Source: Bordetella parapertussis (GTDB taxonomy: Bacteria; Pseudomonadota; Gammaproteobacteria; Burkholderiales; SG8-41). From it: a stretch of DNA of 43,415 nucleotides. Numbering within the stretch: position 1 is the first letter of the stretch; each line of letters opens with the position of its first letter. The position numbers and the translations under genes are program-made. Below the pieces are notes generated by a model. It was given only the letters and a program-made list of their open reading frames with translations. It searched no databases and was not told the DNA's origin. The stretch lies in contig CAMBSS010000013.1 of assembly GCA_945870465.1 (NCBI GenBank), positions 1 through 43,415 of the forward strand, in the 5' to 3' direction. Below, one piece after another: positions 1-43,415 of this stretch.

Positions 1-632
1 GGCTTGGAACGAACCGCAGTCATGCCGCCTTTTACATTCGGTAGCGTAGATATCAGTTCAAGAAGATAGTTGGACTTGACCGCATAGTTCACGTTTTCTG
101 GGAGCGATCTACCGCTTTTAAGCATCGCTGCTGCGTTTAACTTGGCGGCGACAATTCCGATCACATTGCCCAGACTGGATATCAATGGGCCACCCGAATT
201 GCCGGGTTGCAATGCAACAGATATCTGATAATTATTTGGCTCATCACGAATACCGGTCAGGCTACTGATGACCCCTTCGGTATATTTTGGCTCAACACCC
301 TGCACATCAGTGTTGGGGAATCCCAGAGTGAAAACCTTGTCGCCACGGCGAACGTTTTGCGAAGTCTGCACTGGCAGGGCGCGAAAGGTGCCTTCAGCCT
401 TTAGGATGGCAAGGTCATTAGCCGTATCAACGCGCACAACTTCTGCCGGATACGTCTTCCCGTTAACCGTGCGTATAGCGACTTTCTTGGCGGCATCCAC
501 TACGTGCTGGTTAGTGACGAAATATCCGTCCGTCGTAATAAAGAATCCGCTACCAGTGACCTGCCCAAACGCCAGTCCTGCGCTCATCGCAGCGATAGCA
601 ACCCAGATTTGGCCCATTTTCTTTAACGACAT
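1..632 (-). CDS. Exported trypsin-like serine protease (partial, C-terminus outside window)
   Basis: The minus strand is open from an ATG at 632 to the window edge (210 codons), so the 3' end is missing. Residues 1-23 look like a Sec signal peptide with a plausible cut after AFG. The chymotrypsin-fold triad is visible: His43 in NQHVVDA, Asp73 in NDLAIL and Ser146 in GNSGGP. This matches S1C/HtrA-like exported proteases that act in the periplasm; whether a PDZ domain follows cannot be seen. A G-rich Shine-Dalgarno (GGGGAGTGG) lies just upstream of the ATG. The gene looks less GC-rich than the sox genes, and the eroded stretch beside it suggests it is not part of the sox operon. The catalytic family is certain from the motifs; the substrate is unknown. 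Confidence 0.85.
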   Translation of the reverse strand, partial: MSLKKMGQIWVAIAAMSAGLAFGQVTGSGFFITTDGYFVTNQHVVDAAKKVAIRTVNGKTYPAEVVRVDTANDLAILKAEGTFRALPVQTSQNVRRGDKVFTLGFPNTDVQGVEPKYTEGVISSLTGIRDEPNNYQISVALQPGNSGGPLISSLGNVIGIVAAKLNAAAMLKSGRSLPENVNYAVKSNYLLELISTLPNVKGGMTAVRSK

Positions 633-1183
633 CCTGCCACTCCCCTAACGCTTAGACTTGCGCCATTCCCAATGTGGCACTGGCTTGTCATCGTGCAACA
701 ACCGACGGCGCTCCCCTATTGTGCATCAGACGAGAACACTTTACCCCCCGTTCCGACCTCTGCGATTCCAGAAAATATATATACCCCCCCCGGTCAGGCG
801 ATTTGAAACAGAAGGGGGGGCCTTTCCTGAAGACAGGGTCTCTGGGAGCAGCGGATCGTTTGAGCAAAACAGAGCGAAGGGGTAGCCGGATGGAACCCAT
901 TTAAAAAACGGGGGGTGGGGTGCCGGTGGGGTGCGAGGTGCGGCGATTTGGCTTGGGTGGTGGCATGTGAACGATGCCGACGGCGTTGCGAGACGAACAA
1001 GGAGTCGCGGTAGGACAAAATTACTTTTCTAGTATGCGGAAGCATTGCACTTTGACCACATATTGGTATGATCATTTCGGGCAGATTTTCTGTCCCAATT
1101 TTGTCCAATTGAAACCCAAGGAATTCGGCTTTCTCTCAATTTCACGTTTCTTAGCTCCTTATTACAAGGCGCTTATTTATCGT
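633..1183. other. Gene-poor eroded stretch between protease and moaC remnant
   Basis: I see no convincing gene here. The stretch has several homopolymer tracts of C or G (about 743-748, 785-793, 813-820 and 909-925), the last arranged as G-runs that could form a quadruplex. It also has an AT-rich segment flanked by a 10-bp inverted repeat (1013-1106). The short open frames in it have no recognisable domain and lie on both strands over the same bases. It looks like a decayed junction, perhaps left by a past insertion or deletion. Confidence 0.5.
1013..1106. repeat. 94-bp AT-rich segment with 10-bp perfect terminal inverted repeats
   Basis: GGACAAAATT at 1013-1022 is the exact reverse complement of AATTTTGTCC at 1097-1106. 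The interior is AT-richer than its surroundings and carries no gene. The arrangement resembles a small non-autonomous element or a residual insertion-sequence end, but no target-site duplication is obvious, so the mobile-element reading is only inference. Confidence 0.35.
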
Positions 1184-1303
1184 CTGCTCACGATTTACGA
1201 CATGTGCAAAGCGGTCGACCGCGGCATGCGCATCGAAGAAATCTGCCTGCTGGAAAAAAAAGGCGGCAAGTCGGGGCACTGGGTGCGCAAGGCCCGCGCC
1301 TGA
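1184..1303 (+). pseudogene. moaC: 3' remnant of moaC (cyclic pyranopterin monophosphate synthase)
   Basis: Codons from 1184 to the TGA at 1301-1303 encode a stretch containing [14 protein letters not shown]-like [14 protein letters not shown] and a short tail. This matches the C-terminal ~40 residues of MoaC, the molybdenum-cofactor enzyme that is normally about 160 residues. The first three quarters of the protein are absent: upstream codons in the same frame show no MoaC similarity and run into AT-rich sequence. The fragment therefore cannot be a working MoaC and is a deletion or insertion relic. An open frame from 974 reads through the junction, but it has no good ribosome-binding site. 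Confidence 0.8.
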
Positions 1304-1448
1304 ATTGTCCAACCACGCAGCAGGCGGAATAGACAGCCCCGCCAAACTTGGCTAGCATGTGCGTCTGCTGACACGGCGCTGATCAAAATTCAGCACGGAT
1401 CGAAGCACCAATCGATCCGGATACGCACCGGCCTCCGAAGGAGAAAAG

Positions 1449-1916
1449 ATGCAACGATTACGCAGAACATTGCTCAAAGCGATTGGCGCCGCCGCGCCGC
1501 TCATGCTTGCCGCTGGCGCGGGCCTGCTCAGAACGGGCAACGCGCTCGCCGCGGTCTGGAACAAGGCCGGGTTTGAATCCAAAGCCGTCGCTGATGCGCT
1601 GAAAAGTCTCGGCGCGACGAACCTGATCGAAAGCAAAGACATCATCATCACCGCTCCGGACATCGCTGAAAACGGCGCCGTGGTGCCGGTCGCGGTGACC
1701 AGCAAAATACCCAACACCCAGAGCATTTCGATACTCGCCGAAAAAAACCCGTTCCCGCTGAGTTCGACCCATGACGTGGCGAACGGCGGCGAAGGCTACG
1801 TTTCCGCGCGGCTCAAAATGGGGGAAACGTCGAACGTGCGCGCCGTGGTCAGGGCGGACGGTAAATTCTACACTGCGGTCAAAGAGGTCAAAATCACCAT
1901 CGGCGGCTGCGGTTAA
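1449..1916 (+). CDS. soxY: SoxY, thiosulfate-oxidation sulfur carrier subunit
   Basis: This 155-residue protein begins with a twin-arginine type signal (RLRRTLLK at residues 3-10, then a hydrophobic stretch to about 35), consistent with periplasmic export of a folded carrier. The C-terminus is IGGCG, the swinging-arm motif whose cysteine (Cys154) carries the sulfur intermediate; many SoxY end GGCGG, so this one is a residue shorter. SoxY forms the carrier with SoxZ, encoded next. A strong Shine-Dalgarno (GAAGGAGA) precedes the ATG. It is the first gene of the soxYZAXB run, so the operon promoter should lie in 1304-1448, but I cannot pick one there. Confidence 0.95.
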   Translation: MQRLRRTLLKAIGAAAPLMLAAGAGLLRTGNALAAVWNKAGFESKAVADALKSLGATNLIESKDIIITAPDIAENGAVVPVAVTSKIPNTQSISILAEKNPFPLSSTHDVANGGEGYVSARLKMGETSNVRAVVRADGKFYTAVKEVKITIGGCG

Positions 1917-1976
1917 CCGGCCGCCGCTGCGCGCCGCTACCACCGCATCTGAACGCGTAGAAAAGGACACCCGTAT

Positions 1977-2297
1977 ATGGCCGAACCCATGAAAATTCGC
2001 GCGACGCTGCAGGGCGACGTCGCCGACGTGCGCATCCTGATCCAGCACCCGATGGAAACCGGGCAGCGCAAGGACGCCAAAGGTGAAATCGTGCCGATGC
2101 ACTTCATCCAGAGCGTCGTGGTTACCCACAACGGCAAGACCGTGCTCGACGCGCAATGGAGTCAGGGCATTTCACGCAATCCGTTTCTCGGCCTGCGGGT
2201 AAAAGGCGCCAAGGCCGGTGACAAGATCATCGTCACGTGGGCCGACAACAAAGGCGACAAGCGCACCGACGAAGTCGCCGTGGCGGCGCCGTCATAG
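1977..2297 (+). CDS. soxZ: SoxZ, thiosulfate-oxidation carrier partner
   Basis: This 106-residue protein has the whole-domain SoxZ pattern: the start (MAEPMKIRATL), a central PMHFIQ segment, and SQGISRNPFLGLRVKGAKAGD followed by a VTW-type strand. There is no signal peptide, as usual: SoxZ is exported as a complex with Tat-targeted SoxY. It lies 60 nt after soxY with an AAAGGA ribosome-binding site. SoxYZ carries the growing sulfur chain on the SoxY cysteine while SoxXA loads it and SoxB releases sulfate. Length and order are typical. Confidence 0.95.
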   Translation: MAEPMKIRATLQGDVADVRILIQHPMETGQRKDAKGEIVPMHFIQSVVVTHNGKTVLDAQWSQGISRNPFLGLRVKGAKAGDKIIVTWADNKGDKRTDEVAVAAPS

Positions 2298-2349
2298 GCA
2301 CGGCAGCGGGCGCGCGCCGCCAATCATAAAAATACCCGGGGAGGTCATC

Positions 2350-3159
2350 ATGTCTGAAATTCGCAGCAGCATTGCCGCGATTGCCCTCTCGTGCGTGAGC
2401 GCGCTGGTATTCGCGCAAGGCAGCGCCGGCGACCCGCTGGCGGTCGGCCGCCAGATGCTGGCCGAGGACAATCCCGGCGAGTTATGGATCGAGCGCGGGA
2501 AAACGCTGTTCCACGAAAAACGCGGCCCCAGGAACGCGTCGTTGGAGCAGTGCGATTTCGGCATGGGCCCGGGCAAGCTCGAAGGCGCAACCACCCGGCT
2601 GCCGCGCTACTTCCCCGACACCGACAAGGTGCAGGACCTGGAGTCGAGGTTGCTCACCTGCATGGTTCAATTGCAAGGGTTCAAACGCGAAGACATCGTC
2701 AGGCGGGCGATCAGCCCCGCGGGTAGCAGCGGCTCCGATGTGGAGGCCCTGGCGCTTTACATCACGTCCCGGTCGAACGGGATGAAGATGAACGTCGCGC
2801 TCAGCCATCAGAAAGAAAAGGACATGTACAAGGCCGGCGAGTACCTGTTCTACCGGCGCAGCGGTCAGACGGACTTCGCGTGTATTCAGTGCCACGGCGA
2901 ATCCGACAAGCGCATACGCCTGCAGGACCTCGTGAATATGACCGACAAGAAGCAAATACAGGGGACCGTCTCGACCTTCCCCGCATATCGCGGCGCCCAT
3001 TTCGTGGTCCGCACCATGCAGTGGCGGCTCTACGACTGCTTCTGGCAGATGCGGCTACCCGAATTAACTTATACGTCTGATACGTCAATCGCATTGACGT
3101 CGTATCTCCACTATCGAGGCAACGGAGCCGTGATCCAGGTACCCGGATTCAAGCGTTGA
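2350..3159 (+). CDS. soxA: SoxA, c-type cytochrome subunit of SoxXA (mono-heme type)
   Basis: I use the ATG at 2350, preceded by GGGGAGGTC; it gives a 269-residue protein with a Sec signal (residues 1-22, ending FAQ). One heme motif is present, CIQCH at 178-182. The site of a first heme in diheme SoxA is replaced by two lone cysteines, Cys68 and Cys104, which in single-heme SoxA proteins form a disulfide. Cys230 in RLYDCFWQMR is the conserved active-site cysteine that ligates the catalytic heme and takes up the persulfide. SoxA with SoxX couples thiosulfate oxidatively to the SoxY cysteine in the periplasm. An open frame extends upstream over soxZ, but without a ribosome-binding site. Confidence 0.93.
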   Translation: MSEIRSSIAAIALSCVSALVFAQGSAGDPLAVGRQMLAEDNPGELWIERGKTLFHEKRGPRNASLEQCDFGMGPGKLEGATTRLPRYFPDTDKVQDLESRLLTCMVQLQGFKREDIVRRAISPAGSSGSDVEALALYITSRSNGMKMNVALSHQKEKDMYKAGEYLFYRRSGQTDFACIQCHGESDKRIRLQDLVNMTDKKQIQGTVSTFPAYRGAHFVVRTMQWRLYDCFWQMRLPELTYTSDTSIALTSYLHYRGNGAVIQVPGFKR

Positions 3160-3174
3160 GAAAGAGAGGGCTCT

Positions 3175-3810
3175 ATGAGAAAAGCATGGTTGAGATGGAC
3201 GCTGTTAAGCGCCCCGGCGTTGATTGCCGCGGGCTGTGCGACTTATCCCGATCAGGCAACCACGCGCCAGTTTGCGGAGAAAATGGTGAGCGAAGATTTT
3301 TCCGCGCCGACGCCGGCCTTGCTCAAGCGCCTCGCGCAGGACAAATCGCAGCAGCTATGCAGCAAGATCGGGGGAGCGGCGCTGACGCCCGCGGAAACCG
3401 ACGAAGTGCTCAAGCTGGCGCGCGCCTCGATCAAGTACCCGGCATCCGGAAAACTCATGGGCGATTGGAAAGCCGGCGACAGGCTCGCGCATGACGGCGC
3501 CGGCGACCGTATCCAGGGCGGAAAGATCGAGCAGCGCAAGGAAAACGGCGGGCTTTGCCAGAACTGCCACGCCCTCGCGCCTGGCGAGATAAACGTCGGC
3601 AATGTCGGGCCGAGCCTGACCGGCTACGGGCAGCGCGGCAATTCGGAGGCGATCGTCAAATACACCTACGAGAAGATCTACAACGCGTGGGCCTACTTCC
3701 CGTGCTCCAACATGCCGCGCCTCGGCGCCACCGGCCACCTCACGCCGGAACAGGTCGCCGACATGGTCGCGTATCTGATCGATCCGCAGTCTGCGGTCAA
3801 CCGCAAGTAA
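3175..3810 (+). CDS. soxX: SoxX, c-type cytochrome subunit of SoxXA (predicted lipoprotein)
   Basis: This 211-residue protein starts with a lipoprotein signal; the lipobox is IAAGC with Cys21, so it is probably membrane anchored. A single heme motif CQNCH is at 128-132, and Met180 in PCSNMPRLG is the likely axial ligand. About 100 residues precede the heme domain, longer than the minimal SoxX. Two further cysteines (Cys62 and Cys177) could pair. It lies 15 nt after soxA with an AGAGAGGG ribosome-binding site. It accepts electrons from the SoxA reaction and passes them to a respiratory cytochrome. Confidence 0.92.
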   Translation: MRKAWLRWTLLSAPALIAAGCATYPDQATTRQFAEKMVSEDFSAPTPALLKRLAQDKSQQLCSKIGGAALTPAETDEVLKLARASIKYPASGKLMGDWKAGDRLAHDGAGDRIQGGKIEQRKENGGLCQNCHALAPGEINVGNVGPSLTGYGQRGNSEAIVKYTYEKIYNAWAYFPCSNMPRLGATGHLTPEQVADMVAYLIDPQSAVNRK

Positions 3811-3835
3811 CCGCGCGGGACAGGCCGTAAACCAT

Positions 3836-3853
3836 GCCTGGAGCGATCCAGGC
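3836..3853 (+). terminator. Stem-loop between soxX and soxB (possible attenuator)
   Basis: GCCTGG (3836-3841) pairs with CCAGGC (3848-3853) across a 6-nt loop. It is followed by CTGTTCTTTATC, a weak T-rich tail. It sits 26 nt after the soxX stop and 24 nt before soxB. It could lower soxB transcription relative to the upstream genes or stabilise the upstream mRNA. The tail is too poor to call a strong terminator. Confidence 0.4.
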
Positions 3854-3876
3854 CTGTTCTTTATCGGAGAATACCG

Positions 3877-5592
3877 ATGTCAATGACACGGCGCGAATTC
3901 CTGCATACGCTCGCGGTGGCGGCGGCGGCCGGCTTTCCGCTCGGCGACCACGCGCGCGCCACCACCGCGATCAACGGTTTTTACGATCTGCACAGTTTCG
4001 GCAACAACGTGACGCTGATGCATTTCACCGACTGCCACGCGCAGTTGCTGCCGAGCCACTTTCGAGAACCCAGCGTCAACATCGGCATCGCCGGCATGGC
4101 CGGCAAGCCGCCGCATATCGTCGGCGAGGCATTGCTCAAACAATTCCGCATCAGCCCCAACACCCGCCTCGCGCACGCGTTTACGCACCTCGAATACGAA
4201 CACGGCGCGCGGACTTTCGGCAAGGTCGGCGGCTTCGCCCACCTCGCCACTCTCGTGAAACGGGTGCGTGCACAACGTCCGGGCGCGCTGCTGCTTGACG
4301 GCGGCGACACCTGGCAAGGCTCGGCGACCGCGCTGTGGACACGCGGCGAGGACATGGTGCAGGCGGCGAAGCTGCTCGGCGTCGATATCATGACCGGACA
4401 CTGGGAATTCACGCTGGGCTCCGCGCGCGTCAAGGAGCTGGTCGATACGCAGCTGAAAGGCCGTATCGAGTTTCTGGCGCAGAACGTGGCCACCACCGAT
4501 TTTGGCGACCCGGTTTTCACGCCGTGGGTCATGCGCGAGATCAACGGCGTACCGGTCGCCATCATCGGCCAGGCATTCCCGTACACGCCGATCGCCCATC
4601 CGCGCCACCTGATGGCCGACTGGACCTTCGGCATTCAGGAAGAAAAACTGCAGAAAACCGTCGATGCGGCCATCGCCAAGGGCGCGCATGCCGTGATCCT
4701 GCTGTCGCATAACGGCATGGACGTGGATCTCAAGCTCGCGGGACGCGTCTCCGGCATCGACGTAATACTCGGCGGGCATACGCACGATGCGGTGCCCGAT
4801 CCTGTTGCCGTCAAAAACCGCGGCGGCACGACCCTGGTGACGAATGCCGGCAGCAACGGGAAATTTCTCGCGGTGCTCGACCTCGACATCAGAAACAAGG
4901 AAGTCAAAGGCTATCAGTACCGCCTGCTGCCGGTCTTTTCGCTGATGCTGGAGGCGGACAAGGACATGTCCCGGCTGATAGCCCGGGTGCGCGCGCCGTA
5001 CGAAGCGCGGCTGGGCGAACAACTTGCGGTCAGCGAAGGCCTGCTCTACCGGCGCGGCAATTTCAACGGCACGTTCGACCAGATCATACTCGACGCATTG
5101 ATGGAAGTGAGCGGCGCCGAGATCGCCCTGTCGCCTGGGTTCCGCTGGGGCACCGCGGTGCTGCCCAACGAGCCGATCACGTTCGAGCACGTCATGGACC
5201 AGACTGCGATAACCTATCCGCACTCGACCCTGACCGAAATGAGCGGGGAAACGCTCAAGACCATACTCGAGGACGTGTGCGACAACCTGTTCAACCCGGA
5301 CCCCTATCTGCAGCAAGGCGGCGACATGGTGCGCGTGGGCGGCCTGCAATACGCTTGCGATCCGACGCGCGCCATCGGCAGCCGCATCAGCGGCATGATG
5401 CTCAACGACAAGCCGATCGAGGCGGACAGGAAATACAAGGTCGCGGGCTGGGCGCCGGTGGCCGAAGGCGCCGGCGGGCGGCCCATCTGGGAAATCGTTG
5501 CCAGCTATCTGCGCAACAAACAGGTCATACGCCCGCCGCAGCTCAATTCGCCCCGCCTGTCCGGCGTCAGCGGCAACCCGGGCATCGCCTGA
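3877..5592 (+). CDS. soxB: SoxB, dimanganese sulfate thiohydrolase
   Basis: This 571-residue protein belongs to the 5'-nucleotidase/metallophosphoesterase superfamily. It starts with a Tat signal (TRREFLHTLA at 4-13). Metal-site motifs appear in order: DCHAQ at 52-56, GGDTWQGS at 142-149, the SoxB-specific GHWEFT at 174-179 (GNHEFD in nucleotidases), and GGHTHD further on. SoxB hydrolyses the terminal sulfone from the SoxY-bound intermediate and releases sulfate in the periplasm. A CGGAGAAT ribosome-binding site precedes the ATG. It is the last sox gene here; no soxCD, soxV, soxW or soxR follows. Confidence 0.96.
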   Translation: MSMTRREFLHTLAVAAAAGFPLGDHARATTAINGFYDLHSFGNNVTLMHFTDCHAQLLPSHFREPSVNIGIAGMAGKPPHIVGEALLKQFRISPNTRLAHAFTHLEYEHGARTFGKVGGFAHLATLVKRVRAQRPGALLLDGGDTWQGSATALWTRGEDMVQAAKLLGVDIMTGHWEFTLGSARVKELVDTQLKGRIEFLAQNVATTDFGDPVFTPWVMREINGVPVAIIGQAFPYTPIAHPRHLMADWTFGIQEEKLQKTVDAAIAKGAHAVILLSHNGMDVDLKLAGRVSGIDVILGGHTHDAVPDPVAVKNRGGTTLVTNAGSNGKFLAVLDLDIRNKEVKGYQYRLLPVFSLMLEADKDMSRLIARVRAPYEARLGEQLAVSEGLLYRRGNFNGTFDQIILDALMEVSGAEIALSPGFRWGTAVLPNEPITFEHVMDQTAITYPHSTLTEMSGETLKTILEDVCDNLFNPDPYLQQGGDMVRVGGLQYACDPTRAIGSRISGMMLNDKPIEADRKYKVAGWAPVAEGAGGRPIWEIVASYLRNKQVIRPPQLNSPRLSGVSGNPGIA

Positions 5593-5623
5593 TCCTGCGA
5601 GTGGAATATTTCGCGACCCCGCG

Positions 5624-6712
5624 ATGAGCACCACACCGGCCGCGCAACAGTTGCAGCAAGTCCTTGAAAGGTTTCACGCCGGGGACTTCGATGTCGCCGC
5701 CACCCTGCTCGACCGCCTATTGAGCGGATCCGCGGATCACCCCGACCTGCTGCATCTTGGCGCGATGATTTCGCTGCGCCGGCAGCGTTTCGACCTCGCC
5801 GAAAACTTCGCCCTGCGCGCGACAGGCACGCAGCCCGACAACGCCGCGTTCCGCTACACCCGCGCGCAGGCGCTGTCGGCTTTGCAACGCGACGACGAGG
5901 CGCTTGCCGAGTTGCGCCACGCCTTGCGGCTCGACCCTGGCATGCACAAGGCGCATGTGCGCCTGTGGGAAATCCGCTCCGCGCGCGAAGGCTTCGCCGG
6001 GCTGACTGGCCTGCTCAAGCAAAGGCTCTCGCTGCTCGATACGCGACGCCCCGCCCAACCGGCGGCAACCAGGGTACGCATTCCCGATACCACGCTGTGC
6101 TGCATCGACTGCAGCAATCACGTGCCGGCAATCCGCGCGCTGCAACTGAGCACGGCGGGCTGCGAATTTCCGCGCGTGCTGTTTTTCAGCGATCGCGATT
6201 TCGATCTCAAACCGATAGAAACCGTGCGCATCGAGCCGATACGCTCGCTGCAGGATTACTCGAAATTCGTGATGAAGGACCTGCTGCGCCATATCGACAC
6301 CGAGTACGTTCTGATCATTCAATGGGACGGCTACGTCGTGAACCCGGCGCTCTGGTCCGATCAATTCCTGCTGTACGATTACGTCGGCGCGCGCTGGCCG
6401 CACGAGCTGCTCAACATTCCCGCCGCGCATGCCGTCGGCAACGGCGGATTTTCGCTGCGTTCGAGGACGCTGTTGGAAGCCCTGCAGGATCCGCAAATCG
6501 TGGCCTCGCATCCGGAAGACACGGCGATTTGCCGGACCCACCGCGAATACCTGGAAAGAGAGCATGGGATCGCTTTTGCGCCAGCCACTGTTGCCGACCA
6601 GTTTTCGTTCGAGCACGTCGAGCCGCGCGGACCAAGCTTCGGCTTTCACGGTCAGATCAATATCACACGGTTTGTCGACGACAAGGCAATCCGCATGCTC
6701 GAGCTACGATAG
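5624..6712 (+). CDS. TPR protein with C-terminal DUF5672 domain (putative glycosyltransferase-like)
   Basis: The ATG at 5624 gives 362 residues; an open frame continues upstream but overlaps soxB out of frame. The first ~150 residues are TPR-like helical repeats (for example the PDNAAFRYTRAQALS segment). Residues ~160-360 match the DUF5672 pattern: YSKFVMKDLL, VLIIQWDGYVVNP, LYDYVGARWPHE and VGNGGFSLRSR. DUF5672 proteins are often found in polysaccharide and glycosylation loci and are thought to be glycosyltransferase-like, but the reaction is unproven. It lies 31 nt after soxB on the same strand, so it may be read through, yet its content ties it to the TPR-glycosyltransferase island that follows. 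It is convergent with the pilin genes. Confidence 0.8.
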   Translation: MSTTPAAQQLQQVLERFHAGDFDVAATLLDRLLSGSADHPDLLHLGAMISLRRQRFDLAENFALRATGTQPDNAAFRYTRAQALSALQRDDEALAELRHALRLDPGMHKAHVRLWEIRSAREGFAGLTGLLKQRLSLLDTRRPAQPAATRVRIPDTTLCCIDCSNHVPAIRALQLSTAGCEFPRVLFFSDRDFDLKPIETVRIEPIRSLQDYSKFVMKDLLRHIDTEYVLIIQWDGYVVNPALWSDQFLLYDYVGARWPHELLNIPAAHAVGNGGFSLRSRTLLEALQDPQIVASHPEDTAICRTHREYLEREHGIAFAPATVADQFSFEHVEPRGPSFGFHGQINITRFVDDKAIRMLELR

Positions 6713-6747
6713 GCGGAAATCCTGCGGCGTGAATGAAGACGCGCGCC

Positions 6748-7164
6748 TTAATGGCGGCATTCGGCGGGCAGATATTTCCACGTTGTGGTGTTGCCGCCGC
6801 TGGTGCACGCCCAGACGAGGCGTCCGCCGTTCAACGACGGGCTGAGAACAACCGTGACGTCGGTGCCGATGGAGACGGCGCTTCCGAACACCGCGACGGT
6901 TCCCGTATCGGATATCGAACCGCCGGACACACGGCCGCCGGAGGCGACGGTCAGCCCCATTCCCGCGCTCGACATGGTGCCGTCGGATTGGATTTTTTCA
7001 GCGATCCCTACGCGAAAACTGCTTGCCGTAAGCATCAGTTCCGACACTTTGGCGCGTATCGTATAAGTGTTATGGGCCGGCAGCGCCACGGCCGCCAGAA
7101 TGCCGATGATCGCGACTACGATCATCAGTTCGATCAGGGTAAAACCTCGACTGAGTGTTTTCAC
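6748..7164 (-). CDS. pilA: Type IV pilin, PilA-like (copy without own promoter or Shine-Dalgarno)
   Basis: This 138-residue prepilin has a class IVa leader: [24 protein letters not shown] with Gly7 before the cleavage site and Glu at mature position 5. A C-terminal cysteine pair (WACTS... and AECRH) forms the D-loop. The frame opens with GTG at 7164; the adjacent ATG at 7166 is out of frame. No Shine-Dalgarno or sigma-54 site precedes it, in contrast with the two sister copies. It lies downstream of the terminator of copy b. It differs from b and c in many residues, and its segment before the cysteine loop ends [13 protein letters not shown]. It may be read through weakly, or be a silent donor copy. 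Confidence 0.85.
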
Positions 7165-7249
7165 ATTGGCTAACCCAGCGCTGCGCTAACCAATTAGCGT
7201 GCAAATTCCCAAGTACGGCGCAATCGAATTGCGGTCAAACCGTGGTCCC

Positions 7250-7282
7250 AAAACAACAGCCCCTCGCAAGGAGGGGCTGTTG
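7250..7282 (-). terminator. Intrinsic terminator of pilin b
   Basis: CAACAGCCCCTC (7254-7265) pairs perfectly with GAGGGGCTGTTG (7271-7282) around a 5-nt loop. On the minus strand the stem is followed by TTTT. It lies 43 nt beyond the pilin b stop and separates pilin b from pilin a. The same element recurs after pilin c. Confidence 0.85.
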
Positions 7283-7325
7283 ATTGGAGCCAAAACCCTG
7301 CGTTAAAAATCCCGCAGGTTCAAAC

Positions 7326-7745
7326 TTAGTGACGGCATTCCGCCGCCACGTATTTCCATGAACTCGTAATACCCTGGGTCGAGCATTCCCACGCGATACG
7401 GCCACCGGCGCCCATCGAAGGACGCAGTTGAACCGTAACGTCGGTACCAATAGTGGATGCGCTGCCGATAACTATGATGGTGCCGGCATCGGTAACGCTG
7501 CCGCCGGCGACGCGTCCGCCGCTGTTGACGGTCAGACCAATCCCGGAGCTTGTCATGGTGCCGTCTGACGCAGATTTCTCTGCAACAGTGGTTTTGTAGC
7601 CGCTAGCCGTTAGTACGATTTCCGACACTTTGGCACGAATCGTGTAGTCCTGATACGCGGGCAGCGCAACTGCCGCCAGAATACCGATAATCGCAACGAC
7701 GATCATCAGTTCGATCAGGGTAAAGCCCCGTTGAATACGCTTCAT
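7326..7745 (-). CDS. pilA: Type IV pilin, PilA-like (copy b)
   Basis: This 139-residue prepilin has a short leader MKRIQRG, then [19 protein letters not shown], the hydrophobic assembly helix with N-methylation Phe and Glu5. The globular part is rich in Ser, Thr and Gly and ends with a cysteine pair (WECST... AECRH). The start ATG at 7745 has the Shine-Dalgarno AAGGGGAT. A sigma-54 type promoter lies at 7812-7826 and a terminator at 7250-7282, so this copy has a complete expression unit. It is the near twin of copy c; differences cluster in the globular domain. Expected role: major subunit of a type IVa pilus, processed by PilD (not in the window). Confidence 0.93.
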
Positions 7746-7811
7746 TCAGATCCCCTTAAATTGTTATAAACGCCAAATACATGAAATGTATTACTGGCCC
7801 AAGCGCTATAA

Positions 7812-7826
7812 GCAAACTCCATACCA
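7812..7826 (-). promoter_or_regulatory. Sigma-54 (-24/-12) promoter of pilin b
   Basis: On the minus strand the site reads TGGTATGGAGTTTGC. It has GG and GC 10 nt apart and agrees with the TGGCACG-N4-TTGC consensus at TGG, A, G and TTGC. Transcription would start near 7800, giving a leader of about 55 nt before the ATG. pilA genes are commonly RpoN/PilR dependent. The same motif stands at the equivalent place before copy c. Confidence 0.75.
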
Positions 7827-7936
7827 GTGCGCTTTTGCGGTTATCCACATACTTGCGTCAGGCCGCCGGTTAGGCAGCCAAATTTCAGAGGATCGGTAAA
7901 TTTGAAGCTTTGCTGCCACTAAAATCCAAAGTATTT

Positions 7937-7987
7937 TCACAATGCGGAAAATTGGATCAGGGTAAATCTTCGACTGAGCGCTTTCAC
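7937..7987 (-). pseudogene. Relic of a pilin 5' end (truncated after 11 codons)
   Basis: From a GTG at 7987 the minus strand reads VKALSRRFTLI, matching the start of pilin a ([10 protein letters not shown]). It then departs at 7955 and stops at 7937-7939. The bases just upstream (the GGGTTAGCC spacer) match those before pilin a. A pilin gene once followed unit 2 as pilin a follows unit 1; all but its first ~33 nt has been lost, and the joint runs straight into the upstream region of unit 1. Confidence 0.75.
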
Positions 7988-8072
7988 AATGGCTAACCCA
8001 GCGCTGCGCTAACCAGTTATCGTGCAAATCCCCAAGTACGGCGCAATCGAATTGCGCTCAAACTGCAGTCCC

Positions 8073-8105
8073 AAAACAACAGCCCCTCGCGAGGAGGGGC
8101 TGTTG
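8073..8105 (-). terminator. Intrinsic terminator of pilin c
   Basis: CAACAGCCCCTC (8077-8088) pairs with GAGGGGCTGTTG (8094-8105) around GCGAG. TTTT follows on the minus strand. It lies 43 nt beyond the pilin c stop, the same spacing as in unit 1. Confidence 0.85.
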
Positions 8106-8148
8106 ATTGGAGCCAGAACCCTGCGTTAAAAATCCCGCAGGTTCAAAC

Positions 8149-8568
8149 TTAGTGACGGCATTCCGCCGGCACGTATTTCCAGGCGGTCGAAGTACCAGTC
8201 GTGGAGCATTCCCACGCGATACGGCCGCCAGCGCCCAGCGAAGGACGCAGTTGAACCGTAACGTCGGTACCAAGAGTAGTCGCACTGCCGATAACTATGA
8301 TGGTGCCGTTATCGGTAACGCTACCGCCGGCGACGCGTCCGCCGGTGCTGACGGTCAGACCCATGCCGGAACTCGACATGGTGCCGTCCGATGCAGATTT
8401 CTCGGCGATAGTCGTTTTGAAGCCGCTGGCCTGCAATACAATTTCCGACACTTTTGCGCGAATCGTGTAGTCCTGATACGCGGGCAGCGCGACCGCCGCC
8501 AGAATACCGATAATCGCAACGACGATCATCAGTTCGATCAGGGTAAAGCCCCGTTGAATACGCTTCAT
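8149..8568 (-). CDS. pilA: Type IV pilin, PilA-like (copy c)
   Basis: This 139-residue prepilin shares its first ~45 residues with copy b (MKRIQRG leader, assembly helix, [15 protein letters not shown]) and differs mainly in the globular region: [12 protein letters not shown] against [12 protein letters not shown], and [18 protein letters not shown] against [18 protein letters not shown]. The start has the best Shine-Dalgarno of the three (AAGGAGAT), with a sigma-54 site at 8650-8664 and its own terminator. It is probably the main expressed pilin. It is the pilin closest to the glycosyltransferase block, on the same strand. Confidence 0.93.
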
Positions 8569-8961
8569 TCAGATCTCCTTAAAAAGTTACAAACGCCAAA
8601 TACAAGCAATAATTAGTTATATAAAGTAATGCTTGCCAGCGTCCTGGTCGCAAGTTCCATACCAGTGCCCTGGATTGATGCCAGAAAAGCCCGGTTATCC
8701 ACAGACTTGCGTCAGGTCGCCGGTTAGGCAGCCAAATTTCAGCGGAGCGGTGAATTTGAAGCTCTGCCGGCACTAAAATCCAATAAATTTTTCACAATGC
8801 GGAAAATTGAATCGGGAATTGACGCGTCGCAGCATCGCTGCGGCGACTGCAAACGACAAATCATGACGCTGAGCGTCAGCATCGACTCAATCCGCCCCGG
8901 CTGCTTACGCCGGGTGGTGTGCCCGCGTTTGGCAGGCGTGCAACCCGGAGATGCCGGGTTC
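8569..8961. other. Gene-free stretch upstream of pilin c and downstream of the glycosyltransferase block
   Basis: It holds the pilin c leader and sigma-54 promoter (8650-8664). Upstream of these lies a repeat-conserved region (about 8690-8809) that would be the place for an activator such as PilR. Beyond that are two GC stem-loops: CCCGGC/GCCGGG at 8896-8914 and AACCCGG/CCGGGTT at 8942-8960. The latter lies directly after the stop of the last glycosyltransferase gene and could end its transcript, although it lacks a T-run. No open frame here looks like a gene. Confidence 0.6.
8650..8664 (-). promoter_or_regulatory. Sigma-54 (-24/-12) promoter of pilin c
   Basis: The minus strand reads TGGTATGGAACTTGC, with GG and GC in the required 10-nt spacing and an intact TTGC. 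The predicted start is near 8638, with a leader of about 70 nt. It is conserved with the promoter of copy b although the bases around it differ, which supports function. Confidence 0.78.
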
Positions 8962-10512
8962 TTACCCGTGAGCGGCGTCGATTTCGCGCACCAGTTCCGT
9001 CCTGACATCTGCGACGACACCGTCCCATGCGCCAGGGTTCTGCTGACGAAACAGCCGCAGCGCCGGATACCACGGAAGATGCGCGCCGGTTTCCAGATAG
9101 CGCCACTCCGCAACGGCGGGGACCATGACCCACGCGGGCTTGCCCAGCGCTCCGGACAGGTGGACCGCAGTCGTGCACACCGTGATGACCAGATCGAGGC
9201 TCGCGATCAAAGCCGCAACGCCGTCCATCGCGGCGTCCGCCTGCGACCATTCGTGCAGCACGATGCCGTGACGCACGCGCAGGTCGGCGATTTCAGCGCC
9301 GACCGCGCCGTACTGCAGGGAAATAAAATGCGCACGCGGCAACTTCAATAACGGCAGCAGCGCGTCGAGCGCGAGTGAACGCGCCGCCTGGCCGGTGCCC
9401 GGCGTGCCGCCGCGCCACGACACGCCGACCTTGAGACCACGCCCCAGGGTGTCGAGCCGCGCGCGCCATGCCGCAACCTGCGCAGCGTCGGCAAGCAGAT
9501 AGCCGCGATGCGCGGGGAAATCCGCCTTTGACCTGCGCATTATGCGTGGCAAATCACCCATGCGAACGCGGTAATCCGGCGCGGCTTCGCCCGACCAGTC
9601 GGGCGCGCCCTCGACACGATGGCGATAGACCACGGCGGGCGGAAAGCTGCGCGCGAACAAGCGGGCCAGCCGCGGATCGCATTCGAGCACGGTGTGCCGC
9701 GCGCGCGGCAGGAGGTCCGGCAGACAGGATGCAAACATGATCTGATCGCCCAAGCCCTGTTCCGCCTGCACCAGCAGGCGTTTGCCTTCGAGCGCTTCAC
9801 CCTGCCAATGCGGGTAGGCGTATTCCTGCCAATGGTCGACCTCGGGTATGCGGGTGCGCCATGCATACTCGTCCCACCCTGCGGCGAAATTCCCCTGCTT
9901 CAGCAGGGAGAATCCGCGCTGCAAATGCGCCTCGGCGAAATTCGGGTCGAGCGCGAGCACGCGCTCGATCAATGCGGCGGCGGCTTCGCGCTCGCCGAGA
10001 TCAGTCAGCACCAGCGCCTTGTTGAAAATCGCCTCCACGTGATTCGGCGCCAGCTTGAGCGCGCGATCGAGCAGGAGCAGCGCCTCGCGCGGCACACCGC
10101 GGTCACGCAATGAAAGGCCTAGATTGGCGAGCGCGGTGAGATGTCCCGCGTCCACCGCCAGCGCGCGGCGATAGCTCTGCTCGGCGTCGGCCGCGCGTCC
10201 TTGCAGGCGATAGACATTGCCCAGCGCACTGTGCGCGTCCGCATCATTGCGCCGCGCGCACGCCGCTTCCAGCAACTCCTGCGCGCGTTCCAGGCGGCCG
10301 CTGTGCGCCGCAGCCAGCGCCAGGTAGTATGCCGCGACGAAATTATCGGGTTCCGCATCCAGCGCCGCGCTGAGATCCCGGGACGCGCCGGCGAAGTCCT
10401 GCGCGTTAAAACACGCGATGCCCGTTTCGAGCCCGGTGCCGCGCACGGCGCCCGCAGGGTTGGCTGCGGGTTTACTTGCCAGGCTTCTGAGTATCGACCA
10501 CAACATGATCAT
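8962..10512 (-). CDS. TPR-glycosyltransferase paralogue 1 (GT9-like C-terminal domain)
   Basis: This 516-residue protein starts at 10512 in the overlap TAATG with the stop of the preceding gene, a sign of translational coupling. Residues ~25-215 are about five TPRs, ending with the linker AAGWDEYAWR. The C-terminal half is GT-B like and resembles heptosyltransferase-type (GT9) enzymes: EQGLGDQIMFASC at 251-263, ECDPRLARLF near 277, VGVSWRGGT at 362-370, then TVCTTAVHLSGALG and LPWYPALRLFRQ. It is predicted to be cytoplasmic, with no signal or membrane segment. The TPRs would present a protein or glycan acceptor; donor and acceptor are unknown. It is the last gene of the minus-strand block. 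Confidence 0.85.
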   Translation of the reverse strand: MIMLWSILRSLASKPAANPAGAVRGTGLETGIACFNAQDFAGASRDLSAALDAEPDNFVAAYYLALAAAHSGRLERAQELLEAACARRNDADAHSALGNVYRLQGRAADAEQSYRRALAVDAGHLTALANLGLSLRDRGVPREALLLLDRALKLAPNHVEAIFNKALVLTDLGEREAAAALIERVLALDPNFAEAHLQRGFSLLKQGNFAAGWDEYAWRTRIPEVDHWQEYAYPHWQGEALEGKRLLVQAEQGLGDQIMFASCLPDLLPRARHTVLECDPRLARLFARSFPPAVVYRHRVEGAPDWSGEAAPDYRVRMGDLPRIMRRSKADFPAHRGYLLADAAQVAAWRARLDTLGRGLKVGVSWRGGTPGTGQAARSLALDALLPLLKLPRAHFISLQYGAVGAEIADLRVRHGIVLHEWSQADAAMDGVAALIASLDLVITVCTTAVHLSGALGKPAWVMVPAVAEWRYLETGAHLPWYPALRLFRQQNPGAWDGVVADVRTELVREIDAAHG

Positions 10513-11993
10513 TACCGCGCGTGTTGCGCGAGTTCCTGCGCGATACGCGCGACCACGGGCGCCCAGTCGCCAGCACTCTGCTGCCGGAACAAATGCACGC
10601 TGGGGTACCATGGCATCTCGTCTCCGTGCTCGAGGTAACGCCATTCCGCAGCCGCGCGCAATACGACCCATGCGGGCCTGCCGAGCGCGCCGGCCAGATG
10701 TACCAGTGCGGTCTGCACCGAAATCACCAGGTCGAGTGCCGTCACCAGCGCCGCCGTTTCATCATAGTTCTCGACGGCGTCGCGCCAGTGGTGAAGCGGG
10801 ATGCGTTGCGCGCGCGCCCATGCGGCGAGTTCGCCGGCGACGTCGCCGTGTTGCAGGCTCACGAAATGGCACCCTGCCTGCCCGAGTATCGGCAACCAGT
10901 CCGCCAGTTGCATCGAACGGCTCGCACCCTGCGTGGTCGGCGCTCCGCCCGACCATGCGATGCCGATTTTTAATCCCTGCCCCAGGGTGTCCAGACGCTG
11001 CTTCCAGTAGTCAACCCGCGCAGCATCGGCACGCAGATAGCCTACATGCGCCGGAAAATCGGCCCGCTGCTTGCGAAATTGGGCGGGCAGGCTGCCGATG
11101 GCAACCTGGCGATCGATGCCAGCCGCTTGCGCCAGCCGCGCGAGATTTGCGTCCCCTTCCTGCTGCGACACTATCGTTGCGCCCGGGAACGAACGCTGAA
11201 ACAGCTGCACCAGCTTGGGCGCACATTCGATCACGCACGTCGCGAGCTTCGGCAGCAATGCAGGCACGCAGGATGCAAACATGATCTGATCGCCTACGCC
11301 CTGCTCGGCATAAATAAGCAGTTTGCCGGATGCGAGCGGCTCACCCTGCCACTCCGCCAGCGGCAACGTACGTGGCAAGTAATTGCCGCGCGCGCGCTTG
11401 CGCGCTTCGTAGTCGGGCCATCCTGCTTCAAAACGGCCGAGCTTCAGATTGGCCAGCGCCTGATTCAGCTGCGCCTCGTGCATAGCTGGATGCGCGGCCA
11501 GCAGCTCACGGCAAATTGCCAACGCTTCTTCCGCGCGCCCCTCCTGGATGAGGATCGCGCTGAAATTGCACCGCACGTCGGGATCCGCCGGATCGAGTTC
11601 CATCGCCTTGCGGACATGCGTGGCACCTGCTTCGAATTCGCCCACCTGATGGCTGAGCACGTAGCCGAGCGTACTATGGGCGGTGGCAAAATCGGGTTGC
11701 AATGCGAGCGCCCGTTCAAGACTGGTCACCGCCTGTCCGAGTTCGCCGAGACCAAGTGCCGCCAACGCCATGTTGTAAAACGCCGGCGGAAATTGCGGGC
11801 GGAAATGCACTGCCAGTGTGAACGCATCTGCCGCGTCTTCATATTCGCCCAGCGCAAGATAACTCAGGCCGAGATTGTTGTGAGCATCCGCGTCATCGTG
11901 CCGCTCGTCAACCACCCGGTTGAAACATTCGACCGCCGCCGCAAAGTTACCCGCAGCATAAGCCGCAAGTCCGGCGTCGAACGTGGTGCGCAT
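10512..11993 (-). CDS. TPR-glycosyltransferase paralogue 2 (GT9-like)
   Basis: I choose the ATG at 11993, 7 nt after the preceding stop, giving 493 residues; a GTG at 12017 in the same frame would add eight. TPRs span residues ~5-185 (AYAAGNFAAAVECF, AHNNLGLSYLALGEYEDA and further repeats). The transferase part has EQGVGDQIMFASC at 230-242, GIAWSGG, then SVQTALVHLAGALGRP and MPWYPSVHLFRQQ. The first GTDP-like loop reads GVGD where its sisters have GLGD. It shares the gene arrangement and domain plan of its neighbours, so it probably arose by local duplication. The substrate is unknown. Confidence 0.85.
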   Translation of the reverse strand: MRTTFDAGLAAYAAGNFAAAVECFNRVVDERHDDADAHNNLGLSYLALGEYEDAADAFTLAVHFRPQFPPAFYNMALAALGLGELGQAVTSLERALALQPDFATAHSTLGYVLSHQVGEFEAGATHVRKAMELDPADPDVRCNFSAILIQEGRAEEALAICRELLAAHPAMHEAQLNQALANLKLGRFEAGWPDYEARKRARGNYLPRTLPLAEWQGEPLASGKLLIYAEQGVGDQIMFASCVPALLPKLATCVIECAPKLVQLFQRSFPGATIVSQQEGDANLARLAQAAGIDRQVAIGSLPAQFRKQRADFPAHVGYLRADAARVDYWKQRLDTLGQGLKIGIAWSGGAPTTQGASRSMQLADWLPILGQAGCHFVSLQHGDVAGELAAWARAQRIPLHHWRDAVENYDETAALVTALDLVISVQTALVHLAGALGRPAWVVLRAAAEWRYLEHGDEMPWYPSVHLFRQQSAGDWAPVVARIAQELAQHAR

Positions 11994-12000
11994 CGCAGGA

Positions 12001-13713
12001 TCAGCTTTCACGTCCACGCGCCGCCAAGCCGGCCAACTCCGCCGCGACGCGTTCGATTACCGGCGGCCAGGTTTCGCCGCCGGCGCGATGAAAGAGACGC
12101 ATGGATGGATACCAGGGCATCGCCATTCCGCGCCGCGGATAGCGCCATTCGGGACTGTCCGGCAGCAGGGTCCACACGGCTTGCCCGAGCGCGCCCGCCA
12201 CATGCGCCACGGTATTGTCTATGCTGATGACCAGGTCGAGCGCGCCGATGATGGCCGCGAGTTCGTCGAGGTCATTGACCGCAGCGCCGAGTTGCGCGAC
12301 GGCTATGCCGGATTGAGCGCGCAAATCTTCCAGCTCGGCCGCGATATCCCCATACTGCAAAGCGCAAAACGTCGCGCCCGTGCTGCGCAGTATGGGCAAC
12401 CACTGCGGCAAGGCAGTCGAGCGCACGAACTGCCGCGAGCGCGGCGTGCCGCCGCGCCAGGCAATGCCTACCCGCAGCGCGGTCCCTGCCGCCAGTTTCC
12501 GGCGCCAAGCCCCGCTGCGCTGCGCGTCAGCCACCAGATAGCCGCCGCGCGCGGGAAAATCGGCGCGCGACCGCCGCAAATACTGTGGCAGCGACCCGAT
12601 GGCCGCCTGAAAATCCACCGGCGGCAATTTTTTCAGCCAGTGCTTGTCGTCGTTCTTGTCCGCGCCATGGACGCTCGCCTGCGGAAACGAGCGCTGGAAC
12701 AACGCCGTCAACCGTGTGTTGCATTCAATTACGCAGTGCGCGCCGGTCCGCAGCAAGTCGGGCAGGCAGGACGCAAACATGATTTCATCGCCCAGACCCT
12801 GCTCGGCATAGACCAGCAGGCGTTTGCCCGCCAGCGGCTGGCCCTGCCATTCCGGGTAGGGAAAACCGCGCGCCACCATGGCGCCGCTCGCGAAGCGCTG
12901 CGCGTACGCGCCCCAGCCGGCCGCATAGTCGTCCCGCATCAGCAGTGCGTAACTGCGATTGATGACGGCATCGGCAAATTGGGGAGACCGGGCAAGCACC
13001 GCATCGTAATGCGCAACGGCCTCGTCCAGGCGGCCGAGATCGCGCAGCGCGTGCGCAACACAAGCGCGGGTCTCGACAACATCCGGGCCGAGCGCGAGCG
13101 CGCGCTCGAAACTCTGCAGCGCCGCGGCTGGCTCGCCGGTCTCCAGCAGCAGCAGGCCCAGATTGTGATGCGCCTCCAGCCAGTTCGGTTCGAGCGCCAA
13201 AGCGGCATCGAAACTCCGCCGCGCCTCTGCATAACGGCCCGCCCGGTAAAGCGCGTAAGCGAGGCGGCCACGCGCGTCCGCGCTCGCCGGCGCGCACTCG
13301 ACGGCAGACCGGTAGCAATCGATCGCTTCGTTCAGCTCGCCGCCCGTTTTCAGCAGATTGCCCAGACCCCGCCACGCGGCGCCGTGCCGGCCGTCGCGCG
13401 CGAGCGCCTGCCGGTAGGCCGCTAGCGCCGCTTCGGCGCGTTCGAGTTTCACCAGCGTTTCGGCGAGCTCGAACGAGGCGGCGGCGAACTCCGGCGCAAA
13501 GTGGGCGGCCAGTTGGAAATAATCGGCGGCGTCTTCGAGTTTGCCCTGGTCGCGATAGGTCAGCGCCAGCTCAAAATGCGCCGCCGCGAAATCGTGCTCA
13601 AGCTCCAGCGCGCGCAGCAGGCTGCGCTCGGCGGCGGCGTACTGCGCGCGTTCGCGCAATTGCGCGCCCTGCCGGTGCAGTTCGGCAGCGGTGTTTGCGG
13701 CGGCGTCACTCAT
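12001..13713 (-). CDS. TPR-glycosyltransferase paralogue 3 (GT9-like, long TPR array)
   Basis: This 570-residue protein has about seven TPRs (residues ~10-265), more than paralogues 1 and 2. The transferase domain shows EQGLGDEIMFASC from 304, ECNTRLTALFQRSFP, SLPQYLRRSRADFPARGGYL, VGIAWRGGT and SIDNTVAHVAGALG, and it closes with MPWYPSMRLFHR. The ATG at 13713 overlaps the end of the preceding GT2-FkbM gene by 8 nt. Changing TPR number with a conserved catalytic half suggests different acceptors rather than different chemistry (inference). Confidence 0.85.
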   Translation of the reverse strand: MSDAAANTAAELHRQGAQLRERAQYAAAERSLLRALELEHDFAAAHFELALTYRDQGKLEDAADYFQLAAHFAPEFAAASFELAETLVKLERAEAALAAYRQALARDGRHGAAWRGLGNLLKTGGELNEAIDCYRSAVECAPASADARGRLAYALYRAGRYAEARRSFDAALALEPNWLEAHHNLGLLLLETGEPAAALQSFERALALGPDVVETRACVAHALRDLGRLDEAVAHYDAVLARSPQFADAVINRSYALLMRDDYAAGWGAYAQRFASGAMVARGFPYPEWQGQPLAGKRLLVYAEQGLGDEIMFASCLPDLLRTGAHCVIECNTRLTALFQRSFPQASVHGADKNDDKHWLKKLPPVDFQAAIGSLPQYLRRSRADFPARGGYLVADAQRSGAWRRKLAAGTALRVGIAWRGGTPRSRQFVRSTALPQWLPILRSTGATFCALQYGDIAAELEDLRAQSGIAVAQLGAAVNDLDELAAIIGALDLVISIDNTVAHVAGALGQAVWTLLPDSPEWRYPRRGMAMPWYPSMRLFHRAGGETWPPVIERVAAELAGLAARGRES

Positions 13714-15028
13714 CGGCGGGTTCTATCATGAAATTCACCGCGTGCACGTAATCGAAACGATGTTTGATGCGATAACGGTTCTGCTGCAGCCACGTTTCGA
13801 AGTCCGCAATCTGGTGCCGGAACACTTCGATCATGATCTTGGGCCGCGACTCGGCGATGATGCGCCGGGCGCCGGCGAGGACTGCGAGCTCCATGCCTTC
13901 GACGTCGATCTTGATGAAATCCACCGGGTGCGCAATCAAATCGTCGAGCGGCGCCGATTTAACCACGCCGGCTACGGCGGGCACCAATCGGCTCGCGCCG
14001 ATATTGTTGTCGCTCGTACGCACGAGGTCGTAAGTTGCAACCCGATCTGAAGCCCCGATGCCAAGCAACGAGAGATCGGCGTTGGTTACAGCATTTTCCG
14101 CGAGGTTCCAGCGCAGCAGCGCAATGGCAGCGGGATTGGGCTCAAGTACCGTGATGCTGCGCGGTCGCATGAACCGCGCATAGTAGACGACGTGGTTGCC
14201 GACATAAGCGCCCACTTCGACAATTGCGGCGTCCGCCGCAACCCAGCTTTCGACAAAAGCAAGTTCGCCGTGCTCGAAAAACCGCCCCTTGAGAAAACTG
14301 CGCTGGATCAGGTCGAACGGGTTGGTAACGTAAAACCGGAGCTTTTCCCCGCGCAGCGTAAACTCCGCATGGAAATCCAGCCCGCTGCATTTCTCGCAGA
14401 TGATGCGTTCGACCGCCATGCGCCAGTCGCGATTGGTCGCTGCGCGCGGGCCGCCCGCATACGTATCGCGGCGGTTGAAAAAAAACGGCCGCCCGATCTT
14501 GACGCAATTGAATTGCGACCACATCCGCAGGTAGTAGTCGAAGTCCTCGCCCGCATCGAGCTGCGGGTCGAAAGGCGTGGCCAGCGCCGCCGCGGTCTTC
14601 ACGAAATGCCCGATCTGCAGCGTGATAAACGGATCGTTGCCGAGGAGCTGATCGATACGCGTGATTTCCAGCAATTGGTCCGGGCGCAGGACGCCATGCT
14701 CCTCGTCCGCGGCAAGCTCATGGATCGCGCCCCATATCGCATCATGGCGGTGCAGCTCGTGCGTTACGTTGGCGAACGCCTGCGCGCACAGCACGTCGTC
14801 CGCATCGAGGAAGAATATCCAGTCGGCACCTGCGTCTTGCGCCTGCCGCACGCCCTGGTTGCGTGCCGCCGAGCGCCCCAGCTTGCCTTGCGTATCATCG
14901 ATCTTGATGAAAAGAATATCGGAAAACGGCCCTTGCGCCGTGGCGAAGGCATGATTGACCGAATCTTCGGCGTCCAGTGCGTACCATTCATGGCCGGGAC
15001 CGACCGGGGTGACGACGGCGCATTTCAT
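13706..15028 (-). CDS. Fusion of GT2-like glycosyltransferase and FkbM-type methyltransferase
   Basis: The 440-residue product has two parts. Residues 1-~230 resemble a family 2 glycosyltransferase, with GRSAARNQGV at 51-60 and the DXD-type metal motif DADD at 75-78. Residues ~255-440 are an FkbM methyltransferase: the SAM-binding loop VEVGAYVGNH, LEPNPAAIALLRWNL, and the FIKIDVEGMELAVLAGA motif. One polypeptide could thus add a sugar and then methylate a glycan hydroxyl, a step that often caps glycans. It is predicted to be cytoplasmic. The start is 51 nt after the previous gene. Confidence 0.85.
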   Translation of the reverse strand: MKCAVVTPVGPGHEWYALDAEDSVNHAFATAQGPFSDILFIKIDDTQGKLGRSAARNQGVRQAQDAGADWIFFLDADDVLCAQAFANVTHELHRHDAIWGAIHELAADEEHGVLRPDQLLEITRIDQLLGNDPFITLQIGHFVKTAAALATPFDPQLDAGEDFDYYLRMWSQFNCVKIGRPFFFNRRDTYAGGPRAATNRDWRMAVERIICEKCSGLDFHAEFTLRGEKLRFYVTNPFDLIQRSFLKGRFFEHGELAFVESWVAADAAIVEVGAYVGNHVVYYARFMRPRSITVLEPNPAAIALLRWNLAENAVTNADLSLLGIGASDRVATYDLVRTSDNNIGASRLVPAVAGVVKSAPLDDLIAHPVDFIKIDVEGMELAVLAGARRIIAESRPKIMIEVFRHQIADFETWLQQNRYRIKHRFDYVHAVNFMIEPADE

Positions 15029-15079
15029 TGGATCACGCGAACCATGAACGCCCCTGCCGGTTACAAGCCGCTGAATCCA

Positions 15080-15859
15080 TCACATTCGGTCCGGATGAAA
15101 ATACCAGTCATCGCCCTTGGAGAAGATTTCAAACTCCCGCCGGAAACCATTGGACTCCAGCAAGCGCTGAATGGACTCGCGCGCGTCAGGCTTGAAATTG
15201 TGCTCTACCGTGATCACGCGGACCTGGTACTTCGCAAAATCGAAAGTCTCGAGGATATCGAATTCGCTGCCCTCGGTGTCGACGGACAGATAGTCGATCG
15301 ATGCGGGCGCGCCGTGCTCCGCCAGCAAATCATTCAGGGACACGGTATCGACCATGAATGTTTCTGCGTCAACCAGGCGGGACTCGGCGTGCATATCATT
15401 CCCGGCAAAGCTTTTAAGCGACGACAATTCCGGATACCGGTTGGCGGCCAGGAATTCAAGCTGCTTGCCCGACTCCCGCCACACGCACCGATAGTCGACA
15501 GCAGCGTTTCTGTTCGCGCGCAGCGGGTCGCGCCAGCCGGGGAAAGGTTCGGCAAGAATACCGCGCCACCCGAGGTTTTTCTCGAGGTGATGGGTGTTGC
15601 TCAGAAACACGCCGTCAGCAGCGCCGAACTCGACGAAAAACCCGTTTTTTCTGTCGGCCAGTTTATAAGTGACATACAGGTCCTGCAGCAGGTGGGCCTT
15701 CGATTGCGGAAATCGCGTCAGACAGTGCGCGAGTAAACCGAGCGCGTCATGATTGACGGCAGCCCGCTCCTGGACGCCGTGATGCGCCAACAGGTAGTCC
15801 CACAGATAGATCAGTCCGGTTTCAGTGTAAATACTCGGCAGATGGTGCTTTTTTTTCAA
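15080..15859 (-). CDS. FkbM family SAM-dependent methyltransferase
   Basis: This 259-residue protein has the SAM-binding loop VEFGAADGVFLSNT (about residue 75), acidic strand end AEPFP, and IDYLSVDTEGSEFDIL, the FkbM signature that ends in a Glu-Gly pair. FkbM enzymes O-methylate sugars or polyketides. The frame opens with TTG at 15859, overlapping the preceding stop as TTGA, with no nearby in-frame ATG; the non-standard start probably relies on coupling to the upstream gene. A nearby AGGGG may serve as a weak ribosome-binding site. Confidence 0.82.
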   Translation of the reverse strand: MKKKHHLPSIYTETGLIYLWDYLLAHHGVQERAAVNHDALGLLAHCLTRFPQSKAHLLQDLYVTYKLADRKNGFFVEFGAADGVFLSNTHHLEKNLGWRGILAEPFPGWRDPLRANRNAAVDYRCVWRESGKQLEFLAANRYPELSSLKSFAGNDMHAESRLVDAETFMVDTVSLNDLLAEHGAPASIDYLSVDTEGSEFDILETFDFAKYQVRVITVEHNFKPDARESIQRLLESNGFRREFEIFSKGDDWYFHPDRM

Positions 15860-17274
15860 AGCGCAGCCCCTGTTAAATGCATTCTCATCGTTTTGAACCT
15901 GGCTGCGACATCCGTCATCAGATCATGCCAGTTGCCGCCCGGCGGCTGGCGGAATATGCGCATCGTCGGATACCACGGCGAATCTTCCCTCCCCAGCAAC
16001 CACTGCCATGCGCTGTCACCGCGCGTCAGCAACCATACCGGCTTGCCCAAAGCGCCGGCGAGGTGCGCGACCGACGTGTCGATGCTGATGACGAGATCGA
16101 GCTGCTCGATCAAGGCCGCGGTCTCCAGCAGGTCGCCGCATTCGTCCATCGCATCGAACAGCGGCCATTTCGCGAATTCCAGTTGCCGCGCATCTTCATT
16201 TTTCTGCAGACTAACGAACTGCACCCCGCCAGCATCCAGCAACGGCGCAAAGGCCTGCAGCCGGGTGCTGCGCCGCGCTTCAGTCAGAGTGCGCTTCGCG
16301 CCCGCCCACACCAGCCCCACCCGCGGACGCGCAACCGCTTCGAGCCTCGCGGCCCACGTGCGCTGCAGGTCCGCCGCCACCCGCACATAAGGCACTTCCC
16401 GCGGCACTGTCTCTAGCCGGGTTTCGAACAAATGCGGCAAACTCATCAGCGGACAGTGCCGGTCGAAGGACCCTTCGATCAGCGGATCGTCCTGCGAGAT
16501 CACCTCATCGACCCCGGCCGTCGCGCGCATGAGCCGCACCAGCGGCGCGGCGCAATAGACGATGACGCGCTGAGCGCCGCGGCCCTTCAACTGCGGCAGG
16601 TAGCGCATCATCATGACGCAGTCGCCCAGCCCCTGCTCAGTCCAGACGAGCAGACGCTTGCCCGCCAGCGGCTCGCCCTGCCACCGCGGCACCTCCTGCA
16701 TGCGATCGAACAGGTCGCGCGCGGAACTCACGTGCCGAGGATCGGCCCCATCGTAACGCTGCTCATATAACGTAAACGCGGCAGCGTAATCTCCGCACAG
16801 CAACAGGAGCAGCGCGTAGTTGAGCCGCGCTGAGGTATATGCCGGGTCCAGCCGCATCGCTTCCTGATAGCTCGCCGCGGCTTCGTCGTACCGACCCTGG
16901 GCTTTCAGCGCGTTGCCGAGATTGTTCTGCGCCCCGGCGAAATCGGCCTTGAGCGCCAGCGCGCGGCGATACTGCTGTTCGGCTTCACGCGGACGGTTCA
17001 GCTCGCGCAGGGCCTCGCCGAGATTGTTCAGAAAAAACGGGTTGTCCGGACTCAACGCAATTGCGCGCCCGATCAACTTTACCGCCCTGTCGTAATTGCC
17101 ATCCTTGTGCGAAATTGCGCCCAGCAGATGAAGCGCATCGAAGCTGCCGGCATCCGTGTCGAGCACATCGCGGCAAATGCTCGCGGCCTCCGTCATCCGC
17201 CCCGCGCCGTAGTGCTGCCGCGCAATTTGCAGCACCTGCTTGGCAGTCGCGATCTGAGGTTCTTCGGCTCGCAT
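15856..17274 (-). CDS. TPR-glycosyltransferase paralogue 4 (divergent GT9-like)
   Basis: This 472-residue protein has about four to five TPRs (residues ~10-160; AGRMTEAASICRDVL, FLNNLGEALRELNRPREAEQQYRRAL). Its catalytic half is the most divergent of the six: TEQGLGDCVMMMRYLPQL replaces the IMFASC version, and VIVYCAAPLVRLM replaces the ECxxRL block. The later motifs are kept: VGLVWAGAK, SIDTSVAHLAGALGKPVWLL and SPWYPTMRIFRQ. It may therefore be an older paralogue with another donor. It overlaps the downstream FkbM gene by 4 nt. Confidence 0.85.
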   Translation of the reverse strand: MRAEEPQIATAKQVLQIARQHYGAGRMTEAASICRDVLDTDAGSFDALHLLGAISHKDGNYDRAVKLIGRAIALSPDNPFFLNNLGEALRELNRPREAEQQYRRALALKADFAGAQNNLGNALKAQGRYDEAAASYQEAMRLDPAYTSARLNYALLLLLCGDYAAAFTLYEQRYDGADPRHVSSARDLFDRMQEVPRWQGEPLAGKRLLVWTEQGLGDCVMMMRYLPQLKGRGAQRVIVYCAAPLVRLMRATAGVDEVISQDDPLIEGSFDRHCPLMSLPHLFETRLETVPREVPYVRVAADLQRTWAARLEAVARPRVGLVWAGAKRTLTEARRSTRLQAFAPLLDAGGVQFVSLQKNEDARQLEFAKWPLFDAMDECGDLLETAALIEQLDLVISIDTSVAHLAGALGKPVWLLTRGDSAWQWLLGREDSPWYPTMRIFRQPPGGNWHDLMTDVAARFKTMRMHLTGAAL

Positions 17275-17349
17275 GGGAACGGAAAGTGTACTACGGCCAC
17301 AGCCGCCGGGCCGCCGGCCTGCGGCTTGCGCCCGCCGCGGACCGTATGA

Positions 17350-19227
17350 TCAGCAAAGCGACGCCAATTCCGCGCGCACCTGCTCGACCACTGTTGCCCA
17401 ATCTCCCGGAGCCGGCTGCCGGCACAGCCTGACCGACGGGTACCACGGACTGGCGGCCGGCACGCGCTGCCAGCGCCAGTCGGCGTCGTGGGGCAACATG
17501 ATCCAGGCCTTGCGGCCGAGGGCCCCAGCCAAATGCGCCACGGTGTTGTCTACGGTAACTACGCCATCGAGCGCCTGCAAAAGCGCCGCCAGCCCGTCCA
17601 TGTCCTCCAGCGCTTCGACGAAACTCAATACGTCGGCTCCGCACATCGCCTTGATTTCAGCCAGTTCGTCGTCTGCCGCGCGCTCGAGACTGATAAATTT
17701 AATGCGCGGAATAGCAAGCAACGGCATCAGTTCGCGCAGCGGCATCGAGCGCAGATCGCGGCGCGTCTTCGCGGTGCCGCCGCGCCAGGAAATTCCAACG
17801 CAGTAAGCGCCGCCCCCGGCCGCCAGCTGGGCACGCCATTGCGCGGTGCGCGCCGGATCGGCGCGCAGATAGCCGGAGTGCGCCGGAAATTCAGCGGCGT
17901 TCCGCCGCAACAGGCGCGGCAGGCTGCCGATCGCGATCTGCGTCTCGATCTGCGGGTATTCCGCCAGCCAGCGGCGATCACCGTCACGTGGAGCGCCATG
18001 CACACTGCCGGCGGGGAATGAACGCGCGAACAGGCCCGCCAACCGCGCATCGCACTCGATGACACAGGATATTCCCCGCGCGAGCAAATCCGGCACGCAC
18101 GAGGCGAACATCATTTCATCGCCCAGCCCCTGCTCGCCGTAAACCAGCAAGGCGGCGGCGCCGCGCAGTGCTTTGCCCTGCCACGCAGGATAAGGAAAAA
18201 CGCGCGGCGCGGCGCCGCTGCCGCGCGCGTTGCGCATTTCGTAGTCTTCCCACCCGCGCGCGTAATCGCCGCTACCGAGCAGGGCGAGTCCGCGGTTCCA
18301 GCGATATTCGCTTTCCGCGGGATAAGCGGCAATCAATTTTTCGTAATGGGCGAGCGCCGCTTGGAGCTGCCCCTGCTCGGCCAGAGCAAGGCCGAGGTTG
18401 GCCTGCGCCCCCATGGAAGACGGCTCGAGTTCGATTGCGCGCTCGAAATACTGCTGCGCGCGGCGCGAGTCGCCGCGGTGCGCCAAATACATCAAGCCCA
18501 GGTTGGTGCATGCCGCCGCGTAACCGGGGCTGAGTTCGAGCACGCACTCATACGCCGCAATCGCGCCCGGCACGTCGCCGCAACGGCTGCGAACCAGCGC
18601 TGACTCGAAATGTATATCCGCATCGCTTGGCGCGACACGCAATGCATGTTCAATGTGCGCGAGCGCCGCGGCGGCGGCACCCGCCTCGCGCTCCAGGCGC
18701 GAAAGGCCCAGTCTCGCGGCCGCGCAATCCGGCGCGTGCGCAAGGGCAACCTCGTAGCAATCGCGCGCATCCTCGCTCTGACCAAGCGCAATGTGCTCTG
18801 CGGCTTGTGCAGCCCAGGCCTCAGCGTCGTCGGGATGCAAATCGGTCGCCCGCGCAAACCCGGCGAGCGCGGCCTGGTGCCGGCCCAATACACGCGCTGC
18901 GCGTGCCCCGCACAAATGAGCAGCTGAAAAACCGCCACGCAAAGCGAGTGCGGCCCCGGCGTGCGCAAAGGCGGCACAGGGATCGCCGCGCATGAGCGCG
19001 AGTCCTGCGCGCAAACATTCCAATTCGGCGCGGTCACGCTGCAGGGGCTCGCTCAGCAGCGCGTCGACTCCGGCCGCATCATGAGCGGCGAGCAGACGCA
19101 AGCCGCTATCGAACCACGCTGATGGCCGGTACGCGCTGTCGGGCAATGCGGCGGCGGCTGGATTCAGCGCAGTGTTACCACGCCCCGCGAACAATGAATG
19201 CCAAAGCCGGGAAAGCCCGCTCAGCAT
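17350..19227 (-). CDS. TPR-glycosyltransferase paralogue 5 (GT9-like, longest)
   Basis: This is the longest paralogue, 625 residues, with about eight TPRs (residues ~50-330) before the catalytic half. The latter has EQGLGDEMMFASC, ECDARLAGLFARSFP, SLPRLLRRNAAEFPAHSGYL, VGISWRGGT, TVDNTVAHLAGALGRKAWIMLP and SPWYPSVRLCRQ. No signal peptide is evident, though the N-terminus is mildly amphipathic. The gene starts 40 nt after the GT8-like gene. The best relatives of its catalytic half within the window are paralogues 3 and 6. Confidence 0.85.
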   Translation of the reverse strand: MLSGLSRLWHSLFAGRGNTALNPAAAALPDSAYRPSAWFDSGLRLLAAHDAAGVDALLSEPLQRDRAELECLRAGLALMRGDPCAAFAHAGAALALRGGFSAAHLCGARAARVLGRHQAALAGFARATDLHPDDAEAWAAQAAEHIALGQSEDARDCYEVALAHAPDCAAARLGLSRLEREAGAAAAALAHIEHALRVAPSDADIHFESALVRSRCGDVPGAIAAYECVLELSPGYAAACTNLGLMYLAHRGDSRRAQQYFERAIELEPSSMGAQANLGLALAEQGQLQAALAHYEKLIAAYPAESEYRWNRGLALLGSGDYARGWEDYEMRNARGSGAAPRVFPYPAWQGKALRGAAALLVYGEQGLGDEMMFASCVPDLLARGISCVIECDARLAGLFARSFPAGSVHGAPRDGDRRWLAEYPQIETQIAIGSLPRLLRRNAAEFPAHSGYLRADPARTAQWRAQLAAGGGAYCVGISWRGGTAKTRRDLRSMPLRELMPLLAIPRIKFISLERAADDELAEIKAMCGADVLSFVEALEDMDGLAALLQALDGVVTVDNTVAHLAGALGRKAWIMLPHDADWRWQRVPAASPWYPSVRLCRQPAPGDWATVVEQVRAELASLC

Positions 19228-19267
19228 GCAACGCGGTCAGCCGCGATGCGGGGTTCGCGCGGCGCGT

Positions 19268-19945
19268 TCATTTGCGTTGCTCGACGTTCAGCATGTCCTG
19301 CCGCGCGGCCCGCCACTCGTCCGCGTACTCGCAATCGCGGTACTCCTGAAAGTACGGCCCGCCCAGGGTGTAATGCACCAGTGACACATCGCGGTTCGGC
19401 GCGTTGTAGCCAACGAGGTGGTTCCAGCGCGCCGGAATTTCACCGATCAGTTCGTCGTTCGCCAGCCATTTGAATTGATGGAGTTCGAGGCCCGATGCAG
19501 TATTGACGTAGTCGGGCGTCAGCGCGCGGCACTGCGCGTTGTTGAACAGCATCACGCTCGACCAGTTTTTCTTCTGGTATGCGGTTTGTGGCTGATCGAG
19601 AAATTTGCGGGTCTCTTTGGGCACGTGGTCGTGCTTTACCACCATGACCGCATAGCGCTCGTCGCGCAGCGCATACAGTTTCTCAATGTCGTCGAGCACC
19701 AGCATGTCGCAGTCCATGAATATGGACCAGCCCTGGTAGTCGGACAGAAAGGGCGTCAGAAAGCGCGAAAACGAAAAATCGGTCGACTGCAGCGGATGGC
19801 GTTCGCGCGTCAACACGCCTTTCAACTCGCTCAACATCACCGGCACTACCGCCACCGGCACCGATGCCCTGGCATGAATGCTATGGGCCAACACGCTGTA
19901 CGCGGCCGCCTCGCGCGAGTCGTAGCCGATAAAAACTTTGATCAT
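19268..19945 (-). CDS. GT8-like glycosyltransferase
   Basis: This 225-residue protein starts with VFIGYDSREAAAYSVLAHSI, the entry pattern of GT-A fold nucleotide-sugar transferases. The metal-binding DXD is DCD at 78-80 in SIFMDCDMLVLDDI. A later VMLFNNAQCR and the C-terminal VSLVHYTLGGPYFQEY fit the acceptor side. It is probably a cytoplasmic transferase in the same glycan pathway as its neighbours. It contains no TPR, so it may extend a sugar placed by the TPR enzymes. Donor sugar unknown. Confidence 0.8.
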   Translation of the reverse strand: MIKVFIGYDSREAAAYSVLAHSIHARASVPVAVVPVMLSELKGVLTRERHPLQSTDFSFSRFLTPFLSDYQGWSIFMDCDMLVLDDIEKLYALRDERYAVMVVKHDHVPKETRKFLDQPQTAYQKKNWSSVMLFNNAQCRALTPDYVNTASGLELHQFKWLANDELIGEIPARWNHLVGYNAPNRDVSLVHYTLGGPYFQEYRDCEYADEWRAARQDMLNVEQRK

Positions 19946-19980
19946 GAAGTGCTGCCGTAGTGGTTAATCGGACCGGAAGT

Positions 19981-21747
19981 TCAGGCCATCTTACGCAATG
20001 ATTGCGCGACATCATCAATAACCGCGCCCCATTCTCCATACACGGACTGCCGGAACACGCGCACCGAAGGATACCAAGGCATCTCCTGCCCGGCAATTCC
20101 ATAGCGCCACTCGGGACTGTACGGCGCCATCACCCATACCGGCGTGCCGAGCGCGCCGCCCAGGTGAATAACGGCGGTGCACACGCTGATTACAAGATCG
20201 AGGGCCGTGACCAGCGCCACCGCCTGCTCGTAGTCGGCGCGTACTTCGTTCCAGCTGTGCACCGTGACGCCCGTGGCCGCACGCAGTTCATCAATTTCAG
20301 CGCGGCAGTCGGTATATTGGAGATCGACGAAGTGCGCGCCTTCCATCTGCAAGATCGGCAGCCATTGCGCAAGCGGCATGGAGCGCACCGGGCGCCGCGA
20401 TTTGTGCGTGCCGCCCTGCCATGAGATGCCCACTTTGAGGCCGGGCCCAAGCGCGGCGAGACGCTCCCGCCATGCCGCGACCGCCTGCGGATCGGCGCGC
20501 AAATAGCCGCTGTGCCGCGGGAAATCCGCGCGCGCGCGGCGCAAGTACTGCGGCAGGCTGCCGATCGAGCTTTGCAGGTCGATGTCCATCTCGCCGGCAC
20601 CGGCGGGCAGCGACTTGTCCGGGTTCGTTGCACGAACCGCGGTTTGCGGAAACGAGCGCCGGAACAGCTTCTCAAGCTTGGGGGAGCATTCGATCACGCA
20701 ATTCGCGCCCGCGGCCACCACGTCCGGAATGCAGGACGCGAACATGATCTCATCGCCCAGGCCCTGCTCCGCGTAGACCAGCAATTTTTTACCCGCCAAC
20801 GTGCCGCCGTCCCAGTTCGCACCCTCCGCAGCTCGTGGCCGGCGGTCGGCGCCCAGCAGCCGCAATTCGTAGTCCGGCCAGCCGCGTGCGAAGTCGTGCT
20901 GCAGCAAATAAGCAAGCGAGCGGTGCCAGATGGCCAGCGTAAAATCAGACTTGAGCAAGATGGCCGCGTCATAAGCCGCGATCGCCTCTTCGAGCCGCCC
21001 GAGATCCTGATACACGATGCCGAGATTGTTCAGGAGCTCGGCATCGGCGCCGTCGATCGCGCGCACGGTCAGGTAGTGCTGCAGCGCCTCTTGCGGGCGG
21101 TGCAGTTTCTGCAGCACTAGCCCAAGGCATTTGAGCGCTTCGATGCGCCTTGGTGTCTGCGCTAAAACTGCCTGCAGCAATGCCTGCGCTTCTTCATAGC
21201 GTTCGAACTCGATATAGGACAACGTCAGGTTTTTCAGCAGGTCGGGAATTTCCGGCGCAAGCGCATACGCACGCTCGAATCGCAACAACGCCTGTTCGCT
21301 CGCGCCGGCCGCCTGCCAGATCAGGCCCAGATTGCAATGCGCCGCGGCGTTGCCGGGGTCCAGCCGCAGCGCCTGCTCGTAACTTGCAATGGCGGCCTGC
21401 CGCTCTTCTAGCATGAGAAATACGTTGCCGCGTGCCGCATGGGCAGCGGCGAAATCCGGCCTCGCGGCGAGCGCCCGATCGAGATGGGCCGCCGCGTCGG
21501 TGAAATTTCCACCCTCGCCCAGCAGCGCGCCCAGCAGGTAATGCGCGTCGGCATGCAGCGCATCGATTTTGAGCGCGTCGCGGTAGTTATTTTCCGCGAC
21601 GGCGCGCTCACCGGCCTGCTGACTGCGATACCCCCGCTGCAGCAAGTCGTCGATGGCGCCGCGCGCGGCTTCCGGCGAACGCGGCGAGCGCGAAGAAAAC
21701 AGGCGCGAAATTAAATTGGTCAGCATCACGTTGGCGGCGGGTAGCAT
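19981..21747 (-). CDS. TPR-glycosyltransferase paralogue 6 (GT9-like, first gene of the block)
   Basis: The product is 588 residues from the ATG at 21747, or 581 from a second in-frame ATG at 21726; neither has a strong Shine-Dalgarno. About seven TPRs lie at residues ~35-290. The catalytic half has YAEQGLGDEIMFASC (near residue 320), ECSPKLEKLFRRSFP, VGISWQGGT, SVCTAVIHLGGALGTPVWVMAP and MPWYPSVRVFRQ. As the first gene of the nine-gene minus-strand run, its promoter should lie in 21748-21869, shared with the divergent FkbM gene. Confidence 0.85.
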   Translation of the reverse strand: MLPAANVMLTNLISRLFSSRSPRSPEAARGAIDDLLQRGYRSQQAGERAVAENNYRDALKIDALHADAHYLLGALLGEGGNFTDAAAHLDRALAARPDFAAAHAARGNVFLMLEERQAAIASYEQALRLDPGNAAAHCNLGLIWQAAGASEQALLRFERAYALAPEIPDLLKNLTLSYIEFERYEEAQALLQAVLAQTPRRIEALKCLGLVLQKLHRPQEALQHYLTVRAIDGADAELLNNLGIVYQDLGRLEEAIAAYDAAILLKSDFTLAIWHRSLAYLLQHDFARGWPDYELRLLGADRRPRAAEGANWDGGTLAGKKLLVYAEQGLGDEIMFASCIPDVVAAGANCVIECSPKLEKLFRRSFPQTAVRATNPDKSLPAGAGEMDIDLQSSIGSLPQYLRRARADFPRHSGYLRADPQAVAAWRERLAALGPGLKVGISWQGGTHKSRRPVRSMPLAQWLPILQMEGAHFVDLQYTDCRAEIDELRAATGVTVHSWNEVRADYEQAVALVTALDLVISVCTAVIHLGGALGTPVWVMAPYSPEWRYGIAGQEMPWYPSVRVFRQSVYGEWGAVIDDVAQSLRKMA

Positions 21748-21785
21748 GGGGCTTGCTTCTGCATACTACAGCAACCGCCGCGCTA

Positions 21786-21815
21786 TTGACGCGGTAATCC
21801 CTCCAGCTTGATAAT
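21786..21815 (+). promoter_or_regulatory. Predicted sigma-70 promoter of the plus-strand FkbM gene
   Basis: TTGACG at 21786-21791 and GATAAT at 21810-21815 are separated by 18 nt; each matches the -35 or -10 consensus at five of six positions. Transcription would begin near 21822, 48 nt before the ATG at 21870. It is the clearest housekeeping-type promoter in the island. Confidence 0.55.
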
Positions 21816-21869
21816 GTAAGCGTTTCTTTTTTAAAGAAAACTCGTCACGGGCAGGCGTCCGCCGGCATT

Positions 21870-22757
21870 ATGACCGCGCTCGTTCACAATGCCGTTCCCC
21901 GTCACAATTTACCCATGAATGTCTTTCGCGTACTGCTGTGGCCTTTACACAACTTGCGGCGTTCCGCCAGTGCCCAAACGGCACCGCTGGCGCCGCAGAT
22001 TTCGCTCGAGCAATACGAAATGCTGGAGCCGCACCAGACCGTCAATGACGGCACCACCGAGGTGGCGTACGCGACTCCCAACGTATTCACCAAGTGGCGC
22101 GTCGATTCGCTGTTTACCAAGGAACCCGACACCATCGAATGGATCAGGGGATTCCAGGCGGACGAAGTTTTCGTCGACATCGGTGCCAACGTCGGTATGT
22201 ACACGATATGGGCGGCCAAAACACGCGGGGTACGCACGTTTGCGTTCGAGCCGGAGTCGCAAAACTACGCGCTGCTTTGCCGCAACATCGTGCTCAACGG
22301 TTTGATGGAATACGTCACCGCCTATTGCCTCGCGCTGAGCGATTCCGCCAGCTATTCGCTGCTGCATCTGAGCCAGTTCCAGATCGGCGGTTCGTGCCAC
22401 TCGTTCGGCGAAAAGGTCGACCACCGGCTGGAACATCGCGACACCCTGCTGTCGCAAGGCTGCGTCTCGACCACCCTCGACCTGCTGGTGGACAAAGGCG
22501 TGGTGCCGGCGCCCAACCACATCAAGATCGACGTCGACGGACTCGAGCACAAGGTGCTCGACGGCTGCCGTGGCGTGCTCGCCGACCCGCGCCTGAAATC
22601 GGTGCTGGTGGAAATCAACACCAACCTGGAACAACACCGCAAGATCATCGCCGACATGAAGTCGCTCGGGTTCGGTTATTCCGAGCAGCAGGTGGCGCAG
22701 GCGCAACGCACTGAAGGCGCATTCAAGGGCGTCGGGAACTATGTCTTCCTCCGTTGA
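21870..22757 (+). CDS. FkbM family SAM-dependent methyltransferase
   Basis: This 295-residue protein has the SAM loop VDIGANVGMYTIWAAK, AFEPESQNYALLCRNI, and HIKIDVDGLEHKVLDG; the last is the FkbM signature. The N-terminal ~60 residues are an extension with no known domain. I keep the ATG at 21870 because a promoter ends about 50 nt upstream; an ATG at 21915 is an alternative and neither has a clear Shine-Dalgarno. The stop overlaps the next gene by 17 nt. It probably O-methylates a sugar made by the divergent glycosyltransferase block. Confidence 0.82.
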   Translation: MTALVHNAVPRHNLPMNVFRVLLWPLHNLRRSASAQTAPLAPQISLEQYEMLEPHQTVNDGTTEVAYATPNVFTKWRVDSLFTKEPDTIEWIRGFQADEVFVDIGANVGMYTIWAAKTRGVRTFAFEPESQNYALLCRNIVLNGLMEYVTAYCLALSDSASYSLLHLSQFQIGGSCHSFGEKVDHRLEHRDTLLSQGCVSTTLDLLVDKGVVPAPNHIKIDVDGLEHKVLDGCRGVLADPRLKSVLVEINTNLEQHRKIIADMKSLGFGYSEQQVAQAQRTEGAFKGVGNYVFLR

Positions 22758-23535
22758 AGAACACGTGTTGTACCAGATCGCCAACGCGCCGATCCGCGAG
22801 TATCCGTACGCGCATATTTACGTCGAGAACGTATTTCCGGACGATTTTTACGCGGCAATGCGCGCCAACTGGCCGGGCGCTTCGGCGCTGACCAGCCTCG
22901 CCGACACCGGGCGGGTTCCCAAAGGCGCGTATCTCGAGCGCTTTGTCATGCCGTTCACGCCAGCGGAGATCAACAAGCTGGATGAGTCCCGCCGCCTGTT
23001 CTGGACCGAATTTTCAGGCTGGCTGATTACGCAGAGATTTCTGACCGCGATGATCGACAAGTTTGAACCCTACGTCAAAGAACGGTTCGGCGATGAAATT
23101 TACAAGTGCGGTTTTGAAGCGGATTCCCTGATCGTGCGCGATCTGACCAACTTCAGCATAGGTCCGCATACGGACGCACCGCACCGCCTGCTATCGATGC
23201 TGTTCTATTGCCCCGATGATGATTCGCTGAAGCATCTCGGCACCTCGATTTACGTGCCGCGCGATGCGGCGTTTAGCTGCCGGGGCGGCCCACATTACCC
23301 GCACAAGCTCTTCCATAAAGTCAGAACCATGGAATACCGGCCGAATTCGCTGTTCGCTTTTATCAAGAACGATCACTCGTTTCACGGCGTCGAGCCGATT
23401 GGCGACGCCGACGTGCTACGCGATATACTGCTCTACGACGTTCGAGTGTTTGAGCCCAAAGGCCAGTCGCGACAACCCGGACCGGGTTTCGGCCTTAAGA
23501 TGCTGAAACGTTTGTTTGGCAAAAATTCGAATTAA
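22741..23535 (+). CDS. 2-oxoglutarate/Fe(II) oxygenase-like protein
   Basis: This 264-residue protein carries a plausible double-stranded beta-helix iron site: HTD at 143-145, His215 in SFHGVEP, and Arg227 twelve residues on as a candidate 2-oxoglutarate ligand. Segments such as LLSMLFYCPDDD and SLFAFIKNDHSFHG fit prolyl-hydroxylase-like enzymes. It overlaps the FkbM gene, so the two are probably translated together and act on one substrate, perhaps a glycan or a modified residue. Hydroxylation is inferred from the fold motif; the substrate is unknown. Confidence 0.7.
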   Translation: MSSSVEEHVLYQIANAPIREYPYAHIYVENVFPDDFYAAMRANWPGASALTSLADTGRVPKGAYLERFVMPFTPAEINKLDESRRLFWTEFSGWLITQRFLTAMIDKFEPYVKERFGDEIYKCGFEADSLIVRDLTNFSIGPHTDAPHRLLSMLFYCPDDDSLKHLGTSIYVPRDAAFSCRGGPHYPHKLFHKVRTMEYRPNSLFAFIKNDHSFHGVEPIGDADVLRDILLYDVRVFEPKGQSRQPGPGFGLKMLKRLFGKNSN

Positions 23536-23561
23536 CGGCTTTATTTTACCGGAGCAAGATC

Positions 23562-23876
23562 ATGGCATTGTTCGGCACGGTTTCGAGCAAGGATGTGGAT
23601 TCGTTTGCCACAGGTTTGGCGCAGGATCTCGCCAAGCGTTATCCACCGGCGCTCGATAAAGGCAAGGAACGGAAGATTTCGCAGAAGCGACTGGTGACGA
23701 TCCTCGAGGACACGTTCAAGCGCGCCATAGATTTCAGGCAGCAGCACAAACTCGGCGTCTACAAAAAAGCCCGCCTCGGTAATACGTTTCGCTGGGAATT
23801 GCAGGAAATGGGCTACAGCGAAAAATTCATCGAAGTCGCCACCGAAGGGCTCGTCGTCTATATTACGAGGAAGTAG
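23562..23876 (+). CDS. Conserved-looking small protein of unknown function
   Basis: This is a 104-residue soluble protein (starts MALFGTVSSKDVDSF, ends VVYITRK) with a good Shine-Dalgarno (CCGGAGCAA) before the ATG. It is rich in Lys and Arg and appears mainly helical; no signal, membrane segment or known motif is visible. It lies 26 nt after the oxygenase gene on the same strand and could be co-transcribed. Function not recognised. Confidence 0.65.
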   Translation: MALFGTVSSKDVDSFATGLAQDLAKRYPPALDKGKERKISQKRLVTILEDTFKRAIDFRQQHKLGVYKKARLGNTFRWELQEMGYSEKFIEVATEGLVVYITRK

Positions 23877-23899
23877 GAAATCGGAGCGCAGAGCAGGGG

Positions 23900-23946
23900 C
23901 CCCGTTTACGGGGATGCGACCGCGCAGACGTGCCGGCGACCGGCAC
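23900..23946. terminator. Paired stem-loops between convergent genes
   Basis: CCCCGTTTACGGGG (23900-23913) is a short hairpin. GTGCCGG (23930-23936) pairs with CCGGCAC (23940-23946) over a 3-nt loop. Both lie between the plus-strand 104-residue protein and the convergent HD-GYP gene, where a bidirectional terminator is expected. Neither has a T-run, so the role is inferred from position. Confidence 0.4.
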
Positions 23947-24004
23947 GACTACCGCTACTCTAAGGCACCCTACAGGGGTCGCGATGACGCGGAAATAAGA
24001 ACGG

Positions 24005-25663
24005 TTACGCCGCCGGCGGCGGCACGTAGCCTGGAACCTGGGCAAGATCGACGTCATCGACCTGTTCCTTGTCCATGCACTGCTCGGCGTACTTGAGATA
24101 GACCTTTTCCCACATGAATATGTCAAACAGGTCGGGATCGATGTGGCCGCCCAGCTTGAACTTGCCCAGAATGGACAGTGATTCCGACAGGGTCTTGCCT
24201 TTTTTATAGGGCCGGTCCCTGGCGGTCAGCGCCTCGAAGATATCGGCGATGCCCATGCAGCGCGCCTGCACCGACATCTGGTCGCGCGTGAGTCCGCGCG
24301 GATAGCCCTTGCCATCCATGCGCTCGTGGTGGCCGCCGGCGTATTCGGGCACGTTCTTAAGGTGCTTGGGCCACGGCAGTGCTTCCAGCATCTGGATAGT
24401 GACGTCGATGTGATGGTTGATGATCTGGCGCTCGGCCGCGGTCAACGTGCCGGCGCGGATGGTCAGATTTTCGACTTCGTCCGCCGTCAGAAAATCAGCG
24501 TCGCTGCCTTCGACGTCGCGCCACCGGTACTTGCCCGAGGTCTGCTTTACCCGCTCCAGGTCCTCCGGTTTCATGAACTCGCCGCCGACATTGCAGAAAC
24601 GCAGGAATTCGCGGTCCTCGTCGATGCGGCGCATCTGCAGCTTGAATTCATGCTCGGCGGCGTCCACCGCCTGCTTGTCTTTTTTCTCCAGCGCTGCCAG
24701 TTTGGTCTTCAACAGCGCGATTTCCGCGTCGCGTCTGATCACCTCGAACCGCGTATCGACGAGGGCGATGCGGTCGAATATCGTGTGCAATTTGGTCGCC
24801 TTGTCGACCACGTGCACCGGCGTGGTCACCTTGCCGCAATCGTGCAGCAGGCCCGCGATCTTCAGTTCGTAGCGGTCCTTGTCGTTCATGCTGAAATTCT
24901 TCAGCGGCCCGACCGCGCAATTGTTGACGGCCTCCGCCAGCAGCATCGTCAGCTGAGGCACGCGTTCGCAATGGCCGGCGGTGTAGGGCGACTTGTCGTC
25001 GATCGCGGCGTTGATGAGGTTGATGAAAGACTCGAACAGGTTTTCGAGGTGGTTGATCAGCAGCCGGTTGGTCAGCGCGATTGCCGCCTGCGAGGCCAGC
25101 GACTCGGCGAGCTGCTGGTCCTCCGTCGAGAACGGGCTTACCGCGCCGGTCGCCTGGCTCTTGGCGTTCAGCAGCTGCAGCACGCCGATGATCTCGTTCT
25201 CATGGTTCTTCATCGGCACCGTGAGGAACGACTGTGAACGGTAGCCGGTCTTCTGGTCGAAGGTCTTGGTGCCCGAAAAGTCGAAGCCTTCCTCGATATA
25301 AGCGTCGGCGATGTTGACCGAGGTGTCGTGATGAAACGCGTGCGCGACGACCATCGTATTCACCGGCTTGCCGTCCTGGTCGAACAGGTTGATGGGCGGG
25401 AAGGGAATGTCGGCCCCGGTGGTGCCCCCCATCGCGATCTTGAGCGTATCGTTGCGCATGATCTCGAATTTAAGCGTGCGGTCGTCGATTACGCGGTAGA
25501 GGGTTCCCCCGTCGGCATTGGTGATTTTCTTCGCCGCCAGCAGGATCGCTTCCAGCAACCGGTTGATGTCGGTTTCCTTGGACAGCGCGACGCCGACCTG
25601 ATTGAGCTGCTCCAGACGCTCGAACAGATTGGCGGAATCCCGGGGGTGCTGCATCTGGTTCAT
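24005..25663 (-). CDS. GAF-HD-GYP protein (predicted cyclic-di-GMP phosphodiesterase) with internal insertion
   Basis: This 552-residue protein has a GAF domain (about 13-200) and an HD-GYP domain (about 210-530). Metal and signature residues are present: His231 (HCERV), HDCGK at 274-278, and HHERMDGKGYP at 445-455. Between HDCGK and the next helix (INHHID at 415-420) there is an extra region of about 110 residues (~295-405), charged and partly coiled-coil like, which ordinary HD-GYP domains lack. HD-GYP enzymes hydrolyse cyclic-di-GMP; the GAF domain probably senses a small ligand. It lies 10 nt after the GAF-ATPase gene as the last gene of the block. Confidence 0.88.
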   Translation of the reverse strand: MNQMQHPRDSANLFERLEQLNQVGVALSKETDINRLLEAILLAAKKITNADGGTLYRVIDDRTLKFEIMRNDTLKIAMGGTTGADIPFPPINLFDQDGKPVNTMVVAHAFHHDTSVNIADAYIEEGFDFSGTKTFDQKTGYRSQSFLTVPMKNHENEIIGVLQLLNAKSQATGAVSPFSTEDQQLAESLASQAAIALTNRLLINHLENLFESFINLINAAIDDKSPYTAGHCERVPQLTMLLAEAVNNCAVGPLKNFSMNDKDRYELKIAGLLHDCGKVTTPVHVVDKATKLHTIFDRIALVDTRFEVIRRDAEIALLKTKLAALEKKDKQAVDAAEHEFKLQMRRIDEDREFLRFCNVGGEFMKPEDLERVKQTSGKYRWRDVEGSDADFLTADEVENLTIRAGTLTAAERQIINHHIDVTIQMLEALPWPKHLKNVPEYAGGHHERMDGKGYPRGLTRDQMSVQARCMGIADIFEALTARDRPYKKGKTLSESLSILGKFKLGGHIDPDLFDIFMWEKVYLKYAEQCMDKEQVDDVDLAQVPGYVPPPAA

Positions 25664-25673
25664 GGCGCAGTCT

Positions 25674-28067
25674 TTACTTGATACAGACGGCGCGCACCTG
25701 CGCCATATCGGTCATCCCCAGCAGGACTTTTTCCATGCCGTCCTGCTTCAGGGTGCGCATGCCTTCGCCAAGCGCGCAGGCGAACAAATCGGCCACCCGC
25801 GCGTGCTCCTGAATGAGTTTCTTTACGGGGTCGGTGCCGATCAGAAGCTCGTGCAAACCGACCCGGCCTTTGTAACCGCCGCCACCGCACGTCTCGCAGC
25901 CGACCGCCTTGTGAAACTGGATCTCGCCTTTATCGTTGCCGAAGTCCTTGGTCCACATCTGGATAAGTTTTTCCCGTTCGCCCTTGGGGTCCTTCTTCCA
26001 CGCTTCGGTATTCATCAATTCGCCGGAATACTCTTCGACGAACAGCTTGAGTTCTTCGGCCGACGGCACGTATGGCTTCTTGCATTTTCCGCACAACCGC
26101 TTGGCGAGACGCTGCGCGAGAATGCCGAGCAGCGCATCGGCGAAGTTAAACGGGTCCATGCCCATATCGAGCAGGCGGATGATTGATTCCGGCGCCGAAT
26201 TGGTATGCAGGGTGGCGAACACCAAGTGACCGGTGAGTGATGCTTCGATACCAGTGCCGACCGTTTCCTTGTCGCGCATTTCACCGACCATGATGATGTC
26301 CGGGTCAGCCCGCAAAAACGCTTTCATCGCGATCGCAAACGTCAGCCCGGCCTTGGGATTCATCTGCACCTGGCGCAACCCGCGCTGCGTAATTTCAACC
26401 GGGTCTTCGGCGGTCCAGATCTTGGTCTCGGGCGTGTTCAGATAGCCGAGCACCGAGTGCAGCGTCGTGGTTTTGCCTGAACCGGTCGGGCCGCACACGA
26501 AAAAGAGGCCGTAGGGCTTTTCAATTGCCTCTTTACACTTGACCAGGTTGTAATTGGACAACCCGAGCTTGTCGAGCGGAATCGGCTCGCCAGCGGCAAG
26601 TATCCGCATCACGATGTCTTCGACGCCGCCGGCGGACGGGATGGTCGCCACCCGCAGTTCGATGTCGAGCGGACCGTACTTCTTGAATTTGATCTTGCCG
26701 TCCTGCGGTTTGCGGCGCTCGGAAATATCGAGGTCGCACATGATTTTCAGGCGCGCGGCGATGGCGTTTCGATAGGCGGCCGGCACCGAAATGTAATTCA
26801 TCAGCGAGCCGTCCTTGCGGAAGCGGATCTCGGTCTTGCCCTTGCCGGGATAGGGCTCGATATGTATATCGGACGCGCCCTGCTTGTAGGCGTCGACGAT
26901 AATCTTGTTGACGAGCTTGACGACCTCGTTGTCCGACGCCGCCGACGCGACATCTTCGTTATTGTCCTCAAGCGTCTCTTCATTTTCGAGACCGGACAAC
27001 AAATCGCCGATATCGGTGCCGTCATCGACGTTGCCAACACCCGCCGACCCGCCGCTGCCGCCAAAAAAGAGATCGAGCGTCGCGACGAATTCGCGCGCAC
27101 AGCAAACGCGGTAGACGATCTTGCTTTTCGGATAAACGTTGTTGACAACCCTGGAGCCGCGGATTTTTTCCGGGTCGGTCGTCAATATCATGATGCCGTC
27201 TTTCGTTTCGTCGATCGGTATCCACAGGCTGCTTTCGACGAATTCCCGGCTCATGTTTTTCATGAGGTCCATCGGCTTCACGCGGTCCGCCTTGTGCGGC
27301 TCGTAAGGCACGTCGAAATAAGCCGCCAGCGCCTCGCCGATTTTGTCCAGCTTGACCTGAAATTCATCGATCAGCACGGTTTCGACGTCGAGATTCTTGC
27401 GGCGTGCCGAGCGCGTCGCCAGCTCCAACTCCTCGGCCGAGATGACCGCGTTCGACACCAGGTGATCGTACTTGCCCTTGACCCCGGCAACGGGCTTCTG
27501 GCGCTGGCGAAACGCGATAGCCAGGGTTTCCGCAACGTGCGTCGCGCCTTCTTCCATGAGCGCCGGGAACGGCTGCCCGCTCTTGGAATTGATGATCTGC
27601 ATAACGCCGATCAATTCCTTGGTTTGCGCGTCTATGACCGGCGCGGCCAGCATCTGCTTGGTGCGATAGCCGGTCTTGACGTCCACCTGCTTCAGGAAAT
27701 TCAGCTGCGGGCTGTAGGCCTTGAGTTCCTTTTCGTCGTAGACGTCGCGGATGTTGATCATCTTCTTATGCACCGCGACAAAGCCGGCGATACTTTGCTC
27801 TGCGATCGGCAACTTCAGGTCCTTGAACGAGTTAAGCCCGGTCTTGACCTTCGAGACGATGGATGTTTTGTCTTCGCTCATCAGATAGAGCGTGAGCCGG
27901 TCGGCGTTGAAGAGGCCGCAGATGTCCTGGCTCAACTCCAGCATGATTTCGTCTATGTTGCTGGTGGCGTGGATGCGATTGGTGACCGATTGCAGGGCCT
28001 TGGAGAAATTCAGCTTCTCCGCCAGGTTGTCCTGCGCGACCGGCTTGGTTTCAAGTACGCTACTCAT
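25674..28067 (-). CDS. GspE/PilB-type secretion or pilus ATPase with N-terminal GAF domain
   Basis: I use the ATG at 28067 (AGAGGT Shine-Dalgarno), giving 797 residues. Domains in order are GAF (~15-190), a GspE N-terminal/MshEN-like domain (~205-335), an acidic linker (345-375), then the hexameric ATPase. Visible motifs are Walker A GPTGSGKTT at 526-534, Walker B IIMVGEMRD at 591-599, the His box ATLHTN at 618-623, and a zinc-type cysteine set (C659, C662, C724, C727). GspE/PilB ATPases drive pilus or pseudopilus assembly at the inner membrane, and MshEN domains can bind cyclic-di-GMP. A GAF domain on such an ATPase is unusual. No pilC, pilD or gsp genes accompany it. It is followed directly by the HD-GYP gene. 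Confidence 0.9.
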   Translation of the reverse strand: MSSVLETKPVAQDNLAEKLNFSKALQSVTNRIHATSNIDEIMLELSQDICGLFNADRLTLYLMSEDKTSIVSKVKTGLNSFKDLKLPIAEQSIAGFVAVHKKMINIRDVYDEKELKAYSPQLNFLKQVDVKTGYRTKQMLAAPVIDAQTKELIGVMQIINSKSGQPFPALMEEGATHVAETLAIAFRQRQKPVAGVKGKYDHLVSNAVISAEELELATRSARRKNLDVETVLIDEFQVKLDKIGEALAAYFDVPYEPHKADRVKPMDLMKNMSREFVESSLWIPIDETKDGIMILTTDPEKIRGSRVVNNVYPKSKIVYRVCCAREFVATLDLFFGGSGGSAGVGNVDDGTDIGDLLSGLENEETLEDNNEDVASAASDNEVVKLVNKIIVDAYKQGASDIHIEPYPGKGKTEIRFRKDGSLMNYISVPAAYRNAIAARLKIMCDLDISERRKPQDGKIKFKKYGPLDIELRVATIPSAGGVEDIVMRILAAGEPIPLDKLGLSNYNLVKCKEAIEKPYGLFFVCGPTGSGKTTTLHSVLGYLNTPETKIWTAEDPVEITQRGLRQVQMNPKAGLTFAIAMKAFLRADPDIIMVGEMRDKETVGTGIEASLTGHLVFATLHTNSAPESIIRLLDMGMDPFNFADALLGILAQRLAKRLCGKCKKPYVPSAEELKLFVEEYSGELMNTEAWKKDPKGEREKLIQMWTKDFGNDKGEIQFHKAVGCETCGGGGYKGRVGLHELLIGTDPVKKLIQEHARVADLFACALGEGMRTLKQDGMEKVLLGMTDMAQVRAVCIK

Positions 28068-28139
28068 GGCGGCTTGACCTCTCACATTTGGCACACATAC
28101 CAAAATCCGAATTCAGGACGCGGAATTTGCGCCCTGTGC

Positions 28140-28904
28140 TCATAATTCGAACACCTGGTTGTTCTCCAGCATGCGCGGGCTGTAGGCGCCGGCGCATTCC
28201 AGGATTTCCTGCATGGTGACTTCGACTTCGCCCGGCTTCAGGTGCGTAATATAGACATCGGCCTTGCGCTTGAGTTTCGCCAGTTCCTCGGCCAGCATGC
28301 TCGGACACAGATGCTTGGAGGCGATCGCGAGGTCACGCTCACGGTTGCAAAACGCCGTTTCAATAATCAAATACCGCAGGTTGTCGATCTTGTTGACTTC
28401 CGTCCAGAACGCATCATTGGTCGTCGTATCGCCGGTGAAAGCGAGGCTCGCGCGGCCGGAATCGAGCTGGTAGCCGATCGCCGGCACCACGTGATTCGCG
28501 GGCAGCGGCGTCAGTTTGCGGCCGCCGACATCGACCGTCTTGCCCAGGGCCACGGCCTCGTAACGCAAAAACGGCTTCTGCGCATCCGGGATCTGGCTGA
28601 AATCCGGCCACAACTTCCAGTTGAAAAGATGCTGGCGCAGGACTTCCAGCGTCGGCTCTATGGCGTGCACGGTGATCGGCTTGTCGCGCATCCAGCCCAC
28701 CGAATCGACCATGAACGGGATCGACGTCACGTGATCGAGATGCGAATGGGTCAGGAATACATGGTCGATGCGCGCCAATTCGTCGATGCTCAGATCGCCG
28801 ACGCCGGTGCCGGCGTCGATCAGGATATCGTGATCGAGCAGCATCGACGTAGTGCGCAAGTCACCGCCAATGCCGCCACTGCAGCCGAGTATCCGGAGTT
28901 TCAT
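28140..28904 (-). CDS. Metallo-beta-lactamase-fold hydrolase, class II cyclic nucleotide phosphodiesterase-like
   Basis: The ATG at 28904, 10 nt after the cyclase stop, gives 254 residues. The metal motif is THSHLDH at 52-58 (His53, His55, Asp57, His58). NHVVPAIGY, FTGDTTTND and ITHLKPGE supply the later ligands. The HxHLDH segment and the early GCSGGIGG match class II 3',5'-cyclic nucleotide phosphodiesterases as well as RNase Z-like hydrolases. Its place right behind a cyclase gene favours cyclic nucleotide hydrolysis (inference). Confidence 0.78.
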   Translation of the reverse strand: MKLRILGCSGGIGGDLRTTSMLLDHDILIDAGTGVGDLSIDELARIDHVFLTHSHLDHVTSIPFMVDSVGWMRDKPITVHAIEPTLEVLRQHLFNWKLWPDFSQIPDAQKPFLRYEAVALGKTVDVGGRKLTPLPANHVVPAIGYQLDSGRASLAFTGDTTTNDAFWTEVNKIDNLRYLIIETAFCNRERDLAIASKHLCPSMLAEELAKLKRKADVYITHLKPGEVEVTMQEILECAGAYSPRMLENNQVFEL

Positions 28905-28914
28905 CGATGCCGTG

Positions 28915-31191
28915 TCATTTGGTCGTAAATGTGAACGCGCCGTCCCAGCCCTTGCCCGGCGGGTTCGCGCGCAAATAGGTGATCCGCTCCACGAAGGTGT
29001 GGCTGTAGAGCGGATTACCGGGAACCTGTTTCTGCAAATTAAACAGCTGCAACTCCGCCTGGTCCCAGTCCTGCGCCCGATACAGCCGCAAAAACTGGGT
29101 GTAAAGCTTGATTTCCTCGAGCTTCGCCTTGTCGACCTGACCCTGCATGCCGAACGGCTCAAAGATCGTCACCGCTTCGTCCTTGCCCTTCACGCGCACG
29201 CGATCGAGCTCGCGAAAGACGACATCCGGCACCGCGTCCTTGGTCCCTTCGCCGACTATGATATCAGCGCCATACTCCTTTGTGATGCCTTCGAGCCGGG
29301 ACGCGAGATTTACCGCGTCCCCCATCACAGTATAGGCTGTCCGCAGCTTCGATCCCATGTTGCCGACGCTCATGCGGCCGGTGTTGAGGCCGACGCCGAT
29401 GCGGATTTCAGGCCAGCCGCGCGCCTGGAATTCAGGCTTCAGTTTCTTCAGTATCTGGTGCATCTCGAGACCGGCCAGGATGCCGTTCCTGGCATGCGCC
29501 GGATCGGCGAACGGCGCGCCCCAGAACGCCATGATGCAGTCACCCATGAATTTATCAACGGTGCCGCGGTGCTTGTAAATGACTTCCGTCAGCGGCGTCA
29601 GAAACTCGTTCATCAGCTGTGACAGCTGTTTCGGGTCCAGCCCTTCGGAGATGGTGGTGAAACCGCGCACGTCGGTGAAGAGAACGGTCATCTCGCGCGA
29701 TTCGCCTTCCATCGAGAAGCTCTCGGGATTGCGCGCCATTTCATCGACCAGTTCCGGCGGCACGTACTGGCCAAAGAGCCCCGTGATCTGCCGTTTGCCG
29801 CGCGTTTCGACGAAGTAGCCGTAAGTCATGTTGAGCGCAAACAGCAGAGAAATCAGCATCAGCCCCGATGCCAGCGGCAGCACCAGGTTGCCGACGTGAA
29901 ACACCAGCAGATTCGTGAACAACACGGTCATCAACACCGCCAGCGTCACGAGCAGCGATTTCAATGGATTCAGCAGCGGCAGCAGCAGCGCCATCGCCAG
30001 GCCGGCGACCAGCAGCGACAAAAACTCGGCGCCGATAACATAGGGCGGCTTTTGCTTGATGTTGCGGTCGATCATGCCCGAGATCAAATTGGCGTGGACC
30101 TCGACCCCCGGATATACCGCTTCCACCGGCGTCGCACGCAAGTCCAGCAAGCCCGACGCCGTCGTCCCAACCAGCACGATCTTGCTCTTCAGGTCGTCCA
30201 ACGCGACGCGCTCGTTCAGGACGTCCACGGCCGACACGTATTGGAAGCTTTTCTGCTTGCCGCGGTAGGGAATCAATGCCGTTACCGCTTCGTCCACCGG
30301 CACCTTGATATTGCCGACTTCCAGCCACTCCAGCCCGGAGTATTTCTTGCTGAGGATAAGCGCATTGTCACTGGGATATCCGGGGACGACATTCGGCATG
30401 CCGATCAGCATGCGCACCATGGCAAGCGAAAGCGACTCGTAATAGGCCCCTTTGTACTCCGCCAACATGGGCACTCGCCGCAGAATTCCGTCCGCATCGG
30501 GTTCCATACTGAAGTGGCCCGCGCTGGCTGCGGCCTTTTGAAATTCAGGCAGGTTTGCCGTGTGGCCCTCGAATTTGTAAAAACCGATATTTTTCCCGGT
30601 GAAGGTGCCTGAAGGCAGCACCGGCTGCGGTAATTGGCCTATGGTTGTAGCGGGCGCGCCGCCACTTTCCGCCGACCCGTAGTTGAAGGTGTAACCGAGC
30701 ACAATGGCGCGGTTACGCATGTGATTTGCAAAGATTTCGTCGTAATCGAGCTGTGGCTGGAGCTGCTTGAGCGCCGACTGAAAGCCCGCGACGTCCTTCA
30801 TTTCCTTTTGGGCCAGTTGCTGCAGCACTTTGAGGCCCGAACTCTCGTCACGCTCCGCGAAGACGACGTCAATACCGACAATGGCGATTTGGTAGTGGTC
30901 GAACAATTTGTCGAGCAGCAGCGCCATGCGATCGCGCGGCCACGGCCAGCGTCCCTCGCCGCCTTTGTCCCTCTCGGCCAGGCTTTTGTCGTCGATGTCG
31001 AGAATGACGATGCGCGGATCGACGGTGCGCGGCATGGTCAGCGCCAGCCGCGTGTCATAAACAATTGCCTCGAGCCGATTTACCAGCGGCAGCTCGAAAG
31101 TCCAGCTGCCGAATCCCCATTTTGCGGCGTGGCCCAGAAATGCCAGCAGCAGGGCGAGGCCCAGACCAATGCGAACGATATTTTTTTTCAA
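28915..31191 (-). CDS. CHASE2-domain class III adenylate/guanylate cyclase
   Basis: This 758-residue protein has an N-terminal membrane segment (~5-22), an extracytoplasmic CHASE2 sensor (~35-380, with LDIDDKSLAE and GRWPWPRDR), three membrane segments (~385-455) and a class III cyclase domain (~495-685). Metal aspartates are Asp507 (LFTDVRGF) and Asp551 (FMGDCIMAFWG); MGDAVNLASRLE at 623-634 holds the transition-state Asn and Arg. The start is TTG at 31191 with a strong GGAGG. Lys547 and Asp625 favour ATP over GTP, not decisively. The sensor is the same type as in the kinase of this locus. Confidence 0.9.
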   Translation of the reverse strand: MKKNIVRIGLGLALLLAFLGHAAKWGFGSWTFELPLVNRLEAIVYDTRLALTMPRTVDPRIVILDIDDKSLAERDKGGEGRWPWPRDRMALLLDKLFDHYQIAIVGIDVVFAERDESSGLKVLQQLAQKEMKDVAGFQSALKQLQPQLDYDEIFANHMRNRAIVLGYTFNYGSAESGGAPATTIGQLPQPVLPSGTFTGKNIGFYKFEGHTANLPEFQKAAASAGHFSMEPDADGILRRVPMLAEYKGAYYESLSLAMVRMLIGMPNVVPGYPSDNALILSKKYSGLEWLEVGNIKVPVDEAVTALIPYRGKQKSFQYVSAVDVLNERVALDDLKSKIVLVGTTASGLLDLRATPVEAVYPGVEVHANLISGMIDRNIKQKPPYVIGAEFLSLLVAGLAMALLLPLLNPLKSLLVTLAVLMTVLFTNLLVFHVGNLVLPLASGLMLISLLFALNMTYGYFVETRGKRQITGLFGQYVPPELVDEMARNPESFSMEGESREMTVLFTDVRGFTTISEGLDPKQLSQLMNEFLTPLTEVIYKHRGTVDKFMGDCIMAFWGAPFADPAHARNGILAGLEMHQILKKLKPEFQARGWPEIRIGVGLNTGRMSVGNMGSKLRTAYTVMGDAVNLASRLEGITKEYGADIIVGEGTKDAVPDVVFRELDRVRVKGKDEAVTIFEPFGMQGQVDKAKLEEIKLYTQFLRLYRAQDWDQAELQLFNLQKQVPGNPLYSHTFVERITYLRANPPGKGWDGAFTFTTK

Positions 31192-31426
31192 CCCGCCTCC
31201 TATGCGGCCGTCGGTATGGGGAAGTGTGCGCCGCTACCGCTCCCCAATGCAGTAAAACTTGTGTCCTTTGCGCTGGCGGCAGACGCCCCGCGCGCTGCGT
31301 GTATTTATCGTGGCGCCCCAGCGGCGAGGTTGCCGCATGACGCCAGCGATCGGCTCATGGGTCGGGCGCTGAAATGTCGTGGGTGGAGAAACGGCCCGCT
31401 GGCTGCGCCCGAACAGGCGCCGCAAT

Positions 31427-32188
31427 CTAGCCGTTCTTGAAAAAGAACTCCATTTTTACCCCCGCCAACTCTACCACGTCGTGGTCGTTGAGTTGGTGCG
31501 CCTGCGCATCGAGCGCCTTACCGTTAATGACCGGGAAATTGGCGCCCTCGACGTGCGTAATGAAGTAACCGTGCGGACGGCGCGTAATCACCGCCACCTG
31601 CACGCCCGGCTTGCCCAGCGTCGTCAGGTTCTTGGTCAGCTCGAGTTCCTTACCCGCCGACGGGCCGGTCAAAATCTGGATGGCCGCGAGTTTTTCCGGC
31701 GCCTTGACAGCGGCAGCAGCGGCAGCAGCTGCCGTGTTTGCCGGCGAAGGCTGGCTTTGAGTGGTCATTTGCGTTGCCGTAGGGCTGATCTGGGTATCAC
31801 CAAAACTGCCGCCGCCCGGACCCGGCGGATTCATTTTGCCTATCGGCGCGCGGAGCACCATGGTTTTCTCGAAATCGGCGACCGACGCCGCGCCAGTCGG
31901 CGCTTCGCTGACAAACTTCAGCTTGTACTTGCCGATTTCGATCACATCGTTGGTCTGCAGAATGTGTTTCTTGACCGGGTTGCCGTTGACCAGGGTGCCA
32001 TTGGTGCTGCCCAGGTCCTCGAGAAACGAATCGTTAAGGATGGTCACTATCAATGCGTGCTCGCCGCTGACGGCCAGATTGTCGATCTGGATGTCGTTGT
32101 GCGCTTTGCGGCCGATAGTGAAGCGCTCCTTATCGAGCGGAACTTCCCGAATCACCGCGTTATCCAAACTCATGATCAACTTCGCCAT
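31427..32188 (-). CDS. Double FHA-domain protein
   Basis: This is a 253-residue soluble protein. The first FHA domain (~5-95) is canonical: GR at 26-27, SGEH at 41-44 and STNGT at 61-65, the phosphothreonine pocket. A linker follows with EKTMVL at 107-112, a Pro/Gly stretch and an Ala8 run (153-160). A second FHA-like domain (~165-250) keeps the fold pattern but not the SxxH and NG pocket, so it may not bind phosphate. It is likely the phospho-reader of the adjacent kinase. It lies 21 nt after the PP2C gene; a 235-nt gap with no gene separates it from the cyclase. Confidence 0.88.
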   Translation of the reverse strand: MAKLIMSLDNAVIREVPLDKERFTIGRKAHNDIQIDNLAVSGEHALIVTILNDSFLEDLGSTNGTLVNGNPVKKHILQTNDVIEIGKYKLKFVSEAPTGAASVADFEKTMVLRAPIGKMNPPGPGGGSFGDTQISPTATQMTTQSQPSPANTAAAAAAAAVKAPEKLAAIQILTGPSAGKELELTKNLTTLGKPGVQVAVITRRPHGYFITHVEGANFPVINGKALDAQAHQLNDHDVVELAGVKMEFFFKNG

Positions 32189-32209
32189 GGCAGTATCCCT
32201 GTAACCTTA

Positions 32210-33037
32210 TTATCTAAACCACGCCTTGAATTTGGCTAACCATCCCGTGGGCACTCCAAAATCCTCAATCACCCGCACCAGGATTACCGATATATTGTCG
32301 CGCCCGCCGCTGTCATTGGCGAGTTGCACCAGCTGCGTCGCCGCCAGCGGCAAATTCGATTGCAGCATACTCAAGGTCGAATGGATGTCCTCATCCTGGA
32401 CCATGTCGCTCAAACCGTCCGAGCACAGCAGGTAGATATCGCCGGGCTCGACGCTGTAAGTGTGGACTTCGGTCTCGACCTCCGGGTCGATACCGACCGC
32501 GCGCGTGACCAGATTCTTGTTCTGCGAGTAGCGCGCCTGTTCCTTCGTAATCATGCCGCTGTCGATTTGTTCCTGCAACAGCGAATGATCGCGCGTCACC
32601 TGTTCGAAAACGTCGCCGCGCAGCCGGTAGAGGCGCGAGTCGCCGATATGGCCGACCGTCATGCGATTGTCGAAGAACAGTGCCACTACGAGGGTGGTGC
32701 CCATGCCCGCATATTGCGGCTGGCTCTTGGCGGTCTGGTAAATCGCGGCGTTTGCCTTGGCTGAATTCTCGCGCACGAATTTCTCGGCGAGCGTTTCGCC
32801 CGTGCTATCGATCGCGTGCGGCTCGTGGTTTTCGAGCGCCTGCTTCATTTCCGTGCTGAGCATGGCGACCGCGATGCCGCTGGCGACCTCGCCGGCGTTG
32901 TAGCCGCCCATGCCGTCAGCCAGCACCGCGAGGCCGATTTCAGCGTCGGTGCCGATGCTGTCTTCGTTATGCGAGCGCACCATGCCCGGATCGGTGGCGG
33001 TGACGACTTCGAGTGCGGTGCCGAGATTGACTATCAT
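32210..33037 (-). CDS. PP2C-family Ser/Thr protein phosphatase
   Basis: The ATG at 33037, five nt after the kinase stop, gives 275 residues. The family motifs are complete: RSHNEDS at 21-27, ADGMGGYNAGE at 40-50, GMGTTLVVAL, GHIGDSRLYRLR, LLCSDGLSDMV and GGRDNISVILVR. The protein is cytoplasmic and metal dependent, and would reverse phosphorylation by the neighbouring kinase. Stp/PppA-type phosphatases have the same length. Confidence 0.93.
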   Translation of the reverse strand: MIVNLGTALEVVTATDPGMVRSHNEDSIGTDAEIGLAVLADGMGGYNAGEVASGIAVAMLSTEMKQALENHEPHAIDSTGETLAEKFVRENSAKANAAIYQTAKSQPQYAGMGTTLVVALFFDNRMTVGHIGDSRLYRLRGDVFEQVTRDHSLLQEQIDSGMITKEQARYSQNKNLVTRAVGIDPEVETEVHTYSVEPGDIYLLCSDGLSDMVQDEDIHSTLSMLQSNLPLAATQLVQLANDSGGRDNISVILVRVIEDFGVPTGWLAKFKAWFR

Positions 33038-33042
33038 GATCG

Positions 33043-35610
33043 TTAGATTCCGATGTCGACGACGTCGGATTTCACCGCCGCGTCGCCGCCTTCCGCCATG
33101 CACGCCCTGATCACCTGCGCGAATTCATCGCCAGTCTGGTAGCGGTCTTCGGGCTGCTTGGCGAGTGCCTTGTTGATGATTTCAACCAGACACGGCAGCA
33201 GCGCCGGGTTGCGCGTCAGAATATCGACGTGCGGTTCGTTGGCGATTTTGAACATCAGTTGCGCCATCGAATCGCCCTGAAACGGCAGATAGCCGCAGGT
33301 CATCTGGTAGAGAGTCACACCGAGTGAGAACAAATCCGAACTGCCCTGGATTTTCTTGCCCGACAGCTGCTCGGGCGACATGTAGCTCGGCGTGCCGAGG
33401 ACCATGCCGGTCTTGGTCTTGGATGAATCCGTGATGCGCGCGATGCCGAAGTCGGTGACTTTGACAGTATCGCTCTCGAGCTCGTACATGATGTTCGCGG
33501 GCTTGATGTCGCGGTGCACGACGTTGTTGGTGTGGGCGTACGACAACGCCTCGGCGACCCGTGCGATGATGCTCATGACCTTCGGCAACGGCAGCAGAAC
33601 GTCCGGCTTGATGAACGGCGTAAGATCCTTGCCCTTCAGGAATTCCATGGCGATGTAGGCGAGATCGTGCTCTTCACCGGCATCGAATATCGTCACGATA
33701 TGCGGGTGATTGAGGCGGCCGGCAGTCTCCGCTTCGCGGAAGAAACGGTCTTTTACGTCCTGCAGTTCGTCGGCATCAAACTCCTGCGACAACGCCATGG
33801 TCTTGATCGCCACCACGCGCCCGATTTTCGGGTCCTTGCCGAGATAAACCACGCCCATCGCGCCCTTGCCGAGTTCTTTCTCGACCTGGTAGCGGCCCAG
33901 CATCGGCTTCTCGACGCCGCCGCCCGGCAGGATCACGGTGCCGCCAGGATGTCCGCCGGCGCCGCCGAGTATGACCGTCTCGGACATCGCTTTGGCGCGC
34001 CCAACGCGCTCCGCGATGTCCTTGAACTTCGGGTTTTTCTCGGCGATATATTTGAACGCGTTTTCCGCCTTGTTGAACTGGCGCTTGCGCTCGTAGTCAA
34101 GTGCAAGGTTGTATATCAGATCGAGCACGGAATCGTCAGCCGGCAGCTTGCGGAAATAGTCGAACGCCATATCGAGCTGACCCTGCCCCTGGTAGCCGAG
34201 ACCCAGCATGCGGTGGCTTTGGGCAAGATCAACATCCGAGCGCGCCTTGCTGCTTTCGGTAACAAGAAAACGTTTGGTGGTCAGCGCGAGATGGCCTATC
34301 AGGAGCAGCGTCACCGCCGCCATCAGCTGGATCCACATCAGTTGCGTTCCCATCAGCACGAAATGCGCAACCAGCAGGATGACGAACAACGATGCCGTGC
34401 AAATCGCCCCCATCCCCGCCTTCAACCGCGGCAGCAGCGCGATCAGGTAGGCCGCCACCAGCAGGAACACCAGCTTCTCAACCCATATGCCCCACGTCGG
34501 TGCGATGAAAAAATCTTCCTTCATGATGCTCGACACCGAATGCGCGAGGGTCTCCACCGGCGCCATGCGCGGCGCGACCGGCGTCACCTGAGAAATGCCG
34601 AGCCCGGTGGCGGTGGCGCCGATCAATACAATCTTGTCCTGGTACTTGGACGCCGGAATCTTGCCGGTGTAGACGTCGAAGAATGAATCGATCGGGAACG
34701 CGCGCTTGTCGCCGGAGTCGCTGTAAAAAAACGTATACATCCGCAGTTCGGGGTCGGTGCGTACGCGCAGCTTGCCGATGCGCACGTCTTCGCCCGGCTT
34801 GGCCTGGATGTCGGTAACCTGCAGGTTCAGATACTTCGCCACCAGCATCAGCGACAGCGACGGGAAAAACCGGTCGTAATAGCGCACGATCAGGGGCTCG
34901 GTGCGCGTTGCGCCATCAACATCCTGCTGCGCGTTCAGGTGGCCTATGCCTACTGCGCTGGCGGTCAGTTCAGGGATCGGGTATGCGGGATTGATGCCGG
35001 GCGGCGGCAGGACATCGGCGTTCTTGTCCTTGATGAGTATCCCGTTCGCCGCGATATTGTCCGGCAGCGGCTTGTCGGGATTGCCCTGCGGCTCAAAGGG
35101 AAACTGCTGGAACACCATCGGCAGCAGCACGTTGTTCGCCTTCTTGAAACTCTCGGCCAGCCGCTGGTCGGTATTGAGGGCGCCGGACGCTTCCGCGAGC
35201 AGGGCCTCGAGCTTCTCGGCGTCGGGATCGTGGGAACCCTTGAACTTCGACGCGCCATACACCTCGTTCAACTTGTTGATGTACGCGAGCCCCGCATCAA
35301 CCTGGGGTTCGAAAAAAAATGCCGTATAGCCTATCGTCTTCGCGCTGGCGTTGGCGTTGGACAGAATGTCGGTCATTTTGGCGTGCACGTCGCGCGGCCA
35401 CGGCCAGCGACCGATGTTCGCAATGCTCTGATCGTCGATCGCGATGACCGCAATGCGATCGGAAGGCGCGCGCGACGCCGACCTCACCCCGAGGTCGTAC
35501 GCTTTGCGCTCCAGGCTCTGGATCAGGTCGCCGCCGGATGCGATGAACAGCACCAGCGTAACCACCAATCCGAGAAACCAATCCGACTTCCAAAAGGACA
35601 AGTTTTTCAT
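33043..35610 (-). CDS. CHASE2-domain receptor Ser/Thr protein kinase
   Basis: This 855-residue protein has a membrane segment (~12-27), a CHASE2 sensor (~35-370, AIDDQSIANIGRWPWPRD), three membrane segments (~375-445), a TPR-like stretch (~460-535) and a C-terminal Hanks-type kinase (~573-840). Kinase motifs are GKGAMG at 581-586, Lys603 (VVAIK), HRDIKPAN at 699-706, DFG at 720-722 and GTPSYMSPEQ at 739-748, so it should be active. Before the kinase lie two TVIL segments (545-548 and 558-561), possible phospho-sites. It is the first gene of the signalling block; a Shine-Dalgarno (AGGAA) precedes the ATG. Confidence 0.92.
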   Translation of the reverse strand: MKNLSFWKSDWFLGLVVTLVLFIASGGDLIQSLERKAYDLGVRSASRAPSDRIAVIAIDDQSIANIGRWPWPRDVHAKMTDILSNANASAKTIGYTAFFFEPQVDAGLAYINKLNEVYGASKFKGSHDPDAEKLEALLAEASGALNTDQRLAESFKKANNVLLPMVFQQFPFEPQGNPDKPLPDNIAANGILIKDKNADVLPPPGINPAYPIPELTASAVGIGHLNAQQDVDGATRTEPLIVRYYDRFFPSLSLMLVAKYLNLQVTDIQAKPGEDVRIGKLRVRTDPELRMYTFFYSDSGDKRAFPIDSFFDVYTGKIPASKYQDKIVLIGATATGLGISQVTPVAPRMAPVETLAHSVSSIMKEDFFIAPTWGIWVEKLVFLLVAAYLIALLPRLKAGMGAICTASLFVILLVAHFVLMGTQLMWIQLMAAVTLLLIGHLALTTKRFLVTESSKARSDVDLAQSHRMLGLGYQGQGQLDMAFDYFRKLPADDSVLDLIYNLALDYERKRQFNKAENAFKYIAEKNPKFKDIAERVGRAKAMSETVILGGAGGHPGGTVILPGGGVEKPMLGRYQVEKELGKGAMGVVYLGKDPKIGRVVAIKTMALSQEFDADELQDVKDRFFREAETAGRLNHPHIVTIFDAGEEHDLAYIAMEFLKGKDLTPFIKPDVLLPLPKVMSIIARVAEALSYAHTNNVVHRDIKPANIMYELESDTVKVTDFGIARITDSSKTKTGMVLGTPSYMSPEQLSGKKIQGSSDLFSLGVTLYQMTCGYLPFQGDSMAQLMFKIANEPHVDILTRNPALLPCLVEIINKALAKQPEDRYQTGDEFAQVIRACMAEGGDAAVKSDVVDIGI

Positions 35611-35764
35611 CCCAATTCCTATTTTTTATATTTTTATTCTAATGGGTTAACGACGAAGACTGAATCAGTTTACGGTATTTGCTGACAAGTATATGATTTT
35701 TTTCATAAGTGTGCCAAAACCCGCGATAACCCCCCTGATTCCACCCTTGCGATAAAGCACATTT

Positions 35765-35905
35765 TGCTTGCCCAAAGCGTAGTTACACAAGCAATGCCTG
35801 TGCCGGGGATAAGCCCGGCATCCGTTCTAACGTTAGTAAGCACTTGCAACAATGCCCTCGACAGGGCAAGTACCAACAAAAAGGCCACCGCTTGGGTGGC
35901 CTTTT
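35765..35905 (+). ncRNA. Candidate small RNA with serial stem-loops
   Basis: On the plus strand the order is a TGCTTG/CAAGCA stem (35765-35793), TGCCGGG/CCCGGCA (35801-35820), the palindrome CTAACGTTAG (35827-35836), TGCCCT/AGGGCA (35853-35868), then a T-tailed terminator hairpin (35878-35905). Such an array ending in an intrinsic terminator is what a structured small RNA looks like. A GATAAA at 35751-35756 could be a -10, with no clear -35. It could also just be the 3' untranslated region of the formyltransferase operon, read in the other direction. Confidence 0.35.
35878..35905 (-). terminator. Intrinsic terminator after the oxalate operon (bidirectional)
   Basis: GGCCACC (35883-35889) pairs with GGTGGCC (35895-35901) around a 5-nt loop. 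A5 precedes it and T4 follows it, so it can work on either strand. It lies 23 nt beyond the formyltransferase stop. Confidence 0.8.
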
Positions 35906-35928
35906 CACGCAACAAATTTGAGCTGGCT

Positions 35929-36861
35929 TCAGCTGCCAAGCATGCTTCCCGCCTGCAGCCCGCCCGTCTGCGCAACCTCGCCGCCCGCCAGCTTCTTGCC
36001 GTCCTCGAAACGCGCCTTGAGCACCTCGACCATGCCGCCTTGGGCGGTGACCTTGAAGCTTTGCGCCGTCACGTCGGTGATCTCGCCTAGCTTGCCGGCA
36101 ACGTCCGCAAAGCGCCGGAAGACCAGCTTGCGGGCGTCAAATATATGTAACTTTTTGCCGTTGTGCGTCGTCCATGCGCCCGGCGCGGGATTGCAGCCGC
36201 GTATCAGGTTGTAGACGTGGTCGATGGGCTTGGCCCAGTCTATTTTCGCCTCGGCACCGCGGCACCAGCCTTCGTAACTCGCCTGCGCCTCGTCCTGCAC
36301 GATTTCCTGGTGCTTGCCGGCGACGACCAGATCCGCCGCTTCCACCATTGCGCTCACGCCCTGCGGGAACAAGCGGTCGAAATACACCGTGCCCAGAGTA
36401 TCGTCCGCGCTGACCGGCGTCTTTTTCTGCAGGACGACGGCGCCCTCGTCGAGACCGTCCGACGGACGAAATATAGTCAATCCTGTCTCGGTTTCGCCTT
36501 TAATGATCGGCCAGTTGATCGAACTGGGGCCGCGGAACTTGGGCAGCAACGAGGGGTGGTACTGGATGGTGCCGTGGCGCGGAATATTGACGAATTCCTG
36601 CGGCGCAAATTGCAGCACGAAGGCCATGATGCCGATTTCGACGTCGGCCTCTTTCATCGCCTGCGCCGCTTCGGGTGCGCGCAGCGATTTGAACTGGTGG
36701 ACCGTGATGCCTTTTTCCTGCGCCGCCACGCGCAATACGTCGGGCCGCGCGCCTTCCTTCTCGGGCGCGCAAAACACGGCTGCAACCGTGTCGCCGCGCG
36801 CGAGAAATGCCTCCAATACTGCTTTTCCGAAGTCCTGCTGTCCGATGATCGCGATTTTCAT
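35929..36861 (-). CDS. Formyltransferase-family protein of the oxalate operon
   Basis: The ATG at 36861 with a GGAGG ribosome-binding site gives 310 residues. The N-terminal domain carries the 10-formyltetrahydrofolate site: HPSLLPKFRG at 102-111 with catalytic His102, and DGLDEGAV at 135-142 with Asp138. The C-terminal ~100 residues are the Fmt-type second domain. It resembles the hydrolase half of 10-formyl-THF dehydrogenase more than true methionyl-tRNA formyltransferase, and its genome should have a separate fmt. It lies 10 nt after frc, so it probably handles the formyl group released from oxalate, for instance moving it to or from folate (inference). Confidence 0.82.
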   Translation of the reverse strand: MKIAIIGQQDFGKAVLEAFLARGDTVAAVFCAPEKEGARPDVLRVAAQEKGITVHQFKSLRAPEAAQAMKEADVEIGIMAFVLQFAPQEFVNIPRHGTIQYHPSLLPKFRGPSSINWPIIKGETETGLTIFRPSDGLDEGAVVLQKKTPVSADDTLGTVYFDRLFPQGVSAMVEAADLVVAGKHQEIVQDEAQASYEGWCRGAEAKIDWAKPIDHVYNLIRGCNPAPGAWTTHNGKKLHIFDARKLVFRRFADVAGKLGEITDVTAQSFKVTAQGGMVEVLKARFEDGKKLAGGEVAQTGGLQAGSMLGS

Positions 36862-36871
36862 GGTGCCTCCG

Positions 36872-38140
36872 TTATTTCGTTTTCGGCGGCATCGAAAAAG
36901 CGCCGGCCTGTTTTTTGATCGCAATCTCGGCATCGCTCAGACCGAGCACCTCTTTGAGAATCTCGTCGGTGTGCTCGCCGAGCGTCGGTGAGCGTTTGAT
37001 CACCGCGGGCGACGCCGACAACTTGATCGGCATGCCGACATTGAACCACTTGCCGCGCTGGGGATGGTCGAGTTCGACCCACATGTCGCGGCCACGCACG
37101 TGCTCGTCATTGGCGAGGTCGGTGGTGCTCATGATCGGGCCGCAGGGCACATCCAGTGGATTCAGGATCGCCATCAGTTCGCGCTTGGTGTAATTCTCAG
37201 CGAACTTGTTGATCAGCGTCCACATCAGCTGCTGGTTCTTGCGCCGCTCGCTGATGGTGGCAAGCTGCGGATTTGCCGCCATGTCGGGCATGCCGACGTC
37301 CGGGCCGATACGCTTCGCGAGGCCGTCCCAGACGGCTTCCTGCACCACGACGTAGAGCCAGTCATTGGGGCCGTGCGGCTTGCAGTGGATGGCGTTGCCA
37401 AGCTGCCCGCCACCAGAGTCATTACCGGCGCGCGGCACGTCGCCCATATTCTGATAAGTCGGCACCGAATACTCGGACAGCCCGCCGTGGTTGAGCCGCT
37501 GGTGGTCGCGGAACTTGACGCGGCACAGGTTCATCACACCGTCCATCATTGCCACTTCGACGTACTGCCCCTGTCCCGTTTTTTCCGCCTGCCGCAACGC
37601 CGCGAGCAGGCCGATCGCGAGATGCAGGCCGGTGCCCGAGTCCCCGATTTGCGCGCCGGTGACAAACGGCGGGCCATCCGGAACGCCGGTGGTGCTCATC
37701 GCGCCGCCCATCGCCTGCGCCACGTTTTCGTAAGCCTTGAAATCGGAATACGGGCCGGTGGAGCCGAAACCCTTGATCGATCCCATCACGATCTTCGGGT
37801 TGATCTCGTGGATCTTTTCCCACGTGAAACCGAAGCGGTCGAGCACGCCGGGACCGAAGTTTTCCATGATGATGTCGCATTTCTTCAGCAGATCGACGAA
37901 CACCTGCTTGCCTTCGGCGCTTTTCATGTTCACGGTGATCGAGCGCTTGTTGCAGTTCAACATCGTGAAGTAAAGGCTGTCGGCCTTGGGCACGTCGCGC
38001 AACTGGCCGCGCGTCGCGTCGCCGACCGGGTTCTCGAACTTGATGACGTCGGCGCCCATCCACGCGAGCAGCTGCGAGCAGGTTGGCCCAGCCTGGACAT
38101 GCGTCATATCCAGAATTCGAACACCTTTCAATGCTTCCAT
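36872..38140 (-). CDS. frc: Formyl-CoA:oxalate CoA-transferase
   Basis: The ATG at 38140 gives 422 residues, a typical class III CoA-transferase length. Catalytic Asp167 lies in QIGDSGTGLH, equivalent to Asp169 of the Oxalobacter enzyme. The glycine loop GGGQLG that shields the active site is present near residue 245. The N-terminus ILDMTHVQAGPTCSQLLAWMGADVIKFE-type pattern is the family entry. It moves CoA from formyl-CoA to oxalate in the cytoplasm, making oxalyl-CoA for Oxc. It is transcribed after oxc, 103 nt apart, with a strong stem-loop in the gap. Confidence 0.93.
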   Translation of the reverse strand: MEALKGVRILDMTHVQAGPTCSQLLAWMGADVIKFENPVGDATRGQLRDVPKADSLYFTMLNCNKRSITVNMKSAEGKQVFVDLLKKCDIIMENFGPGVLDRFGFTWEKIHEINPKIVMGSIKGFGSTGPYSDFKAYENVAQAMGGAMSTTGVPDGPPFVTGAQIGDSGTGLHLAIGLLAALRQAEKTGQGQYVEVAMMDGVMNLCRVKFRDHQRLNHGGLSEYSVPTYQNMGDVPRAGNDSGGGQLGNAIHCKPHGPNDWLYVVVQEAVWDGLAKRIGPDVGMPDMAANPQLATISERRKNQQLMWTLINKFAENYTKRELMAILNPLDVPCGPIMSTTDLANDEHVRGRDMWVELDHPQRGKWFNVGMPIKLSASPAVIKRSPTLGEHTDEILKEVLGLSDAEIAIKKQAGAFSMPPKTK

Positions 38141-38167
38141 TAGATCCTCACTCGTTATCGTTTCTCG

Positions 38168-38205
38168 CCGCGAGATAAGCGGCAGCAAGTCCGCTCATCT
38201 CGCGG
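38168..38205 (-). other. Strong stem-loop between oxc and frc
   Basis: CCGCGAGAT (38168-38176) pairs with ATCTCGCGG (38197-38205). After one mismatch five further pairs extend the stem inward, leaving a short loop. No T-run follows on either strand, so it is more likely an RNA processing or stabilising element than a terminator. A smaller GAGCGG/CCGCTC stem lies nearer the oxc stop. Confidence 0.6.
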
Positions 38206-38243
38206 CAGCTTGAGCGGCGCGCTTCTCGCGTCCGCTCGAAGCG

Positions 38244-39995
38244 CTATTTCTTTTTAGCGCTTTGCGGGTTCAGGCTCGTGATGCGGCCGCTTTCGGTGCC
38301 AGCCGCTTCGTCGATCACGGCATTGATCAGCGTGGGCTTCTTCGAGCGCACGGCTTCTTCCATCGCCTTGCGCAGCTCGGCAGGCGTCGTGACATGCGCG
38401 CCGACGCCGCCGAACGCTTCAATTATTTTGTCGTAGCGCGCGCCCTTGACGAACACGGTGGGCGCCACGTCGGGACCGCCCGCCGGGTTGACGTCGGTGC
38501 CTTTATAGACGCCGTTGTTGTTCATAATCACGATGCAGACCGGCAGGTTGTAGCGGCAGATGGTCTCGACTTCCATGCCGGAGAAACCGAACGCGCTGTC
38601 GCCTTCGATCGCGATTACCTGCTGCTTGGTCACCACGGCGGCCGCCACGCAATAGCCCATGCCGACGCCCATGATGCCCCAGGTGCCGACATCGATGCGC
38701 TTGCGCGGCTTGTACATGTCGACGATGCTGCGCGTGAAATCGAGCGCGTTTGCACCCTCGTTGACGAGCATCGCGTCCGGATTTGCTTTGACGATGTCGC
38801 GCACCACGTTCAGCGCGCTGTGGAAGTTCATCGGCGACGGGTCCTTGGCCAGCGTCTCGGCCATCTTCGCGATATTGGTCGTCTTCTTCTCGTTGATCGC
38901 GTTCAGCCAGTCGGCCGGCGGCTTAGTCCAGCCCGACCCCATGCCGGCCAGCAGCGCCGACACGCAGGACCGGATGTCTCCCACCACCGGCGCGTCGATG
39001 CGCACGTTGCTGTCGGCTTCCTGCGGCGAGATGTCGATCTGCACGAACTTCTGGCCACCCCAGTCCTTGTGGCCCTTGCCGCCCCAGGTTTTGCCCTTGC
39101 CATGCGACAGTAACCAGTTGAGGCGCGCGCCAATGAGCATCACCACATCGGCCCCCGGCAGAACGAAGGAGCGCGCGGCGGACGCGGACTGCTCGTGCGT
39201 GTCCGGCAGCAGGCCCTTCGCCATCGACATCGAGAGGTACGGAATGCCGGTTTGCTCCACCAACGCCTTGATATCGGCATCGGCTTGCGCGTAGGCGGCG
39301 CCCTTGCCGAGGATGATCAGCGGCTTCTTCGCGCCTTTCAGCAAGTCGAGCGCGCGCTTGACTGCGTCGGGTGCGGGAATCTGCTGCGGCGCCGGATCGA
39401 CGACCTTGATGAGCGTTTTCCTGCCGAGTTCGGCGCCGATACTCTGCGCGAACAGTTTCGCCGGCAGGTCGAGGTAGACGCCGCCCGGACGCCCCGACAC
39501 CGCGGCGCGGATGGCGCGCGCGAGGCCGACGCCGATGTCCTCCGCGTGCAGCACGCGAAACGCGGCCTTGGCGACCGGCTTGGCAATGGCCAGCTGATCC
39601 ATTTCTTCGTAGTCGCCCTGCTGCAGGTCGACGATCTCGCGCTCGCTCGAGCCGCTGATGAGTATCATCGGAAAGCAGTTGACGGTGGCGTGGGCCAGCG
39701 CGTTCAACCCGTTGAGAAAGCCCGGGGCCGACACCGTCAGGCAGATCCCAGGTTTCTGCGTGAGAAAGCCGGCAATCGACGCGGCATAGCCGGCGTTCTG
39801 CTCATGACGGAACGACAGCATGCGCAGGCCCGCGGCCTGTGCTTTGCGAGTGAGGTCGGTGATCGGGATGCCGGGCAGACCGAAAATCGTGTCGATGCCG
39901 TTCAACTTGAGGGCATCGATGAGCAGGTTAAAACCGTCGGTCATTTCCTGTCCGGTGGCAGCGCCCTTGTCTTTGCTGTCGGTGACCGTATCCAT
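38244..39995 (-). CDS. oxc: Oxalyl-CoA decarboxylase
   Basis: This 583-residue thiamine-diphosphate enzyme has the N-terminal domain with [11 protein letters not shown] and the catalytic Glu65 in [13 protein letters not shown] central domain follows, then the TPP/Mg site [15 protein letters not shown] plus NNNGVYKG. The length and the YKG segment fit Oxc rather than acetolactate synthase. It converts oxalyl-CoA to formyl-CoA and CO2. AAGGAGAT precedes the ATG. It is first in the operon oxc-frc-formyltransferase and divergent from a Crp/Fnr regulator, with a palindrome in the shared region. Confidence 0.95.
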
Positions 39996-40086
39996 CGAAA
40001 TCTCCTTGGTGGGTGGCTACTGCTGCGCCCGAAAATTATGTTTTTTTGAGGGGTTTCAAATATATGCAGTCGCCAACCCGGCAGCC

Positions 40087-40100
40087 TTGACCACGGTCAA
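40087..40100. promoter_or_regulatory. Crp/Fnr-type operator between oxc and the regulator gene
   Basis: TTGACC AC GGTCAA is a perfect 6-bp inverted repeat with 2-nt spacer, matching the TTGA-N6-TCAA layout of Crp/Fnr-family sites. It lies 92 nt upstream of the oxc ATG and 80 nt upstream of the regulator ATG, placed to govern both. A related palindrome follows the regulator gene. Confidence 0.65.
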
Positions 40101-40179
40101 TATTTACCGTTTTGGTATACTTCCGCGCTCGCCGGCAATCATGCCGCGGCTCACAGGCCCTCACGTAGCGCACCGCCCT

Positions 40180-40788
40180 ATGACCGCCCTTGCCCGCCAT
40201 CCCGAAGCTAAAATCGTGCGCCTTCAATTGCGCCAGAACTTCGTGCTGCGCGCGATCACGCGCGAGCAGTGGGAAGCACTCGAGCCGCTGCTGGAGATTA
40301 CCGATTACGCAAAGGGCGCGCAGCTGGAAAGCCAGGGCGACTCTTCGATGCAGCAGTATTTCATCCTCGACGGCATCCTGAAGCGTGTCGTCTCGACGCC
40401 GGCCGGCAAGGAAATGATCCTGCGTTTTGCCGCTGAAACCGAGATCGACACCAGCTACGCGGCGTGGCGCCTGAAGACGCCGATCCCGTACTCCATCCGC
40501 GCGGTAACGCGCGCGCGCACCGCGCGGTTGTCGATGGAAGACTGGAGCGCGTTCATGGAACGGCACGCGGCCATCAAGAGCGGATTCGAATTCGAAGTCA
40601 TGAAACTGATGAGCGAAGTGATGGCGCATACCATCACTCTGCATCTGCTCGACGCGCCCGGCCGCGTGGCGCGCTTCATGCGCAAGCACGCGGCGCTGGT
40701 CGAGCGCCTGCCGAAGAAAGAACTCGCGGCTTACCTGAATCTGTCGCCGGAAACCCTTTCCCGCCTGAAAAAACGCGGCAAGATATAA
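40180..40788 (+). CDS. Crp/Fnr-family transcriptional regulator
   Basis: From the ATG at 40180 the protein has 202 residues; an in-frame ATG at 40141 would add 13. A cyclic-nucleotide-binding-like beta-roll spans about 20-125. A long dimer helix (~130-158) and a C-terminal winged helix follow, with PKKELAAYLNLSPETLSRLKK as the recognition segment. No cysteine cluster for an FeS centre is seen, so it is not a true Fnr oxygen sensor. Divergence from oxc and the flanking TGACC-N2-GGTCA palindromes suggest it controls oxalate use and itself. Effector unknown. Confidence 0.85.
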   Translation: MTALARHPEAKIVRLQLRQNFVLRAITREQWEALEPLLEITDYAKGAQLESQGDSSMQQYFILDGILKRVVSTPAGKEMILRFAAETEIDTSYAAWRLKTPIPYSIRAVTRARTARLSMEDWSAFMERHAAIKSGFEFEVMKLMSEVMAHTITLHLLDAPGRVARFMRKHAALVERLPKKELAAYLNLSPETLSRLKKRGKI

Positions 40789-40801
40789 GCGTTTTTCCGC
40801 G

Positions 40802-40819
40802 CTATGACCAAGGTCATAG
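40802..40819. promoter_or_regulatory. Second palindrome related to the regulator operator
   Basis: CTATGACC AA GGTCATAG is an 8-bp inverted repeat with 2-nt spacer, sharing the TGACC-N2-GGTCA core with 40087-40100. It begins 14 nt after the regulator stop and about 180 nt before the small membrane protein, so it could control that gene. Confidence 0.55.
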
Positions 40820-40994
40820 GCCGTTGCCGCGAGCGCTCATCGCCGCGGCACACTCGCAACTTCGTTCCACTGCCCCGCCGACCTTACCCGCGACCTAGGC
40901 CTTCGAGCGTATTCCGCTTGCCCGCGCTGCCGTCAACAATGACTACACGCAAACGACGGACGTTTTTCCAACATCAGCGCGAATGGGAGGCAGC

Positions 40995-41189
40995 ATGGAA
41001 CAGGTCGACCAATACGCAATACACGATTCCCGTCTGCCCCGGCAGACAGCACTCGTCGGCAACGCGCTTTTATACATAGCGCAACGGGTGCTGGCGGTCC
41101 TGGCGGCGCTCGCGTTCACCTACGGACTGCTGGCGGCCGAAGTCGAACTCGCAAAACTCGAAATGATTACCGTACCGGCCGCGCGCTAG
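40995..41189 (+). CDS. Small one-helix membrane protein
   Basis: The ATG at 40995 with Shine-Dalgarno GGGAGG four nt upstream gives 64 residues. The protein has a soluble start (MEQVDQYAIHDSRLP), one membrane segment (about 23-45, VLAVLAALAFTYGLL) and a short tail. It is convergent with the antiporter gene, overlapping its stop within CTAG. The palindrome upstream suggests co-regulation with oxalate genes. No family recognised; it may be an accessory subunit of a transporter. Confidence 0.55.
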   Translation: MEQVDQYAIHDSRLPRQTALVGNALLYIAQRVLAVLAALAFTYGLLAAEVELAKLEMITVPAAR

Positions 41190-42457
41190 CGGCGCAGGCC
41201 GTCCGCAGCAAATTGCCGCGCGCGCAGCGGTTTCAATACCAGCAAGGCCAGTAACGACGCCACCACGTTCATCGCCGCCGCGCCGTAAAAAAGCGCGTGC
41301 CAGCTCCCGGTCGGCGGCAATACCGCGATTGCCGCCAGCACCAGCAGCGTCGCCATGCCTTTTGCGGTGAACAGCAAACCGGCATGGGTGGCCGCATAGC
41401 GGGTGCCGAACGAATCGGCGCAGGCGACCGGAAACAGGCTGTAGATTTCGCCCCACGCAAAAAAGATGAGCCCGGTTAGCAGCACGAACAGCAGCGGGTC
41501 ATGGCCAAGCTGCGGTAGCGCAACGATGGCGGCCGCTTCGATGGCGAACGCGATGCCCATCGCATGCTCGCGGCCGATGCGGTCCGACACCCAGCCGAAA
41601 AACGGCCGCGTGAGACCGCTGAACACGCGATCGATCGCCAGCGCAAACGTCAGTGCGGGCAACGTGAGGGCGAGGATGGACGCCGGCTCGTTCGCCACTT
41701 TGTATTCCTTGGCGATCGGCGCAAGCTGCATGATCGCCATCAGGCCGGCCGCCGCGACCAGAAAAAACATCAGGTACATCACCCAGAACACCGGCGCCTT
41801 TAATACTTCGAGCGGACGGTAATCGCGCGAACTTTGGAGTGCGCGAACAATGTCCGATTTGATTTCACCGGCAGCGGGCTGCCTGATGCCCCACGCCGCC
41901 AGACACACGATCAGGCCCTGGCCGAGGCCGAAGTACAAAAACGCATTTTCATAGCCTTGTGACTGTATGACTGCGTGCATGGGTAAGACAGTCGCCGCCG
42001 AGATGGTGCCGAAGCCGGCCGCAGTCAAGCCGACAGCCAGGCCGCGCTGAGACGAAAACCACTTGAGTGCGTTGCCTATGCAGGCGCTGTAAACCGCGCC
42101 GGCGCCGATGCCGCCCAACGCGGCGCTGACATAAAGAACCATTAACGAATCGGCATAAGCGTTGAGGCTCCAGGAAATTCCGACCATTAAGCCGCCGGCC
42201 GTCACCACCGGCCGCGCGCCGAAGCGGTCGGCAAGATAGCCTTCGAGCGGCATAAGCCAGGTCTCGCTCAGCACGAAGATCGTGAACGCGAGCTGGATGG
42301 CGGCCCGGCCCCACTGGAATTTCGCGTCGAGCGGGTTGATGAACAGCGACCAGCCGTACTGCAGGTTGGCCACCATCACCATGCACACGATGCCGAGAGC
42401 GAGCTGCAGCCAATGATGGTTGGAGCCTGGTGCGCCGCGTTGTGGATGTTCCCCCAT
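41186..42457 (-). CDS. MFS transporter, oxalate/formate antiporter-like
   Basis: The ATG at 42457 gives 423 residues with 12 predicted membrane segments; a GTG two codons upstream is possible. The loop GYLADRFGARP and its repeat GWVSDRIGRE are MFS signature loops. Charged residues known to be central in OxlT appear in the matching places: Arg284 in GLTRP (helix 8) and Lys366 in FTAKGM (helix 11). OxlT exchanges external oxalate for internal formate, fitting the oxc-frc operon nearby. The OFA subfamily assignment is strong; exact substrate is inferred from context. Confidence 0.85.
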   Translation of the reverse strand: MGEHPQRGAPGSNHHWLQLALGIVCMVMVANLQYGWSLFINPLDAKFQWGRAAIQLAFTIFVLSETWLMPLEGYLADRFGARPVVTAGGLMVGISWSLNAYADSLMVLYVSAALGGIGAGAVYSACIGNALKWFSSQRGLAVGLTAAGFGTISAATVLPMHAVIQSQGYENAFLYFGLGQGLIVCLAAWGIRQPAAGEIKSDIVRALQSSRDYRPLEVLKAPVFWVMYLMFFLVAAAGLMAIMQLAPIAKEYKVANEPASILALTLPALTFALAIDRVFSGLTRPFFGWVSDRIGREHAMGIAFAIEAAAIVALPQLGHDPLLFVLLTGLIFFAWGEIYSLFPVACADSFGTRYAATHAGLLFTAKGMATLLVLAAIAVLPPTGSWHALFYGAAAMNVVASLLALLVLKPLRARQFAADGLRR

Positions 42458-42587
42458 TACCACCCCAGCTCGTTAGGACTTGCCAAGGCCCGCGCCGTGC
42501 GTACATCGGGACGCAGCCAGACCGTGCAAGCTTATTCTAAGCCTGCCGGTGTTTGTATGGGTGCCGCGGCGAAAACCGCGGGAAGTG

Positions 42588-43415
42588 CTAGGCCGCGCGC
42601 AGCCGCGCCAGCAGCTTCGACAGCAGGGGCCAGAACAGCATCAGCAGCGACAACGCCGTGATGCCGCCGACCAGCCAGTTCGAGAAGAATACGCTCATCT
42701 CGCCCTGCGATATGAGCATCGACTGGCGGAACGAGTCTTCGGCGCGGTCGCCGAGCACCAGCGCCAACACCAGCGGCGCCAGCGGGTAATCGAGTTTCTT
42801 GAACACATAGCCGATGACGCCAAAGAGCAGCATGAACCAGATATCGAGCATCGCGTTGTGCACGGTGTAGGCGCCGATGGCGCAGATCACGATGATCACC
42901 GGCGCGATGATAGAGAACGGAATGCGCAGAATCGCCGCAAACAGCGGCACGCAGGTAAGCACGATGATGAGCCCGGCAAGATTGCCGAGGTACATGCTGG
43001 CGATGAGCCCCCACACGAAGTCTTTCTGCTCGACGAACAGCAACGGCCCCGGCTGCAGGCCCCAGATCAGCAAGCCGCCCAGCAGCACGGCGGCAGTCGG
43101 CGAGCCCGGTATGCCAAGCGCCAGCATCGGCAGTAGCGCGCTGGTGCCCGCCGCATGCGCGGCTGTCTCGGGCGCGATCACGCCTTCGATCTGCCCGGTG
43201 CCGAACTTTTCGCCGTTCTTCGACATACGCTTGGCCACGCCGTAACTCATGAACGACGCAGGCGTGGCCCCGCCGGGCGTAATACCCATCCAGCAGCCGA
43301 TCAGGCAGCTCCTGATAGAGGTCATCCAGTAGCGCGGCAGTTTTTTCCAGGTTTCGAGCACGATCTTGGGATCGATCTTGGCGCTCTTGCCGGTGAACTT
43401 CAGGCCCTCTTCCAT
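42588..43415 (-). CDS. TctA-type tripartite tricarboxylate transporter permease (partial, N-terminus outside window)
   Basis: The window holds the last 275 codons; family members are about 500 residues, so the first residue here is likely internal. Visible are GITPGGATPASFMSYGVAKR, IEGVIAPETAAHAAGTSALLP and LGIPGSPTAAVLLGGLLIWGLQPGP, the TctA signature, then several membrane helices. TctA is the large permease of a binding-protein-dependent secondary carrier for carboxylates. Placed behind the antiporter gene, it may import oxalate or other organic acids, but most beta-proteobacteria carry many such systems. Confidence 0.9.
   Translation of the reverse strand: MEEGLKFTGKSAKIDPKIVLETWKKLPRYWMTSIRSCLIGCWMGITPGGATPASFMSYGVAKRMSKNGEKFGTGQIEGVIAPETAAHAAGTSALLPMLALGIPGSPTAAVLLGGLLIWGLQPGPLLFVEQKDFVWGLIASMYLGNLAGLIIVLTCVPLFAAILRIPFSIIAPVIIVICAIGAYTVHNAMLDIWFMLLFGVIGYVFKKLDYPLAPLVLALVLGDRAEDSFRQSMLISQGEMSVFFSNWLVGGITALSLLMLFWPLLSKLLARLRAA

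Follow-up and report, generated by a model that had tools for sequence, protein, structure and literature searches.

Six TPR-armed GT9-like glycosyltransferase paralogues encoded beside type IV pilins: a candidate cytosolic pilin glycosylation system

What six related glycosyltransferases, each preceded by an array of tetratricopeptide repeats (TPRs), are doing in a single gene block beside type IV pilins is the question raised by the 43,415-nucleotide stretch of DNA analysed here (hereafter the window). The relatives of its host are freshwater and groundwater betaproteobacteria. The block consists of nine closely spaced genes, A to I, all on the minus strand and running from position 21747 down to 8962, with an intergenic spacing of -17 to +75 bp. 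The six TPR-transferase paralogues that the original prediction had placed there were all found, namely A (19981..21747, 588 aa), the first gene of the block, C (17350..19227, 625 aa), the divergent D (15856..17274, 472 aa), G (12001..13713, 570 aa), H (10512..12017, 501 aa) and I (8962..10506, about 514 aa from the ATG at 10506). The longest open reading frame of I begins within H, at 10671, and a start at ATG 10506 or 10512 is more likely. Overlapping genes, also predicted, occur at the D/E, F/G and G/H junctions. As for the interleaved enzymes that had been proposed, Pfam bears out an FkbM-family methyltransferase, E (15080..15859; PF05050, 68.3 bits), and a GT2-FkbM fusion, F (13706..15028; PF00535, 28.4 bits, and PF05050, 64.5 bits), whereas the GT8-like call for B (19268..19945) is weak (PF01501, 21.0 bits, under the cut-off of 24.3). 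A chance or artefactual origin of the block was rejected, as the same genes are found in the same order in a second assembly, split over one locus carrying A to E (L021) and another carrying G to I and the pilins (L028), with the contig break at F. Gene order is also kept in part in more distant relatives. Rfam and tRNA scans returned no match.

All six paralogues combine TPRs with a catalytic half. Pfam matches to TPRs were strong in all of them (A, C, D, G, H and I). The full-length AlphaFold model of A displays 8 TPRs followed by a GT-B domain, and spacing before the QGLGD motif, counted by hand, gives approximately 5 repeats in D, 6 in H, 6 in I, 8 in G and 9 in C, in agreement with the variable TPR number originally noticed. 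The proposed motif plan was likewise recovered, with QG[LV]GD and PWYP in all six and a WRGG, WQGG or WSGG loop in five, replaced by WAGA in D. Alongside the TPR matches, these motifs and tree placement identify A, C, G and H (A also through its model), motifs and tree placement identify I, and D is the sole paralogue to pass the Glyco_transf_9 profile (PF01075; 26.0 against a cut-off of 22). G scored 19.1, under this cut-off, and A, C, H and I gave no match at E ≤ 0.001. Structure comparison of the predicted model found a GT9-type GT-B fold for the C-terminal domain; since the profile cut-off is passed by D alone, the GT9-like assignment made in the original prediction stands on fold for the family and on profile for D only. 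The Asp of QGLGD is present in 114 of 114 domains and aligns, in a weakly aligned stretch, with the Asp of 'VGD' in WaaF, which we take to be the catalytic Asp of the first loop. NCBIfam assigned TPR-type families to the block, all under their cut-offs, and weak stretches of heptosyltransferase I to D (22.7 bits) and H (19.6 bits), against a cut-off of 185.3. The catalytic domain of GT41 (PF13844) was not matched by Pfam in any of the six, and identity with O-GlcNAc transferase (OGT, GT41) was ruled out by profile and fold. Neither was a PglL_A domain matched in the six at E ≤ 0.001, nor a four-Cys iron finger of the BAHT type seen among 56 aligned domains, in which the only nearly invariant cysteines are C63 and C78. 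Most relatives in this large family, among the matches listed, are named just 'tetratricopeptide repeat protein'.

The pilins expected near the block are three PF00114 genes in the same orientation as it, the first 393 bp past its end: pilin 1 (8149..8568, 139 aa; 43.6 bits, with an N_methyl match), its close copy pilin 2 (7326..7745; 39.3 bits) and pilin 3 (6748..7164, GTG start; 43.5 bits). Two sigma-54-like sites lie on the minus strand, one (8650..8664, TGGTATG-N4-TTGC) 82 bp before pilin 1 and the other (7812..7826) 67 bp before pilin 2; the pattern TGGYAYR-N4-TTGC has 2 sites in the whole window against 0.25 expected, a number reached by 2 of 100 shuffles. Given these sites of their own, the pilins may be transcribed from their own promoters, separately from the block. 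Scans for sigma-70 promoters and terminators yielded no clear excess over shuffles.

The paralogues are not the product of a recent event. Each of A, C, G, H and I has a well-supported group of its own in a tree built from 114 domains, shared with copies from other betaproteobacterial loci, which rules out recent tandem duplication or spare copies for these five, D, on a long branch, being excepted. The D clade (support 100/100, long branches) includes a copy adjacent to flagellin (L123) and copies from L125 and L025. Copies of the A group occupy position 1, or positions 1 and 2, of their arrays, and those of the C group in L023 and L024 follow the GT8-like gene. The residue at a likely donor-pocket position differs between paralogue groups, and a second pocket Asp gives way, for the most part, to Cys or Gln in the A, H and I groups, these statements referring to the supported clades of the tree rather than to the wider, hand-picked groups of A, C, G and H. 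Because the groups are old and their pocket residues group-biased, the retained paralogues would, on sequence grounds, share out the work according to donor, site or step instead of persisting as spare copies, a conclusion that is partly shown.

How tightly such enzymes are tied to pilins was assessed by using the six GT domains as queries against genome contigs. Of 70 loci, the best of a longer list, 36 have a pilin no more than 5 kb from the cluster (phmmer score of 50 bits or higher), 2 have a flagellin and 12 have neither despite 4 kb or more of sequence downstream, while 20 end within 4 kb and are uninformative on linkage. These loci are not independent, some coming from the same genome (L025 and L061 share a contig, and L021 and L028 a genome, yet are counted apart). 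With the exceptions of L074 and L080, all pilin loci (34 of 36) have a pilin that follows a TPR-GT gene in the same orientation. Sixty relative genomes, in which the GT domain was present in at least 42, a PF00114 pilin in 44 and flagellin in 33, yielded 83 clusters from the 150 matches listed. A pilin lay within 5 kb of 19 clusters against 0.49 expected under random placement, a large excess, and a flagellin within 5 kb of 2 against 0.35 (P 0.05), which is marginal; the expectations ignore kinship (15 of the 60 genomes belong to one genus) and contig ends. The pilin count used PF00114 matches only, so that L132 and L133, with pilin-like neighbours by phmmer, scored as unlinked, and the flagellin count used 76 of 77 matches, G005:C67 being on no cluster contig. 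Consistent absence of pilins, named in advance as the outcome that would tell against the original prediction, is thus not what these loci and clusters display. In a control, the 53 HldE genes over the cut-off shared a contig with a cluster in only two cases, 1.4 and 2.8 Mb apart; as 53 of the 60 genomes carry HldE, a supply of ADP-heptose is common and not discriminating. Finally, the median Ser/Thr content of the globular part was 0.25 in linked pilins (n=48) and 0.19 in others (n=31), uncorrected for descent; 9 of 40 fetched unlinked pilins had been dropped (motif failed), and L157, at a contig end, was kept as unlinked but may be linked.

A second class of TPR-armed enzyme gathers at the same places. 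TPR-GT41-like open reading frames, of the OGT family, were found in 15 of 90 loci scanned and in 6 of the 36 pilin loci among the best-listed ones, and directly adjoin a pilin in L044, L052, L053 and L076. Those submitted to Pfam, in sets of 10 and 3 and drawn from all of the 15 loci but L033, L039, L130, L135 and L141, all match PF13844, which confirms 10 of the 15. As unrelated catalytic domains bearing TPR arms gather at pilins, we read this co-gathering as the strongest indication that what matters is the TPR arm, and hence a protein acceptor.

Known systems provide precedents for such an arrangement. FlmG, the flagellin O-glycosyltransferase of Caulobacter, binds flagellin through its TPR half and requires its GT-B half for flagellin modification (PMC7591256). 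The likeness is one of layout, not of sequence comparison, and consists of a TPR N-terminal half joined to a GT-B C-terminal half (here from the model of A and the TPR matches in all six), and of a cytosolic enzyme acting on a filament subunit, which is predicted here; some relatives of the family do adjoin flagellin. FlmG is described as one enzyme (PMC7591256), whereas six lie here in tandem. The neighbours in the window, moreover, are pilins, with no flagellin link. Cyanobacterial Ogt, presumably of TPR layout and of the GT41 family, is an enzyme of the O-GlcNAc-transferase type, unlike the six, which are GT9-like and lack PF13844; TPR-GT41 genes occur at some sister loci. Its gene likewise often sits beside that of the major pilin, pilA, and it is reported to act in PilA glycosylation (PMC12288463, PMC12647202). 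TibC and AAH (BAHT) carry an N-terminal beta-barrel and a four-Cys iron finger (PMC4358343), in place of the TPR array without visible finger described here. From WaaC and WaaF, the LPS heptosyltransferases of GT9, the six differ by their TPR fusion, tandem paralogues, pilin linkage and the Cys or Gln at the second pocket position in three groups.

We consider it probable that the block encodes a system that glycosylates proteins in the cytosol, independently of any oligosaccharyltransferase, and that the type IV pilins next to it are its main acceptors. By analogy with FlmG, each TPR array would grip the pilin ahead of export, and the GT9-like domain would take a sugar from a nucleotide-activated donor, for which ADP-heptose or a different nucleotide sugar is plausible, and attach it to Ser/Thr or to a sugar that the pilin already bears. 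It counts against this reading that pilins are usually inserted early via Sec, which a cytosolic enzyme would have to precede. Also against it are the 12 of 70 loci and the 15 of 20 further stretches (see below) with neither pilin nor flagellin, a copy close to an LPS gene, the possible separate promoters of the pilins and the passing of the GT9 profile by one paralogue of six. Judging from their families, the GT8-like, GT2 and FkbM enzymes may then lengthen and methylate the glycan. The acceptor, donor and role of each paralogue are inferred. Linkage and fold thus favour the part of the original prediction that invoked TPR-guided glycosylation in the cytosol with pilins as the likeliest acceptors. 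They do not extend to its corollary, a separate acceptor for each TPR array: with six enzymes facing three similar pilins and a pocket position that differs between groups, it is at least as likely that the enzymes serve one acceptor with different sugars, at different sites or in different steps.

Three other readings have to be weighed. The GT9 family is best known from LPS core synthesis, and these enzymes might serve the synthesis or decoration of a surface polysaccharide, be it LPS, capsule or another, their link with pilins reflecting a shared cell-surface locus. They share the fold of LPS heptosyltransferases, many copies that occur singly lack an appendage gene in the vicinity, and the L089 copy lies near LpxK, an LPS gene, so that some family members may act on LPS. 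We nonetheless regard this explanation as unlikely for the block, for pilins accompany the clusters far more often than random placement would give, none of the window proteins submitted to Pfam (part of the open reading frames) matched an LPS or capsule assembly protein, and we know of no role for large TPR arms in LPS core synthesis. Alternatively, cytosolic glycosylation could be real but directed mainly at other surface proteins, such as adhesins, minor pilins or flagellin, the neighbouring pilins being incidental. The enzymes do outnumber the distinct pilins, and 20 stretches round clusters mostly without a listed pilin contained flagellin in 3 (L123, L124, L125), pilin in 2 (L132, L133) and neither in 15, some of these being truncated at the end of a contig. 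A neighbouring flagellin was confirmed with Pfam at L123, L081, L058 and L125 (there 5.2 kb from the GT copy) and by a PF00669 search at L124. On plasmids, a family gene lies about 6 kb from flagellin and FlbT in Azospirillum ramasamyi, about 7.6 kb from the gene of a very large protein with Ig-like domains in Azospirillum, and between a YadA-like adhesin (about 5.5 kb away) and type VI secretion genes in Burkholderia ambifaria. Such links to flagellin and other surface proteins indicate a family wider than pilins, but with pilin commoner than flagellin in the 70 best-listed loci, and nearly always following a TPR-GT gene in the same orientation, we find it quite improbable that the neighbouring pilins are bystanders.

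The remaining possibility is that the TPR-GTs assemble a lipid-linked glycan which an oligosaccharyltransferase moves to the pilin in the periplasm. Such is the usual route for pilins as reviewed (PMC12645811), where PglL, TfpO, TfpM and PglS are periplasmic enzymes using lipid-linked glycans, their genes often near the target, PglL excepted; the exception to this route that we met is cyanobacterial Ogt. Proximity of gene and target, and pilin glycosylation itself as proposed here, are common ground, but the six are predicted soluble transferases, not periplasmic oligosaccharyltransferases. PglL_A was found in 16 of the 60 relative genomes, and in one (G027) its gene lies between pilin and TPR-GT, which favours a lipid-linked route there and indicates that both systems can coexist and are not exclusive. 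PglL_A, the one searched for among these four classes, was, however, matched in none of the 15 genomes of the nearest genus, and the window proteins submitted to Pfam (part of the open reading frames) included no match to an oligosaccharyltransferase, making this route very improbable for the block.

What is new in the preferred reading, direct cytosolic glycosylation of the pilins, is that the class found at type IV pilins is GT9-like, that the battery of paralogues is old and that it is mixed with GT41. Among the titles and abstract openings listed by our literature search, subscription papers and preprints being outside its scope, none reported TPR-GT9 enzymes on type IV pilins. More tentatively, and at somewhat less than even chances, proteobacterial type IV pilins may be subject to a widespread, undescribed stepwise glycosylation in the cytosol by TPR-GT9-like batteries, mixed with TPR-GT41 at some loci, that replaces periplasmic oligosaccharyltransferases. 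Were this so, a TPR-guided route would let proteobacteria sugar-coat pilins before export, and FlmG and Ogt would become instances of a principle shared by bacterial filaments. The presence of Asp, Cys or Gln in the donor pocket, depending on the paralogue group, would then reflect a difference in donor or in step, and the block would offer a natural set for studying how TPR arm and GT domain determine acceptor and donor. A likely function would also be given to a large family that mostly bears a repeat-based name.

Further genes flank the system. Convergent with the pilins, on the plus strand, is a TPR-DUF5672 protein (5498..6712; PF18922, 71.8 bits, and TPR) with strong homologues near pilins in L028 and on the contig shared by L025 and L061. 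Divergent from the block, also on the plus strand, are an FkbM-family methyltransferase (21870..22757; PF05050, 39.3 bits), a possible 2OG-Fe(II) oxygenase (22741..23535; PF13640, weak at E 0.058 and 14.8 bits, below the cut-off of 27) and a conserved 104-aa protein (23562..23876) that gave no match in Pfam or NCBIfam. Homologues of the methyltransferase occur in 14 of the 70 best-listed loci and those of the putative oxygenase also in 14, while the 104-aa protein and the GT8-like gene B each have homologues in 33.

The protein of 104 amino acids encoded at 23562-23876, for which searches of Pfam and NCBIfam returned zero matches, has homologues in 33 of the 70 related loci retained as the best of a longer match list. 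Within this set, homologues occur in 24 of the 36 pilin-bearing loci, and at some loci (L070, L077 and L084) the homologue lies directly 3' of a pilin gene. Upstream of the TPR-glycosyltransferase block, a signalling and pilus-motor cassette (24005-35610, minus strand) comprises a CHASE2-kinase, a PP2C, an FHA protein, a CHASE2-cyclase, a metallo-beta-lactamase-fold/PDEase-like protein, a PilB-like ATPase with GAF, and an HD-GYP protein. Among the same best 70 loci, PilB and HD-GYP are found beside the TPR-glycosyltransferase genes in 18 and 19, respectively.

Pilins 1 and 2 (7326-8568) are close copies of each other and their flanking DNA is alike on both sides; they likely arose by recent duplication. 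The close relative L028 carries two pilins, whereas the window carries three. At 2218-5592, a SoxA/TsdA-type cytochrome, a cytochrome c and a 5'-nucleotidase-C-domain protein, the latter presumably SoxB-like, suggest that the source organism is a sulfur oxidiser.

Elsewhere in the family, the catalytic domain of the TPR-GT9-like type occurs twice within the same reading frame of a single long ORF (L025:6240-9647), the two copies being entered as separate rows in the tree of domains, and two proteins of about 1000 amino acids (P0057 and P0061) may resemble it. Another TPR-GT9-like gene (L089:1826-5379) lies near LpxK, which places this one member of the family in an LPS-side context.
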